Positions 1-64,000 of a DNA stretch of 64,000 bases are shown here, piece by piece. The notes below the pieces were generated by a model that saw nothing but the letters and a program-made list of their open reading frames with translations, had not been told where the DNA came from and searched no databases. Within the stretch, counting starts at the first letter, position 1, and each line of letters begins with the position of its first letter. The DNA comes from Perkinsus olseni (lineage: Eukaryota; Perkinsozoa; Perkinsida; Perkinsidae): the NCBI GenBank assembly GCA_013115135.1, contig JABANP010000047.1, forward strand, positions 62,001 through 126,000, in the 5' to 3' direction. The position numbers and the translations under genes were made by a program.

Positions 1-492
1 ATCGACGCTTGCGTTTATCTCCGTATTACAGATACGGTAACCATTCCTGGGGCATGGTCTCGCTCGAAGTTGCCGTGATCGTGGATGATGTGGTTTGGGA
101 TTGGTGGGAAGTGCAGATACTGAAGGGACGCAAGTGAGTGTTTATTTGGTGTTGAAAACGCAGGAAGGAATCATAGTTCGTTCGCGTTTGATCATTGAAG
201 TTGAGGTCATTGTTTTTTCTCTGCGTGAGGAAGTATTTTGAGCTGAAGATCTGTTGGTATGTATAGTTTAGAATGGGGACTTGGAGTCAAATCGATGGGC
301 GAGTTCACTACCCCATAGTAGTTTCTTGGTAATAGGAAGCGCGAAGTCAATTTGCGTGCGCGTACTGCCCCCTTTTGATATTTGTAAGCTCAGTGGGACG
401 AAGTGGGAGCAAGCAGTTTCCGAGAAAGAAGAGTTGGACTGTCTTGTTCGCTTTCGGGGTATTTGGTAAGCCAATTTCGAAATTTAGAATAC
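1..492. other. 5' flank, no gene seen
   Basis: No ORF with recognisable content, no splice-linked exon series and no repeat was found before the tRNA array starts. The region is mildly T-rich around 200-250. Confidence 0.4.
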
Positions 493-524
493 AAGCGAGA
501 ATCATACCACTAGACCACACAGCC
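493..524 (-). pseudogene. tRNA-Pro fragment, 5' half only
   Basis: Matches the acceptor 5' strand, D-arm and start of the anticodon arm of the array's tRNA-Pro, then diverges in the anticodon loop. It marks the low-coordinate edge of the first block, 155 bp out of the regular series because its 3' half is gone. Confidence 0.8.
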
Positions 525-607
525 ATGTCTTGGCGGGTTTATTGGGTCGCTCTGGGCAGCAGTGACTGAGCTGGAAACTCCCCTCGCCTTGTAATGTGTT
601 TGTATGA

Positions 608-679
608 GGGCTGTGCCGAGAATTGAACTTGGGACCTCTCGCACCCTAAGCGAGAATCATACCACTTCACCACACAGCC
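608..679 (-). tRNA. tRNA-Pro(AGG), variant copy
   Basis: 72 nt, 7-bp acceptor GGCTGTG/CACAGCC, anticodon stem CTCGC/GCGAG around loop TTAGGGT (anticodon AGG). The D-arm reads GGTGAAGTGGT instead of GGTCTAGTGGT, and the T-stem has a G-to-A change that leaves an A-C mismatch, so function is less sure than for the consensus copies. Confidence 0.75.
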
Positions 680-762
680 GTGTCTGGGTGGGTTTACTGG
701 GTAGCTCTGGGGAGCAGTGACTGAGCTGAAAACTCCCCTCGCCTTGTAATGTGTTTGTATGA

Positions 763-834
763 GGGCTGTGCCGAGAACTGAACTCGGGACCTCTCGCACC
801 CTAGGCGAGAATCATACCACTAGACCACACAGCC
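763..834 (-). tRNA. tRNA-Pro(AGG)
   Basis: Full 72-nt cloverleaf. Loop position 32 is C instead of T, and the T-loop reads TTCAGTT. Acceptor and T-stem pair fully. Its 3' flank is a type B spacer with a T4 run at 729-732, a possible Pol III terminator. Confidence 0.9.
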
Positions 835-917
835 GTGTCTTGGCGGGTTTATTGGGTCGCTCTGGGCAGCAGTGACTGAGCTGGAAACTCCCCTGGCCTT
901 GAAATGTGTTTGTATGA

Positions 918-989
918 GGGCTGTGCCGAGAATTGAATTCGGGACCTCTCGCACCCTAAGCGAGAATCATACCACTAGACCACACAGCC
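918..989 (-). tRNA. tRNA-Pro(AGG)
   Basis: Full cloverleaf with anticodon AGG. One T-stem change (GAATTC instead of GAGTTC) gives an A-C mismatch at the pair closing the loop. The 3' flank is a type A spacer without a T4 run. Confidence 0.8.
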
Positions 990-1072
990 GTGTCTGGGCG
1001 GGTTTACTGGGTAGCTCTGGGGAGCAGTGACTGAGCTGAAAACTCCCCTCGCCTTGTAATGTGTTTGTATGA

Positions 1073-1144
1073 GGGCTGCGCCGAGAATTGAATTTGGGAC
1101 CTCTCGCACCCTAAGCGAGAATCATACCACAAGACCACACAGCC
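1073..1144 (-). tRNA. tRNA-Pro(AGG)
   Basis: Full-length copy. The acceptor holds one G-U wobble (CGCAGCC), the D-arm has one change and the T-stem has changes at two positions. The anticodon arm is consensus. It is followed by a type B spacer with a T4 run. Confidence 0.75.
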
Positions 1145-1227
1145 GTATCTTGGCGGGTTTATTGGGTCGCTCTGGGCAGCAGTGACTGAGCTGGAAACTC
1201 CCCACGCCTTGTAATGTGTTTGTATGA

Positions 1228-1294
1228 GGGCTATGCCGAGAATTGAACTCGGGACCTCTCGCCACCCAAGCGCCATTGTTTGTGCTAGACCACC
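1228..1294 (-). pseudogene. degenerate tRNA-Pro copy
   Basis: The 3' half matches the array consensus, but the 5' half from the anticodon arm on is replaced. The anticodon-loop region reads CTTGGGT, which would give anticodon UGG, but it is not closed by a complementary stem. It ends the first block at high coordinate. Confidence 0.7.
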
Positions 1295-2586
1295 GAGACG
1301 GGAAAGAGACAATAAAAAAACCACCAAGGCACTTTAGAAGGCGATTTTTTCTACATGAAATGGAGTGCGGAGTCCTCTATTTCATTATAATTTCGGTTTT
1401 CTTGAAGGTGCCCTGGATGCCCAGAAATTGAGTTTTATCGTTGGCTAGGCCACCGCTAGACCAGCCTTTAGACCAAATGTAAGCTTTTCTTCGTTCCTTT
1501 ACCAGGTTTTTCAATTCTCTCGGTAGAATCAAATAGCCGGGTGTTAGACTCATTTCATTCTTGTTTTTGGAAGACTTTGATCATGTGAAAAGAGTCTGAA
1601 AGGTGCTGGCTTTTGCGGACATGTGCGACGCCGTGACGCGTGCCGCGACGCGCCACGGGCGAGCGAGCGTGACTACCGCGGCGGTAGTACCGCCCTACTA
1701 GCAGTGCCTTTGGTTGGCATTCCAGCACAATTCCGGTTCAGTTAGTTGATAAGAACTTGCCGGGTAGGGGGAGACCATCTAAAGCTCAGCGTGCTGCGGG
1801 AGAACGAGAAACTCTCCAAGTCCAATGAGACCCTTTTATGATAGCCATTCAAACAAGTCAAGCGTCGAATGCGGGCACCAGCGCAGATGAGGAACGGACT
1901 AATGCCTTCTCTTTAGAAATGCTGGTCGGAACCCTGAGACCTATTATCAGGAACGAATTCCAAGAAACAAGACAAGAAAAAACGAGACCCCAAACAATCG
2001 GCCCCTAGCCAACCAGCTTTGTCTACAACCCCTTGCTCGGAAGAATGGGATTACGCTCGATGCAATAAGTGGCGTTTGGGTTTCGGAAGAGAAGCGGATT
2101 GGACTGTTCTATTTGGACATATGAGCGGTTCTACGACGAGCTTCCACGCAAGGTCGGGGAATTTTTCATTGTCAGCCGAGTGGCACCGCGATCACCTCAG
2201 TGCACGGAAGAGCCCCTTGAAATTCTTCTGCTTTACAATGGTGGCAGGGCTGGGAGCTAAATGATAACAAATGACTCGGTAGAGAAGGAGGTTTACCTCC
2301 TCTAACAGAGCGCTGAACTTCACGATGAGAGATCGGTAGGTACAGAAGTTCTAACTACTCACCATGATAGGCTGGCTGACAGCCGGGAGGTGGAGGAACT
2401 TACAAGGACGAGATTTGTAGTGGATCCTAGCCCGCGTTAAATGACCATTCCTCATCCGTGAAGAGACAGAAAGACTCTATTTCAATCACCCATAAGACAG
2501 GTGTTCTAACAAAAAGTGGCTTCTTAACTTATTTTTTTATTTTTTTTCGCGCCTCCGGCGCGAATATCACACTATATCGCGCAGCT
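1295..2586. other. spacer between tRNA blocks
   Basis: About 1.3 kb without tRNA repeats or a convincing gene. ORFs near 2019-2264 are short and show no family resemblance. A T-rich run leads into a small hairpin at 2546-2564 (TTCGCGCC/GGCGCGAA, 3-nt loop) just before the second block. Confidence 0.4.
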
Positions 2587-2630
2587 CTCTCGCACCCTAA
2601 GCGAGAATCATACCACTAGACCACACAGCC
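2587..2630 (-). pseudogene. tRNA-Pro fragment
   Basis: Acceptor 5' strand, D-arm and whole anticodon arm (AGG) are present. The T-arm and 3' acceptor strand are missing. Confidence 0.8.
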
Positions 2631-2713
2631 ATGTCTTGGCGGGTTTATTGGGTCGCTCTGGGCAACAGTGACTGAGCTGGAAACTCCCCTCGCCTTGTAA
2701 TGTGTTTGTATGA

Positions 2714-2785
2714 GGGCTGTGCCGAGAATTGAACTCGGGACCTCTCGCACCCTAAGCGAGAATCATACCACTAGACCACACAGCC
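2714..2785 (-). tRNA. tRNA-Pro(AGG), consensus copy
   Basis: All four stems pair without mismatch: acceptor GGCTGTG/CACAGCC, anticodon CTCGC/GCGAG, T-stem CCGAG/CTCGG. The loop TTAGGGT gives anticodon AGG. The internal boxes are intact (B-box core GAGTTCAATTC). No CCA is encoded, as expected for a eukaryote. Confidence 0.93.
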
Positions 2786-2868
2786 GTGTCTGGGCGGGTT
2801 TACTGGGTAGCTCTGGGGAGCAGTGACTGAGCTGAAAACTCCCCTCGCCTTGTAATGTGTTTGTATGA

Positions 2869-2940
2869 GGGCTGTGCCGAGAATTGAACTCGGGACCTCT
2901 CGCACCCTAAGCGAGAATCATACCACTAGACCACACAGCC
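2869..2940 (-). tRNA. tRNA-Pro(AGG), consensus copy
   Basis: Identical in sequence to the consensus cloverleaf. Its 3' flank is a type B spacer with a T4 run, so it is among the best candidates for an active copy. Confidence 0.93.
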
Positions 2941-3023
2941 GTGTCTTGGCGGATTTCTTGGGTCGCTCTGGGCAGCAGTGACTGAGCTGGAAACTCCCCT
3001 GGCCTTGAAATGTGTTTGTATGA

Positions 3024-3095
3024 GGGCTATGCCGAAAATTGAACTCGAGACCTCTCACACCCTAAGCGAGAATTATACCTCTAGACCACACAGCC
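3024..3095 (-). tRNA. tRNA-Pro(AGG), diverged copy
   Basis: Six or more substitutions, but nearly all give G-U wobbles (one in the acceptor, one in the anticodon stem, two in the T-stem). Folding is therefore kept and anticodon AGG is intact. Compensated divergence or early decay are both possible. Confidence 0.65.
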
Positions 3096-3178
3096 ATGTC
3101 TTGGCGGGTTTATTGGGTCGCTCTGGGCAACAGTGACTGAGCTGGAAACTCCCCTCGCCTTGTAATGTGTTTGTATGA

Positions 3179-3250
3179 GGGCTGTGCCGAGAATTGAACT
3201 CGGGACCTCTCGCACCCTAAGCGAGAATCATACCACTAGACCACACAGCC
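3179..3250 (-). tRNA. tRNA-Pro(AGG), consensus copy
   Basis: Identical to the consensus cloverleaf, with a type A spacer at its 3' side lacking a T4 run. Confidence 0.92.
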
Positions 3251-3333
3251 GTGTCTGGGCGGGTTTACTGGGTAGCTCTGGGGAGCAGTGACTGAGCTGA
3301 AAACTCCTTTCGCCTTGTAATGTGTTTGTACGA

Positions 3334-3405
3334 GGGCTGTGCCGAGAATTGAATTCGGGACCTCTCGCACCCTAAGCGAGAATCATACCACTAGACCACA
3401 CAGCC
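3334..3405 (-). tRNA. tRNA-Pro(AGG)
   Basis: Consensus except for one T-stem mismatch (GAATTC). A type B 3' flank carries the T4 run. Confidence 0.85.
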
Positions 3406-3488
3406 GTGTCTTGGCGGGTTTATTGGGTCGCTCTGGGCAGCAGTGACTGAGCTGGAAACTCCCCTGGCCTTGAAATGTGTTTGTATGA

Positions 3489-3560
3489 GGGCTGTGCCGA
3501 GAATTGAACTCGGGACCTCTCGCACCTTAAGCGAGAATCATACCACTAGACCACATAGCC
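3489..3560 (-). tRNA. tRNA-Pro body with AAG (Leu) anticodon
   Basis: The anticodon loop reads TTAAGGT instead of TTAGGGT: one G-to-A change at position 35 turns AGG (Pro) into AAG, which would read Leu CUU. The acceptor stem also has an A-C mismatch (CATAGCC on the plus strand). Probably a pseudogene; if charged by ProRS it would be a mistranslating tRNA. Confidence 0.6.
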
Positions 3561-3643
3561 ATGTCTTGGCGGGTTTATTGGGTCGCTCTGGGCAGCAGTG
3601 ACTGAGCTGGAAACTCCCCACGCCTTGTAATGTGTTTGTATGA

Positions 3644-3715
3644 GGGCTGTGCCGAGAATTGAACTCGGGACCTCTCGCACCCTAAGCGAGAATCATACCA
3701 CTAGACCACACAGCC
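3644..3715 (-). tRNA. tRNA-Pro(AGG), consensus copy
   Basis: Perfect consensus cloverleaf; its 3' spacer is type A with the ...CCCCACGCC... subtype. Confidence 0.92.
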
Positions 3716-3800
3716 GTGTCTTGGCGGGTTTATTGGGTCGCTCTGGGGCAGCAGTGACTGAGCTGGAAACTCCCCTGGCCTTGTAAATGTGTTTGTATGA

Positions 3801-3874
3801 GGGCTGTGCCGAGAAATTGAACTCGGGACCTCTCGCAGCCCTAAGCGAGAATCATACCACTAGACCACACAGCC
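3801..3874 (-). pseudogene. tRNA-Pro copy with two insertions
   Basis: 74 nt: one extra base in the T-loop and one in the anticodon loop (TTAGGGCT), so both loops are 8 nt. The adjacent spacers also have extra bases, so this unit is 157 bp long. Confidence 0.75.
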
Positions 3875-3957
3875 ATGTCTTGGCTGGTTTATTGGGTCGC
3901 TCTGGGCAGCAGTGACTGAGCTGGAAACTCCCCACGCCTTGTAATGTGTTTGTATGA

Positions 3958-3999
3958 GGGCTGTGCCGAGAATTGAACTTGGAACTTCTCGCACCCTAA
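3958..3999 (-). pseudogene. tRNA-Pro fragment, 3' half
   Basis: T-arm and 3' acceptor strand are present and diverged. The match stops inside the anticodon loop, which is the right edge of the array. Confidence 0.8.
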
Positions 4000-5196
4000 C
4001 GGGGCTTGTGCGCGCCAAAGTTAACAAGAGACTTATGGTAGTGAGTATAGTTCAATGCTAGAGCTAGCAAGGTGCTAGCACTAGAAACAGCCATGAAGTT
4101 ATGGCTGTAATGATGGCGGATGCGAGCTTTACCCAGCCCTCCGCTCCCTGGATGTGGAGGTAGGATACTGGAGACTCCTGAGTCGACCCAGATTGGGTAT
4201 GGAGTCTGGCAGCTCTCGTGTCCTACTGAACCGTGCCATGGTTACCGTGGTGGCATCCAACTGATAGTTGGCAGCAGACACAGGCTACTGCCTGGTCGCT
4301 GGCTCTGACACTGCTGGATATCGCGGAGGCCAGAGCAGAGCCACTCACTGTTCACACTCCCAACCTTTGCATCATAGAAATTTCGCCTGGTGCGAAATCG
4401 GCTCACAGTCAAAAGCCTGATGAGAATTTCGATCCACCTAACCTATGGTGTGTGTGTGTGTGAGTTTATAGTCCAACGCCGGTTCCGGCTTAGTTAGACT
4501 CTTGCCAATGTGCACAGTTAGGAGACTTTCTGTAGCATTGACATGCGGTGCAATCAGATAGATTGTCAAGAAGCTATTCTCAGGGTTATATTCAACTAGA
4601 GAGACTTCCTTTCCTCCTGGCAGGATCCGCTTACACATCCGGGGGGCTGTGCCCACGACCGTCACACAAAGCCTCGCCCCGGCGTGCCACGACAAGCATC
4701 ATCTCCAGGACTCGAAAAGTCCGCCAATCAAGTTGCTTTTCCCCCGTGGTGGACTCTCCAGCGACGTCGTCTTCAGTTTCAGACTTCCAAATCGCAAATT
4801 CGCACATCTATCAGCGTGCCTCGGTGAACAGGATCCCTGACGTTTGATTGGCCCTCAGATTTTGAACGGTTGGGTTCTTATTTGTTGGCGATCTGCCACT
4901 GAGCGTCTCAGAACGACAGAACCTCTCTAGAAGTAATCCGGACACGCCGCGTTCAGCATCACTGTGCCCGTGCAGTCGGGGTAGTCTTTGCCATAACAAG
5001 CTCATGTTGATCAGTTTCGTGATTGCTACTCTCGCTGCGTTTCGTTGTCAAACGATAGTTCGTAGACTCAACTACGAAGGGGATGCGATGGCCTTTTTCC
5101 TCATCCCTGTTTGTGACTAGGCCTCTTCTTTTTGTCGGCTCTTTGCCGTCTCAAGCCCTTTCCTGTCTGTGACTACAAGCACTCAACCGGACAATC
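4000..5196. other. intergenic, upstream of giant repeat gene
   Basis: No gene recognised. It holds a short (GT)n tract at 4447-4461 and a few short ORFs on both strands that show no family features. The promoter and 5' UTR of the downstream gene should lie in the last few hundred bases, but no motif could be assigned. Confidence 0.4.
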
Positions 5197-8100
5197 ATGC
5201 GTGACTCTGTAGCTTCAGAGTGTCGTGGCGGACCACTTCGGTCTCTTGTAAAGCGACTGGCAACATCGCCGTCATTGGCAATATTGCTCGCCTCTTTCAT
5301 AGCCTCAGTAACACCGTTGTCTGTAGCTGGTGTCAGCATCGCGAATAGCGACTATGAAGAGGTATTGGCTCTACGAGATGGTGGCATACTACACTCGGGT
5401 GTTCCTTGCAGATATCGGAAGACGTTAGCGATTTGTGTGAAGCTGTCGAGCTCGGTGACGGAACCTATTACCTCGTCGCAGCTTACAGAGGGAATGCTGT
5501 CGCGGTAAAGCGGATGGCTTCGGCTATCTAACCTATCGCTACGGTTTCATTCTCGTTCAGTTGACCAGTAGGCGTTCGGGTTCGAAGCAGCCCTATGTTC
5601 GGTGCAAGCCCGTGAAGGAACCGATCTACCGTTCGTTCGGCGGGAAGTTCGTGGTTCAAAGCACATGTGGCCTCTCTACTGTCCGCTTTTACTTCAAGGA
5701 CCAGCATGGAGCAGCAGACTTTGCTGTACTGTGGGGAGGCGTCACTACGGTAGGTCACTGACAGAGCCCCGCCGCCCTGATGATGCCAGGAATTGCGGCT
5801 ATCTTGGAATTCTTCATCGGTCTGTGTTCAGGTGGAAATGGTTGAGGACTATCTATCGAAGTCACCTGTATTCAACTCTGCCTCTCTCGGTGAAAAGTTG
5901 AAGCTCGTGAGAGCTGCTGTCGATCACTCTCCCGAACACTACTTTGCTACTCGCCGGACGCTAGAGGTGGCAGCCCAGGCCTTCCGAAGCACAGTCAATC
6001 AGCCCTTTCTTCAGTTTACTGTTGGAGGGGAGTCTGAGCCAATTTCTTTGGACTGTGATCGAGTTCGCGACCAGGGAACTTCCAAGAGGGGCTACTCCTC
6101 GGATGAAGGTGTCGAGCATGCCTGTCTTAGTCAGTCAGGCGTCATCGTCTCTGTATCGTCCTTCAGCTGGCTCCCAGTTTACTGTGACAGTCGACTGTAA
6201 TGAGGAAACTAAAGGGAAGGTCACTCTGAGCATCCCTTTTGAGAAGAGCTACGTGGCGAGCGACTTCGCCGCTAGCTGGGGCTACTTCACCTATGCTGTA
6301 ATCGCTCTCCTTTGTAGTGGTCATGACGATGGCCAGGTTCAGATACGAGTAAACGTTAGCAAGGCAGATCCCGAGATCGAAGACATGCGGGTTGAGCTCA
6401 ACCTAGATTCGAAGAGACCAAGAGAACGACTGATCACTGTAGGATGATGAGTCATCATCCACCACGAGCAAGGCTCTTGCGTGGCCTCTTCTCACCTGTT
6501 GTATCTGCCTCAGTACAACTCAGTGAAATACACCTGTGGCGCCGTATTCTTCGCTGATGAGACGGATGGCGGGTATTCTATGAAAGCCAATTGCGCTGAG
6601 ATTGGCGTGTGGCAACGGCAAGATATGGAGTTCAAGTTCAAAGATGTTCGAGAGGGGCGAAGGATCGCCTATGAGCTCGGCGGCTATCGCGGGGTAGCCC
6701 GGCTGCCGCTTGCACGGCTTCCCACTCGGAACGGTGGCCCTCTCTCAGGTTCGAAGCGAGCTTCTCACCAAAATCAAAGACGGCCGAGTCTTCGGAGAGA
6801 AGAGCAGCATCGCTAAAGTCATCAGAGCATCTGGGGAAGTTAGTCTTGCGGATGCAGAAAACACTATCAAACAGAGACTCGAGGTGAGCAGCAGCTGGGC
6901 GATCGCACTCTCTCCGTCGTCGGCGGTAAAGTTAGCGGTTTAGATCACCTTCGAAGATGGCGAGACGAGGCCAATGCGGTGCATGCCTCTTGAAGGGACC
7001 AACGGCCTGCGAGCATCCTATGGGAACTTCCTGTTACAAGCGAAATGCAGTGGCCTTTTCACTGAGCTTCTCTTCGAGGATGAGATCAGTATGATGGCCT
7101 TTGCTGTCGAGTGGGCTGGATATCGACCGATGGAGGTGAAACGAGACGTCGAGGCGGTGCGAGGATAACTCTCCAATTGCGAATCGTTCTCAGGAGGAGC
7201 TTCAAATCGGCTTCCGTGACAGTGCAACCGAGGTACAGATTCAACCCAAAGGAGTTGATGTGGCGACAGCCTTCCCTCTCGGGATGGCCTACGCCGAGCG
7301 ATGGGCCTCTTACCTGGACAGGAAGGATCGCAGGCTCAAATCTAGGCGTATCTCGGTACGGCCAGCACATGAACTCAGCGAACAGAGCTACTGAGGAGCT
7401 GCCTTTCAGATTCACATTCCGTCGGCTTATATTCGTTTCACGGAGTCCTTCTACTGTCACCGTGTGAAAGAACCGGTTCATCCAGTTGAAGCCAGCAATA
7501 ATGGCGGGACCCAGTTCGGGGTCACCGCTTACTGTGGGCTCATCGGATATGACTTACGAGAGCCCGACGCGGAGAACTGGGACTTGAAGGTGACCGTCGT
7601 GTTCAAGGATAGGAGCAGGGCTATGACGATGGCCAAGTGGTGGGGCGGCTACTGGGGAGTGAGTGGATGAACCTTCGTCGTCGTGGTGATTCTAGAGGTG
7701 GAGTACTCTATCGATTATGTCAGATAAATGGGCGTGACTGCCATCAGCTGGATATTGATGGCAAGGCTGTTGCCGGGCCGGGAGACGCGATCATCGCTTC
7801 GGTCGAGATAGACCCCTTCTTCAAGCCGCCGAAGATCGTTGGCAGCACCATTACGGTGAGACCTCGGGTTCAATTCCTGGTAACGACAACATATCCACAA
7901 TGAAAATGGACTTTAGACGTTCCCAACATCACCGTCTATCGTGACTGCTCCTCAGGCCCCTGCCGGAAAGGACTTCCCTTGTAACAGTGTGCAGCCGACT
8001 ATCCGGTACTTACAGAAGGACTATGAGCTTTCACTCTCCTGTGATGACAAGCCCTCAACCCTGCATTGCAAAAGCCGCAGCGGCTCCTCACAGTTCGCCA

Positions 8101-11100
8101 TGCAATTCGGTCTGTTCAAGGAAGTGACAGTAAGTCCTGTGAAGGGAATACCCACTCTCATGCTTCTTTCCCTATCAGATCGCCATGCATAAGAGCCTCC
8201 TAGACAGCTGCCCTGACCTTTGGGGAGATGGAGTTGCACAAGGATCGTATAACGGTGCTGCCGAGGCTATGTTATTAGTCAAGGACGGTGTGAAGGGCGT
8301 CGCTAATAGATGGGTTCAGGTAGGATTATCTCTTCAAGCCTCTTGCGATAAGCATGATGATCCGAAGAGCTTCTGGTATTTCCTTACCACATTAGGATCA
8401 TCGGTCTTCTCACCCTGGGCCCTCTGCCCGCCTCTGAACGTCTCGTTCTCGGTGGTGTTGATGATGATGACGAGGCATCGTCCGTTCCTGCTCAGACTTC
8501 CACTGGCAGATCGGAGTCCTGTGAGCCGGTCGAGCCCCACATGATGTGGGTTAATGGCAGGTGAGTTTCCGACCGCTCCACAGGCGATTCAGATGAGACG
8601 ACACGCCGATAGATACGCGTTCTCAAGCCAGTGCGCAGGGGAGGCCACCAAAATGGGTTGTAGCAGTAAGGAAGCCGCGGAAGACTTCGCCTGGGGATGG
8701 GGCGATACTGAAATTTCTGATGTGAGAATGGCCCCAGCTCGTCGTTCTACCGGCATTTGCGTTTATGGTTGTAGATATCCATCGCCGCTGATGTTATCAA
8801 GAAGTGCGAAGCCGTCGCCGTTGGAGAGTCCACTACTAGATTGCTCGGAGCAGCCTTTGACCCTGCTACTCAAAAGAGGACCATAATGGTGAGATTACGC
8901 ATCACTCGGTGCTAGGAACTCTATCGCTACCTTCACTGATTACTCCACACTCGAACCGCTATCGATCCTTTTTGTCGTTGACTTGGGCATCATTTCCCAC
9001 TCTGTCAAGTCCTTGAGATGGTGGCTGATAGAATTGGAGCCGGGCCTACTCTCTGTTGTGAATAATGGACTGACAGACTTCTGTTGATCGTGTTCGGGGA
9101 TATTCTTACGAGTCTCCATGCTCAACATGAAGGCATTCGTAGAGATACTGGGAATCATATCCCGAAGATTTGAGGCCCTCATCATCACTACTACCGCGCC
9201 CGCCGTCTCAGGTATCCTCATCAAAGAACCCGGTGTCATGCTCTGCTGTAGAGGAGGCCCCAGAAGACATGGACCTTCTTGGAGAGTACCACATCACCGC
9301 CAAATGTGCTTCGCGAGATGTCGTTATCAAGTGCACTGACCCGGGGGCTGCAGTGAAGCTGGCCCATCTATGGGGTTCTTATCCCAATCGCGAGGTAAGA
9401 GCAGCTGTTGTCGTCCATGCTGAGCGAGGTTACCCTGGATTTCCTTAGATCCAAGTTAGCAAGGCTTTGCTGGCGAAATGCAGCGCTCCCTCTGGCACGC
9501 AGTCTCTAACTTACGAAGTGACCGACGACGGGCAATGGAAGGGGACTCCTAGATCTTGGGTAGGGCGAGGACTCGGTATGGCGCGAATTGCTTGAAGCGA
9601 TCGATCTGACAGTTCACCAAAGAACGGGGCCTCACCTGCAGCACCCCAGTGCCCGACCTCAACTTTATCGGTGATGATATCCTCATCCAGACAGCTTGTG
9701 GTTCCGATGTGCTGAGGCTGAGTTGCGGTGGACTGGATGGTATAAAGGAGACTATGAGAATCGTTACTCGATGGGGGGAGAATCCTAGCCCTAAGGTGAG
9801 ACAGTCTACAAGAACAGTATAATGACAGTATCGCTGGTCAGATCCTGATCAATAAGAAGGTCCTAGAGCGCTGCACAACGCTGACTAATGTTGGTGATGG
9901 TACACTGGAGTCGGCTTGGTTACGAGTCACCGGAGACGGCTCCCGAATCAGTAGATATTTATGGGTAAGAGGCCCGGCAGGGCGGTCACCTCGGCAATCT
10001 GTTTCCATGGCCTCCATCATTTCAGTCGGGCGAGCCCATCCGCTGTGATCATGGAGTGACGTCCCCTCTCATACTGTCTGACGATAGCGTGAAGGTGAAG
10101 ACACAGTGTGAAGGCGAGAAGGGCCCGGTGGCCATAAGTTGCCGAAGCGACTTTCCCGCCGTTAGAGAATTCGCGCGGAACTGGGGAGGATGGGATAGCG
10201 CAGTGGTGAGTGTCTACCTCAACCAAAGATACTGTTGGACTCCAGTTGAAATCACACTGTTGCCTTATTGTCGCTGACGAGACGCCTCAAGCTCTGCGGT
10301 ATATCTTCCACGCGGAGAGCATTGGGCCCACAGCCTCTGACGTGGATTGCATTCGATTTTGCATGATGCTCCTCTGGAGTCGTCCCTGCTTGCATCAGAT
10401 GCTATTGGATCCCAGCTTGTACTCCTCCTGTGCTGCTGAGAGATCTGGCGCTACCAGCGACCGAGAGAGGATTGCGGCCATCACTTACAATGTTGACAGT
10501 CGTCACAGGAGTATCGTGGTAGGTCGGTCACCCTGGTCTTCCTCACGCAAGTATAGCTAAATATGGGCGATGGTTTGAGTGACTAGAAGTGAATGCGTGG
10601 ACGAGCGTCATTATAGTACCCATCCGGGAAGGTCGTGTTCATAGACAATGTGCCGTCAATGCTACGGCCAAGTCTCACGCTATCTGATCCGCTGCGTGTG
10701 ATACTGTATTCTTCTTTTGCGCAGTTCCCAGACAAGACCCAGGAGACCTGTGCTAGTCCAAGCTCTCCTCCGGCGTTGGTTGTGGATGAAGATGATGCGT
10801 CATATCGTCTCCGAGTCCCCTGCAACAAGAAGAACTACGTCGTCCTCACTTGCACCTTGCCCGGCAATGCTGTGGATGTGTCCACTTTCTTTGGCTATCG
10901 CACGAGAGAGGTAACTGCTACAGTGCTGACTGCAACATTTACTGACACCTCACAATTGATGCACGGTCTTCTCTGATATTGTTACGGCACTCTCAGGTTA
11001 CCGTGCAGGAGGCAACTGAGTGTAAGTCGAAGTCTAGCGGCATGGCCCCTCTGCGGGCTTCCATCCACATCAATGCTGATGGTACAGCGGGTTCCCGGAC

Positions 11101-14100
11101 ACTGGTGGGTGACCACAGCACCTCTACCGTATCGGAGCTCGGCGATCTCAGGTATGGCCTCCATCGTGGAAGCCTACGGTAGCCTCGGGGGAGGACGCAG
11201 AGGTGGGCGTTGTGTCACGGTATGGAGCAAAGGGCCGACTTTCCTAGGTGCGGTCGGATGACGATGAACCAGGACCACGGCCAGCTGATGGCAGCAGCAG
11301 CTTCCTCGAACGACAATCGTCGAGTCCACCTCGGCCTTCTGAGCGAGTAGCAGGGGAGTGCGTTATCGGAGATTTTGGAAGGTGTTTGTGTCAGGTGGTG
11401 CGGCGAGAGGTCGTGGACAGCGAGGAAGACCCCGTGTATAGAGACTGGCACTTCTGGGTTGAAGTTGAGTTCAAAGCCACCTCGGCTGAATGTGAAGATG
11501 CGGAATGCATCGCCTACGACCATCTCGACTGCGGGGATGTTGCGACGACGCTATTTGTGTCCAAGTGGTGGATCGGCAAGACCGATGCCAGAGTCAGTTA
11601 TCTCGAGCTTCCTTGATTCCTCTTTACACCTACTTGACCTGTAGGTGAGGATCGATGATCCGATCATGGAGCACTGTGGAGGGCCTGTAGGAGCGTCAAG
11701 AGTTGTAGCACAGCGAGAGTTGCCGGTGAGTTGTCGTCATCGCCTTTCCCTGAGATAACCGGCATTGGCTCCCTCCTCAGTACGACGCTGATAGCCCGCT
11801 GGATTGTGACGCCGTGACAAAGCCTATCATGATGGGTGGCAACGGTGGCTACGTTGTAACGGCCGACTGTGGCCCTAGGAGGGATGTGGTAACCCCCGTG
11901 ACCTGTGATGGACTCCAATGGGCACAGCTCTTCGCTCATGGCTGGGGCGATATGGACAAGGCCGGGGTACGGTCGGCGAGATCCGCGGATCACCGGGGGA
12001 AGCCCTCGTCATTGTCTCAGGTTGGTCTGCCGGCTGATGTGATTGAGAGCTGCAAGCAGGGGTCGATAGGCGAGGATGAAGTTGAGCTCACCGGAGCCTT
12101 TTACGATGACGAGTCCCGACATCTGACGGTGAGGAGAAGTCCATCTCTTCGGATATCTTCTCTGATTTGTCGCCTGGCAGTTCGCCACGATGGAGTCCCC
12201 ACTGGAGTGCGGTGTTGTGACGGAAGCTCCGGAGGACATGGACAGGGTAGACGAGTTCCACGTGAAGATCAACTGCGGAGGGGAGGATGCGGTGATTCTC
12301 AAATGCAAGGATCCCGGCAGTGCTGTACGAATGGCCCATCAATGGGGGAAGTATCCGAAGCAAGAGGTGCGACCAGAATGGTGATTCAGCGTTGTGATGG
12401 TGCAACGAGGGTCAGGTGCAAGTGAGCACAGAGTTGCTGCTACAGTGTGATGATCTGCCGGGTGGTCAAATTCTGAACGACCTAACCTACGACGTCAGCA
12501 TGAATGGAACATGGCAGCAGACTCCGAGGCATTGGGTGAGTTCACACGATCCTCGGTTTATTCGCGTCAGCTGCGTGAGTTGATAGCCGCTTGTTGATGA
12601 GGTTGCTGGTCAGGGCGACGCTGTTTGCACGACACCAGTGCCTGATCTGGTCTTCCGAGGTGATAGAATTTACATCGCTACCGGATGCGGCGGAGCGAAA
12701 GAGGAAATCTCCTGTGGCGGGCTGGAGAGGGTTGGCCCCATGCTAAGGATTGCTGCTCGCTGGGGGGAGCATCCCAACCCCAAAGTATCTCTCTGTTGGC
12801 TCTGTCCCGCTCGCTATCCCCCTTCTTCTTAGATCATGATAGACCCATCGGTAGTGGGTAAGTGCAAGGATGTGCAGAGCTTGGAGGGAGGCACTTTAAA
12901 AGACGCCTGGATCACAGCTGCCACCAACGGCGACGTCACGAGCAGATCTCTCGAGGTGGGTTCGGCTTCTACCGACTAAGACAAGAAAAAGGAATTTCGG
13001 AAGTTGCCGTTTTCCCGCTTTCAGACCACTGACGCGTATAACTGTGACAGTGGTGTGAAGGAGGCTCTGGTCATGGCCGGAGATGCCGTTAGTATGAAGA
13101 CCCAGTGTAGCGGGGTCCAGGGAGACGTGCTCATCCAGTGCGGAGATGGTGGCAGCGCTGTGGAGTTCGCCAAGAACTGGGGAGGCTACAATGCTAGTGC
13201 CTTGGTGAGAGGGGAAGTCTGGTGTAGTCTCATGGGAGTCGTTTGTCCTCTGAGTACAAGCAGAGCCATCGGTAAAGCGTATAAGGGCTGTGCCGGGAAT
13301 TGTACGCGGCGCGAATGGCATGCTATATAGCACATCCCTCTCCCGCCGCTCGGTTGAGCGAGAAGCACACCACTGGGGTGCGCAGCCGGGATGGTGGAGT
13401 TGGTCATTCGCGGAGAGTGGCCGAGCGCGTAGCACCCGAGGAATGGACCAGTCGTCTGTGGTGAGCGGTAGAGCTCGGACACGTGTCAAATACAAAGTCA
13501 ATCACTCAGAACATCGAGATGTACAATTTCAGTTCTCCCTCGATCCGTCGAAGTTCGATTCTTGCAAAGTGAAGCGGTCAGAGAAGTACGAGGACATCAC
13601 TGCCGTTCTCTACGATCATGTTCACAAGGCGAAGATGTTACAGGTGAAGTTGGGGCTCAATTTATCCGCACACTGCCTCCCTAACACTGTCTCCCTCCGC
13701 CGTGGAGATATGATGTAGACGACGCTCTCGGTCGGTATATGACTATGAGGACACAAGATAGATTTTCACTCATGAGAATGAATTTGCATCCCTTTCGCAG
13801 TCCAAGGGCGATCTCATGCCTTTCAGTTCGAAGACGATTCGTCAGAGGTTTGCAAGTCGACCAGCACCACGCCTCCAGTTGTCGTGGTGAAGAAGGGCTC
13901 CACTACTGCTATCTATCGTTTCAACTTGGATTGCTCCGATGAGGTTACCGTGGAGTGCCTAGAGGCCGGTGACGCAGTGGACGTCAATACCTTCATGGGC
14001 TTCCTCACTCGAGAGGTACAGTGGTACAGGGGCTCATCAACCACCCCCACCCACCTTCCCTCAGGTTGCAGTACCAGAGGCGACTCAGTGCAGGACCAAG

Positions 14101-17100
14101 CATGGTGTCAATCCTCTCGCTGCTACCATTGAGATAGATGTTCATGGAACAGAAGGGATGAGGTACCTAACATGGCCGAAAGACTACGCAACCGAGGAGC
14201 CCGAGGCCGAGGTGAGCCTGCCCGATCTATGGATCGTCAGCTAAGACTTGCCCGGCTATTAATGCCTCTTTGTCAGATTCCCGCTCCGTCAACTCTGACA
14301 ACCCCACGTCGAGGCCAAGGCTTCGAGAGCTCGGCCCGAGTCAACTATGGTGGCTTCCGTAATAGTGGAGGGGACAGAACAGCGGTGAGTTCGCTCTGCC
14401 CAGCGTGGTCAACAGCACCGATTCCTCAGACCCGCGCTTCTCCCAGCAGTGCCGCACCCACATCTCCAATTGCATCTAAGACTACGGCCCAGGTGGGACC
14501 TAAGAGATGAGCTGCGAGGTCGGAGTCACACTGGAAGTATGTCTCAGATACCTAGTCAAAACCGACAGCGTAACTTGTCGCGGCCTAGGACAACTTTCAA
14601 AGTACGCGGCGCCGCCTGGGACCGGTTCGATTGATTTTCTTCAGACCAGTATAAGGACTCCAGGCTTTCCCGCATCGGGATCGAGGCTATCATTTCAAGG
14701 TAAGCTAAAAGCCCTCCAGTTGAGGTTTCGTAGTTTTCGTGCGTAATTTTCAGACCTCCATTACGCACGGCGCAGTGGACGGGCGAGAGAGGGAAGCTGA
14801 TCGGTCTAACGACAGGGTGAGCTAATGGGTCGAGTTAGCAGATCTAGGGCGATCCTCGGACAGGTCTTCCATCGACCAGCGGAAGATGATGACAACAACC
14901 GTGATAGAGGCGCCATACCTCCCCTACCTCAGTTCAATCACCTCCCGAGCTTCCTCGAGATCGGACCCATCGCGCAGTCAGTGAGTCATGTAGCCTCTGG
15001 GTTGTGAGCCGACTAGTAATCTTTTCCCCCGCTCAATAACCTAGGAATCGAAGAGTTGATTCTCGCGCGTAAAGTGCGGTTTTAGAATCGATACTGATTT
15101 TCGGAGCGGGGTCATTGAACACCTTCCTGACTCAGACTCCCGTGCCACAGACTCCGCAAAGAAAGGCGGTTCGCCCCATGAAAGATGACCCCGTGTATCG
15201 GGATTGGTACTTCTGGGTCGACATCGACTACACTGCCGATGACTGCCCGCCGGGGGAGGACTGCTCTGTTGCTGAGCATCTGGACTGTGGGGGAGTTGAG
15301 AACACCCTGTATGTTGCAACCTGGTGGGGCGGCAAGAAGGACGCCAGAGTAGGCGGGCAGAGGGGAAGTTCAGTGAATCGTTACGGGCCTATCTCAGGTC
15401 CGCATAGACGATCCTATCATGAACCATTGTGGAGGCCCATTGGGTGCATCGAGAGTTGTTAGTCAACGAGAACTACCGGTAGGACGTCCGCTCAGCCACG
15501 TGGTGATCCTTGACCCCGTCAGCTCGACCCTGCCAACCCCCTCTCGTGCGCTCCGGTGACGACACCTATCATCAACGCTGGACCCAAGAGTCACATTGTG
15601 GTAGCCCACTGTGGCCCCGAGTTCAAGGAGCGCCACGAAATTCGGTGCGACGCCTCGATCTGGGCCCAGCACTTCGCCTACGGCTGGGGCGACTCTGACA
15701 ACAGCGGGGTGAGGTGCCGCACCACTGTACTTGAGCATTCCTCTGCCCGCTCAGTTGGACATACCAGCTGATCTTGTGAAGGCTTGTGCGAAGGCTACAG
15801 TGCAGCGTATCGACAACCTCCATACTCTGATATCAGCCTCATTAAAGGGGGCTACTATCATGCCTGGCAACGACGGGGATAACTTCAAGACTAAGAGGGA
15901 GCTGAAGGTGAGGACAGCCGAGACACACCTACCGCCACGCCCTCTCCTCCCTCAGTTATCTTTCCAAGTGGCGCCCTACCGCTACGAGCCGTCCGTGTTC
16001 CACTATCAATGTGAACGTGTCTCAACGGCAGTGGAGATCCCGGAATTACCGGGTGCCCCAGCTGTGGCCTCGGTCAGAGCTCTCTGCGATTTTGATGAGT
16101 TTCACAAGGCCTTCGTGAAGTTGGAGTGCCCAGAGGCGGCGGCTGTTGCTTTCGCTGTCAAGTGGGGCGGATTTTCAAAGCGAGTGGTAAGCCGATATGA
16201 ATCAGCACCACTTGGCGCTTTGCAAAAAATCCTTTTTCATAGGTCGGCCTCGGGCCGGAGATCATGTCTCACTCGACTAAGATCGTCCGAGGGTCTGAGG
16301 ACCTGGGGCCTGCCATCAGTGCGACCATGGATGAAGATAGGGGCAAGTATTACCTACAGGTAGGCGGCTAAAGTAGCCTGAGCGAGAGCTTGCAAGTTCC
16401 CCCGTTGTATGATCAGGCTAAGGATACTCCTGGCTACTTCATCTGTGACAAGGCTGACGCTAAGATAGAACAGACCAAGGACTTACAGTTCGCCGTCTCG
16501 GTGTCCTGCCCCTCACATTATGTAGACTCGAGGACACAGTCGAATACCGAGCCGAAGCTAACAGTCTATTTCGACGATCCCTATGCTGCTATCGGCTTCT
16601 TAGTCCGATGGGGAAGAGTCACTGATGCTGAGGTCGGCACCACTAGCTCCAGCCTTAGTTTTCATTCGTGTCGATCGATTCTGTCCGGCAAGGACTTTCC
16701 TATCATACTCGCTATCGCCTACTAATGGAAGGTTTTGTGTCAGGTTAACTCGTATTACGCCAGTGAGTTCACCCTGCCGGCTCCTCGTGTGACCGTTGAG
16801 AACTCCCTCCCTGAAATACGCATTGATGTGAAGGATATCATCACGCTTCGATGCTGTGACCTCTGCCCTTCAGAACCATACGTGCAAGTGTCCAGCCAAA
16901 GCACCCGTCGTGCACTCTCCCCAAGGGGAAGCTCGAGTGACGTTCTCGAGCAAGCCTCTCATCGCAGTTCGCTACAAGGATCGTATGGTTGCCATGGCCG
17001 CCGCGATGATTGCCGGGCACAGGCTTTCCGAGGTACCAGTCGACTGACCCTATCATCGGATGATCGTCTACATTGTGATTCAGATTGTACTTGACACTGC

Positions 17101-17913
17101 TATCACCCATCATGTTACCCACGTTGCTGTCGGTGATAACGTGTACATGGGTAAGGAGGAAGAGCATCCCCTCAAGCGAGTGGCATTGCTCATATCCGGT
17201 GACACTAACACAGTCTATGATCACATTATCGAGGTCGGCTATAGCACTTCGTTATCGTGCTCCCAAGTTAACCATCTCAGGTGCTCCGTCCGGACCTTGT
17301 TGCCGGGCCTCTTGGAGAGTTCGGAGTGAGACGCTATCATCCGGTGGCCTACAGTTGCGGTCGGCACTCCTTAGAAGCTGTCGATGGGCTTGTCTTTACG
17401 GCTAAATGTGAGGAGGGTGAGCTACCCGAAGGCCCTCATCACCATTACGCTCCCCACTTGGCCACTACCCCTCGCAAACCGGTAGAGCTCGCTCTCACAT
17501 TTGATGACCCTCGAGCTGTTGAAGCGTTCGTCGCCTTCTGGAAGGATAGCCCACATAATGCAGACGACGGCCATTCGAGTGGGGAGGCCGAGCTCGGTCT
17601 AACGCCATCATCGCTGCGAGCAGCTGGTCCAGAAACTGTGACTAACGGGGCGAAGAGGCCAGCCGAGGTTCGACGCAGCACGGCACTTAATAAACAAGGC
17701 CGGCCGGAAGGAGCCGCAGCTAACACTACTCCCTCCGCCACCTCTCCTGGCGCTGATCATGCATCATCAGTCGCTAGTCACGGTACGAAGAGAAATAGCG
17801 GCGCCGAGGCCTCATCTGTCAGCAGTGTTAAAGGCAGCATTCGTCGCCATGTTGTCCGACACAACATCAACAACGCCAATAAGTACCGAATGCGGGCGTC
17901 TTTGTCTGAGTGA
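5197..17913 (+). CDS. giant secreted-type protein with about 23 Cys/Trp-Gly repeats
   Basis: I do not recognise this family. Exons are almost all phase 0. The first (5197-5361) has a hydrophobic stretch at residues 24-45, a likely signal peptide or anchor. Two exon types then alternate. Type A (about 53-83 aa) has spaced Cys, a beta-like stretch ending in Cys, and an end block A-x3-A-x2-WG-x6: 5561-5749, 6139-6297, 6514-6693, 6944-7135, 7410-7658, 7917-8129, ~8559-8721, 9212-9394, 9613-9795, 10026-10205, 10725-10910, 11395-11592, 11781-11966, 12181-12366, 12614-12784, 13025-13204, 13827-14015, 15151-15348, 15523-15708, 15956-16186, 16417-16632, 16874-17032, 17281-17913. Type B (27-54 aa) lies between, for example 7724-7855, 9449-9559 and 12833-12955. 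The tail (last ~130 aa) is Ser/Ala-rich and basic. About 2,700 aa in total. The 8320-8560 junction is un-resolved. Probably extracellular; this is inferred from the leader and the cysteines. Confidence 0.75.
9212..12128 (+). repeat. giant gene internal block, copy 1 (12 homologous exons)
   Basis: Exons 9212-9394, 9449-9559, 9613-9795, 9842-9964, 10026-10205, 10399-10518, 10725-10910, 10997-11104, 11395-11592, 11645-11725, 11781-11966 and 12021-12128 each match, in order, an exon of the next block. Several lengths are identical (123, 180, 198, 81 and 186 nt). Two extra short exons (11152-11202 and 11248-11346) encode an acidic, Pro/Ser-rich linker. Confidence 0.85.
12181..15907 (+). repeat. 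giant gene internal block, copy 2 (12 homologous exons)
   Basis: Exons 12181-12366, 12416-12535, 12614-12784, 12833-12955, 13025-13204, 13533-13643, 13827-14015, 14065-14211, 15151-15348, 15398-15478, 15523-15708 and 15755-15907 pair one-to-one with copy 1. The linker part is expanded: 14277-14384, 14430-14492, 14548-14601 and 14864-14980 are likely exons coding Pro/Ser/Arg-rich low-complexity sequence, with a few more possible near 14645-14820. Divergence is high, so the duplication is old. Confidence 0.85.
13285..13387 (-). pseudogene. tRNA-derived insert within an intron
   Basis: Both ends resemble the tRNA-Pro of the 0.5-4 kb array: an acceptor-like GGCTGCG at one end and CACAGCCC at the other, followed by a T-arm-like CCGCG/CCCGG around TACAATT. 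The middle is expanded by about 30 nt and the anticodon arm is not recoverable. It lies in intron 13205-13532, which is about 135 nt longer than the homologous intron 10206-10398 of copy 1. Confidence 0.5.
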
Positions 17914-18123
17914 AGTGGTTAGCATGTCATGTGTGTCTGTTGTTATTAAATACTGTACTACCATGTCTTGAGCTCATCATGATCACTCGCCATTCACAGG
18001 AGGTGTTCAATCAACTGCTGTCTCTCCGTAATGTGTGCAGCTCTCCCTGTATTGAAGTCAACGTGTGAAAGACGATCGTGGAAGCTCTCTTGAAGCTCGG
18101 GAGAAGCAGTAGTTTAAAGAAAA

Positions 18124-18170
18124 CCTCAGGCTCCCTATATACCGCGCCGCGGTATATAGGGAGCCTGAGG
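18124..18170. repeat. 47-bp perfect palindrome, 1-nt centre
   Basis: Two 23-nt arms, CCTCAGGCTCCC... and its exact complement, separated by a single C. It would form a very stable hairpin or cruciform. It lies about 210 bp past the stop codon of the giant gene. Confidence 0.95.
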
Positions 18171-18664
18171 ATAGAGTCCTCAAGGACCCTCTCAACCTTC
18201 ACGTGAAACCTATCCGAAGGGGGCGCTGGGAAGACTTCTGTTGTAAAGTGCGGAAAGCATTGAAAGAGCAATACGGCAGCTTCCAGGATATGTGCGCGAG
18301 GTATCATGTGTTGACCACGCTTGCCGCGGCTGAAACTCTGAAGAAACTAAGGTGGGGAGAAGATGATGCTGTTTAAGTTGATGACTGTGTGAACGATGAA
18401 GATGACCATGAATACCGTTGTTGCTGTTGCTGTATGGTGTTATTGGCCTGTTGCGGCCTGCGGGTTGTGTTAGTACGCTTCTGCTGCATCAATAATTACC
18501 GGTCGAACGAAGGTGACCATGCGCCGGCGCGGGCTCTTTTTGACATGGCCCCCGCTCTATAGAGTTGCGGGCGAGCATTGCGGCTACAAGGAGTGCGGCC
18601 CGGCGCAGGAATTTTTATGGGAGCCTCAATTCCTCAGATGTCACCGTGACATTAGTGACAGTTA

Positions 18665-18697
18665 AATGCCGATATTCGTGACACGAATATCGGCATT
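18665..18697. repeat. 33-bp perfect palindrome, 1-nt centre
   Basis: Two 16-nt arms (AATGCCGATATTCGTG and its complement) around one A. It has the same architecture as the palindrome at 18124 but an unrelated sequence. Confidence 0.95.
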
Positions 18698-19428
18698 CAA
18701 CTTTCCAGTATGTCACACAATTCGCGTCAGCACGCATTATGATCCCGGCTCGACCCCTGGTGCGGACATTTCTACTGCATTCTCCACACTTAGCGGAACT
18801 CAACTTGGGAGAAGCAGGTAGTATTGACAGCTCGGCTTGTGCTCCTAAAGGCGAGGCCGCGTCGCTTCGGCCAGTCGAGCAGTAAGGGACACGTTATTGT
18901 CACTAAGTTGGGTTCCTTGCCTTGTCAGTTTCTGGCAAGTCGCAACTGCTGCCAGCATTCCCATTAAGCAGGTCATACTGGGTTACCGCTGCGGGTACTG
19001 GGTTGTCAATACGCCATTCTCGAGTGATTTATTGTCTCACAATGAGCCACTCTCAGCTGCTATATCATTTGCCGTGCTTCTCCTCGGAAGAGGTTCTTGC
19101 CTTCTACCCCTCCAGATGGACGCTGCATTCCATCGCGGCCTGTGACGGGACTGGCTAGAGGGACATGCGGTTGTGTGGCTCTCGTATAGCTTCTCAACCA
19201 CGGCACGGTTTCTCTGGTTACTCATGATAGCGAGAGTGTGAGCATGCAGGATTCTTTGCTTTCGATCGTGTTAGTGTTGCGTTCGCTTTCATTGCTGGTT
19301 CGGCTGCATGTGGTCTGTCCGAGTGAGTATCGATTCTCATCTGTTTTTCCCGTCTCAGTTTCGCTCCTGTTAGGAGATTTTGTTGTTTTTTGTGTTTCTC
19401 GATACAGCCTTTCTAGAGCTACCTAAAC

Positions 19429-22400
19429 ATGGGAGCTAACGGGAAGGCCGAAAAATTCTCTCTGTCGAAAAAGCTCTTCGGAAAGAAGAAGAAGAACACC
19501 AATAATGGAGGCAACGGCCCTGATGACGTTGAGGATCCTAACAACGTTCATGTTGAGGATACTAAGTCTGTTTCCTACTTCACCCTCTTTGGACTGGCCG
19601 ATAAGCGTGACAAGACGATTCTTGCTGTCGGAGTGATCGCTGCTCTGATCAACGGTGCATTGATGCCACTATTCTCACTTCTATTTGGTAACTTTGCTGA
19701 TGCTGCTGCTGGTGGTATACATGGATTCATGCACAGAATATCCAAAGTTGCATGGGAGATGTGCGTCTTGGGTGCGATATCGTTCGTTGCCTCTTCTGTA
19801 TTCAACACTTGTTTCACTTATTTCTCTGAAAATCAAGTTACAAGACTGAGGGTTAAATACCTACAAGCTGTGGTTGGGCAAGATATAGCCTGGTTTGATG
19901 TGAGGACTCCCTGCCGCCTTGCCAGCCCGTATGTCCGAGGATGTTCTCAAAGTCCGTGATGCTATCGGTCAGAAGGCCTCTATGATGTGCATGAATGTCT
20001 CTATGTGTATCGTCGGTTATATCATCGCTTTCTATAGGGGTTGGCAGATAACTCTTGTTATGATTGCCACTTCCCCTCTTATTATGCTCTGCGGAGCACT
20101 CATGGCCAAGGCAATGGCTGGACTGGCCTCTAAGGGTCAGAATGAGTATGCTGAGGCGGGTGCTGTCGCTGAAGAGGTTTTAGAGTCTATCAAAACTGTC
20201 GCTTCTTTCGGTGGTGAGCAGCGGTCTATTGACCGATACAACGCCAAAGTGCAAAAAGCGCTGAACTCCGGTGTGAAGGCCTCGGTCTATCGAGGTTTTT
20301 CCATTGGCTTTACCATATCCGTGGTGTACTGGACCTACGCCCTCACGTTCTGGTATGGTGGTACCCTTATTCGCGACCAAACCATCAACCCGTCCACTGG
20401 AAACCCCTACCAAGGCGGTGATGTTCTCACTGTCTTCATGTCCGCTATGATGGCTACTTTCTCCATTGCTCAGATCGCCCCTCACTTCCAGGTAACGCTG
20501 CGGGTTGGAAGGCCTGTGTAGTTGATGATGATCGTCTTCCTCAGGCGTTCTCAGAGGGCTGTGCCGCTGGTGGAAAGATATTCCCCTTGATGAAGGAGAA
20601 TGCTACGATCGAGCCGAAGGTGAAGAGGCTGTCCGAGGGTGGTGAGGCCGAAGCCAACATGACCCCGGTTAAGTTCGAGTCATTGAAGTTGGATGATGTC
20701 AAGTTCAACTATCCCGCTCGTCCGGCATTGCAGGTAAAATATGGCGCTTTCTCTTTTCTCGAATTATTCAGCTTTTCGCGTCAGGTGCTCAAGGGGATTT
20801 CACTGGAAATCAAACGCGGTCAGAAGGTGGCTTTTGTTGGCGAGTCTGGATCAGGCAAGTCCACTTTGGTCCAGTTGATCGAGAGATTCTACGATCCGGC
20901 CGAAGGACAAGTAAGAACTGGTTCCCTCATTTCACCGTTGTCTCTGTATGCCTCCATCTTATCAGGTCCTGGTTAATGGTGTTGACATCAAGACCATGCC
21001 CGTTCACAAGCATCGTGCTCTGTTCGGTTATGTCGGCCAAGAGCCTTTCCTGTTCGCTGACAGCATCCGCAATAACCTTCGTTATGGTCTTACTGGTAGT
21101 AGGGTACCGAGCGAAGAGGAGATGAGGAAGGCTTGTAAAGACGCCCAGATTCTCGACTTCATCGAGGGCCTCCCTGAGGGCTTCGACACTTATGCTGGTC
21201 CGGGTGGTAGTCAGATGTCCGGTGGTCAGAAGCAGAGGATTGCCATTGCTAGAGCTCTCCTGCGCCATCCGGAGATTCTCCTGTTGGATGAGGCCACATC
21301 AGCTCTTGATAACGAGAGTGAGAAGATGGTCCAAGCCACCATCGATCACCTACAGTCAACAGTCAGCATTACGACCATCTCCATTGCTCATCGTCTGTCT
21401 ACTATCAAGAACTCTGACGTCATCTTCGTGATGAAGCTTGGCGAGCTCGTTGAGCAAGGCACGAATGATGAGCTGATGGAAAAGCAGGGTGTCTACGCTT
21501 CCCTGGTATCAGCGCAGGCTGCAGCGTCTGCGAAGGAGGATGAGCAGGCTGCTGCTGATACTGAAGCGGCGGCTACATCCTCTGTCGACACGGCCAGTGA
21601 GATGGTGAGAAGAAAGAGCACCAGGACGAGAACTGCAACTGCTGGTGTTCTTGGTGGTGACGAGGAAGATGATGATGAGCATGAGTCGCCTAATGAGTCC
21701 TTGTTGAAGACCGAGGATGAGAAGGAGAAGGAGCGCAAAGCGGAGATTGCTAAGACCTACAAGACACCGTGGCGAAGGCTTCTAGGCTTCAATAAGGACC
21801 AGAAGTGGTGGTTCCTACCAGCCATCCTCGGCTCATTCATGACTGGCTCTGCCTTCCCACTCAACGCCTTGCTGTTATCTCGTGCGTTGTTCGCCTTCTA
21901 CTACCCTCCCTTCCTGGTCATGGAGCATGTTGATAATATATGCTTCTACTACATCGGTCTGGGTGTTATGATACTCATTGGGCAGCTAATCGATTCTGGA
22001 TGCTTTGGTTATCTCGGTGAGAACTTCACTTGTAATGTCCGTAAACAATGCTTTGCTAAGATCATGGAACAAGATATGGGCTTCTTCGACTTCCCTGAGC
22101 ACGCAGCCGGAAAGCTGACTGCCTCTCTGTCGACATATGCTGTCAAGATGAACTCTCTCACTGGTTCCAGTCTCGGTATCTACTCCCAGGCTATTACTGG
22201 TCTGATCGTTGGTGTCATCATCGGCTTCTGTGGGTCGTGGCAGTTGACTCTCGTCATGCTGGCTATGTTGCCTATCCTAATGCTAGCAGCGAAGTTCAAC
22301 ATGTCCGTGAGGATGACGGGTAAGAAGGAGCAAGACAACCTCAAGCAGTCGCAGTTGATCGCTTCTGAGGCTATCCAGAACATGAGGACTGTCAGAGCCT

Positions 22401-23500
22401 TCATGGCCGAGTCTTGGACGGTGGATCGCTATGCTGAGTTCGCCAGTGATGCTAATGATACTAGTGGCTCGACAGCTATCATTCGTGGCCTTCTCTTCGG
22501 CGGCTCCAACTGTATCATATTCCTAGCCTATGCTCTGGGATTCTGGTACGGTGGTCATCTTATGGTCTACAACGGTCTGGGCTATTCAAGGATGCTCCAG
22601 TCGTTGATGTCTGTCATGTTCGCTGCCATGGCTGTGGGACAGGCAATGGCCTTCCTTCCCGATGTAGCCGAGGCTAAGGTCTCCGCTCATGATGTGTTCG
22701 AGATCCTCGATACTGAGTCCAAGATCAACGCTATGCGTCCTGATGGCACCGTCACTGACATGGGCGATGGTGTGGTTGAGTTCAAGGACGTCCACTTCAA
22801 ATATCCCACCAACCCTAACCTGCCGATTCTCAAGGGCGTGTCTTTCCGAATCGAGCCGGGTCAGCAGGTGGCGTTCGTTGGCCCTTCTGGTAGCGGCAAG
22901 TCTACCATCATGGCTCTGATGCAGAGGTTCTATGACGTTGAAAGCGGGAGTATCAGCATTGGTGGTGATGATATCAGGATGTTGAACGTTGCCTGGTGGA
23001 GAGCTCAGAACGGCTACGTCGGTCAGGAGCCTGTATTGTTTGACATGACCCTCGCTGAGAATGTTCGTTACGGTAAAGAGGATGCGTCGATGGCTGAGCT
23101 GGAGAAGGTCGCTAATATGTCTAATATGGACTACGTCACCTCGATGGGTGGCAGCGTTAAATGGGATGATCCGATGGGCCCGAAGGGATGTCGTCTGTCC
23201 GGTGGTCAGAAGCAGAGAGCTGCAATCGCCAGAGCTCTCGTCAGGGATCCTCATATTATCTTCCTTGATGAAGCCACCAGTGCTTTGGACTCAACCAGCG
23301 AGAAGGTCGTCCAGCATGCCATTGATACCGCCTCTGTTGGCAGGACTAGTGTTACTGTTGCTCATCGATTGACGACCGTTCGCAACTGCGATGTTATCTA
23401 CGTTATCACCGATGGTAGGATAGTGGAGTCTGGTAACCATGACACCCTCATGGCTAAGCATGGCGTCTACTACGACCTGTACACCAAGGGTCAGAAGTAA
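19429..23500 (+). CDS. MDR/P-glycoprotein-type ABC transporter, full length (copy 1)
   Basis: ATP-driven exporter of the ABCB class, expected in a cell membrane. Exons 19429-20491, 20545-20733, 20785-20910 and 20966-23500 give about 1,303 aa in a TMD-NBD-TMD-NBD order. NBD1 has Walker [10 protein letters not shown], signature MSGGQKQR and Walker [16 protein letters not shown]2 has [17 protein letters not shown] and [12 protein letters not shown], and both end in an AHRL(S/T)T H-loop. A Lys-rich N-terminus and an acidic/Arg linker between the halves are visible. One extra C at about 19909 (...ACT CCC TGC...) breaks the frame; removing it restores alignment with the neighbouring paralogue, which has no such base. 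All three introns sit in positions shared with that paralogue. Confidence 0.92.
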
Positions 23501-23869
23501 ACAACAACCACAGCCTCTCTTATTTGTTTGCTTTATATACCTTTCTGTTCCGGGCAGCAGCATTTAGCACAGTTATCTGGCTTTTCAGCGTTTGCGAGCC
23601 GTCAGTGCCTGTCCACAGTTTCCGGACGATATTGGCTTTCCATTGCGCTACGTCTCGTTGAAGCTAGCGTGTTAATACTAATCATAATAATACTACTACA
23701 AGTATCTGGTGGTATCTTGTGAGCTTGCGTTTGCTTCGAAGGGGAGGTCTACTGGACGTGCCCTCCTGGGAACTAAACGGTCTCGAACTCGACATATCTT
23801 TTGCTCGCAGTTCGAGGCAGCTTGATTGCTCCACTCGACTTTTGTTGTTTCCCGTTGACCCGCTTCATT
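23501..23869. other. intergenic between tandem ABC genes
   Basis: Short spacer with the 3' UTR of copy 1 and the 5' region of copy 2. No further gene or repeat seen. Confidence 0.5.
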
Positions 23870-26800
23870 ATGGTGAAGCTCTCCCTCTCGAAACTATGCT
23901 CGAGACGACGACGACAAGATCAGGATTCTGATGCTACTCTTGCTGCGGATGAAGAAAAGATATCTGTATCCTATTTTAAGCTCTTCAGTTTGGCCTCGAG
24001 GAATGACTATTACGCTTTGGCCTGTGGTGTTGTTGCCGCGCTGTGCAACGGTGCTCTCATGCCTCTGTTCTCCCTGTTGTTCGGCAACTTCGCCAGCGCG
24101 TCCGCTGGTGGCTTGGACGGCTTCATGGATCGCATCGTCACTGTTACGTGGCAGATGTGTATCCTGGCTGGAGTTGCTCTCATAACAGGGGCCATCTTCA
24201 ACACTTGTTTCACCTACTTCTCAGAGAATCAAGCATCTCGTCTGAGGGTGAAGTACCTTCAAGCAGTCATCGGCCAAGATATTGCCTGGTTTGACGTGAG
24301 GACTCCGGCGGCCATACCATCTCGCATGGCCGAGGATGTCCTAAAGGTTCGTGATGCTATTGGTTCCAAGGCCTCCATGTGCTGTGTTAACATTGCCATG
24401 TCCGTGGTCGGCTATATCATTGCCTTCTATCGGGGCTGGCAAATCACTTTAGTCATGATGAGCTCTCTGCCTCTGATTATGGTGGCCGGTGCCTTGATGG
24501 CCAAAGTCATGTCCAGCCTCTCCTCTAAGGGCCAAACACAGTACGCGGCTGCTGGCGCCGTCGCTGAGGAGGTGCTAGGATCGGTGAAGACCGTGGCCTC
24601 CTTCGGCGGCGAGAAACGTTCCATGGCCAAGTATGCTCTTGTTGTTAAGGACGCTCTCACCTCGGGTATCCGCGGTGGCATTTTCCGAGGTCTCTCCATT
24701 GGCTTCACTATGGCTGTTATTTTCTGGACTTATGCTCTCACATTCTGGTATGGTGGTACTCTGATACGCGATAGTGTCACAAACCCATCGACCGGAAAGC
24801 CCTACCAAGGTGGTGACGTTCTAACGGTCTTCATGTCGGCCATCATGGCTACCTTCTCTCTGGCTCAGATCGCTCCACACGTTCAGGTAGAATGCCCTCT
24901 TGCCATCTACTCAATAGTCAACCGTAATCCTCTCAGGCCTTCGCAGAAGGCTGCGCTGCCGGTGGCAAAATTTTCCCGCTCTTCGAACAGAAGGCTTCCA
25001 TTGAGCCCGATGTTCATCGATTGGCGGACATGCCTGAGTCGTCGGCCACGACGCCTCCCCACCTCGAGTCCTTCGAGCTGGAGAAGGTCAAGTTCAACTA
25101 CCCTGCTAGACCAGAGCTGCAGGTAGTACTCGTCGTCGCCTGTCGACCATCCGCTTCAGCTTGCATGCTACTCAGGTTATCAAGGGTGTATCCTTGAAGA
25201 TTAAGCGTGGCGAGAAGGTGGCCTTCGTCGGCGAGTCTGGCTCGGGCAAGTCCACACTTGTACAGCTGATCGAGAGATTCTACGACCCAGTAGAGGGACG
25301 GGTAAGTTGTGGTATTATAGTGTAGGCCCCTCGCTGAACTGTGTATGCCGTAGGTCCTGGTTAATGGTGTTGACATCAAGACCATGCCCGTTCACAAGCA
25401 TCGTGCTCTGTTCGGTTATGTCGGCCAAGAGCCATTCCTGTTTGCCGATAGCATCCGCAATAACCTCACCTACGGTTTGGTCGGCAAGAATCTTCCGTCC
25501 GATGCTGCCATCAGAGATGTCTGCAAGAAAGCTCAGATTCTCGACTTCATCGAGTCCCTGCCAGAAGGTTTCGATACTTATGCTGGTCCAGGTGGTAGTC
25601 AGGTCTCCGGTGGCCAAAAGCAGAGGATTGCCATCGCTAGGGCTCTCTTGAGGAACCCCCAGATTCTCCTGTTGGATGAGGCCACGTCAGCTCTTGATAA
25701 CGAGAGTGAGAAGATGGTCCAAGCCACCATCGATCACCTACAGTCAACAGTCAGCATTACGACCATCTCCATTGCTCATCGTCTGTCTACTATCAAGAAG
25801 GAAGAAGGAGCAGGATGAGTTGAAGCAAGCTCAGCTGGTCGCCTCCGAGGCCATCCAGAACATGAGAACTGTCAGAGCCTTTATGGCCGAGTCTTGGACG
25901 GTCGAAGCGTATGATCGCTACGCTGCGAGGTCCAGCAACACCAGCTTCTCGGCAGCCTCAGTTCGTGGGCTCACGTTCGGGGCCTCCAACTGCGTCATTT
26001 TCTTGGCGTATGCCGTAGGGTTTTACTATGGTGGTCATCTTATGGTCTACGACGGTCTGAGTTACACCCACATGATGCAAGCCCTGATGGGTATCATGTT
26101 TGCTGCCATGGCTGTGGGACAGGCAATGGCCTTCCTTCCTGATGTGGCCGAGGCTAAGGTTGCTGCTCATGATGTGTTTGAGATCCTGGATACTGAGTCC
26201 AAGATCAACGCTGTGAATCCTGATGGCACAGTTCAGGAGCTCGGCAATGGTATCATAGAGTTCAACGACGTCCACTTCTCTTATCCCACTCATCCCGAGG
26301 TTGAGATTCTGAAGGGAGTCTCCTTCAGAATTGAACCAGGCCAGCAGGTCGCCTTCGTGGGTCCTTCTGGTAGCGGCAAGTCGACTGTCATGGCCCTGAT
26401 GCAGAGGTTCTATGACGTGTCAGGCGGCAGTGTCAGTGTGGGTGGCACCGATGTCCGTATGTTGGACGTTGCCTGGTGGAGAGCTCAGAACGGCTACGTC
26501 GGTCAGGAGCCTGTATTGTTTGACATGACTCTCGCTGAGAATGTTCGTTACGGTAAAGAGGATGCGTCGATGGGTGAGCTGGAGAAGGTCGCTAATATGT
26601 CTAATATGGACTACGTCACCTCGATGGGTGGCAGCGTTAAATGGGATGATCCGATGGGCCCGAAGGGATGTCGTCTGTCCGGTGGTCAGAAGCAGAGAGC
26701 TGCAATCGCCAGAGCTCTCGTCAGGGATCCTCATATTATTTTCCTTGATGAAGCCACCAGTGCTTTGGACTCTACCAGCGAGAAGGTCGTCCAGCATGCC

Positions 26801-26980
26801 ATTGATACCGCCTCTGTTGGCAGGACTAGTGTCACCATCGCTCATCGTTTGTCCACCGTCCGTAACTGTGATGTAATATATGTCGTTGCCGATGGTAAAA
26901 TCGTCGAGTCTGGAAATCACGAAGCTCTTCTTGCCAAGGGTGGAGTGTATCATGACCTTTATATCAAGGGTCAAAAATAA
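23870..26980 (+). pseudogene. MDR-type ABC transporter copy 2, internally deleted
   Basis: Tandem paralogue of the preceding gene with the same intron positions: exons 23870-24886, 24937-25122, 25176-25301 and 25354 onward. TMD1 and NBD1 are intact ([29 protein letters not shown]). At about 25797, just after the NBD1 H-loop (IAHRLSTIK), the sequence jumps to a point equivalent to 22320 of copy 1. About 0.9 kb is missing: the end of NBD1, the linker and the first helices of TMD2. The junction shifts the frame, so the first part stops at 25818. The remaining TMD2/NBD2 coding ([17 protein letters not shown]) continues in another frame to 26980. As written it could make only a half transporter. 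An assembly collapse between repeats is the main alternative. Confidence 0.85.
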
Positions 26981-27755
26981 TCATACGTCGATGTAGTGGA
27001 AATGTGGTATGGCCAGGTTGGCAGCCTTGAGCGACATCTGTTGCCGGTTCGCTCTCGGTTCAACCCACCATGGCCCTCACTCTGTACCTATTACGTTTTG
27101 TTGCGCGATTGTTCGATCGCACCACGCTTCAGCTTAGAAAATACTTAATCGCTTTGCCTCGTTGCAGCGGAGCATATTCCAGGCATTTCCGATGCCGAAC
27201 AGTTACTGAGGTTTATAATCCACTCACCAACTCTTCTTTTGTTGTTGTCTGTGGTAGTCGAAGAGATGTCCGTTTCACAGCCGTTTGAGAAGTAGTGAAA
27301 AACTCAGTAGTTGGTGTATGTGTAGCCCCAGTAATTGTTTTCTTCGGACTTTGCCATCAGCGAGTTTGTTGTGTTTGTCGTTGAAGTCACGGTTGTTGCA
27401 TCATCGGGCATGCGACTCCCGAAATTCAAGGAAGCATCTTTGGGGATCTGGTTGCCCGTGGTAACAGTGACGGGATCTGGTTGCCCTCTCAGGTCTCAGG
27501 AGGGGTTTCGGGTTTCCTTCACCCGCAACCCAGGGTTTTTCCCGTTGCTTTCTCCTGACTGTCGCGCGCGGTTCCTCGGATTTTGTACCCTTCCCTTGGA
27601 TTTTCGCCTTCACCCCGACTCTAATAGGATTACCCCACTCGAGGCTGTGTGTACCAACAGTTGTGTTGAGTAGCTCTAAACGAGTTGTATCAGAAGCACC
27701 TTGTTGTCAACAACAGACTGTTGGCTGCCCCTGCCGCCGCCATTCTTGCTGCCAT
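26981..27755. other. intergenic between ABC copy 2 and BCAT
   Basis: No gene recognised. Short ORFs such as 27335-27673 show no family features, and pyrimidine-rich tracts are frequent. Confidence 0.4.
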
Positions 27756-30177
27756 ATGCTCTCTCGCTCGGGCCGACGTCTATTCAATGCTGCAGTATCA
27801 TCATCATCGTCCTCCATAACCGGTGGCAGCTCTGCTGTGGCCAGGCCACCAACTCATCACAGGATCGATCCAGCATCAATTGAGGTAGCATACCCTAAGG
27901 CACTTGGAGGCATCATCCACAAGGAGCTCCTTCTAGTTCACCAGTGCTCCGAGGCTTTCCGTACTGCCTCCTTTGGACACCCTCGAATTCGGTAAAAAGT
28001 TTTCGGATCATATGCTGGAGATAGACTATAATATGGTAACTGGATGGGCAAAGGTAGTAGTGGCGGTGAATTGGCGGTGGTGCGGTAGTGACAGTGAACG
28101 GCTCAGCCTCGAATAATGCCGATGGGTGACATCAAGGTCCATCCAGCGTCGCATGTACTGCACTACGCAGTCCAGTGTTTTGAAGGAACGAAAGTGTACG
28201 GGCCCACGTCATACCAACTTTCCCCCTAATCACGGTGCTCATGGTGTCAGATATCGGGTCCCTGATGGGGTTAGAGAGTTCCGCCTATCCAGTAACATTG
28301 CTCGTTTCGCTAACTCGATTAGACGTAGTGCGATGGCCGACCTCACCAAAGAGGACGAGAAGGCCTTGTAGTCTTTGGGAGGCCCCGTGAACAACCCACC
28401 CCCACTGCATGGCTAGATACGAGCTAATTAGGGAGCTAGTTCTCATCGATGAGCACATGATACCGTCAGAGCCAGGCTATTCCCTTTACCTCCGTCCAAC
28501 TTGTATTGGGACACAGGTAAGGAGGCGGCGATGGCCCTACTGCTGACCAAATTAGCCATCAAACTCGTCAGGCTACCTTGGGAGTGTTCCCTCCTACTGA
28601 TGCCAAGATATTCGTGATAAGCAGCCCCGTCGGACCGTAGTGCTGCTCCTGCTATTACCTCTGCTGCTGCTCCGTGACACATGAGTCATTATAGTTACTA
28701 TAAGTCAGGATTCAAGCCAGTGTCGTTGATGGCATCGACTAAAAGTGTGCGGGCTTGGCCTGGAAGTAAGGCCATTCACCCCCCTCGACGTCGTCTCACC
28801 TCCTCTTCACCTGGCTCACTGGTGGTAGCCTCGACACCACTGACCACTCTACGTTCAATAACGAGAGTGGTTGAATTGATACATCGCATAACTGAGGAAT
28901 GGATTCATAGTATCTTTCTGAAGCCTACCGCCTCTTGAAGCATCACCACATCGACGCCCACCAGGTACTGGGGCCCAAAAAGTGGGCAGCAACTATGGTC
29001 CGACCCTCCTGCCATTGCGGGAAGCAGTGAGTGCTGTGCCTGTACAGAATGGTTTAGGTTTGCCTTGACGCGCGCCTTTAGGTTGAACAGGGCTACTCAC
29101 AAATACTGTGGCTGCTGCCTACTGATGCGTCAGCAGAGGACTACTTTGTAACGGAAGTTGGTAGGGAGCTGCCAGGTTACGTCCCTGCTGTTGACGGCTC
29201 CCTATAACGAGGTACTATGAACCTCTTCGTGGCGCTGCGGAACTCCGAGGGTATTAGAAGTGGTCACGCCACCGTTGAGTGACGTCATATTGCCGGGGAT
29301 AACCAGAGACTCAGTAAGGGGTACAAATGAAGTTAACCTGCCGGTGTTCGACCCTGTGACCTTGAGCTTGGATGTCTGACGCCCTCCTCGCTGATCCACT
29401 ACGACTTTCCTTTCGAAGTGTGGTGGTGCTCTCTGAAGAGTGAGCGGAGATAGCGATATATTCATACTTAGCTAATACGACCGGGAGTATTGTCAGGCGC
29501 TCCAAGTTCTGAAGGCAGAGGAGGCACGACACAAGTTGAAGGTGTCTGAAAGGGACATCACCATTAACGAGATACTAAGGGCCTACGAGGCCGGGAATCT
29601 CCTGGAAATATTCGGTAGTAGTGGTGGAGGCCAGTGGTAGAGTGATCGCTGCGACCTGTCTGAGTTAGACAGAGGCTTTTGACCAGCGTTCGGAATACTC
29701 ACCGCTACGTATCCTTTCGCCTTCTCGTGTGCCCTGGAAGTACCGGTACTGGTCTCAAGGTACCGGCACAGCAGCCATCGTGTGTCCAGTGAAGCTGGTC
29801 CATTTCAAAGGAAAGGATATCCACGTAAGCCTTTCCTAATCCCTTGGGAGTTGTTTATGCTCTCTCACTGTAACTCGGTAGTATATCGTCAGGTACCAGT
29901 TGATGATCGGCTAGGGGCCGGCCCTATCTGTAAGCTTGTCTTAGATGTTGTAAGTTCCGTTATCATCGCATCTTCCATCGCTGTTTCTTACGGCCTCATC
30001 CTTGTCGGTGATCAATAGCAATGAGGTTCCGCTAAAAATCAGGCTGACCGCGTGATGAGTAGTAGTCGTTGGTTTCAGATCCAACAGGCCCAGCGAGGTC
30101 AGGGCGAGTTTGCGGGAAGATGGTCGACGCTGTGGACCCAGGATATGCGTATAACGCAAACACCACCTAATTTCTAG
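27756..30177 (+). CDS. BCAT: branched-chain amino acid aminotransferase
   Basis: PLP enzyme interconverting Leu/Ile/Val and their keto acids. Fourteen exons: 27756-27884, 27937-28053, 28107-28195, 28251-28367, 28417-28516, 28572-28636, 28695-28765, 28965-29026, 29082-29160, 29212-29313, 29497-29614, 29760-29824, 29893-29949, 30079-30177; about 422 aa. Family landmarks in order: FSDHML, VHPASHVLHYAVQCFEG, YSLYLRPTCIGT, PVSLMAS, a KVGSNYGP segment bearing the expected PLP lysine, VTEVGTMN, VVTPPLSDVILPG and FGTGTAAIVCPV. The Arg/Ser-rich N-terminus suggests mitochondrial import. Introns use all three phases, unlike the giant repeat gene. One extra G at about 29250 breaks the frame inside exon 10, before LEVVTPP. 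Confidence 0.92.
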
Positions 30178-31262
30178 TAATGCCATCCGATGCTTGCGCG
30201 ATCCCCAAGCGAGTCGTTTTGGAGGCGGAGCTCAGCGGTCGTCACCCATACTGCTCGCCGGCTACTTGGAATGCTGTTGCTGACCGTATTCAGGGCGGTC
30301 TGCGTGGATGATTTTCTTCACCCTCTCCTTGCAGGTACTCGGTGTCGAGATGGTTTGTCTTTAGCCTAGGTTCGTATCAGCGACGTTGATGATGGTAGGG
30401 CTTGCCTACCTTTCGTCCGCCTGGCAGCATTCAATTTTTTAATGTACTACCATTATGACGATTATCATCGTATAACGGGTGTATGATCGGTCCAAGGGGA
30501 GTGGTATCGGTACCTGCGTCACTCCTCATCCTCACTATCCAACATGAGTTTTCTAACACTACGGTCTCAGTCGAGGGTGTTCACCGTAGCCTTGCGTTGT
30601 ACAGTCAGACATGCACAAGAAGCCATCAATAAGGCTCATGCACAACGACGGAGCATATTCTTAGTCCACCGCCCGCACATACTATCAGTTTAACTTCATG
30701 TCAGTTCGCCAACCTCTGGTAGGATTGGCCGTAGAGGAGGCTGCCCAGCCTCATGTCGGGTCGGCGTGTGGGGCGTTGTTCGACCGAGCGAGGACTGTTA
30801 CTGTCCTTTGCCTCATCACTACGTGTTTGCTTGCTACTGTGGCCTTATGGAGACGATCTCTCAACTTTGAAGGTGACCATCCAGGCGCTTCGTTCGTTCC
30901 GCTGTATCCCCGGTGGATTCACACTGAATGATCAACTGGCTCGAATGTGATCGCCTCAGGTCCGGCTCATCGAAGCCCTGGTGCTGCTCAGAGTGATGAT
31001 GCCTTCACCATCCTCAAGGCCGAAATCATCATCTACTCCACCATTGCCGTCATAGGCCTCGCTTCCCTCACCATCGCCGGCTTTGTCTTCATTGCTAAAG
31101 TAGCACACCACGTCAATCCTCGGAAATGCACCATCGGATTCTGATGGTCACCTTGGCCGCGATACTCGCACAGTTCTGTCCCATAGGGCACAATAGGCGA
31201 GGATGGCCAGCTAGGGTCTTACTCGGCCCTCCGCGCAGTACATCGAACCAGCCTCCTCTCAG
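30178..31262. other. unresolved region, probable 5' exons of ABCB10-like gene
   Basis: Plus-strand coding potential is scattered: a hydrophobic segment near 30800-30850 and a clear transmembrane-like helix around 31025-31105 (IIIYSTIAVIGLASLTIAGF). These could be N-terminal exons of the downstream ABC half transporter, but splice sites could not be linked with confidence. Confidence 0.4.
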
Positions 31263-34105
31263 TGCCTCCTACCGAGTTCGAGTGGAGTCGGTCGGTTCAT
31301 TCGGATAGCCTCGCCCCTGAGATCATCCTCTACTCGTGCGGTATGGTGTGCCTGTATGCTGCGGCGGCCACCAACCTAGCCATGCCAAGGTAATCCCACG
31401 CATCCTCGAAGGCTTCAAAGTGTCTTAAAACATTTTGCCGAGAAATCGTCAGTTCAAATCCTAGTAGAACATCTTCTCAGGCTCTTCGGTGCCATCATCA
31501 ACCTAGTGTCGGTGCCCTCCGCCATGACCCCACTCGAGAAGCGAGCCCGGCTCAATCAAGAGGCCCTGGAGCTACTCATATGTTTGGTGCTGTCCAACCT
31601 CTTCAGTGGAGGGAAGGGCTGCATCACTCAGTGCTGCTGGCGAGCGCATTGTGGCACGACTGAGGTAAGAGACGGCCTCTCGAACGCCCGACTACTCGCT
31701 ATGTTCTATGCTCTCTCATCCCTGGTTTTATCCAGGCCTCACGGTTAGGCTGCTGACAGATTTCAATCGTCTGTCGATTCGGTTGCGTGGCGTGTCAAAA
31801 GACCAACGCCTGTACGGTGACGCTGCTCTTAGGAAAGAGCTCTTCTCCAATCTACTACGCCAAGAAGTTGCGATGTACGATGAGACCAAGTCGGGCGAGC
31901 TCACCAGTAGACTCTCCAACGACGTCACAGTAGTCGGCTGCCGCTTAGTATCCTCTGCCACTGGTCTCCTCAGACTCTTCAAGATGCACTCACCGTTAAC
32001 CTCTCTGTTGGTGTCCGTTCTCTTGCCTCTGTTATCGGAGGTACTATCATACTTTTTATAGTATCCACCAGGCTCACTCTGGTAAGTTCGCGCCCTTGCC
32101 CGATGGAGTGTCGTTGGAGGTCTGGGACTGCAGGCCGTCGGCTATTATAGCAGGGTATTATTCTCCCTACAAATCTGCGAGCATCTTTGACGTCTTCGTC
32201 TCGACTCTGGTTTAGCATCAGCCACAGAATAGCGTTCGCCCCATCTTACTCTACCGTCGGATTGCTGCCCTTCAGATGATGTTATCGGTCATACCCCTCG
32301 CCGCCATCGCTACCATGTGCTACGCTAGATTCGTTGGTCAGCTATCGAAGGACTACCAAAAGGAGTTGGCCTCCTCTACCGAGGTCGCCACGGAGGCCCT
32401 CAGCAGCATTCGTGTCGTCAAAACCTTCCCCAAGGGCGAGGCCAAGGCCGAAACGCGGTATCTTCCCCTGACGCCGCCCCGGTGGGCCTAGTCAGGACTC
32501 TTGTGTTAACGTAGGTACGCCCACCACATCGATCGGAGTTACGCTATTGGGTTGAGGAAGTCTCTTGGCTTTGGCGGCTTTAGTTGGATAGTTGGTATGC
32601 TCATATTCATATCCATGACAGCGGTGGTGTGGTACGGTGCCGGTCTGGTCCTCAGCGGAGCTATGTTGCCTGGTAACCCAGTCTCCAGTGGCTGCCTGCT
32701 CCTGCCATCATAATCATCAGGCACTCTCATGTCCTTCCTCTTTTACACCCTGGGTAGCATCGGTGGATCGGTAGCTGGGCTGTCGGAGGTAGTCTCCAAG
32801 CTAGCCGAGACCGTAGGGGCCACGGCCAAGGTGTTTGAGTATATCGACAGAGAGCCTCAGCACGCTGCCGCCACAGCGGAAGTCAGCACCTCACCGGTGG
32901 CTTCGGCTACTCGTCATTCGCAGATATCAGATGGCGTCGAGTATCAACCCTTGATCTGCTCGGGTCGCCTCAACTTCACGGAGGTCCGGTTCGCCTACCC
33001 GACTAGAGGAGACATTGAAGTCCTCAAGGGCATCACGTTTGCTGTGGAACCTGGCCAGGTGACCTCGGCTTGCCGCTGCCGCTGTCGACGTGTGCCTTCT
33101 GTTGTAGACGGTCGCGTTGGTGGGCCACAGTGGGGTTGGCAAGTCGACTTGTATTTCCCTCATACTGCGCTTTTACGACCCGACGGCTGGGGTGATTGCT
33201 TTGGACGGGAGGAGCTTGGCGACACTCAAGGACGACTGCCTTAGGAGAAACGTCTCCTTGGTGGCGCAGGTCGGCAAGCACCATCGCCGGGGATCGAACC
33301 TGCGGCCTCTCAGGAGCCTGTGCTTTTCTCGACGTCGATTATGGATAACATCAAGTACGGCTCAGATAGAGATATCACTCAAGAAGAGGTGAGGGGACAC
33401 GCCTATTAGGTCAACAGCATAAAGCCGCGCCGATCTGGGCCGTAGATCCGCTGCGGCCTCCAAGAAATAAACGGAGATCGTCCGAATGAGTTGAGCAGCT
33501 AAACACGTTCGGACGATAAGCTTGTCAAACAGGTGGAATCGGCGGCTAGGGCAGCTAACTGTCACCACTTCATATCCACGTTTCCAGAAGGCTATGATAC
33601 TCTTGTCGGAGAGCGAGGCGTTCAACTCAGCGGCGGGTGAGCAGAACAACCTGAATGGTTGCAACATCCCCAACGGCCTTAGTTCAGGCAAAAGCAGCGG
33701 GTTGCTATCGCCCGATCCATGGTGGCATCTCCCAAAATACTGCTGCTGGACGAGGCAACGAGCGCTCTCGATGCTGAGAATGAGCGGAAAGTGCAAGAGG
33801 CTTTAGAAGAGTGAGAGCGTGTGCGCAGCAGCTCTGCCTGCATCCTTAAACAGGCTGAGCTCCTCTCGAACGACAATAGTAGTGGCCCATCGGCTGTCCA
33901 CAGTGCAGAACGCTGATGTTGTTATCTACATGGAGGACGGCCGAGTAGCTGAGAGCGGCAGACATCATCAACTACTGGCCCTGAAGGACGGCAAGTGAGA
34001 TGAGACTCCGGTCTTATCGGCCTTCAGCCGGCGGGTCCCCTCTCCTGTAGGTACGCGGCTCTTGTGCGGCAACAGCTTCATGGATCGGCATCGTTTCTGG
34101 AGTGA
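31263..34105 (+). CDS. ABCB10-like ABC half transporter
   Basis: Half transporter with one TMD and one NBD; closest by motif to ABCB10/MDL-type proteins of the inner mitochondrial membrane. Exons: 31263-31389, 31481-31664, 31833-31929, 31974-32081, 32276-32457, 32515-32672, 32721-33058, 33108-33269, 33314-33388, 33533-33636, 33688-33810, 33854-33994, 34051-34105. Landmarks: [38 protein letters not shown] (Walker A), [28 protein letters not shown] and [15 protein letters not shown]. Intron phases vary and all join in frame. One extra A at about 31614 breaks the frame just before ERIVARLR. The 5' end is not resolved; helices upstream may belong to it. Confidence 0.88.
33270..33313 (+). other. 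short intron with tRNA T-arm-like sequence
   Basis: This 44-nt intron of the ABCB10-like gene contains, on the minus strand, CGCAGGTTCGATCCCCGG, which holds a textbook B-box core (GGTTCGATCC). It looks like a tRNA 3' fragment recruited as an intron body. GT and AG ends are intact. Confidence 0.4.
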
Positions 34106-34187
34106 ATTTTTAAGTCAATTATAAGAGTTGCGTTGAGCAGTAGCATGGGGGACCACACCATCTCATCGTCGAAGTGTGCATCCACCA

Positions 34188-34742
34188 ATGACTAAAGACG
34201 AGATTCATTACAGCATTTGGGTGTCACCGCCGCCAGAGAGTGTTGTTCATGACGAAGTGTCGAGGCTGATAAAAAATGCACACAAAGCATGCCCGTCTAT
34301 GACAGATGCCGTGTTTCAACCACACATCACCGTGGTGGGGACGTTTATGGCGAGTAGCGATGAGGACGCGGCGGCCAAGGCGAGCAACCTAGCCCGTGCA
34401 ACAGCAGGCCCGATCACGGTTGAGTTTGACGCTGAGCCGGCGGTGGTCGAGGCCGACAAATGGAATATGGTGGTGGTGTTCTGGATTGATGATGATCATG
34501 GTGACTTGCTGGCGTTACACAAGGCTTTTGGCGGAGGTGGGGAGGGGTACACGCCCCACATGTCTCTGTGCTACGGCTGTTCCTCCCGAGAGGAGCGGGT
34601 AGATCTCGCAAACAGGATGAAGGAGGCCACAACACTGAGTGGACGCTGTCGCTTCGAGGTTCAGATCGTCGAGCTTTGGAGAACCGAGGGCGGTCTCAGC
34701 GGCGTCACTGGCTGGCGGAGGATTGATCGGATTGAGCTATGA
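34188..34742 (+). CDS. 2H phosphoesterase, cyclic phosphodiesterase type
   Basis: Single-exon gene of 184 aa. It carries the two signature motifs of 2H phosphoesterases: PHITVVG (HxT) near residue 44 and PHMSLCYG (HxS) near residue 120, spaced as in plant and yeast cyclic nucleotide phosphodiesterases that open 2',3'-cyclic or ADP-ribose 1'',2''-cyclic phosphates during tRNA splicing. ATG 34188 is the first in frame; four in-frame codons upstream back to a GTG are open too. No targeting signal is evident, so it is probably cytosolic. It starts only about 80 bp after the ABCB10-like stop codon. Confidence 0.85.
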   Translation: MTKDEIHYSIWVSPPPESVVHDEVSRLIKNAHKACPSMTDAVFQPHITVVGTFMASSDEDAAAKASNLARATAGPITVEFDAEPAVVEADKWNMVVVFWIDDDHGDLLALHKAFGGGGEGYTPHMSLCYGCSSREERVDLANRMKEATTLSGRCRFEVQIVELWRTEGGLSGVTGWRRIDRIEL

Positions 34743-35485
34743 GTGAATCACTCAATCACTCAGAGTGATGACATCTTCTTTTCTCCTCTTGTGTGCGCTC
34801 GGGTTGCGTTTGGAGGATATTCATATTACCGTGGACCTCGAAACGACCCACGTCGCGAACGGTTTCGGGTCATCCCGCTTCTCATCACTCTGCCCTCTCC
34901 AGAGGAGTGGCGTACGGACCACGGTGGGGGCTAAGCGTATTCCAAGGCGAGTACGCCAAGGGTCAGGTGTGTCTGCACAGCCTACATGTCCGGCTCGGAT
35001 CGTGGCATCCTGTTCAACACGATGCCTCGGCTTGATTAACATCAAAAACACTGGCAAGGCTCTTCAGGCGGCTTGTTACTTGTTGCTTGTTCTTGGTACA
35101 ACAGCTAGTACTCCAGTCAGACTTTCGAAAGCGACGAGTGATCATCCAGGATAAGGTCAGGGAGGTACAACACCGTGGCGTGTTTGCTCTAGCATATCGT
35201 CGTGCTGATAGATCATCTAAAGTAGGGCGAGAATTGCATTAAATGCACCATTTGTCCGCCCTTGTAGAGGTCGAATTTGTTGCCAGTTCATGTCTAGCAA
35301 GTAGCATCAAGGGGTTACAGCCTCAGTAGTATTCGATGTTCCTCGATGACGTCGATGGCTTCTTTAGTGGAGAATCTCCATTGCGGTCCGCAGTCTATGA
35401 GCCCCAAGCGCATAGGCAGGCCTGCCTTCAGAGATCTCTCACTGTAACGCAAAATATCCTCACGAATGCCATGCTACAGACCAGT
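34743..35485. other. intergenic, left edge of family F duplication
   Basis: No gene. From about 34990 the sequence is similar to 37440-37590, the start of a 2.4-kb tandem duplication. At about 35268-35325 a short degraded stretch matches, on the minus strand, the C-terminal coding region of the TIR-like gene, which also occurs as a larger fragment at 40427. Confidence 0.5.
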
Positions 35486-36392
35486 TTAGGCGGCCATAGA
35501 AGTCTGTGGGAGGGACGATAATTGAGCTCGGAGAATCCGAATCATCGCGCGGCGTGGAGTCACGGGCACATACGGCAGCAGCTCTTCGTTCCACCCGGTG
35601 AGAACAGCGGTGATGAGCATCTCAGCAAAAGATACCTGAACGCCCTCGTCATCTCTGTCATCCATGGCGATGGTCCAGTCGTGCTGCTCAGCCATCGCCT
35701 TCACGCTGCTGTTCTTCAACAACTCTTTTGCAACATCTATCGCCATTGCTGCAAAACTTGTGTTGAATCTTTCTGCTTGCGAATGGCTAACTTTTCGCCA
35801 GGTGGACCTCACCAAATCAAGACCCTGCTGGGATAGAGGCATTCTGACAATACAACTGTAAGGCACAGACAATACTCTAAGATTCCTCGCGTACGTGCCC
35901 AGTCGACTACTTACTCTACGTGTTCACTTGGCCTCGGGTCCGTGAGAAGTAAAAGATTCATGAAGGCATGGTTGTGCGTCTCACTCCAGATCATTACAAG
36001 CATCGACAGAGGGTGTGCCTTCAGAGATCGCGGTGTCCTTCGGCAAGTTAGTGATTTCTGAACTCACGTTGCTCGGAGCTGCAGCAGCTTCCTGGTTGCA
36101 AACAGCCTGCATTGCGTAGGTTTCACTGCTCGTCCAATGCCTCCAGGCGTGCCAGGAGATGATCAGCGGCGAGATCGCCCTCGGGTTCTTCGAGAATTCA
36201 TCGACCAGCTTGGAGTAGGCGCTGCCGAGCACTTTGCGGGTATTGTTTTGCGCAAGCATACGCCTTGCAATCTCAATCATGCTCTCTTCGCACCCATAAA
36301 CCTTCTTTTGTGTGTATTGCTCCATATTGTGGAATGGGCTGAAGTAATGTTGCATTGTTTTTCGCACCTTCTGATCGGGCATAGTCTTCTCC
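35486..36392 (-). CDS. family F protein, copy A
   Basis: I do not recognise this family, which has five members in this window. The visible 3' part has three exons: 36392-36068, one around 36029-35925 and the last about 35843-35486. Conserved features in order are SPFHNMEQY, a Cys then SMIEIARRML, FSKNPRAISPLII, a short exon with WSETHNHAFMNLL, and a last exon with LVRSTWRKV, ERFNTSFAAM, KELLKNSSVKAMAE and ITAVLTGWNEE. The last exon is mostly helical by composition. A first exon with a signal-like leader, seen in copies D and E, should lie further upstream on this strand but was not located. About 130 residues of the last exon align without gaps to the other copies. Confidence 0.6.
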
Positions 36393-37856
36393 CTGAGAGT
36401 AAGGCCAACGAATAGCGAGGAATGGTTACTTTTCGCCCACTACGACTCACGTTAGCCGAACTGAAGCGTGGTCAACAAAATAATAACCGAACTCCTCGTC
36501 GTATTTTCCCGTCACTGATGCCCAGTGCTACAGAGACGGAAATCACATCCGAAATCCGCGTGAACGCGAGATGGAAAAATTCTGCCAATGCGGGCCTCTG
36601 GCTATGGTGAACCAGATGCGTGGTCTCGCAATAGCTTACAGCAGTGTGAATGTACTCGGTGCTATTTTTGGTTGGAATTGTGTAACTTCCCTCCCCTCGA
36701 GTATAATTGGCAGTGAGTGTGCAGCTGCTTCGACGCTGGGCGTGAGCGGTGAGTGGTTCCTGTGGTTCAGCCTATCAAGACATACACAGGCCAGTTCCGG
36801 CAAGTCATAAGCATGGGAGGGCTCACTTGCTTAGAAGCCCTGGGTCCACAGAGCGTCTGATAATGTAGTGGGATAGTGAGTATGCTGGTTCTGAATATTC
36901 GCATGGAAGATTATGAACAGTGATGAGCAGAAGTCTCAGTAGCAGGAGAGCCCGTTCTGGTAAGCCGACTGTAAACTGAAGGCTGTGGATTCTACTGTGT
37001 AGGATCACAACTGAATTTCTCGGGCCGCGAAGCAGTACAAAATCCGTCAGCTTCCAGTCAGTGTGGCCTCAACGCGGATTGCGCCGATTGAGAGCCGCTG
37101 GCGGAATTCTTTGAAGCACAATTTCGTAGGAACTTCTGCATTTTGCACGACCCATGGTACGGGAGTGTGGGAAGAGGAAAGTAGTCAATGCCCAAATACT
37201 TGTTATCTGATGAATGGTCGAGGCATTGGCGCTGTCCATGTCTTACGATAGTGTCACACCGTTAGTGCGGTTGGGTTGTTAATCACGGCGAACTGTTCAC
37301 CATCGTTAGACATCTCTCCATCCATTCGAAGCCCTGGATTTCGCTACTGTCCATCGCCCAGTCCCAGCGTGAACCCAGCCTGAAACAATACGTGCACCTA
37401 GAGGATGTAGGCTAGCATCCAGTACCGATATTCTCGTTAACGTGTTTTCTGCAGGCGATCGTGGTATCCTGCCCAATATGGTGCCTCGCGCTGATCAAAA
37501 TCAATGCACAGACTATTGACGAAGCTATTCAAGCGGCTTGTCAATTGTATCGGGATTCTTGATACAACAGCTAGTGGTCCGGTAGCTCGCCTCTGGGGAA
37601 GCTGTACAACTTCGAGTCAGAACGGAGAGCGCCTTTCGAATGGCGGTACGGGATCCGAGATCCGACGACTGAGTTGAGCATCGGAGTAACGTAAGAAGTT
37701 GGTGGAATAATCACGCCCGACATGCTCCGCTGCTTTATTGTCAAGCCCCACTTCGCGAAGAAACTTGTCAACTTTGTCTGTGTGAGAGGGTCACGCAACT
37801 GTAACACAAAATATCCGATCCAACATCCGTACAAATGCCATGCTAGCAGATCAAGT
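36393..37856. other. between family F copies A and B
   Basis: Upstream region of copy A, which may hold its missing 5' exons, and the downstream flank of copy B. A minus-strand ORF at 37571-37921 overlaps the copy B end and is not convincing. Confidence 0.4.
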
Positions 37857-38738
37857 TTAGGCGGCCATAGAAGCGTGTGGGAGGGATGATGAGTGAGCTC
37901 GGAGACTCCGAATAATCGCACGGCGTCGAGTCATTGGCACGTATGGCTGCAACTCTTTGTTCCACCCACAAAGAACAGCGGTGATGAGTATCTCTGCGAA
38001 AGAGTCCTGAACATCCTGGTGATCGTTCTCATCTATGGCGATGGTCCAGGCGTCCTGCTCAGCCATCGCCTTCACGCTGCTGTTCTTCAATAACTCATTT
38101 GCAACATCTATCATCATTGCTGCAAAACTTGTGTTAAATCTTTCTGCTTGCGAATAACTAACCTTTCGCCAGGCGGACCTCACCAAATCGACGCCCTGCT
38201 GGGATAGTGGTATCCTGATAATACCAGTGACCTCGGAGCGCCCTCGTGTACGTGCCCAGCCGAGTACTTACTCTAAGTGTTGGCTCGGCCTCGTGTCCGA
38301 AAGAAGTAGAAGATTCATGAAGGCATGGTTGTGCTCCTCACTCCAGGTCATCACAAGCATCGACAGAGGTTGTGCCTTCAGAGTGAGGGTGTCCAACGAC
38401 GAGTTATGATTGCTAAACTCACACTGTTCGGGTCTCCCTGATTGCAATCCGCCCGCATTGCCGAGGTTCCACCCTTCGCCCAATGCGTCCGGGCGTGCCG
38501 GGCGATGATCAGCGGTGAGATTGCCCTCGGGTTCTTCGAGAACTCAGCGACCAGCTTGGGGTAGGCGCTTCTCAGCACTTCGCGTGTATTGTTTTGCGCA
38601 AGCATACGCCTTGCAATTTCAATCATGCTCTCTTCGCATTCATGAACGTTGTGCTGTATATATTGCTCCACATTGTGGAAGGGACTGAAGTGATGCCGCA
38701 TTGTTCTGTACTCCCCTTGGTCGGGCATAGTCTTTTCC
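37857..38738 (-). CDS. family F protein, copy B
   Basis: Tandem paralogue of the copy at 35486-36392 with the same exon layout. The first visible exon starts at 38738 after a TTTCAG acceptor (YFSP-type segment, Cys, SMIEIARRML, FSKNPRAISPLII). A middle exon carries WSEEHNHAFMNLLLL. The last exon ends at 37857 (LVRSAWRKV, ERFNTSFAAM, KELLKNSSVKAMAE). Its sequence stays open over the whole last exon, which suggests it is or recently was under selection. Function is unknown. Confidence 0.6.
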
Positions 38739-40426
38739 CTGAAAGTCGGGCCGACATATGACGAGGAATCTTGACGTACCGCCCACTACGACTCACGTTA
38801 GCCGAAGCGAGGTATAGTCAACAAAATAATAACCAAACTCTTCGTTGTATTTTCCCGTCACTGACGCCCAGTGCTACAGGAAGGGAAATGGTACCGAGGA
38901 ACGCATCAACCGGAGATGGAAAAATTCCGCCGACGGGGGTCTCTTGCTATGGTAGACCAGATCGGAGGTCTTGCTGTCGCTTACAGCAGTGTGAATGTAT
39001 TCGGTGTCATTTCTGGTTGGAACCGTGTAATCTCCCTCTCCCCGGGTATAATTGGCAGTGAGTGTACAGCTGCTTCGGCGCTGGACGTGAGCGGTGAGTG
39101 GTACCTGTAGTCCAGCCTATAAATACACACCGATATACACGACACCTATATATACCATACCGATATATACACCTATAAATACATATATGAATACATGTTC
39201 CGAGGTCGACGAGAGGCTCTCTATTCATCGGAAAGCCATAAACATCGACGGGCTCACCTCCTTAGAAGCACTAGAGAGCGTCTGATGATGGAGTGGGATA
39301 GTGAGCAGGCCGGTTCTGAATACTCGCATGGAAGATTATGAACCGTGATAAGCAGAAATCTCAGTAGTAGGAGAGCCCGTTCTGGTGAGCCAACTGTAAC
39401 CTACAGGCTGTAGATTCTACGGTGTAGGATCACAACAGAATTCCTCGGGCCGCAGAGCATTGAAAATCCGTCACCATCCAGTCAGCGTGGCCTCAACGCG
39501 GACTGCGCTGATTAAGGGCCGCGGGCGGAATGCTTCGGAGCACAATCTCGTAGCAAGTCCTGCATTTTGCACGATGGGCACGCTGGACCTATAAGTCACT
39601 TGAGGAGGGACCGAAAGCTCCGTAAGGAAGAACGGAAGGTCTGCTATTTCTAGCTATCTATGAACTGCTCTTTCCGGGAGTAAGAAGCGCAAACTGGCTC
39701 TTTACTCCCAGCTCCTCGATGGGAGAATTCAGTATTGCCATCCCCGGGGATCGAGCGTTCCAGCATCGAACGACGGTGGCTGCAGCATACTAACCGCGAC
39801 TCCAAGCCGAGGAAAAGCATGCGACTCAGACTGTTCCACACTTTTCGAACTTGTGAGAACGTATCCCTGCCGTACATCTCAGTGTGTGGAGTAGCCATTG
39901 GCCCCCGTCGCAGATCTGCCCGTACGGTAGTACTCGGAATATATTTGACCTGTTCCAATGCCCACGGTCCAAGCTTGGACGATCTTGTAAAGCTTCTGTC
40001 TTGGTGTACAGTATCTATTGCGATGAGCTCTCGCCCCTTCTCACACATTGCGATTCCGATCTCTCTAACGAAGAGTTATCCCAAAGCGAGATCATCGACG
40101 ACGTTAGTGGTGTGATCTCCGAAATGTCACTTTCCTCATTCTTATGAAAGTTGCAGTAAGAATCAGAAGAGTTCATCGGAACCGTTTCTCAATTGTCCTT
40201 GGCAGCGTTCTAGAAGCTATACAACCCTAACACGAAGGTTTTCCCAGACCTCACAGCTGACTGTCCTTCCACCGTCGTTCCACCGAATCGAACTCTGCTG
40301 CTCCACTCCACATGCTCTCTGTTGTTTTCGTCTTCCAGAGCTACTCCCATCGGGTGAAGCGCTACAGATCAGATGCTTCGTTTCAGGCCTGCTAGACATG
40401 GATATGTTACTTCTATCATACCAGTT
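38739..40426. other. upstream of family F copy B
   Basis: Contains the probable 5' exons of copy B (not resolved) and an AT-rich stretch at about 39121-39200 built from short ACACC/TATATA-like steps that copy A lacks. ORFs on both strands at 39650-40115 overlap each other and show no family features. Confidence 0.4.
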
Positions 40427-40768
40427 ACAGCCGCAACACTATACGCCCAGTGGATTGCTTCTCCCATCGGCATATTCATCAGACCTCGTCGGAGGGGGAA
40501 ATAGAAGTTCTGCCAGCCACAGACCATACGTGTCAAAATAATATAAGCACTAAAAAATATGGCGTGAATGATACCAAGGTGCCATTTGGCAACCCTTTCA
40601 GAAATCGAACTTGTTGCCAGTTTATGTCCAGCGAGTAGCATCAAGGGGGCACGGAAGCACAGCATGAGTATTGGTATAATTGAGGTACGTAACTCCCACA
40701 TGAAGACCTCCAGAGCACTCGGTAAGTCTTCACGCATTACACCAACATCATAGATCGGAACGAAGGGG
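40427..40768 (-). pseudogene. TIR-like membrane protein gene, C-terminal fragment
   Basis: Minus-strand copy of about 340 bp, almost identical to 50628-50969 of the TIR-like gene copy 1. It shares the copy 1 reading TRMVCGW, where copy 2 has TRVVCGW. It covers the last four or so hydrophobic helices (from MREDLPSALEVFMWE to the HWAYSVAAVT segment) and is cut at both ends. It must be a recent transposition or the remnant of an inverted module. Confidence 0.85.
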
Positions 40769-40875
40769 AGGATTCACGGTTCCGTAATTGTTGTGATCGC
40801 GAAAGACTATCAACACCACAACACGATGAGCTCTAGATGATACTCTCATATAAGTTAAAATATTCTCTCAGCATC

Positions 40876-41489
40876 TTACACAACTACGGCGTAGAAGTAG
40901 ACGCAAAAACTCAGAGCACTGATGACGCACATGAGACCACCCGGCATGAATTTACGAGTTTTCACGTACCTGAGACAAGATGATTGCAAACTCGCCCGAA
41001 GAGTTCGCTACAGCAGTCGGGGTGAACATACCTCGAGTAAAAGAAGACCGTCAATATCAATGCAATGGCCGCTAGGCAGAAGAGCCCCGTAAGATTGTCG
41101 TATGAGGATCCGACTTCTGCTGCGGCGAAGACCAGGACACCGGAGATGGTACCAGCGATCAGGGAGGGCTTACTCTTAGCCTGTACGAAGCCTATGGCCT
41201 GATACAGAGACAATATAAATTCAGAATGCCTGTGACCGATGAACCAATAACACGGTCTTCGCCGATGGCCACATGGTGGAAGGTTATCTCAATGAGAGCA
41301 CTAGAATGTCAAGTCGTGGTATGAACGGGAAACTTCATGATGAACACCGCGGTAAGAGTCCGGCCATCGAGTTCGAGTGGGTCTATGTCCTCACGGCGAG
41401 GAGAGCACACGAGGTTAACTTACCCCGCCAACGATGAGGAGGAGAGCATAGAAGAAGGCCTCATCAAACGCGAAGGCGACGGCACTCAT
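40876..41489 (-). CDS. TMEM14-family small membrane protein (copy 1)
   Basis: Exons 41489-41424, 41198-41032 and 40969-40876 give 108 aa, the usual TMEM14 size. The family core is clear: a first helix ending in VGG, then GFVQAKSKPSLIAGTISG, a second helix, and KFMPGGLM before the last helix. Splice phases (0 then 2) join in frame. Human TMEM14 proteins act in mitochondrial or ER membranes (TMEM14C in porphyrin transport), but which role applies here cannot be told from sequence. The neighbouring gene is a paralogue in the same orientation. Confidence 0.88.
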
Positions 41490-41656
41490 TGAACCAGGCC
41501 AACCAACGACAGAGACCGCTGACTGAACCTCGACGATGAACTGAGCGAGAACCAAATGCACCTTCAGGTACCACATGAAACTCAATAGTAGATCAAATTA
41601 CACCAACTGGAAGCGACCACAGCCGACAGCGTTTGATTCAGAACTCATAGCTGAGC

Positions 41657-42182
41657 TCATTCCTTCTTGTCGGGGCTGTCGTTCTTGTCGGCTTTTATGG
41701 CCGCCGCAGTGACACCGGCGACCACAACGCCTACCACCGCCATGAGGCCTCCCGGCATGAACTTGGAGGTTTGCTGAAACCTGATCGAGGGGATGAAAAA
41801 AAACCGGGGAGTGAGAAGGAGGACACCACCTCTTCACGAAGAAGAGGGTGAGGAAGCTAACCAGCACTAGCTGGACTTTCCGAAGGCCCTCGCCGACGCT
41901 GGGGAAGGACTCGAGTTGATAGTGTGATGACGCCGACCTGCAGGACCCCAATGAGTTCCTTGAGGGTTGAGGGAGCTTACAGCTAGGCAACTGAGGGTAC
42001 CGGCAATGATGGAGACCTTCGACCCAGCTTGCATGTAGCCAACTACCTGAAGAGATGAGGGTACTGGCGTGAGGATGAGTGGTAGTAGTAGTGGAGCAGT
42101 GCCAGGAGCTTACCCCGCCGACGCCGAGCAAGGCAGAGTAAAACAGGTTGGCCGCGAAGGCGACTTTATCGGAGACGGCCAT
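41657..42182 (-). CDS. TMEM14-family small membrane protein (copy 2)
   Basis: Exon 1 42182-42114 (MAVSDKVAF... to LLGVGG), exon 2 42046-41981 (VVGYMQAGSKVSIIAGTLS), an exon ending at 41838 (...SFLTLFF) whose start is unresolved, and a last exon 41773-41657 (QTSKFMPGGLM... ending in a charged DKNDSPDKKE tail). It is homologous to the neighbouring TMEM14 gene and lies 168 bp from it. The frame into the third exon does not join cleanly from the second, so an unseen splice variant or an indel is possible. Confidence 0.8.
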
Positions 42183-43422
42183 GATGCACGGACAACTGAG
42201 AGGTCGACGATAGCGACAGGTCTTGTGTGCAGGCATCCCCAGCTGAGTGATTGGCAACTAGCGTGAACGAGATACTGAGAGGAGGGTAACATGGACAAAA
42301 ACCATGACATGATGACGTTCTCAGCCATACAGGGCCAAAAAGTTGGCAAGATTGGTCATAACTTCGATATCACTGTCAAGCGGTGCGGGGGCGGACCCGA
42401 AGGGGAGACGATGACATGCTGCTCATGGCCGACAGACCGCGGAAGCTGTTGCCGAATCTAGCCTTGACGAAAGGGTCGTCGATGTCGAGTTCGGTGAGAG
42501 CGTCCTGGGAAGGCCAGAAGAGTAGGAAGGTCCTGAAAAATGAAGTGCTCGTGAAGGGGGAGCCCACAGACACTGGAAAACTGAAGCAGATTCTTCAGGC
42601 CATGATGCTCCTACCTCGGGAAGAGTGATAAGAACCCAGCTAGCGACAAAGAGTAAACTTGATTATCATAACGGAGCTGAGTCCAGGCCCCTGGCCTTCC
42701 TGTCCTCCTCCGGAAGGTGCTCTGCAGTACAGTAGACCGCCATGGGAGCCGCTGCACTGGCGCTATGTCGAGCTCAGGCACGCTCTGTGCTCTGGGTAGA
42801 CTACGCGGTCTGCGGCTTTTCGTCATCGCCGGAGGAGTTGATGTTGTTATTATCTCAAGTAAGATCTCAGCATCTGCCAAGCATGCTTCGCGAGGGAATC
42901 TTAGGTCGAAGGCGGCTTTACCGAGCTTCATCTTCATCCATGTGCGGAAGTTGAATTGAAGGATTCTCTCGGGTCTGACATGCCTGGAAGGCTCATCGGC
43001 AAACTCGCAAGTGTCGAAGACTGCCTGTGCATTTGACTGAAAACAGCGAGAATACGCGTGAAGGAAAGGATGGAGTCCTCACGTCTTCTGCGGACTCCAC
43101 GGTGTCGAAATCGCCCGCGTCGCCGAGGACGACCTGTTTTGTATCTTCCTTGGCTGCACCTGAAGATGCCTTCAACTTGATCGGCAACTGTCTGCCTGGG
43201 CAGTGCGGATCTATCGTCGAAGACGACTTCATTCCCATTCCCCTTCATGTAGCTCATCCCCTGGGTAAGATGAACTTTGAAATGAGAATGAGGCCATCGA
43301 GGTAAGTAAGGGACGACCTTCTTGTAGTAAGGAGGGTCGTCACCAGCCGGCACACAGGGACGCCTACCCTTCTCGGGCGCAGCGGCAGTCATTGACGAGA
43401 AGAGCTTCTCAACCCACTGCAA
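42183..43422 (-). CDS. uncharacterised multi-exon gene
   Basis: Coding signal on the minus strand but no family recognised. Candidate start MTAAAPEKGRR at 43393. Likely exons include one with GMSYMKGNGNEVVFDD around 43260-43150 and one from about 43034 to 42870 containing AVFDTCEFADEP and FNFRTWMKMKLG. A further coding stretch near 42570-42380 holds DALTELDIDDPFVKARFGNS. Boundaries and frames between these were not all joined, so the span is approximate. Confidence 0.35.
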
Positions 43423-43508
43423 GACGAACTCCTGCCTTGACAAGGCGAACAACACTCGGACGAATAGAAACATATTTTACGTAGGGCCAGACAGTCGCGT
43501 TGTGATGG

Positions 43509-44368
43509 TTACTCGTACTTAGCCTCCACCGACTTCATCAAGGACTCCAGCGACTTCCCCTTCACCTGTCGTCGCCAACCAGTGACACCTTCCGATACAG
43601 CAGTCCTGATGGCAGCTTCTTGACTGTGTTTGGCGGCCTTGACTCCCACAGAAGCAGCCTTCTTGGAGAAAACTGGAGGGGCCTCAATGACCTCGCCGAA
43701 GGCAGGCTTGTCGGTCTTCGGATCCTCATCATCGTCATCATCACTGGCATCATCATGATCAGCATCATTCTCTTCCTTCTCGTCAGCTGACTCCTTCTGC
43801 ATGGCTGCCATCTTGGCGAGAGCCTCCTCCAAGCGGGGTATCTTAGGTAGAACAAAGGGCTTCAGCAAGCTCGGGACGCCATCTTCATCGTAATCAGGGC
43901 CGAACTCGGACCGCTTCCTCTTGCCGGTCTCCTCCTCGTCCGACTGGATTTTTTCTTCTTCGCACTCTTCTCTACAACAGGTTTGCCCATCTTCTGTCGT
44001 CGTAGATCGGCCTTCTGCTTCATCAACGCGTGCTTCTCGCGGTTGGTCAACTTCTTCCCTTCCGACTTCGCCACGCCCGTCCCCTCATCCGCCGCCTCAG
44101 TAGCCTTCACGTCCTCAGTTGCCTCAGTTACGGGCACAATGAGATCCTCATCGTCCTTCTTCGGCGCTTCATTACGGCCTTCAAAGTCCTTCGCCAGAGG
44201 GGTCCTGACACAAAACCAACACATCCACATTTCAACCACTGCTCAATGCTGCCGCCCTCATCATTTCCAGGCAAGGCCGACTCACCTCTGCTCGGCAAAT
44301 TTGGTGATTTTCTTGTGCCGACCTAGCCGACCCCCGCCACGACGATTCTCGTACTTACGATGTCGCAT
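43509..44368 (-). CDS. basic/acidic coiled-coil protein, CCDC137-like
   Basis: Exon 1 44368-44286 (MRHRKYENRRGG..., very basic), exon 2 44204-43509. It contains an Arg/Lys-rich helical segment (LTNREKHALMKQKADLRRQK), a run of Lys, a long Asp/Glu stretch and FGEVIEAPPVF, which resembles the FGEV-x3-PP segment of CCDC137 proteins. Those are nucleolar and RNA-binding in animals. The frame changes by one base near 43950 in a run of A (KKKK then QSDEEE), again at a homopolymer. About 250 aa in total. Family assignment is tentative. Confidence 0.5.
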
Positions 44369-45599
44369 GCCGGGCTGAAGTACAAGAGAGTTACTCCGAT
44401 CGACGACTACGTCGCCAAGGAGCACGCGTTCGATTTGACGGAGGTTCGATCCCTAGCTTCGGCATTTCTCTTGTATTTAATTGCAACGACGCCGCACCGG
44501 AGAACTCATTTTGGGTTCTTATACTGTGCTTGGCTTTTCATTATCATCGTACCGTAAAAGTTTCATCTCACCCGACGGCAAGTTCCGTGGCGATTGAAGG
44601 TTGTTGAATATCATCATCATGCCTACCACCTATTCGGGCACAACCCCCCGAGAATACTTCAATTCAACAACATCTAGCAGGCCCGCTGCTGCCGGCAACA
44701 GACAGTCGGGTGGTGCCCCGACCACTAAGGAGGAGCAGATAGAGCGGCTCAAACAACTGTTGGAGATGATGAAGAACTTACCTCAGGGAGAGTAGGCTAA
44801 GCTGTTTTTGGGACGTTCGAGAATCACGGCATGGTCACGAAAGCGCCTGGAGGTTTTTATGAGCACTCTCAAGACTATGCTGAATCCTTCACGCGAGGCG
44901 CGTCCACTCATGGGACTGTGCGAAATAAGGCTTAGCGTCGCTCAGCCGATCTAGTGAGTTTTCTTCCAAGTATACTTTAGAGTCGTCATTTGCCAAACTA
45001 GGGTTCTATCGATGCTCTGCTGGTGATACTAGAGTCGAGTAGGTTCTACCAACGACTCCGCCGTCACGTCGTTCGAAGGCCGACAGTTACACCTGCCGTC
45101 ACGTTCGTTTTCGCTTTTCAGTGTCACCAATGAGGATGGTGACAAAATAGTAGACATCGAGGAGAAGCTGGAGGAGACGAAGACTCATTCGAAGGCTCCC
45201 CAAGTGGCAACGCCATCGCCAGCTATGGACGATGAATTGGAGTCGAAACGAACGGAGATGGTCAAGTGGTGGGCCGGTGTGATGGAAGAGGCTCCGTCAT
45301 ACAGTGAGCCTGACCGTGACGGTGACGAGGCAGAGGTGGCGAAGAAGGCGACAGCATCACGACCATCACCAAGTGAATCGTTTGAGGAGGTCGATAAGGT
45401 GCCACAGACAACGGAGGCTTTCACTGGCACTGTAACTGAGCACGGTGTGAAGCAGGCTGCGGAGAGCGCCGAAGGCTCATCTACGTCTAAACGAGTGTCG
45501 AAATTCAAGATGGACCGGGCGGCTAAGAAGGGTTTTGGCGGTATGTTTGCTGCTAGACACGGCATCCCTATGGGAAGTCAGAATACTGACGCTAAGTGA
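44360..45599 (+). CDS. uncharacterised gene with URI-like C-terminal motif
   Basis: A short N-terminal exon starts at 44360 (MSHAGLKYKRVTPIDDYV...), and the main exon runs from about 45122 to 45599 after a TTTTCAG acceptor. The C-terminus has RVSKFKMDRA followed by GFGGMFAARHGIPMG. RVSKFK near the end is reminiscent of URI/Bud27 proteins, but no prefoldin domain was seen. A separate small ORF (44622-44795, with EEQIERLKQLLEMMKNL, a short coiled coil) lies between and may be an exon or its own gene. The joining of the parts is a guess. The start codon overlaps that of the divergent gene. Confidence 0.4.
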
Positions 45600-45729
45600 A
45601 ATATCCAATATTCGACAAGAACAGTTTCCTACGTTTACGGTACGTGTGTTTAGTTGGATACGTTGGCAATGAGCGGATTGGGGTATCCACTGGCGCTGCT
45701 CCTCACAGCGCCCCTATACGACCTAGAGG

Positions 45730-46853
45730 ATGACGATTCAGCAGCCTACTGGTCGCCAGGGCGTCACCGACGAGCAGCTGACCATGATAAAGCAACAAGT
45801 GTCGACGTGGATGGCGGACTATGATGCTTCCCATGATATGGCACATATGGAAAGGGTCGTAGCTACCACTAAGGCGATCTATGGGAGAGATGAGGTGAAT
45901 CGGAAGTCCGAGAGAGGGCGTTGAGGATGGTGATCAGATCGCTGTGGGGGTTGACCGTAACCTCTTGCTGGCTGTGGCCTACCTTCATGATTCGTTCGAT
46001 AGGAAGTACTGCCAGGACACGACGATGAAGGCGCAGGAAATATTGGAGCGACTCACGGAGGAGCCGATCGGTCTGTCCAAGGGAACGGCACAATTTATCA
46101 TCGATAAGATACACAACGTAATCCCCCAACAAAAACAACAACGACAACGGTGAACAGCAGATATGTCAGATGAGCTATTCTGCTGAGCTGAAGAGCGGCA
46201 GGAGTGCGGAGGTCGCTGCTGACCCATACATCGCCATTGTGCAAGATGCTGATAGACTGGACGCGATAGGAGCTATTGGGATCTGCCGGTGGGGAGTAGT
46301 TGTCTGCTTCCTGTGAACGGGGCTAGCATCATCATCATCACGGCAGATGCATGGCCTACTCTGGGGCGAAGGATCGACCTATCGTCTCCGAAGGAGGAGC
46401 GGAAGAGTTGCAGTTACAACGAAGATTCGTGGAAAAGCCCGAGAGCACCAAACCTACGGCCACCCAGTAGGAGGGATGGTCCCTCACTCGAGGTGTTATT
46501 TGACCTAGGACCGTCGTTGTCACCCTTCTCTCTGTTGAACTTCAGCCTACTACTAGCTTCACCATCGGCGGTTGAACCTGGGCTTCGTTTTTCGCGCGTA
46601 TATTTCTTCTTTTCTGTGAATAGTTCAGTATCTTCATACGAAACTCGTCAGTTTCCGTCAAGATGCTGCTCCCAAGGCTAGCCTCAGGTACGCGAAGGGG
46701 AGTCCATCCGCAGTCGCTCATTTCTACGAGAAGTTGCTTCAACTGAAGGATACCATGAAGACTCGAACGGGTGGACAGATCGCTGAGCAAAGGCATCAAT
46801 TCATGTTGCAATTCCTCGACCAAATATTTGCCGAAATAGATGGCACTGCATGA
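45730..46853 (+). CDS. HD-domain metal-dependent phosphohydrolase
   Basis: Exons 45730-45894, 45938-46117, 46161-46288 and 46652-46853, all joining in frame; about 225 aa. HD-superfamily metal ligands are visible: HDMAHMERV in the first exon, AYLHDSFD in the second and QDADRLDAIGAIG in the third. The last exon has the HFYEKLLQLKD and TGGQIAEQRHQFM helices typical of YedJ-like HD hydrolases. The substrate is unknown. The last exon lies in the 8.4-kb duplication and is repeated, broken, at 54.9 kb. Confidence 0.88.
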
Positions 46854-46906
46854 ATACAGAGACTGTAGCCCTTTGCGTTGATTCGGGAGGAGTTACCGGA
46901 TTGTGA

Positions 46907-47272
46907 ATAATGCTCATGGAAGTGTCAACGATGATTTGGGGCGAGCCCTCCGCACCGGTATCCTGTGTACCCAACAGAGTGAGGATGTGTCGGACAGGGC
47001 GAAGGAAGGCATTGTCCAGTCCTGTCCACGAGTATGTTGGAGTTAACGATGGATGACGCTCTTCAAAACCTTCTCCTCAGCCGAGGAAAGCGGCACAACT
47101 CGGCGATGCTGGAAGTCTTAAGACTTTTTACGTTGATATCCTGAGCCGGAAGTGATCAGCGTAAGATGTGTATAGGTGCCGCCTGTCTAACGACTCAGGG
47201 CGTCCAGTAATAGTCTCTTTCGGAATGCGAGTTCATGAGTGATGATCTAAGACCAACGACAAGATCGAATAT
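46907..47272. other. sub-block in opposite orientation to copy 2
   Basis: This ~365-bp stretch matches 55276-55673 only as reverse complement, while sequence on both sides is collinear between copies (left ATTGT(G)AATA, right CCCCGTTGGTCCTC). One copy has therefore been inverted after duplication. Confidence 0.85.
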
Positions 47273-47950
47273 CCCCGTTGGTCCTCGGGCGTAGACTCTA
47301 CGCCGTAGAGTGAAGATAGCCACTCGTCCCCCAAGCGAAGTTGCTCGCGTGACAAATGTAGCGGAGCCAGCGCTGAGGGCGATGATGCTACATTCTCGAC
47401 TAGCGTAAGGCCTGGCGACGATGCTCTGAACACCTTCGAAGAAGGCAGCATGAAGCTTGATAGAGATGGCCTTCAGGATTCCTGCCACCAGCAGATGCGC
47501 CTCATCATTGTATCGTCTAGTGCGCAGTATCATCACGCCGATGGAAGATCCATAACTATTAAAGCCTTTCAAGCTCCATTCATATTAGCAGACATGAACA
47601 CCAACGCTGACTTTGCAAGTCCCTTTCCGAGCGGAATGAAGTTCATTTCGCATATGCTGAGAGCAATTCCCCGATTCAAGGACCGAGCTGAATCTCCGAG
47701 TCATGCGGGAATCTTTACTGGAGCCTCCCACAACTCCCCCTTTAAGAGGAGGTTCGTTACAAGACCTTGGCCAGCCGATACGGGAGTGGTTCCAGTAGTG
47801 ATCGATGAAGGAAGACATTCCCAGGAGCCCCATCTTTCCGGAGAGGAAACTTGAAACACAGTCGCTCTCCGTATCTTTGTGCACGTAGCTAGCCGGGGCG
47901 ACCTTTCCAGCGAAAATATCATCGTTGGTTGGTATGGAACGTCTCCACAC
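47195..47950 (-). CDS. uncharacterised ORF pair, duplicated
   Basis: Two adjacent minus-strand ORFs (47950-47585 and 47572-47195) are conserved in copy 2 at about 56352-56158 and 55973-55533. One holds DDIFAGKVAPASYVHKDTES, the other MKGFNSYGSSIGVMILRTRR. A plus-strand ORF over the same bases (47450-47854) is also open, so the coding strand is uncertain. No family recognised. Confidence 0.25.
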
Positions 47951-49407
47951 GACATTTTGCAGTAGCCAGAACCGCGTTCAGCGTCATAGGCTTATCACCA
48001 TCTGTCTCGATTAGGTGGCGGACCCTGAATGGGTCACCTCTAGTCTATACTCTTCAGGAATCCCGAGGGAACTCCTGCCGGTGTTTGAAATGCTCCCTCA
48101 GAGAGAGCCTCGGCTGGACACTTCTGGCTCGTGGCCGAAGGCCGACACGAATTGCAGAGGGCGTTCATATTCTCTCTTATCTTCTCTACCTAGTATAAGC
48201 TCACCATTAGGATCTTCTCTGTCAGAGGATCTCTGATCAAATACAGCGAGAAGATCATATTGTGGATAAGTCGATTCTCAGAACCGATTCACCAGACCAA
48301 TGGATCGGAAGGAGGCCGATCCTCCAGATTGAACAGAGGAAAATAGAAGGGAGCACTCAAACGGGCTTTAGGTGCGTCGTTTGCCCGAAATATTCCGCAG
48401 TTCCGAGAGTCCCATCAGTTCATCGACGTCGGAGCGTATGGTAAATGTTCACCGTGAAACGGCCGAGTACAAGAAGCGCAGTTGTGATCATGATCATCCA
48501 CGAGGAGAGTGTTGCGTGGAGTATTGTCTCTATTGTTTGATGATACCTGGGCAAGCGCATACTACTTGAGGACATATCTTTACGCTAGTAGGTTCGTTTT
48601 TATTCTCAAAAGTTAGTAGAACGACTGTCCCCCCTGAGCCTACTTCGACCAAGTTAAACAGGATACAGAACTCACATTCAGGACGGTGCTGTTCGAGACC
48701 GAGTGATAAAGAGCACAACACCCGAGCTTGCCGTCTATTTTTCATCTGCTGTCATCCGCCACTTAGCTTCAGCGTACCTTCTTATCGGAGCAAGATAGGA
48801 TTGGCGGAATACACTTCAATACGCAGGATTGAAGGAGTAGAGAATCTCTACTAGAAATGGGAGACGGCAGATGCGACCTTGCATGAGTTGGGATTTTATC
48901 ATTAGAACTGCACCTCAGATAACATTGTCCTACCGAACGTATTCTCGACTCCTTCGTAGGCTTGGTGTCACGGGGAGACAGTGACGCATCTTGTTCAAGG
49001 CGCCAGCCCTAATTTCCATCGGCGCCCCACGAGCTGTAACACGTTACGGCCTATCTACCTCTATCTACCGCGTGAAGGGCTTCGGTAAGAAGTAGAGGCG
49101 TTCCCTGGCGATATTGAAACGGTCTCTGCAGCACCGGCTATTGTAGAGGGGCTGAGCATCGCTGGGTGGAGTATCTTCACTGCTTTCTCCATCGCGTAAC
49201 CTCCGGCTTGGGTGCGTGATGCCGCTCCTACGCGTTTCTACTGGCATGTGATGCGCATCGCAGTTTTTCCACGCCACAAGCTGTACCGATTACACCATCA
49301 GCCAATCTCACTGGCTCGTTCTACTCGAGCTCCAATTTTTTATACCCACAGCGCGTCGGGTCGTCTAATGCGACTCAGCCAACGCATCTTGACGAGCCTT
49401 ACCGTGC
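47951..49407. other. upstream of TIR-like gene copy 1
   Basis: About 1.45 kb without a recognised gene, nearly identical to 56353-57820 in copy 2. It includes a stretch at 48858-48895 that corresponds to the tRNA-like remnant of copy 2, but with part of the T-arm deleted. Confidence 0.4.
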
Positions 49408-51018
49408 ATGCTCGTAGACTTCCTCAACCGCTTGTTTTTAGGACTCGGCGTTGAAGTACTTATGTCCGAAAACCTCCCCCTCATGATGAACCGCGCTGGT
49501 TCCCCTGTCGAATCTCCGGAGGGCAGACTATGATACTCGTCTACGAGGTTGTCGCCTCTCTACCATCTTGATGGATCGATCTTACCTACGCAGCATCGAG
49601 AGTCCCGAAGACGCATCCGTCACCTCGATACCGGCCGTCTCTATCGATTTTTTCTTGAGTCATTCATGGTCTGCTAATGGTTTCTGGAAACAAGTGGCTC
49701 TCTTCCTCTGCTGCAGTACCACCTCCACCTACATAATCGCGCTTATCCCCTCGTCTCTCCTAGCAGCACGTCTTCTATATGCGAGCTTTCAAAACAGAAC
49801 TGGATTGGGCTGGACCGTCCAGCCCAATCCAGCCTGGACGGCAAACGGATTCGACTTAACTGTATTCACTTTCGGTTTTGTGTCATTCCTACTCGGACTT
49901 ATCATTATCCCGTTATTCAAGCATCGTAATACGATAGTATTTCTCGATAAATGTTGTATACCACAGAATGACCCCATTGCCAAGGCCTATGGTATATCGA
50001 GGCTAGCGGACTACCTGCGTGTATCGAACAAGTTATTGATACTCTGGTCTCCTGATTACCTCGAGCGCCTCTGGTGCGTCTACGAGCTGGCCGTCTTCCT
50101 GCGGTTTCACAAGAAGGAAGAAGTGATCTTGGTTAATCTGAACCACCTCGAGCTCTGTATGTCACTGATGATCGTGCAGTCATTCAGTATTGTCACACTT
50201 CTCTTGATAGAGCCGTGGAAACCGGATCTCGTCTACATTGTATGTGGTATCTATGTGGTGATCTTCTATCATATGCTATGATCGCGAGTGTCTTAGTAGA
50301 TCGTTGGGCCCTCAGCTGTAGCGAGGAGTGGCGAAAGTTCCGTTCTGAAGTCAAGCGTTTTAGCGTCCGCCGAGCCAAGTGTTCATCATCAGAGGACTAT
50401 CACACCCTGACGCAGCTCATAACTGATATGTATGGTTCGGAGGAGAGCTTCGCCGCAGTGGTGCGGGGTATCTGGCTGGGTGGAGGCGAGGACAATAATC
50501 ACTCCACTTGCTTGCTCTCGAGAACTTCGCTGCGAGTCATTTGTGCTCCCTACATCCCCCTTCTTATCGCACGTATTTCATGGGTCATCACACTTTTATT
50601 CCCTCCACAGCTCGACGGTGACGCAGTATCCTTCGTTCCGCTCTATGATGTTGGTGTAATGCGTGAAGACTTACCGAGTGCTCTGGAGGTCTTCATGTGG
50701 GAGTTACGTACCTCAATTATACCAATACTCATGCTGTGCTTCCGTGCCCCCTTGATGCTACTCGCTGGACATAAACTGGCAACAAGTTCGATTTCTGAAA
50801 GGGTTGCCAAATGGCACCTTGGTATCATTCACGCCATATTTTTTAGTGCTTATATTATTTTGACACGTATGGTCTGTGGCTGGCAGAACTTCTATTTCCC
50901 CCTCCGACGAGGTCTGATGAATATGCCGATGGGAGAAGCAATCCACTGGGCGTATAGTGTCGCCGCTGTAACTGTTATATCCTCGGTCTTATCGAAGTCA
51001 TATGCACGAAACCCTTAA
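49408..51018 (+). pseudogene. TIR-like membrane protein gene, copy 1 (frameshifted)
   Basis: Homologous over its whole length to the intact gene at 57821-59383. It differs by one extra C in a CCCC run near 49502, which closes the N-terminal frame at a TGA, and by a net 23-nt insertion near 50252, which ends the middle ORF (VCGIYVVIFYHML, stop at 50281). The C-terminal half is open again from 50215 to 51018. An in-frame 24-nt palindromic insertion lies at about 49816. The motifs FFLSHSW, FLDKCCIPQ and RLWCVYELAVF are intact. It may still make a shorter protein from an internal ATG at 49571. Confidence 0.85.
49800..49832. repeat. 33-bp palindrome inside TIR-like gene copy 1
   Basis: Arms CTGGATTGGGCTGGAC and complement around one C. 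Copy 2 has only the left arm, so the second arm arose as a 24-nt in-frame insertion adding eight codons (VQPNPAWT-like). Confidence 0.9.
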
Positions 51019-51511
51019 ATGCGTTACCGCTGTCGCCCAAGGAGGTGGGAACTTTGCCAAGGTTACGAAGCTCACGAGCATCAATGACCCAGTTTTTTTT
51101 CTTTCAAGCTACACTGCACTACAACCAAAGAGTTTTGAGTTCTCGATGAGTTGCAGGAGTCACCGTTCTCGATTCATGAATGGTAGCAGATCCCTAGTTC
51201 AGCTGATGGCCCTTACCTTGAAGGGGAAGGCAATCTTCACCCAAAGACAAAATAAGATCATCAGCCCTCCGAAGGCTTTCCAGTGGTTTTCATTTTCGAG
51301 CATCACGGAAAATGCAAGAATTGCTAGCGTTAGCGGACCGCAGGCCGACAGAGATGAATACTGTACCATCAAACTCCCGCACGCCTTGAAAACAATATTT
51401 GCATCAGTAAAAAGACATTGTCTTTTTGCTGACGTGAATATTGTCTATTCGCGCATTTGCACTTGGAAGATATAGTTTGAGCCAGCTAAGCCCTATTCCT
51501 CCTGTTTCAGC
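51019..51511. other. between TIR-like gene copy 1 and family F copy C
   Basis: Collinear with 59384-59884. It contains a long imperfect hairpin at 51392-51444 and could hold the 5' exons of family F copy C. Confidence 0.4.
51392..51444. repeat. 53-bp imperfect hairpin, conserved in both copies
   Basis: Outer arms ACAATATT/AATATTGT and inner arms AAAAAGACA/TGTCTTTTT around a single T, with TCAG/CTGA pairing between. The counterpart is at 59766-59818. Confidence 0.85.
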
Positions 51512-52396
51512 ATGCAATCGAGAAGGCCGGCGTATCGGGCGGGAAACGAAGCGGAACTGCGCGCTGAGCTATTCCGCCATCATGATTGTGTGAAGAGTAT
51601 CGTGGAAGGCGCGAGGAGTATCCTCAAGCGAGACTATTTCGAAGAATTCGACGATTATCACAACCAACATAGATTGGCCATCGAGTTTGTTAAGAACCCC
51701 ACTGCTGTTGCTCCATTCATTATCCACCGCTACTTGTTAAAATACAGAAGGTATGATCAATCCCACATCGGGGTGGTCCTCAATCAAGATCCTCGTCATT
51801 GGATTTTGGTAAGCTTAGCAGCAACTTCCGCAAAATACGGTATAGTTCGGCGGCCAAACTTTGGCGACGAGTCGTTTTCAGGGTTATCCCACCTTGCAGT
51901 TATTCGTGTTGTGGAGTAAAGCGCGTGGTCACGCTCTCATAAACGCTATCACACTCGGAGTTACAACCGGGAGAGCCCCAAAGTAAGCGAATCAAGCATC
52001 GTATATGCTACAGGCTGCTCCACCTGGATACCCCTCTCTGCCGAAGGCCTCAATCCTGTGAGATCCACCTTGCGAAACGCTACTCGTTCGCAGCGAGAGA
52101 GATTCAATACGAGTTCCGTTGCAATGGTGATCAATGTCGGCAAGGAGCTTCTGAAGGACGCTGACGTCAGAGTCAAGGCCGAGCGAAACGGCTGGCAAAT
52201 CGTTATAGACAAGAATGATACCGAGAACCTTCAAGTAGCTTTTGCAGGGGTCTTGATCACCGCCGTTGCCGTCAACTGGAATGAGGGGGTGAAGTCATAC
52301 ATCCCCAGGCGGTCCGGACGTCAACGTACCATCCGTGCGATGAATCGAGAGCTACAGGTAGAGTTGTCTTCACCTCATGCCGCCGGGGTGGCTTGA
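51512..52396 (+). CDS. family F protein, copy C
   Basis: Visible exons: 51512 to about 51808 (HHDCVKSIVEGARSIL, EFVKNPTAVAPFII, LNQDP), a middle exon about 51896-51983 (LFVLWSKARGHALINAI) and a last exon from about 52027 to 52396 (LVRSTLRNA, ERFNTSSVAM, KELLKDADVRVKAE, VNWNEGVKSYIPRR). The order and splice phases match the other copies. Whether the first ATG in the visible exon (51512) is the true start is doubtful, because copies D and E begin with a separate leader exon. It lies directly downstream of the TIR-like gene in the same orientation. Confidence 0.6.
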
Positions 52397-53238
52397 AGAC
52401 GTGGCATCGCCGACGAGTGTGCTATCGCCAGCGGCTTCTTTCACATGATGTTGATTGATATTGATGTTAAATGATATCTTGCGTTGAAGTGGACGAAGTC
52501 TTTGACTCAACAACGTGGCAGCCCCATCGACGACGTGAGCAATGAAAAGGCTCAAGATGGTCCAGGTCTAAGGGAGACAGATCCCTTACATACTGTAGAC
52601 TACCGCGAGCCGTGGTCCGCGACTACGAGAGAGAAGACATGGATTTTCTGTCGATGTTCGGTTCAGGATTGTCGGGCTTGGCACGCTGAACACCAGTAAC
52701 GATGATATTAGGTGAATTCCGGCTGGAATGAATTGATATGATGGGAAAAGAGGAAAATGATGAGGTATGGGAGGACTGTGAAAAAGCTTGTAAGCAGAAA
52801 GATAGGCTTAGCTGAAGTTGGTAGGAAATGGATGTTCGGAGGATGTGGAATGAGCGACTACTTGCAACGTGCGAGTACATGCAACAGCAGTGCAGGAAAG
52901 AATCAGTGGGAACGTCAAGATGGAAGGCGACAGGCTGAGAAACGGGGATAAAGTCGGGTAGGAGTTGAGATTGAGTGGTAGGGCGGAGGGAGAGGAGTGA
53001 ATTGAGGGTGGGACAATTGCAGAGGAATCGGATGAAGAAAGATATCCTCGGTTGAAGTTGTGCGAGAATTGGTGCTTGGAATGTGCGATTGCAGGGAATT
53101 TGCAGAACTGTATGGGAAGTGGATATGTGGAAGTTAGATTATTAGACCATCAAGGTGGAAAATAAGCCACCAAAGGGTTCATCTGAACAACTCAGGCATC
53201 CTGAAGTGGTGGTCAAATTTCCCTAGTTGCAGTCCTGA
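52397..53238. other. between family F copies C and D
   Basis: Purine-rich on the plus strand from 52740 to 53110 (many GGA/GAA steps), with no gene recognised. Confidence 0.4.
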
Positions 53239-54616
53239 ATGCGTGTTTTCAGCATCAGCCTGCTCGCTGTTACAATCCGCCCCGCCAGGGGGGCAAGCGC
53301 TTCCAACGCGGTGAGTCAGATATCCGTCTGCTACTAATCCTCCCTCTTCTCTAATCGGCTCGCGTCTTCATTGGCTGAAGTGTTACAAGCCAGTGTTACC
53401 GCTGATGGTTGTATACTCACCGCTAATTACTCTTCCGCAGAGAACGAACACATGATTAAGATAGCAGAGGGATTCGAGTTCACTCCTGTAAGCCATGACG
53501 ACACCACCAGTCAGGGCATCAGATTTCATCGCCGTTTCAAGTCTATTCGTCCCTCGGATCCCTTTCCCTTCTCGTAGCGATGGGCGTCAGTGACCGCGAA
53601 GTACGTCCCGAAGCTGAAGACCTATTTTGTAGAGCATGCCTCGTATCAGTTTACGTAAGCCCCGGGCTACCGGGCCAGCTCAGAATCGGGCTCTTGTTTT
53701 TCCTCTTAGGGGAAGGAGCCTTAACGGCGAGTATCAAAGACTCATGCATCATATTAGCCCCGGAGACTTATCATTTGACGACATGCAGGTGTACACCCTT
53801 GGGAGTGACCAAGATTGTGTGAAGAGCATCGTGGAAAGAGCGAGGAGTATCCTCGAGCAAGTCGAAGTGTACAAGGATGGTAGCATCCGACGAGGATTGG
53901 GCATCGAATTCGCCAAGAACCCCAACTACCTATCTCCCTTCATCATCAACCGCCACTTATCCTACCATGAGAGGTATGGTCAGGGCCACGTCAAGATTAT
54001 TCCCAATCAAGATCCTCGGGAATTCAATCCGGTAAGACGAGCTAAGGGATTGCCGTAAATTACGATATGGTTTGGCTGTCCATTTTAAGTATATTTTTGT
54101 ATCACCGTTATTCCTGGTGTGGAGTGAGAAGCGCGACCAAGCTCTAATGCACGCTATCACTTTCGGAGTTCCAAGGGCCGAGAAAGTCCCTAAGTGAGGG
54201 AATCGAGCATCCACTGTTTGGTCTACCATAGCTCCTATATCTTCAGGATACCCCTCTCTACCGAAGGTCTCAATCTTGTGAGATACACCTTGCGAAACAT
54301 TACTCTCTCAAAACGAGAGATGTTCGATACAAGTCACGTTACAATGATGATCGACGTTGGTAAGGAGCTCCTGAAGGACGCCAACGTCAGAGTCAAGGCC
54401 GAGCAGGACGGCTGGAATATCGAAATAGACGAGAACGATGCTGAAAACGTCCAAATGGCTTTCGCTGAGGTTCTTACCATCGCCGTGGCCACTAATTGGA
54501 ATGAGGAGGTGAAGTCATACATCCCCAGACGCTCGAGGCGTAATATGAACCTCCGTGCTACGAATCGGATGATACAAGTGGACTTATCTACACGTCAGGC
54601 ATCCCATGCAGCGTGA
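53239..54616 (+). CDS. family F protein, copy D
   Basis: The most complete copy. The first exon starts at ATG 53239 and encodes a hydrophobic/Arg leader (MRVFSISLLAVTIRPARGAS) ending at GTGAGT near 53310. A second exon near 53392-53488 holds VTADGCILTANYSS. The next visible exon (about 53710-54031) holds HHISPGD, MQVYTLG, DCVKSIVERARSIL and EFAKNP. A middle exon about 54090-54194 carries FLVWSEKRDQALMHAI. The last exon, about 54245-54616, has LVRYTLRNI, MMIDVGKELLKDANV and NWNEEVKSYIPRR. The leader suggests secretion or mitochondrial import. Function is unknown. Confidence 0.6.
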
Positions 54617-54959
54617 AATACATCGTTAATGACTTCTTTTTGTGTTGTTGTTTGATGTTGCACGGGCTATCTTGCGTTGAAGTTGAGGAAGTCTTCACCG
54701 CAGAATTCAGTGTGGCAGTGAGAACGAACTGGGCATTGAACAGCGTCAAGCAAGTTGTGGTCAAGTAATTCTCCGTAATGTAGGGGATTGCCGTGCCGAG
54801 TCAGGACAGTAGGTCTTCTGTTAGCCATTATCTCTCGTAGCAACTACGCAGCATCTCTTTGATTAATGTTATTTTACTACGCTCTGAATACAACTATGAT
54901 ACGTGACTTGTGTAGCTGGGAGTATGTAGTAGCGTGAACATCGGCTTCGTTTTTTCGCG

Positions 54960-55218
54960 TGTATATTTTCTCTTTGCGGTGATAAGGTCAGTATCTCGCA
55001 TGGAACTGGCCATTTTCCGTCATGATGCTGCTCCCAAGGCTAAACTCAGATACGCGAAGGGGAGTTCATTCGCAGTCGCTCATTTCTACGAGAAGTTGCT
55101 TCAACTGAAGGATATCATGAAGACTCGAACGGGGGGCTGAGCAAAGAAATCAGTTCATGGCATGAACTTCATGCTGCGATTCCTCGACCAAAGAATTGCC
55201 GAAATAGATGGCACTGCA
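54960..55218 (+). pseudogene. HD hydrolase last exon, broken duplicate
   Basis: Matches the last exon of the HD gene (46652-46853), including RYAKG and VAHFYEKLLQLKD. The splice acceptor is lost and a small deletion after TRTGG puts the rest out of frame. No upstream HD exons are present. The start of similarity lies in the last intron of the parent gene and so fixes the left duplication breakpoint. Confidence 0.85.
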
Positions 55219-55275
55219 TGAGTTATTACAGAGACTGCTGCCTCTTGCGTTGATTCGGGAGGAGTTACCGGATTG

Positions 55276-55673
55276 TAATATTCGATCTTGTCGTTGGTCT
55301 TCGATCATCACTTATGAACTCGCATTCCGAAAAGACTATTACTGGACGCCCACCGTCAGGCGTCCAGTAGTCATTAGAGTCATTAGTCATTAGACAGGCG
55401 GCACCTATACACATCTTACGTTGATCACTTCCGGCTCAGGATATCAACGTAAAAAGTCTTAAGACTCCAGCATCGCCGAGTTGTGCCGCTTTCCTCGGCT
55501 GAGGAGAAGGTTTTAAAGAGCGTCATCCATCGTTAACTCCAACATACTCGTGGGCAGGACTTAACAATGCCTTCCTTCGCCCCGTCCGACGCCGGCTCAC
55601 TTTCTTGGGTACACAGGATACCGGTGCGGAGGGCTTGCCACGTATCATCGTTGACACCTCCATGAGCATTATT
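55276..55673. other. inverted sub-block (counterpart of 46907-47272)
   Basis: Reverse-complement match to the copy 1 block, about 30 bp longer. The extra bases include CTGGACGCC-CACCGTCA-GGCGTCCAG, an 11-bp stem formed at 55343-55372, and a short AGTCATTA direct repeat near 55371-55394. Confidence 0.8.
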
Positions 55674-57820
55674 CCCCGTTGGTCCTCGGGCGTAGACTCT
55701 ACGCCGTAGAGTGAAGATAGCCACTCGTCCCCCAAGCGAAGTTGCTCGCGTGACAAATGTAGCGGAGCCAGCGCTGAGGGCGATGATGCTACATTCTCGA
55801 CTAGCGTAAGGCCTGGCGACGATGCTCTGAACACCTTCGAAGAAGGCAGCATGAAGCTTGATAGAGATGGCCTTCAGGATTCCTGCCACCAGCAGATGCG
55901 CCTCATCATTGTATCGTCTAGTGCGCAGTATCATCACGCCGATGGAAGATCCATAACTATTAAAGCCTTTCAAGCTCCATTCATATTAGCAGACATGAAC
56001 ACCAACGCTGACTTTGCAAGTCCCTTTCCGAGCGGAATGAAGTTCATTTCGCATATGCTGAGACCAATTCCCCGATTCAAGGACCGAGCTGAATCTCCGA
56101 GTCATGCGGGAACCTTTACTGGAGCCTCCCACAGCTCCCCCTTAAAGAGGAGGTTCGTTACGAGACCTTGACCAGGCCGATACGGGAGTGGTTCCAGTAG
56201 TGATCGATGAAGGAAGACATTCCCAGGAGCCCCATCTTTCCGGAGAGGAAACTTGAAACACAGTAGCTCTCCGTATCTTTGTGCACGTAGCTAGCCGGGG
56301 CGACCTTTCCAGCGAAAATATCATCGTTGGTTGGTATGGAACGTCTCCACACGACATTTTGCAGTAGCCAGGAACCGCGTTCAGCGTCATAGGCTTATCA
56401 TCATCTGTCTCGATTAGGTGGCGGACCCTGTAAGGGTCACCTCTAGTCTATACTCTTCAGGAATCCCGAGGGAACTCCTGCCGGTGTTGAAAGGCTCTCT
56501 CAGAGAGAGCCTCGGCTGGACATATCTGGCTCGTGGCCGAAGGCCGACACGAATCGCAGAGGGCGTTCATATTCTCTCTTATCTTCTCTACCTAGTATAA
56601 GCTCACCATTAGGATCTTCTCTGTCAGAGGATCTCTGATCTAATACAGCGAGAAGATCAGACTGTGGATAAGTCGGTTCTCAGAACCGATTCACCAGACC
56701 AATGGATCGGAAGGAGGCCGATCCTCCAGATTGAACAGAGGAAAATAGAAGGGAGCACTCAAACGGGCTTTAAGTGCGTCGTTTGCCCGGAATATTCCGC
56801 AGTTCCGAGAGTCCCATCAGTTCATCGACGTCGGAGCGTATGGTAAATGTTCACCGTGGAACGGCCGAGTACAAGGAGCGCAGTTGTGATCATGATCATC
56901 CACGAGGAGAGTGTTGCGTGGAGTATTGTCTCTATTGTTTGATGATACCTGGGCAAGCGCATACTACTTGAGGATATATCTTTACGCTAGTAGATTCGTA
57001 TTGATTCTCAAAAGTTAGTGGAACGACTGTCCCCCCTGAGCCTACTTCGACCAAGTTAAACAGGATACAGAACTCACATTCGGGGCGGTGCTGTTCGAGA
57101 CCGAGTGATTTAGAGCCCAACACCCGAGCTTGCCGTCTATTTTTCATCTGCTGTCATCCGCCACTTAGCAAGTGTACCTTCTTATCGGAGCAAGATAGGA
57201 TTGGCGGAATACACTTCAATACGCAGGATTGAAGGAGTAGAGAATCTCTACTAGAGGTGGGAGACGGCAGATGCGACTCGAATCGGGAACCTTGCATGAG
57301 TTGAGATTTTATCATTAGAACCGCAGCTCATATAACATTGTCCTATCGAATGTATTCTCGACTCCTTCGTAGGCTTGGTGTCACGGGGAGACAGTGACGC
57401 ATGTTGTTCAAGGCGCCAGCCCTAATTTCCCTCGGCGCCCCATGAGCTGTAACACGTTACGGCCTATCTACCTCTATCTACCGCGTGAAGGGCTTCGGTA
57501 AAAAGTTGAGGCGTTCCCTGGCGATATTGAAACGGTCTCTGCAGCATCGGCTATTGTAGAGGGGCTGAGCATCGCTGGGTGGAGTATCTTCACTGCTTTC
57601 TCCATCGCGTAACCTCTGGCTTGGGTGCGTGATGCCGCTCCTACGCGTTTCTACTGGCATGTGATGCGCATCGCAGTTTTTCCACGCCACAAGCTGTACC
57701 GATTACACCATCAGCCATTCTCACTGGCTCGTTCTACTCGAGCTCGAATTTCTTATACCCACAGCGCGTCGGGTCGTCTCATGCGACTCAGCCAACGCAT
57801 CTTGACGAGCCTTACCGTGC
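55674..57820. other. upstream of TIR-like gene copy 2
   Basis: Near-identical to 47273-49407. It contains the duplicated uncharacterised ORF pair (minus strand, 55533-56390) and the tRNA-like remnant. No confident gene. Confidence 0.4.
57262..57326 (-). pseudogene. tRNA-like remnant
   Basis: The minus strand reads GGTTCTAATGATAAAATCTC (D-arm/A-box-like) and later TTCCCGATTCGAGTCGC (T-arm-like, GATTCGAGTC), but the anticodon arm is incomplete. In copy 1 part of the T-arm is deleted. It is only a degenerate tRNA trace. Confidence 0.3.
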
Positions 57821-59383
57821 ATGCTAGTAGACTTCCTCAACCGCTTGTTTTTAGGACTCGGCGTTGAAGTACTTATGTCCGAAAATCTCCCCCTCATGAT
57901 GAACCGCGCTGGTTCCCTGTCGAATCCCCAGAGGGCAAACTATGATACTCGTCTACGAGGTTGTCGCCTCTCTACCATCTTGATGGATCGATCTTACCTA
58001 CGCAGCATCGAGAGTCCCGAAGATGCATCCGTCACCTCGATACCGGACGTCTCTATCGATTTTTTCTTGAGTCATTCATGGTCTGCTAATGGTTTCCGGA
58101 AACAAGTGGCTCTCTTCCTCTGCTGCAGTACCACCTCTACCTACATAGTCTCGCTTATCCCCTCGTCTATCCTAGCAGCACGTCTTCTATATGCGAGCTT
58201 TCAAAACGGAACTGGATTGGGCTGGACGGCAAACGGATTCGACTTAACTGTATTCACTTTCGGTTTTGTGTCATTTCTACTCGGTCTTATCATTATTTCG
58301 TTATATAAGCATCGTAATACGATGGTATTTCTCGATAAATGTTGTATACCACAGAATGACCCCATTGCCAAGTCCTATGGTATATCGAGGCTAGCAGATT
58401 ATCTGCGTGTATCTAACAAGTTATTGATACTCTGGTCTCCTGATTACCTCGAGCGCCTCTGGTGTGTCTATGAGCTGGCCGTCTTCCTGCGGTTTCACAA
58501 GAAGGAAGATGTTATCTTGGTTAATCTGAACCACCTCGAGCTCTGTATGTCACTGATGATCGTGCAGTCGTTCAGTATTGTCACACTTCTCTTGATAGAG
58601 CCGTGGAAACCGGATCTCGTCTACATTGTATGTGGTATGGCTATGATCGCGAGTGTCTTAGTAGATCGTGGGGCCCTCAGCTGTAGCGAGGAGTGGCGAA
58701 AGTTCCGTTCTGAAGTCAAGCGTTTTAGCGTTCGCCGAGCCAAGTGTTCATCATCAGAGGACTATGACACCCTGAAGCAGCTCATCACTGATATGTATGG
58801 TTCGGAGGAGAGCTTTGCCACGGTGGTGCGGAGTATCTGGCTGGGTGAAGGCGAGGACAATAATCACTCCACTTGCTTGCTCTCGAGAACTTCGCTGCGA
58901 GTCATTTGTGCTCCCTACATCCCTCTTCTTATCGCACGTATTTCATGGGTCATCACACTTTTATTCCCACCACAGCTCGACGGTAACGCAGTATCCTTAC
59001 TTCCGATCTATGATGTTGGTGTAATGCGTGAAGACTTACCGAGTCCTCTGGAGGTCTTCATGTGGGAGTTACGTACCTCAATTATACCAATACTCATGCT
59101 GTGCTTCCGTGCCCCCTTGATGCTACTCGCTGGACATAAACTGGCAACAAGTTCGATTTCTGAAAGGGTTGCCAAATGGCATCTTGGTATCATTCACGCC
59201 ATATTTTTCGGTGCTTATATTATTTTGACACGTGTGGTCTGTGGCTGGCAGAACTTCTATTTCCCCCTCCGACGAGGTCTGATGAATATGCCGATGGGAG
59301 AAGCAATCCACTGGGCGTATAGTGTCGCCGCTGTAACTGTTACATCCTCGGTCTTATCGAAGTCATATGCACGAAACCCTTAA
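57821..59383 (+). CDS. TIR-like domain membrane protein, intact copy 2
   Basis: Single ORF of 520 aa. From residue about 75, DFFLSHSW (strand A/box 1 of TIR-like folds) is followed by two hydrophobic helices. Then come VFLDKCCIPQ, a LLILWSPDYLERLWCVYELAVF segment and more helices (about 6-8 in all). The order SHSW ... LDKxCI ... RLWCxxE is the pattern of a TIR-like family frequent in protists, here with membrane helices inserted inside the fold. No EAD, kinase or LRR module was seen. Whether it keeps NADase-type catalysis is unknown; the E of WCVYE could serve. A broken copy lies 8.4 kb upstream, and fragments lie at 40.4 and 35.3 kb on the other strand. Confidence 0.75.
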   Translation: MLVDFLNRLFLGLGVEVLMSENLPLMMNRAGSLSNPQRANYDTRLRGCRLSTILMDRSYLRSIESPEDASVTSIPDVSIDFFLSHSWSANGFRKQVALFLCCSTTSTYIVSLIPSSILAARLLYASFQNGTGLGWTANGFDLTVFTFGFVSFLLGLIIISLYKHRNTMVFLDKCCIPQNDPIAKSYGISRLADYLRVSNKLLILWSPDYLERLWCVYELAVFLRFHKKEDVILVNLNHLELCMSLMIVQSFSIVTLLLIEPWKPDLVYIVCGMAMIASVLVDRGALSCSEEWRKFRSEVKRFSVRRAKCSSSEDYDTLKQLITDMYGSEESFATVVRSIWLGEGEDNNHSTCLLSRTSLRVICAPYIPLLIARISWVITLLFPPQLDGNAVSLLPIYDVGVMREDLPSPLEVFMWELRTSIIPILMLCFRAPLMLLAGHKLATSSISERVAKWHLGIIHAIFFGAYIILTRVVCGWQNFYFPLRRGLMNMPMGEAIHWAYSVAAVTVTSSVLSKSYARNP

Positions 59384-60065
59384 ATGCGTTACCGCTGTCG
59401 CCCAAGGAGGTGGGAACTTTGCCAAGGTTACGAAGCTCACGAGTATCAATGACCCAGTAAAGTTATTTGTCTTTCGAGCTACACTGCACTACAACAGAAG
59501 AGTTTTGAGTTCTCGATGAGTTGCAGGAGTCACCGTTCTCGATTCATGAATGGCGGCAGATCCTTAGTTCAGCTGATGGCCCTTACCTGAAGGGGAAGGC
59601 AATCTTCCCCCAAAGACAAAATAAGATCATCAGCCCTCCGAAAGGTTTCCAGTGGTTTTCATTTTTGAGCATCACGGAAAATGCAAGAATTAGCGTTAGC
59701 ATCTAGCGTTAGCGGACCGCAGGCCGACAGAAATGAATACCATCAAACTCCCGCACGCCTTGAAAACAATATTTACATCAGTAAAAAGACATTGTCTTTT
59801 TGCTGACGTGAATATTGTCCATTCGCGCATTTGCACTTGGAAGATATAGTTCGAGCCAGCTGAGCCCTATTCCTCCTGTTTCAGCATGCAATCGAGAAGG
59901 CCGGCGTATCGGGCGGGAAACGAAGAGTTATTGTGCGCTGAGATATTCCACCCAGGGAAATGGCCAAAAATTACATCTTCAACGCGGAGGAGCAAGGTCG
60001 AGGGAAGCACACGAGTTTTCTCTCTTGAAGTGTTCTGTGAATTGTAACGGTTCTCAACGCTCGCA
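59384..60065. other. flank with truncated family F start
   Basis: Collinear with copy 1 to about 59945. At 59885 the opening of family F copy C (MQSRRPAYRAGNE) is preserved, then the match breaks after about 60 bp, so that gene is deleted from this unit. A hairpin at 59766-59818 corresponds to the one at 51392. Confidence 0.7.
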
Positions 60066-61438
60066 ATGCGTGTCTTCAGCTTCAGCTTGCTCACTGCCAC
60101 ACTTCGTCTCGCCAGAGGGAGAAGTGGTTCCAGCACGGTGAGTCCCCGACATACTGATCCACCCTTCTCCGTACTCTGCTCGTGTATGTAGGCCGGAGCT
60201 CTACAAGCCACTCCCGCTGATCGCTGTACTCTCACCGCTAATTACTCTTCCGAGGAGAGCGGGACATGAGCAGAAGGTCAGACGGATTCAAGACCATTCC
60301 CGTAAGAAACGAGGACACCACCGTTCAGGGTCGCCATTGCCCAATTTTATCGTCATCTTGGTTTGATTCCCACCTCGGACATCTTTCCCTTCTCGTAGCG
60401 TCAGTGACCGCGAAGTATGACCGGAGACTGAAGACCTATTCTGTAGACCATGCTTCGGTTCTGTTCACGTAAACCCGGAGGGATGTCCGCCCGGAATTGA
60501 ATCACCCTCTCGCTTCTCGCTGTCCTCGTAGGGAAAACGAGCTTTCTCGGCGAATATCAAAGACTGCGCCACCATATTAGCCCGGGAGACTTATCATTCG
60601 ACGACATGCAGGACTACATCCTTGGAAGCGGCCATGATTGTGAAGAAAGCATCGTAGAAGGCGCGAGGAGCTTCCTCTACCGGAGCAACGCATTCGAAGA
60701 TGATCACATCCGACGAAAATTGGACGCCGAGCTCGCTAAGAAACCCGACGCTTCCTCTGCCGCCATCATCTACTGCCATTTGTCCTACCATGAGAGGTAT
60801 TCTCACACTAACACCGTGGTGGTTTTCAATCAAGATCCTCAGGAATTTGATCCGGTAAGATCAGCTTCGATTCCCACAAATTACGGTATAGTGTGGCTGT
60901 TCATTTCAAGAATCGTCCCCTGTCACCGTTATTCGCGGTCTGGAGTGGGAAGCGTGACCACGCTCTGATGAACGCTATCACTTTCGGAGTTCCGGGGACC
61001 GAAAGAGCCCCAAAGTGAGCGAATCGAGCATCCGCTGTTTGGTCTACCATAACTCCTATAACTTCAGGATACCCCTCTCTGCTGAAGGTCTCAATCTTGT
61101 GAGATCTGTACCTTTCGGCACATCTCTCTCAAAACGAGAGAGGTTTAATACGAGTTTCCCGGGAATGATGGTCGATGTCGGTAAGGAGCTCCTGAAGGAC
61201 GCCAACGTCAGGAGTCAAGGCCGAGCAGGACGGCTGGAATATCGGAATAGACGAGAACGATGTTGATAACGTCCAGATGGCTTTCGCCGAGGTTCTGACC
61301 ATCGCCGTGGCCACTAATTGGAATGAGGAGGTGAAGTCATACATCCCCAGACGCTCGAGGCGTCACATCGCTCTCCGTGGTATGAATCGGATGCTGCAAG
61401 TGGAGGCTGCTTCACCTCATTCACCCGGGGCAGCTTGA
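60066..61438 (+). CDS. family F protein, copy E (one frame break)
   Basis: Leader exon from ATG 60066 (MRVFSFSLLTATLRLARG) to a GTGAGT at about 60139. Later exons match copy D: about 60531-60854 (HHISPGD, MQDYILG, DCEESIVEGARSFL), a middle exon near 60910-61014 (VWSGKRDHALMNAI) and a last exon ending at 61438. In the last exon one extra G near 61211 (CAGGAGTC against CAGAGTC in copy D) shifts the frame inside KDANVR. Downstream similarity resumes in the new frame to VAVATNWNEEVKSYIPRR and the stop. Either a young pseudogene or a sequencing indel. Confidence 0.6.
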
Positions 61439-62281
61439 AAAGACATCGCAAGTGACGTCTTCCACATGATGTTGATTGATGTTGAATACGATATCTTGCG
61501 TTGAAGTTTGTATGCATGTTCTAAAGGTTGGAGTACAATGAAGAGGAGTATGACCACACAATTACAGAGTGATGATGATGATGGTCATGAGCCGTCCGGA
61601 TCATATATCTATGAATGATTGGATAATCCGACGAATTGGGAGCCCAACTTGGATCCACGGCTTCCCCAGGGATGCAGTTACCAAACCGAACTCCAGTCCT
61701 GCTACTGCTACATCGACTGATTAGACTACGCCGCGATGCTTCGAATAGGGCCTCACTCATACGGCAGTGGGCTACTTCGGTAGCACTTGTACTCTACAGG
61801 TTCTAGATCAGCTCTCCCTGTTTGCTACCCTCATGTCCATGCCTCTACACGAAAAGCGTGTACGGTATTTTCACGGAGGACCACCCCCGCGGCCTCCCTC
61901 AGAGCCTGTTGGATAGGCGGGACTCATCACATCGTTGAGTTACCTGGCAAGAGATTCTGCCAGAGTCTGATCGTTCTCTTCGGACAGTGAGGGCTTCAGC
62001 GAAGGCTGTAGAACCGTCTCCATCCATTCACTTGTGGAAGAGCGCATCCTTCGGCTGTGCCGAGAATAACAAGTCCCGGTGGTGATCTGTTTTCCGGAGA
62101 ATACTCGCACGGGAAGGCGTACCGTTCTGAGGGGCTCTGACACGTTCTCGTCATAAGCTGATTCGATCTCTTGTGGGCAGAATTCTCTTCTTCCACTGCT
62201 CCCAATTCTCCACTAATTAGCGACTCGCGATACAAAGTCATGGCAGAACATCAGAAACGGGATAAACAGCCCCTACATACT
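61439..62281. other. intergenic
   Basis: No gene, splice-linked exon series or repeat recognised between family F copy E and the uS2m-like gene. Confidence 0.4.
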
Positions 62282-64000
62282 TCATGTCCATTCACTCCCA
62301 ACTGACACGCTCTCGGCGGTCGGAATGTTAACCGACTTGCCGGGATCCTCGCGAGGCTGCTGTTCGGTGGTCGTCTGGATTGACAAGTCTGGCTTCGTGT
62401 CGGTCAAAACCTGAAGAAATCTGGTAACTTCGGGAGAGCATATCTTACTAACCTGAGAGGCCACGATATCTCGGAGCATGAAGTCCGTTCTTGCTGTAGG
62501 GCATGGCAGAAGGTAGTCGCATGATTCGAGGATCTCGGGATGCTCACTGAGCTCTCGGTTGGTGACCACCATCATCACCGGTACATTTATTTGCTGACAG
62601 CGGAGCGAAGCAGCTCAGGATGGTGAAATTAGTTCACGTGCTGCTCTACATGTAGTGCCTTGATGTAGAGCACGGGGTCCAAACACATGATGAGATGATA
62701 ATGGGCTGATGCTGTAGCGATAACCGACATGTCCATGCGTGCTGAATGATACCAACTTTTTCGAAACTCGTCTTGCAAGCATCGTTACCTTTCGAGAACT
62801 GCAGACCCTCGAAGTGATTCTTCCAACTTACCCCTCCTTGATTCTTGCTGCCTGAATACTCATCATCATCACCATTCGACCCTAATCACCGGGGTCTCAC
62901 CAATGACCAGTACAGGAGCGTTGTTCTCCTTCAAGAGCTTCAGAAACTTGAAACTTCTCTTGTAGTTCATCAGCATCGTGTACGGGTCCGCTATATACTG
63001 GACCGTTACTTTGTTAGAAATCCGATTGAAGTTCATGGCCGCCTACAACAACAACTGGTCGTCTGAGCAAGCCGATCCTGGGTTACACTCAAACTCAACC
63101 CAATCCGAGTTGATAACAACAACCTTGGTAAGTGAGTCAAAAGGGCTCATGCTAAGACTTTGGCATCATGCGGAGTAGCTTCTGTAACTGAGGACACACT
63201 TTCATATCGCTCGAAGATGCCCGCAGAAGGCAGTACACTGACGAGGGATGCTCAGTGCTGGACGAGATCTCAGACGTCAACTCTAAAATGTGAGTTTCAC
63301 CTCAGCATGCTGCTTCTTTAGGACGATCATATCCTGCTTCTTGCCGCCAGGGAAAGCGACCTCTGGGATCTTTCTTGATTCATGTGCTCGCCGGAATCCC
63401 TCAGTGATGTTCCATAGCCTCCCGTCGACGCCTAAGAACGCACTTTCCGGCGTAAGTCCCATTCGTGAATGAACTGACCTTCGCTCCGTCGGTGTCATAT
63501 ACTTTGTCGTACGATTGAGGGAATGCTTATTGAACAACATGCCAGTATCAAAGAGCTCCTTCTGGTCAGATCCTTTAATGATGTCTCGGAAACGCTTGGA
63601 TTCAACTTTAAGATGCTTCTTTGTGAAGGCCACCTTCGAGTCATCCAAGTACAATCTCTGCACAGGAAACCACAGACGTAGAAATAAGGTCGACTACCAC
63701 TCCAATGGGAGATGCTCAGATAGCAGGGCGACCAGACGACAACAGCAGCAGCAGCAGCTCACTCTGAGAACTTCGTCATGCTCCCTTCGTTCCTCTGCAT
63801 GAAGGAATGTGCTGAACATGTCAGACCCGTGCACGGAACCACGACGGGCCTTGCGGTGACGCGACAAGGATTGGCTTGACTTCTCCTGCCCGGTCATCTG
63901 GAAAAATAACAAGTCGGGATGATTCGCTCTTCTGTCAGCTATCGGCAGGCTCACCGTCTCCGCAGCTGATAGACCCAGGATCTTTCGAGCGTGTTCCAAT
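62282..64000 (-). CDS. mitochondrial ribosomal protein uS2m-like, 5' end beyond window
   Basis: Minus-strand multi-exon gene. Likely exons: beyond the window edge to about 63800 (DMFSTFLHAEERREHDEVL), 63658 to about 63304 (RLYLDDSKVAF, SRMGLTPESAFLGVDGRLWN), about 63042-62900 (VQYIADPYTMLMNYKRSFKF then LLKENNAPVLVIG), about 62849-62750 (SKNQGG, WKNHFEGLQF), about 62740-62650 (LIMCLDPVLYIKAL) and 62593-62282 (QINVPVMMVVTN then YLLPCP). The series VLVIG-SKNQ ... CLDPVLYIKAL ... INVPVMMVVTN ... YLLPCP follows the uS2 core (ILFVGTK ... VVVDP.....A ... IPVIALVDTN ... YPIPGND). The N-terminal part has no recognised counterpart. Exon ends are approximate. Confidence 0.55.

What the first reader, a model, noticed from the sequence alone, without database searches (positions are those of the whole stretch)
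5197..17913. Giant gene built from about 23 copies of an unrecognised Cys/Trp-Gly two-exon module
The sequence shows an alternating series of type A exons (ending A-x3-A-x2-WG-x6, with a Cys before the last beta-like stretch) and shorter type B exons. In the central part A exons have three Cys and B exons one. Almost every intron is phase 0 and falls right after the WG block, so any exon or pair can be duplicated without breaking the frame. A hydrophobic leader and many Cys suggest an exported, disulfide-bonded surface or secreted protein. I know no named domain with this pattern.
Basis: partly seen in the sequence, partly recalled or inferred. Interest (0 to 1): 0.88.

Follow-up and report, generated by a model that had tools for sequence, protein, structure and literature searches.

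The report
Giant secreted 23-module Perkinsus protein gene
A parasite genome that looks like genus Perkinsus carries a real giant gene for a probably exported protein built from 23 copies of a roughly 100-residue, cysteine-bearing module without a confident named domain; it belongs to a small family of such genes, one of which is known from Perkinsus marinus only as a hypothetical protein.

Summary
Window 5197-17913 (+) reads as one gene: my curated model has 51 exons and 50 GT-AG introns, 48 of them phase 0, and a gene finder not told the ends picks the same ATG and stop; the reverse strand and 20 shuffles give at most 343 residues. It encodes a hydrophobic leader, 23 units each made of a B exon followed by an A exon, and a tail. 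Units 8-13 were duplicated in tandem as 14-19. A second, haplotype-like copy covering the first half differs mostly at third codon positions (dN/dS 0.118, no stops). Two paralogous giant genes lie elsewhere in the genome; one has a P. marinus homologue annotated only as hypothetical. N-glycosylation sequons are depleted in the family, which fits passage through the ER. No confident Pfam or PDB sequence match. The leads are a borderline match of one paralogue to Pfam DUF7029 and a low-confidence model resembling the pleckstrin-homology superfold. Best reading: a secreted, beads-on-a-string structural or adhesive protein; location and function are untested.

The parts
5197..17913 (+). Giant gene W1 (coding span, ATG to stop)
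5197..5361 (+). Leader exon; holds the six highest 19-residue hydropathy windows of the protein (starting at residues 25-30)
5412..5749 (+). Module 1 (B0+A1)
5832..6297 (+). Module 2 (B1+A2, A2 split by a small intron)
6337..6693 (+). Module 3 (B2+A3); the intron before B2 is doubtful
6749..7135 (+). Module 4 (B3+A4)
7194..7658 (+). Module 5 (B4+A5)
7724..8123 (+). Module 6 (B5+A6); first module with 4 Cys
8179..8721 (+). Module 7 (B6+A7, A7 split by a phase-2 intron 8561-8612)
8775..11966 (+). Modules 8-13, first copy of the six-module block
   Evidence: the best partner of each is the module six places on, scores 154-276
12021..15708 (+). Modules 14-19, second copy of the six-module block
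11105..11394 (+). Linker inside module 12 (between B11 and A12), exon structure unresolved
14212..15135 (+). Linker inside module 18 (between B17 and A18), exon structure unresolved; low-complexity exons 14277-14384 and 14430-14492
15755..16186 (+). Module 20 (B19+A20); its 48-nt intron is open in frame, so this stretch was used for the structure models
16243..16632 (+). Module 21 (B20+A21)
16744..17032 (+). Module 22 (B21+A22)
17084..17578 (+). Module 23 (B22+A23); both paralogues have a counterpart near their C-terminus
17579..17913 (+). Basic, Ser/Ala/Gly-rich C-terminal tail and stop

Best explanation
An intact, selectively maintained gene of a Perkinsus species encodes a giant secretory-pathway protein: a leader, 23 tandem copies of a ~100-residue B-A module (mostly four Cys each) and a basic tail. 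The modules fold as small beta-rich domains closed by the WG helix of the A exon, held by disulfides, and string together into a long rod that serves as a structural or adhesive protein outside the cell or in a secretory organelle. Phase-0 introns at each half-module border let it grow by whole-block duplication. Shown: gene, modules, block duplication, constraint on the first half, paralogues, P. marinus homologue. Inferred: secretion, disulfides, rod shape, structural or adhesive role.
For: Gene model and phase. Constraint between two copies over 4747-11853: substitutions 12/1374, 7/1373, 47/1373 at codon positions 1, 2, 3; introns 72/2533; dN/dS 0.118; 0 in-frame stops; 3 exon gap bases. 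Paralogues with leader-like start, B-A order, mostly phase-0 introns and a matching C-terminal region. P. marinus homologue of locus 3, 64.6% identity over 1499 columns. Even Cys number in 21 of 23 B-A units against 19 of 22 A-B units; B Cys goes with the third Cys of the following A in 22 of 23, of the preceding A in 20 of 22 (A2 scored by hand as lacking it). Sequons observed/expected 5/9.15, 0/7.59, 2/7.57, 0/6.84 with P 0.0855, 0.0005, 0.013, 0.0005 (2000 shuffles each); 12 other predicted window proteins had P of 0.301 or more. PMC5562741 (abstract and outline seen) reports near-elimination of sequons at buried sites of secretory proteins.
Against: No expression, proteomic or localisation data and no signal-peptide predictor. 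W1's own sequon depletion is weak (P 0.0855); P3 and the P. marinus protein are orthologue-like, not independent; some of the 12 control proteins are antisense or run-together predictions. Modules 1 and 2 have odd Cys counts. The P. marinus entry lacks the leader. In P2 and P3 the most hydrophobic window is internal, not the leader. The second half of the gene has no second copy to compare. W12 is not found and W18 and W23 score poorly with the module profile.
Confidence: 0.6

Rival explanations
1. The module is a divergent member of Pfam DUF7029 (recalled by me, from no call, as a domain of secreted fungal proteins), amplified in Perkinsus; it is then a known but uncharacterised domain. (Not exclusive with the best explanation.)
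For: Paralogue P2: first 423 residues 27.8 bits against a cut-off of 27, E 2.8e-6, two stretches; full length 26.3 bits, E 8.3e-6, just under the cut-off; one A-B unit 20.2 bits, E 6.5e-4.
Against: Only positions 5-52 of 100 align. No DUF7029 row for W1, P0001, the first 770 of 1545 residues of P3, another P2 A-B unit or 5 of 5 W1 A-B units tried, and 23 of 24 B-A units. In six frames of the whole genome no hit passes the cut-off; best 18.1 bits.
Confidence: 0.35
2. The module has the pleckstrin-homology superfold: an extracellular, disulfide-stabilised PH-like sandwich capped by a C-terminal helix carrying the conserved Trp. (Not exclusive with the best explanation.)
Confidence: 0.3
3. A lumenal protein of the ER or of an apical secretory organelle rather than a surface or wall protein.
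For: Leader and sequon depletion fit any secretory-pathway compartment; no second stretch of W1 is as hydrophobic as the leader.
Against: Nothing specific; no retention signal was sought.
Confidence: 0.25
4. Not one gene: several genes, a decaying array or an assembly artefact.
For: Two linkers of unresolved exon structure and eight introns of 176-643 bp.
Against: No stop within 2654 codons; dN/dS 0.118 in the part covered by C818, up to 11853 only; paralogues of the same build.
Confidence: 0.06

Closest known systems
Pmar_PMAR020114, hypothetical protein of Perkinsus marinus ATCC 50983 (P0001)
   Same: Same module family; orthologue-like to locus 3 of this genome (64.6% identity); no Pfam row up to E 10.
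   Different: 1446 residues, no leader in the deposited model, 12 module-profile matches; it is the relative of a paralogue, 22.6% identical to W1 over its best stretch.
Pfam PF22974 DUF7029
   Same: Borderline match of one paralogue's A-type half.
   Different: Half of the profile only; W1 itself has no such row.
Pleckstrin-homology superfold (PH, Ran-binding, PTB, EVH1, FERM F3)
   Same: Predicted order of strands and C-terminal helix in model 2.
   Different: Known ones are mostly intracellular (recalled); no sequence match; low model confidence.

Membership tests
Perkinsus giant B-A module family (defined here) | Tandem alternating B and A exons, phase-0 borders, conserved C1, C2 and WG helix | tested here: met
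   C1 and C2 are invariant in the 24 modules chosen for A4 (16 of 23 from W1, 4 each from P2 and P3); A22, not chosen, lacks C2 in the aligned place
Pfam DUF7029 | Whole-protein score at or above the curated 27 bits | tested here: inconclusive
   W1: no row up to E 10; paralogue 27.8 bits for its first 423 residues, 26.3 for the full length
Pfam DUF7029 | Match over the full 100 positions | tested here: not met
   Positions 5-52 at most
Pleckstrin-homology superfold | Seven-stranded sandwich with C-terminal helix in a confident structure | tested here: inconclusive
Secreted protein | N-terminal hydrophobic leader | tested here: met
   Hydropathy only, W1 residues 25-48; leaders of P2 and P3 read by eye
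Secreted protein | Found outside the cell or in secretory organelles | not testable with these tools
   No proteomics or imaging

The most novel reading that the evidence does not exclude
Perkinsus evolved an extracellular, disulfide-stabilised PH-superfold-like module and amplified it through phase-0 half-module exons into rods of up to 23 units: a PH-type fold used as a building brick outside the cell.
Probability: 0.22. Interest if true: 0.75.

Novelty: new variant of a known kind. Interest (0 to 1): 0.52.

Why it matters
Giant tandem-module secreted proteins are a familiar kind, but this module has no confident named domain, its exon design makes block growth visible (a clean six-module duplication), and three paralogues in one genome plus a P. 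marinus homologue give a family that can be tested with existing transcriptomes. It could be a major wall, surface or host-contact component of parasites of shellfish. If the fold is PH-like, it would be an unusual extracellular use of that fold.

Tried and rejected
First splice model ran away into 170 introns; re-trained. Curation draft with wrong exon ends, mended against splice sites. Protein search with 786 of 2654 residues of W1 found nothing at E 1e-3 and with 1510 of 2654 nothing at E 10; each scored about 8000 candidates of limited length, so absence is weak. The P2/P3 alignment found one protein of 7992 scored. PDB by sequence: nothing up to E 10 for 298 residues; profile of 24 modules: one row, E 5.8, an antibody chain, ignored. 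NCBIfam: three rows of E 0.031-0.09, ignored. Viral contigs: 4 pattern matches for P0001, none confirmed. Genome contigs and the phage, plasmid and E. coli collections were not searched. Pfam rows counted as chance: ISP1_C (E 0.13, a family I recall as PH-fold; the Tonkin 2014 title was seen only in the reference list of PMC7327484), ASPP2-like_RA (0.0063 at best), DiatomPyrShell 0.057, CVNH 0.0046, DUF3110 0.091 and others. Own-genome rows at C168 (E 0.25) and C231 (E 0.84) were dropped. Folds not listed by VIA-align are not excluded. Lipocalins are among Foldseek's rows at probability 0.06-0.09, not pursued. Literature: no held paper has PMAR020114 or DUF7029. Perkinsus with repeat, secretion or surface words: 15 of 215, 15 of 69 and 12 of 118 papers listed, none with a title or abstract start on such a family; other listings: 10 of 12, 8 of 84, 8 of 27, 8 of 14. 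The library lacks most subscription papers. PMC9399869: passages seen, nothing used. Species was not settled: the SSU search did not complete.

Full report
What is there. The window is contig C412 bases 62001-126000 of a 61.5 Mb, 968-contig genome. The genome holds 87 exact copies (39 forward, 48 reverse) of a spliced-leader pattern that I recalled, and 0 of the pattern read backwards. Nearly all copies have the core ATCTTGG; passages of PMC3101222 give ATTCTGG and ATCTGG for the two P. marinus types and ATTTTGG for dinoflagellates. My pattern could not have matched either P. marinus type, so this alone does not exclude P. marinus; but the P. marinus homologue is only 64.6% identical to the nearest gene here. 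A Perkinsus species other than P. marinus ATCC 50983 is my inference. The same passages report GT/AG introns of 39-1622 bp, mostly under 100 bp, with introns in 72 of 104 genes, which fits this gene's median of 55 bp.

Gene model. The curated model has 51 exons and 2654 residues; 50 of 50 introns are GT-AG and 48 are phase 0. The gene finder, not told the ends, gives the same start and stop with 54 exons. It differs at the doubtful places: it leaves the 39-nt A2b/B2 intron unspliced, extends A4, and adds linker exons. Controls: reverse strand 0 residues; of 20 Markov shuffles 18 gave none and two gave 98 and 343 residues. The finder was trained partly on this gene.

Modules. There are 23 B and 23 A exons. 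By reading the models, all three family genes start with a leader then a B exon and end with an A-type exon, and Cys parity is better for B-A units (21 of 23 even) than for A-B units (19 of 22). The two registers differ at only a few boundaries, so B-A is favoured, not proven; the partial DUF7029 match lies in the A half. Over all pairs of W1 modules the mean alignment score is 37.6 against 25.0 for shuffled modules, and 38% of pairs exceed the shuffled 95% point. A profile built from 17 of the 23 modules gives 12 matches in P2 (11 at E 1e-3 or better, best 5.6e-15) and 13 in P3 (10 at E 1e-3 or better, best 1.9e-14), neither used for training. Of the six W1 modules left out, W2 and W5 score 6e-6 and 4e-5, W20 0.0013, W23 0.13, W18 1.3, and W12 is not found (E-values for a database of three proteins).

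Growth. Modules 8-13 and 14-19 pair one to one at offset six, with scores 154-276; the mean score at offset six is 100.3 and at every other offset under 40. The two linkers sit at the same place, inside modules 12 and 18. Against P2, W1 aligns at both ends (residues 54-923 and 2012-2531) with extra sequence between, as expected if this block was added.

Copies and constraint. Contig C818 (15,530 bases) carries a 97.5% identical copy that ends inside A13. Divergence is 0.87%, 0.51% and 3.42% at codon positions 1, 2 and 3 and 2.84% in introns; dN/dS 0.118; no stops; 3 exon gap bases; 27 of 28 compared introns keep GT-AG. I take it as the other haplotype. Locus 2 lies on C823:3157-11491 with a closely similar copy on C307; locus 3 on C290:138515-145736. 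P2 has 34 exons and 1778 residues, P3 30 exons and 1545 residues, by the same gene finder and uncurated. In P3 the first B and A are read as one exon; the 16 or so extra residues between them look like an intron that happens to be open, so no intron loss is claimed.

Relatives. Of 7992 scored candidates one protein matched the P2/P3 alignment: Pmar_PMAR020114. It is 64.6% identical to P3 and 33.5% to P2 over their best stretches. A P. marinus counterpart of W1 was not found with the parts searched, 786 and 1510 of 2654 residues.

Secretion. The six highest hydropathy windows of W1 all lie in the leader; lower ones were not printed. In P2 and P3 the highest windows are internal (1.82 and 1.74), so the leader there rests on reading by eye. 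Sequons: 7 observed against 31.2 expected over four proteins (sums), P 0.0855, 0.0005, 0.013 and 0.0005. This suggests passage through the ER with selection against glycosylation of these folds; it is indirect, weak for W1 itself, and two of the four are orthologue-like.

Known domains. W1 has no Pfam row better than E 0.0063. The paralogue's DUF7029 score of 26.3-27.8 bits straddles the cut-off of 27. Calling this family DUF7029 would be premature; calling it wholly unrelated would be too.

Verdict. A real giant gene, under constraint where it could be measured, of a small Perkinsus family of modular, probably secreted proteins. The anatomy is well supported; function is inference.

Noticed in passing
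window 18124-18170: Perfect 23-nt inverted repeat with 1 nt between the arms, about 210 bases after the stop codon; no other copy of the 129-base piece was found in the genome.
   Followed up: partly
window 18646-18716: Second inverted repeat, 35-nt arms, 83% complementary, 1 nt between the arms.
   Followed up: no
window 19429-26980: Predicted protein of 2252 residues that reads by eye as repeated ABC-transporter halves, probably two tandem transporter genes run together by my gene finder; not scanned against Pfam.
   Followed up: no
window 29372-34742: ABC_membrane and ABC_tran matches joined to a cyclic phosphodiesterase-like C-terminus in one predicted protein, possibly two genes run together.
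   Followed up: partly
window 49571-52474 and 57875-59383: Two predicted multi-pass membrane proteins that look nearly identical over much of their length by eye; the second has no Pfam match at E 0.001.
   Followed up: partly
G000 contig C268:207896-235713: Array of spliced-leader-like sequences at steps of about 1.7 kb, often in pairs about 165 bases apart.
   Followed up: no
window 6298-6336: 39-nt in-frame open intron whose acceptor is not AG in the second copy, so it may be retained.
   Followed up: partly
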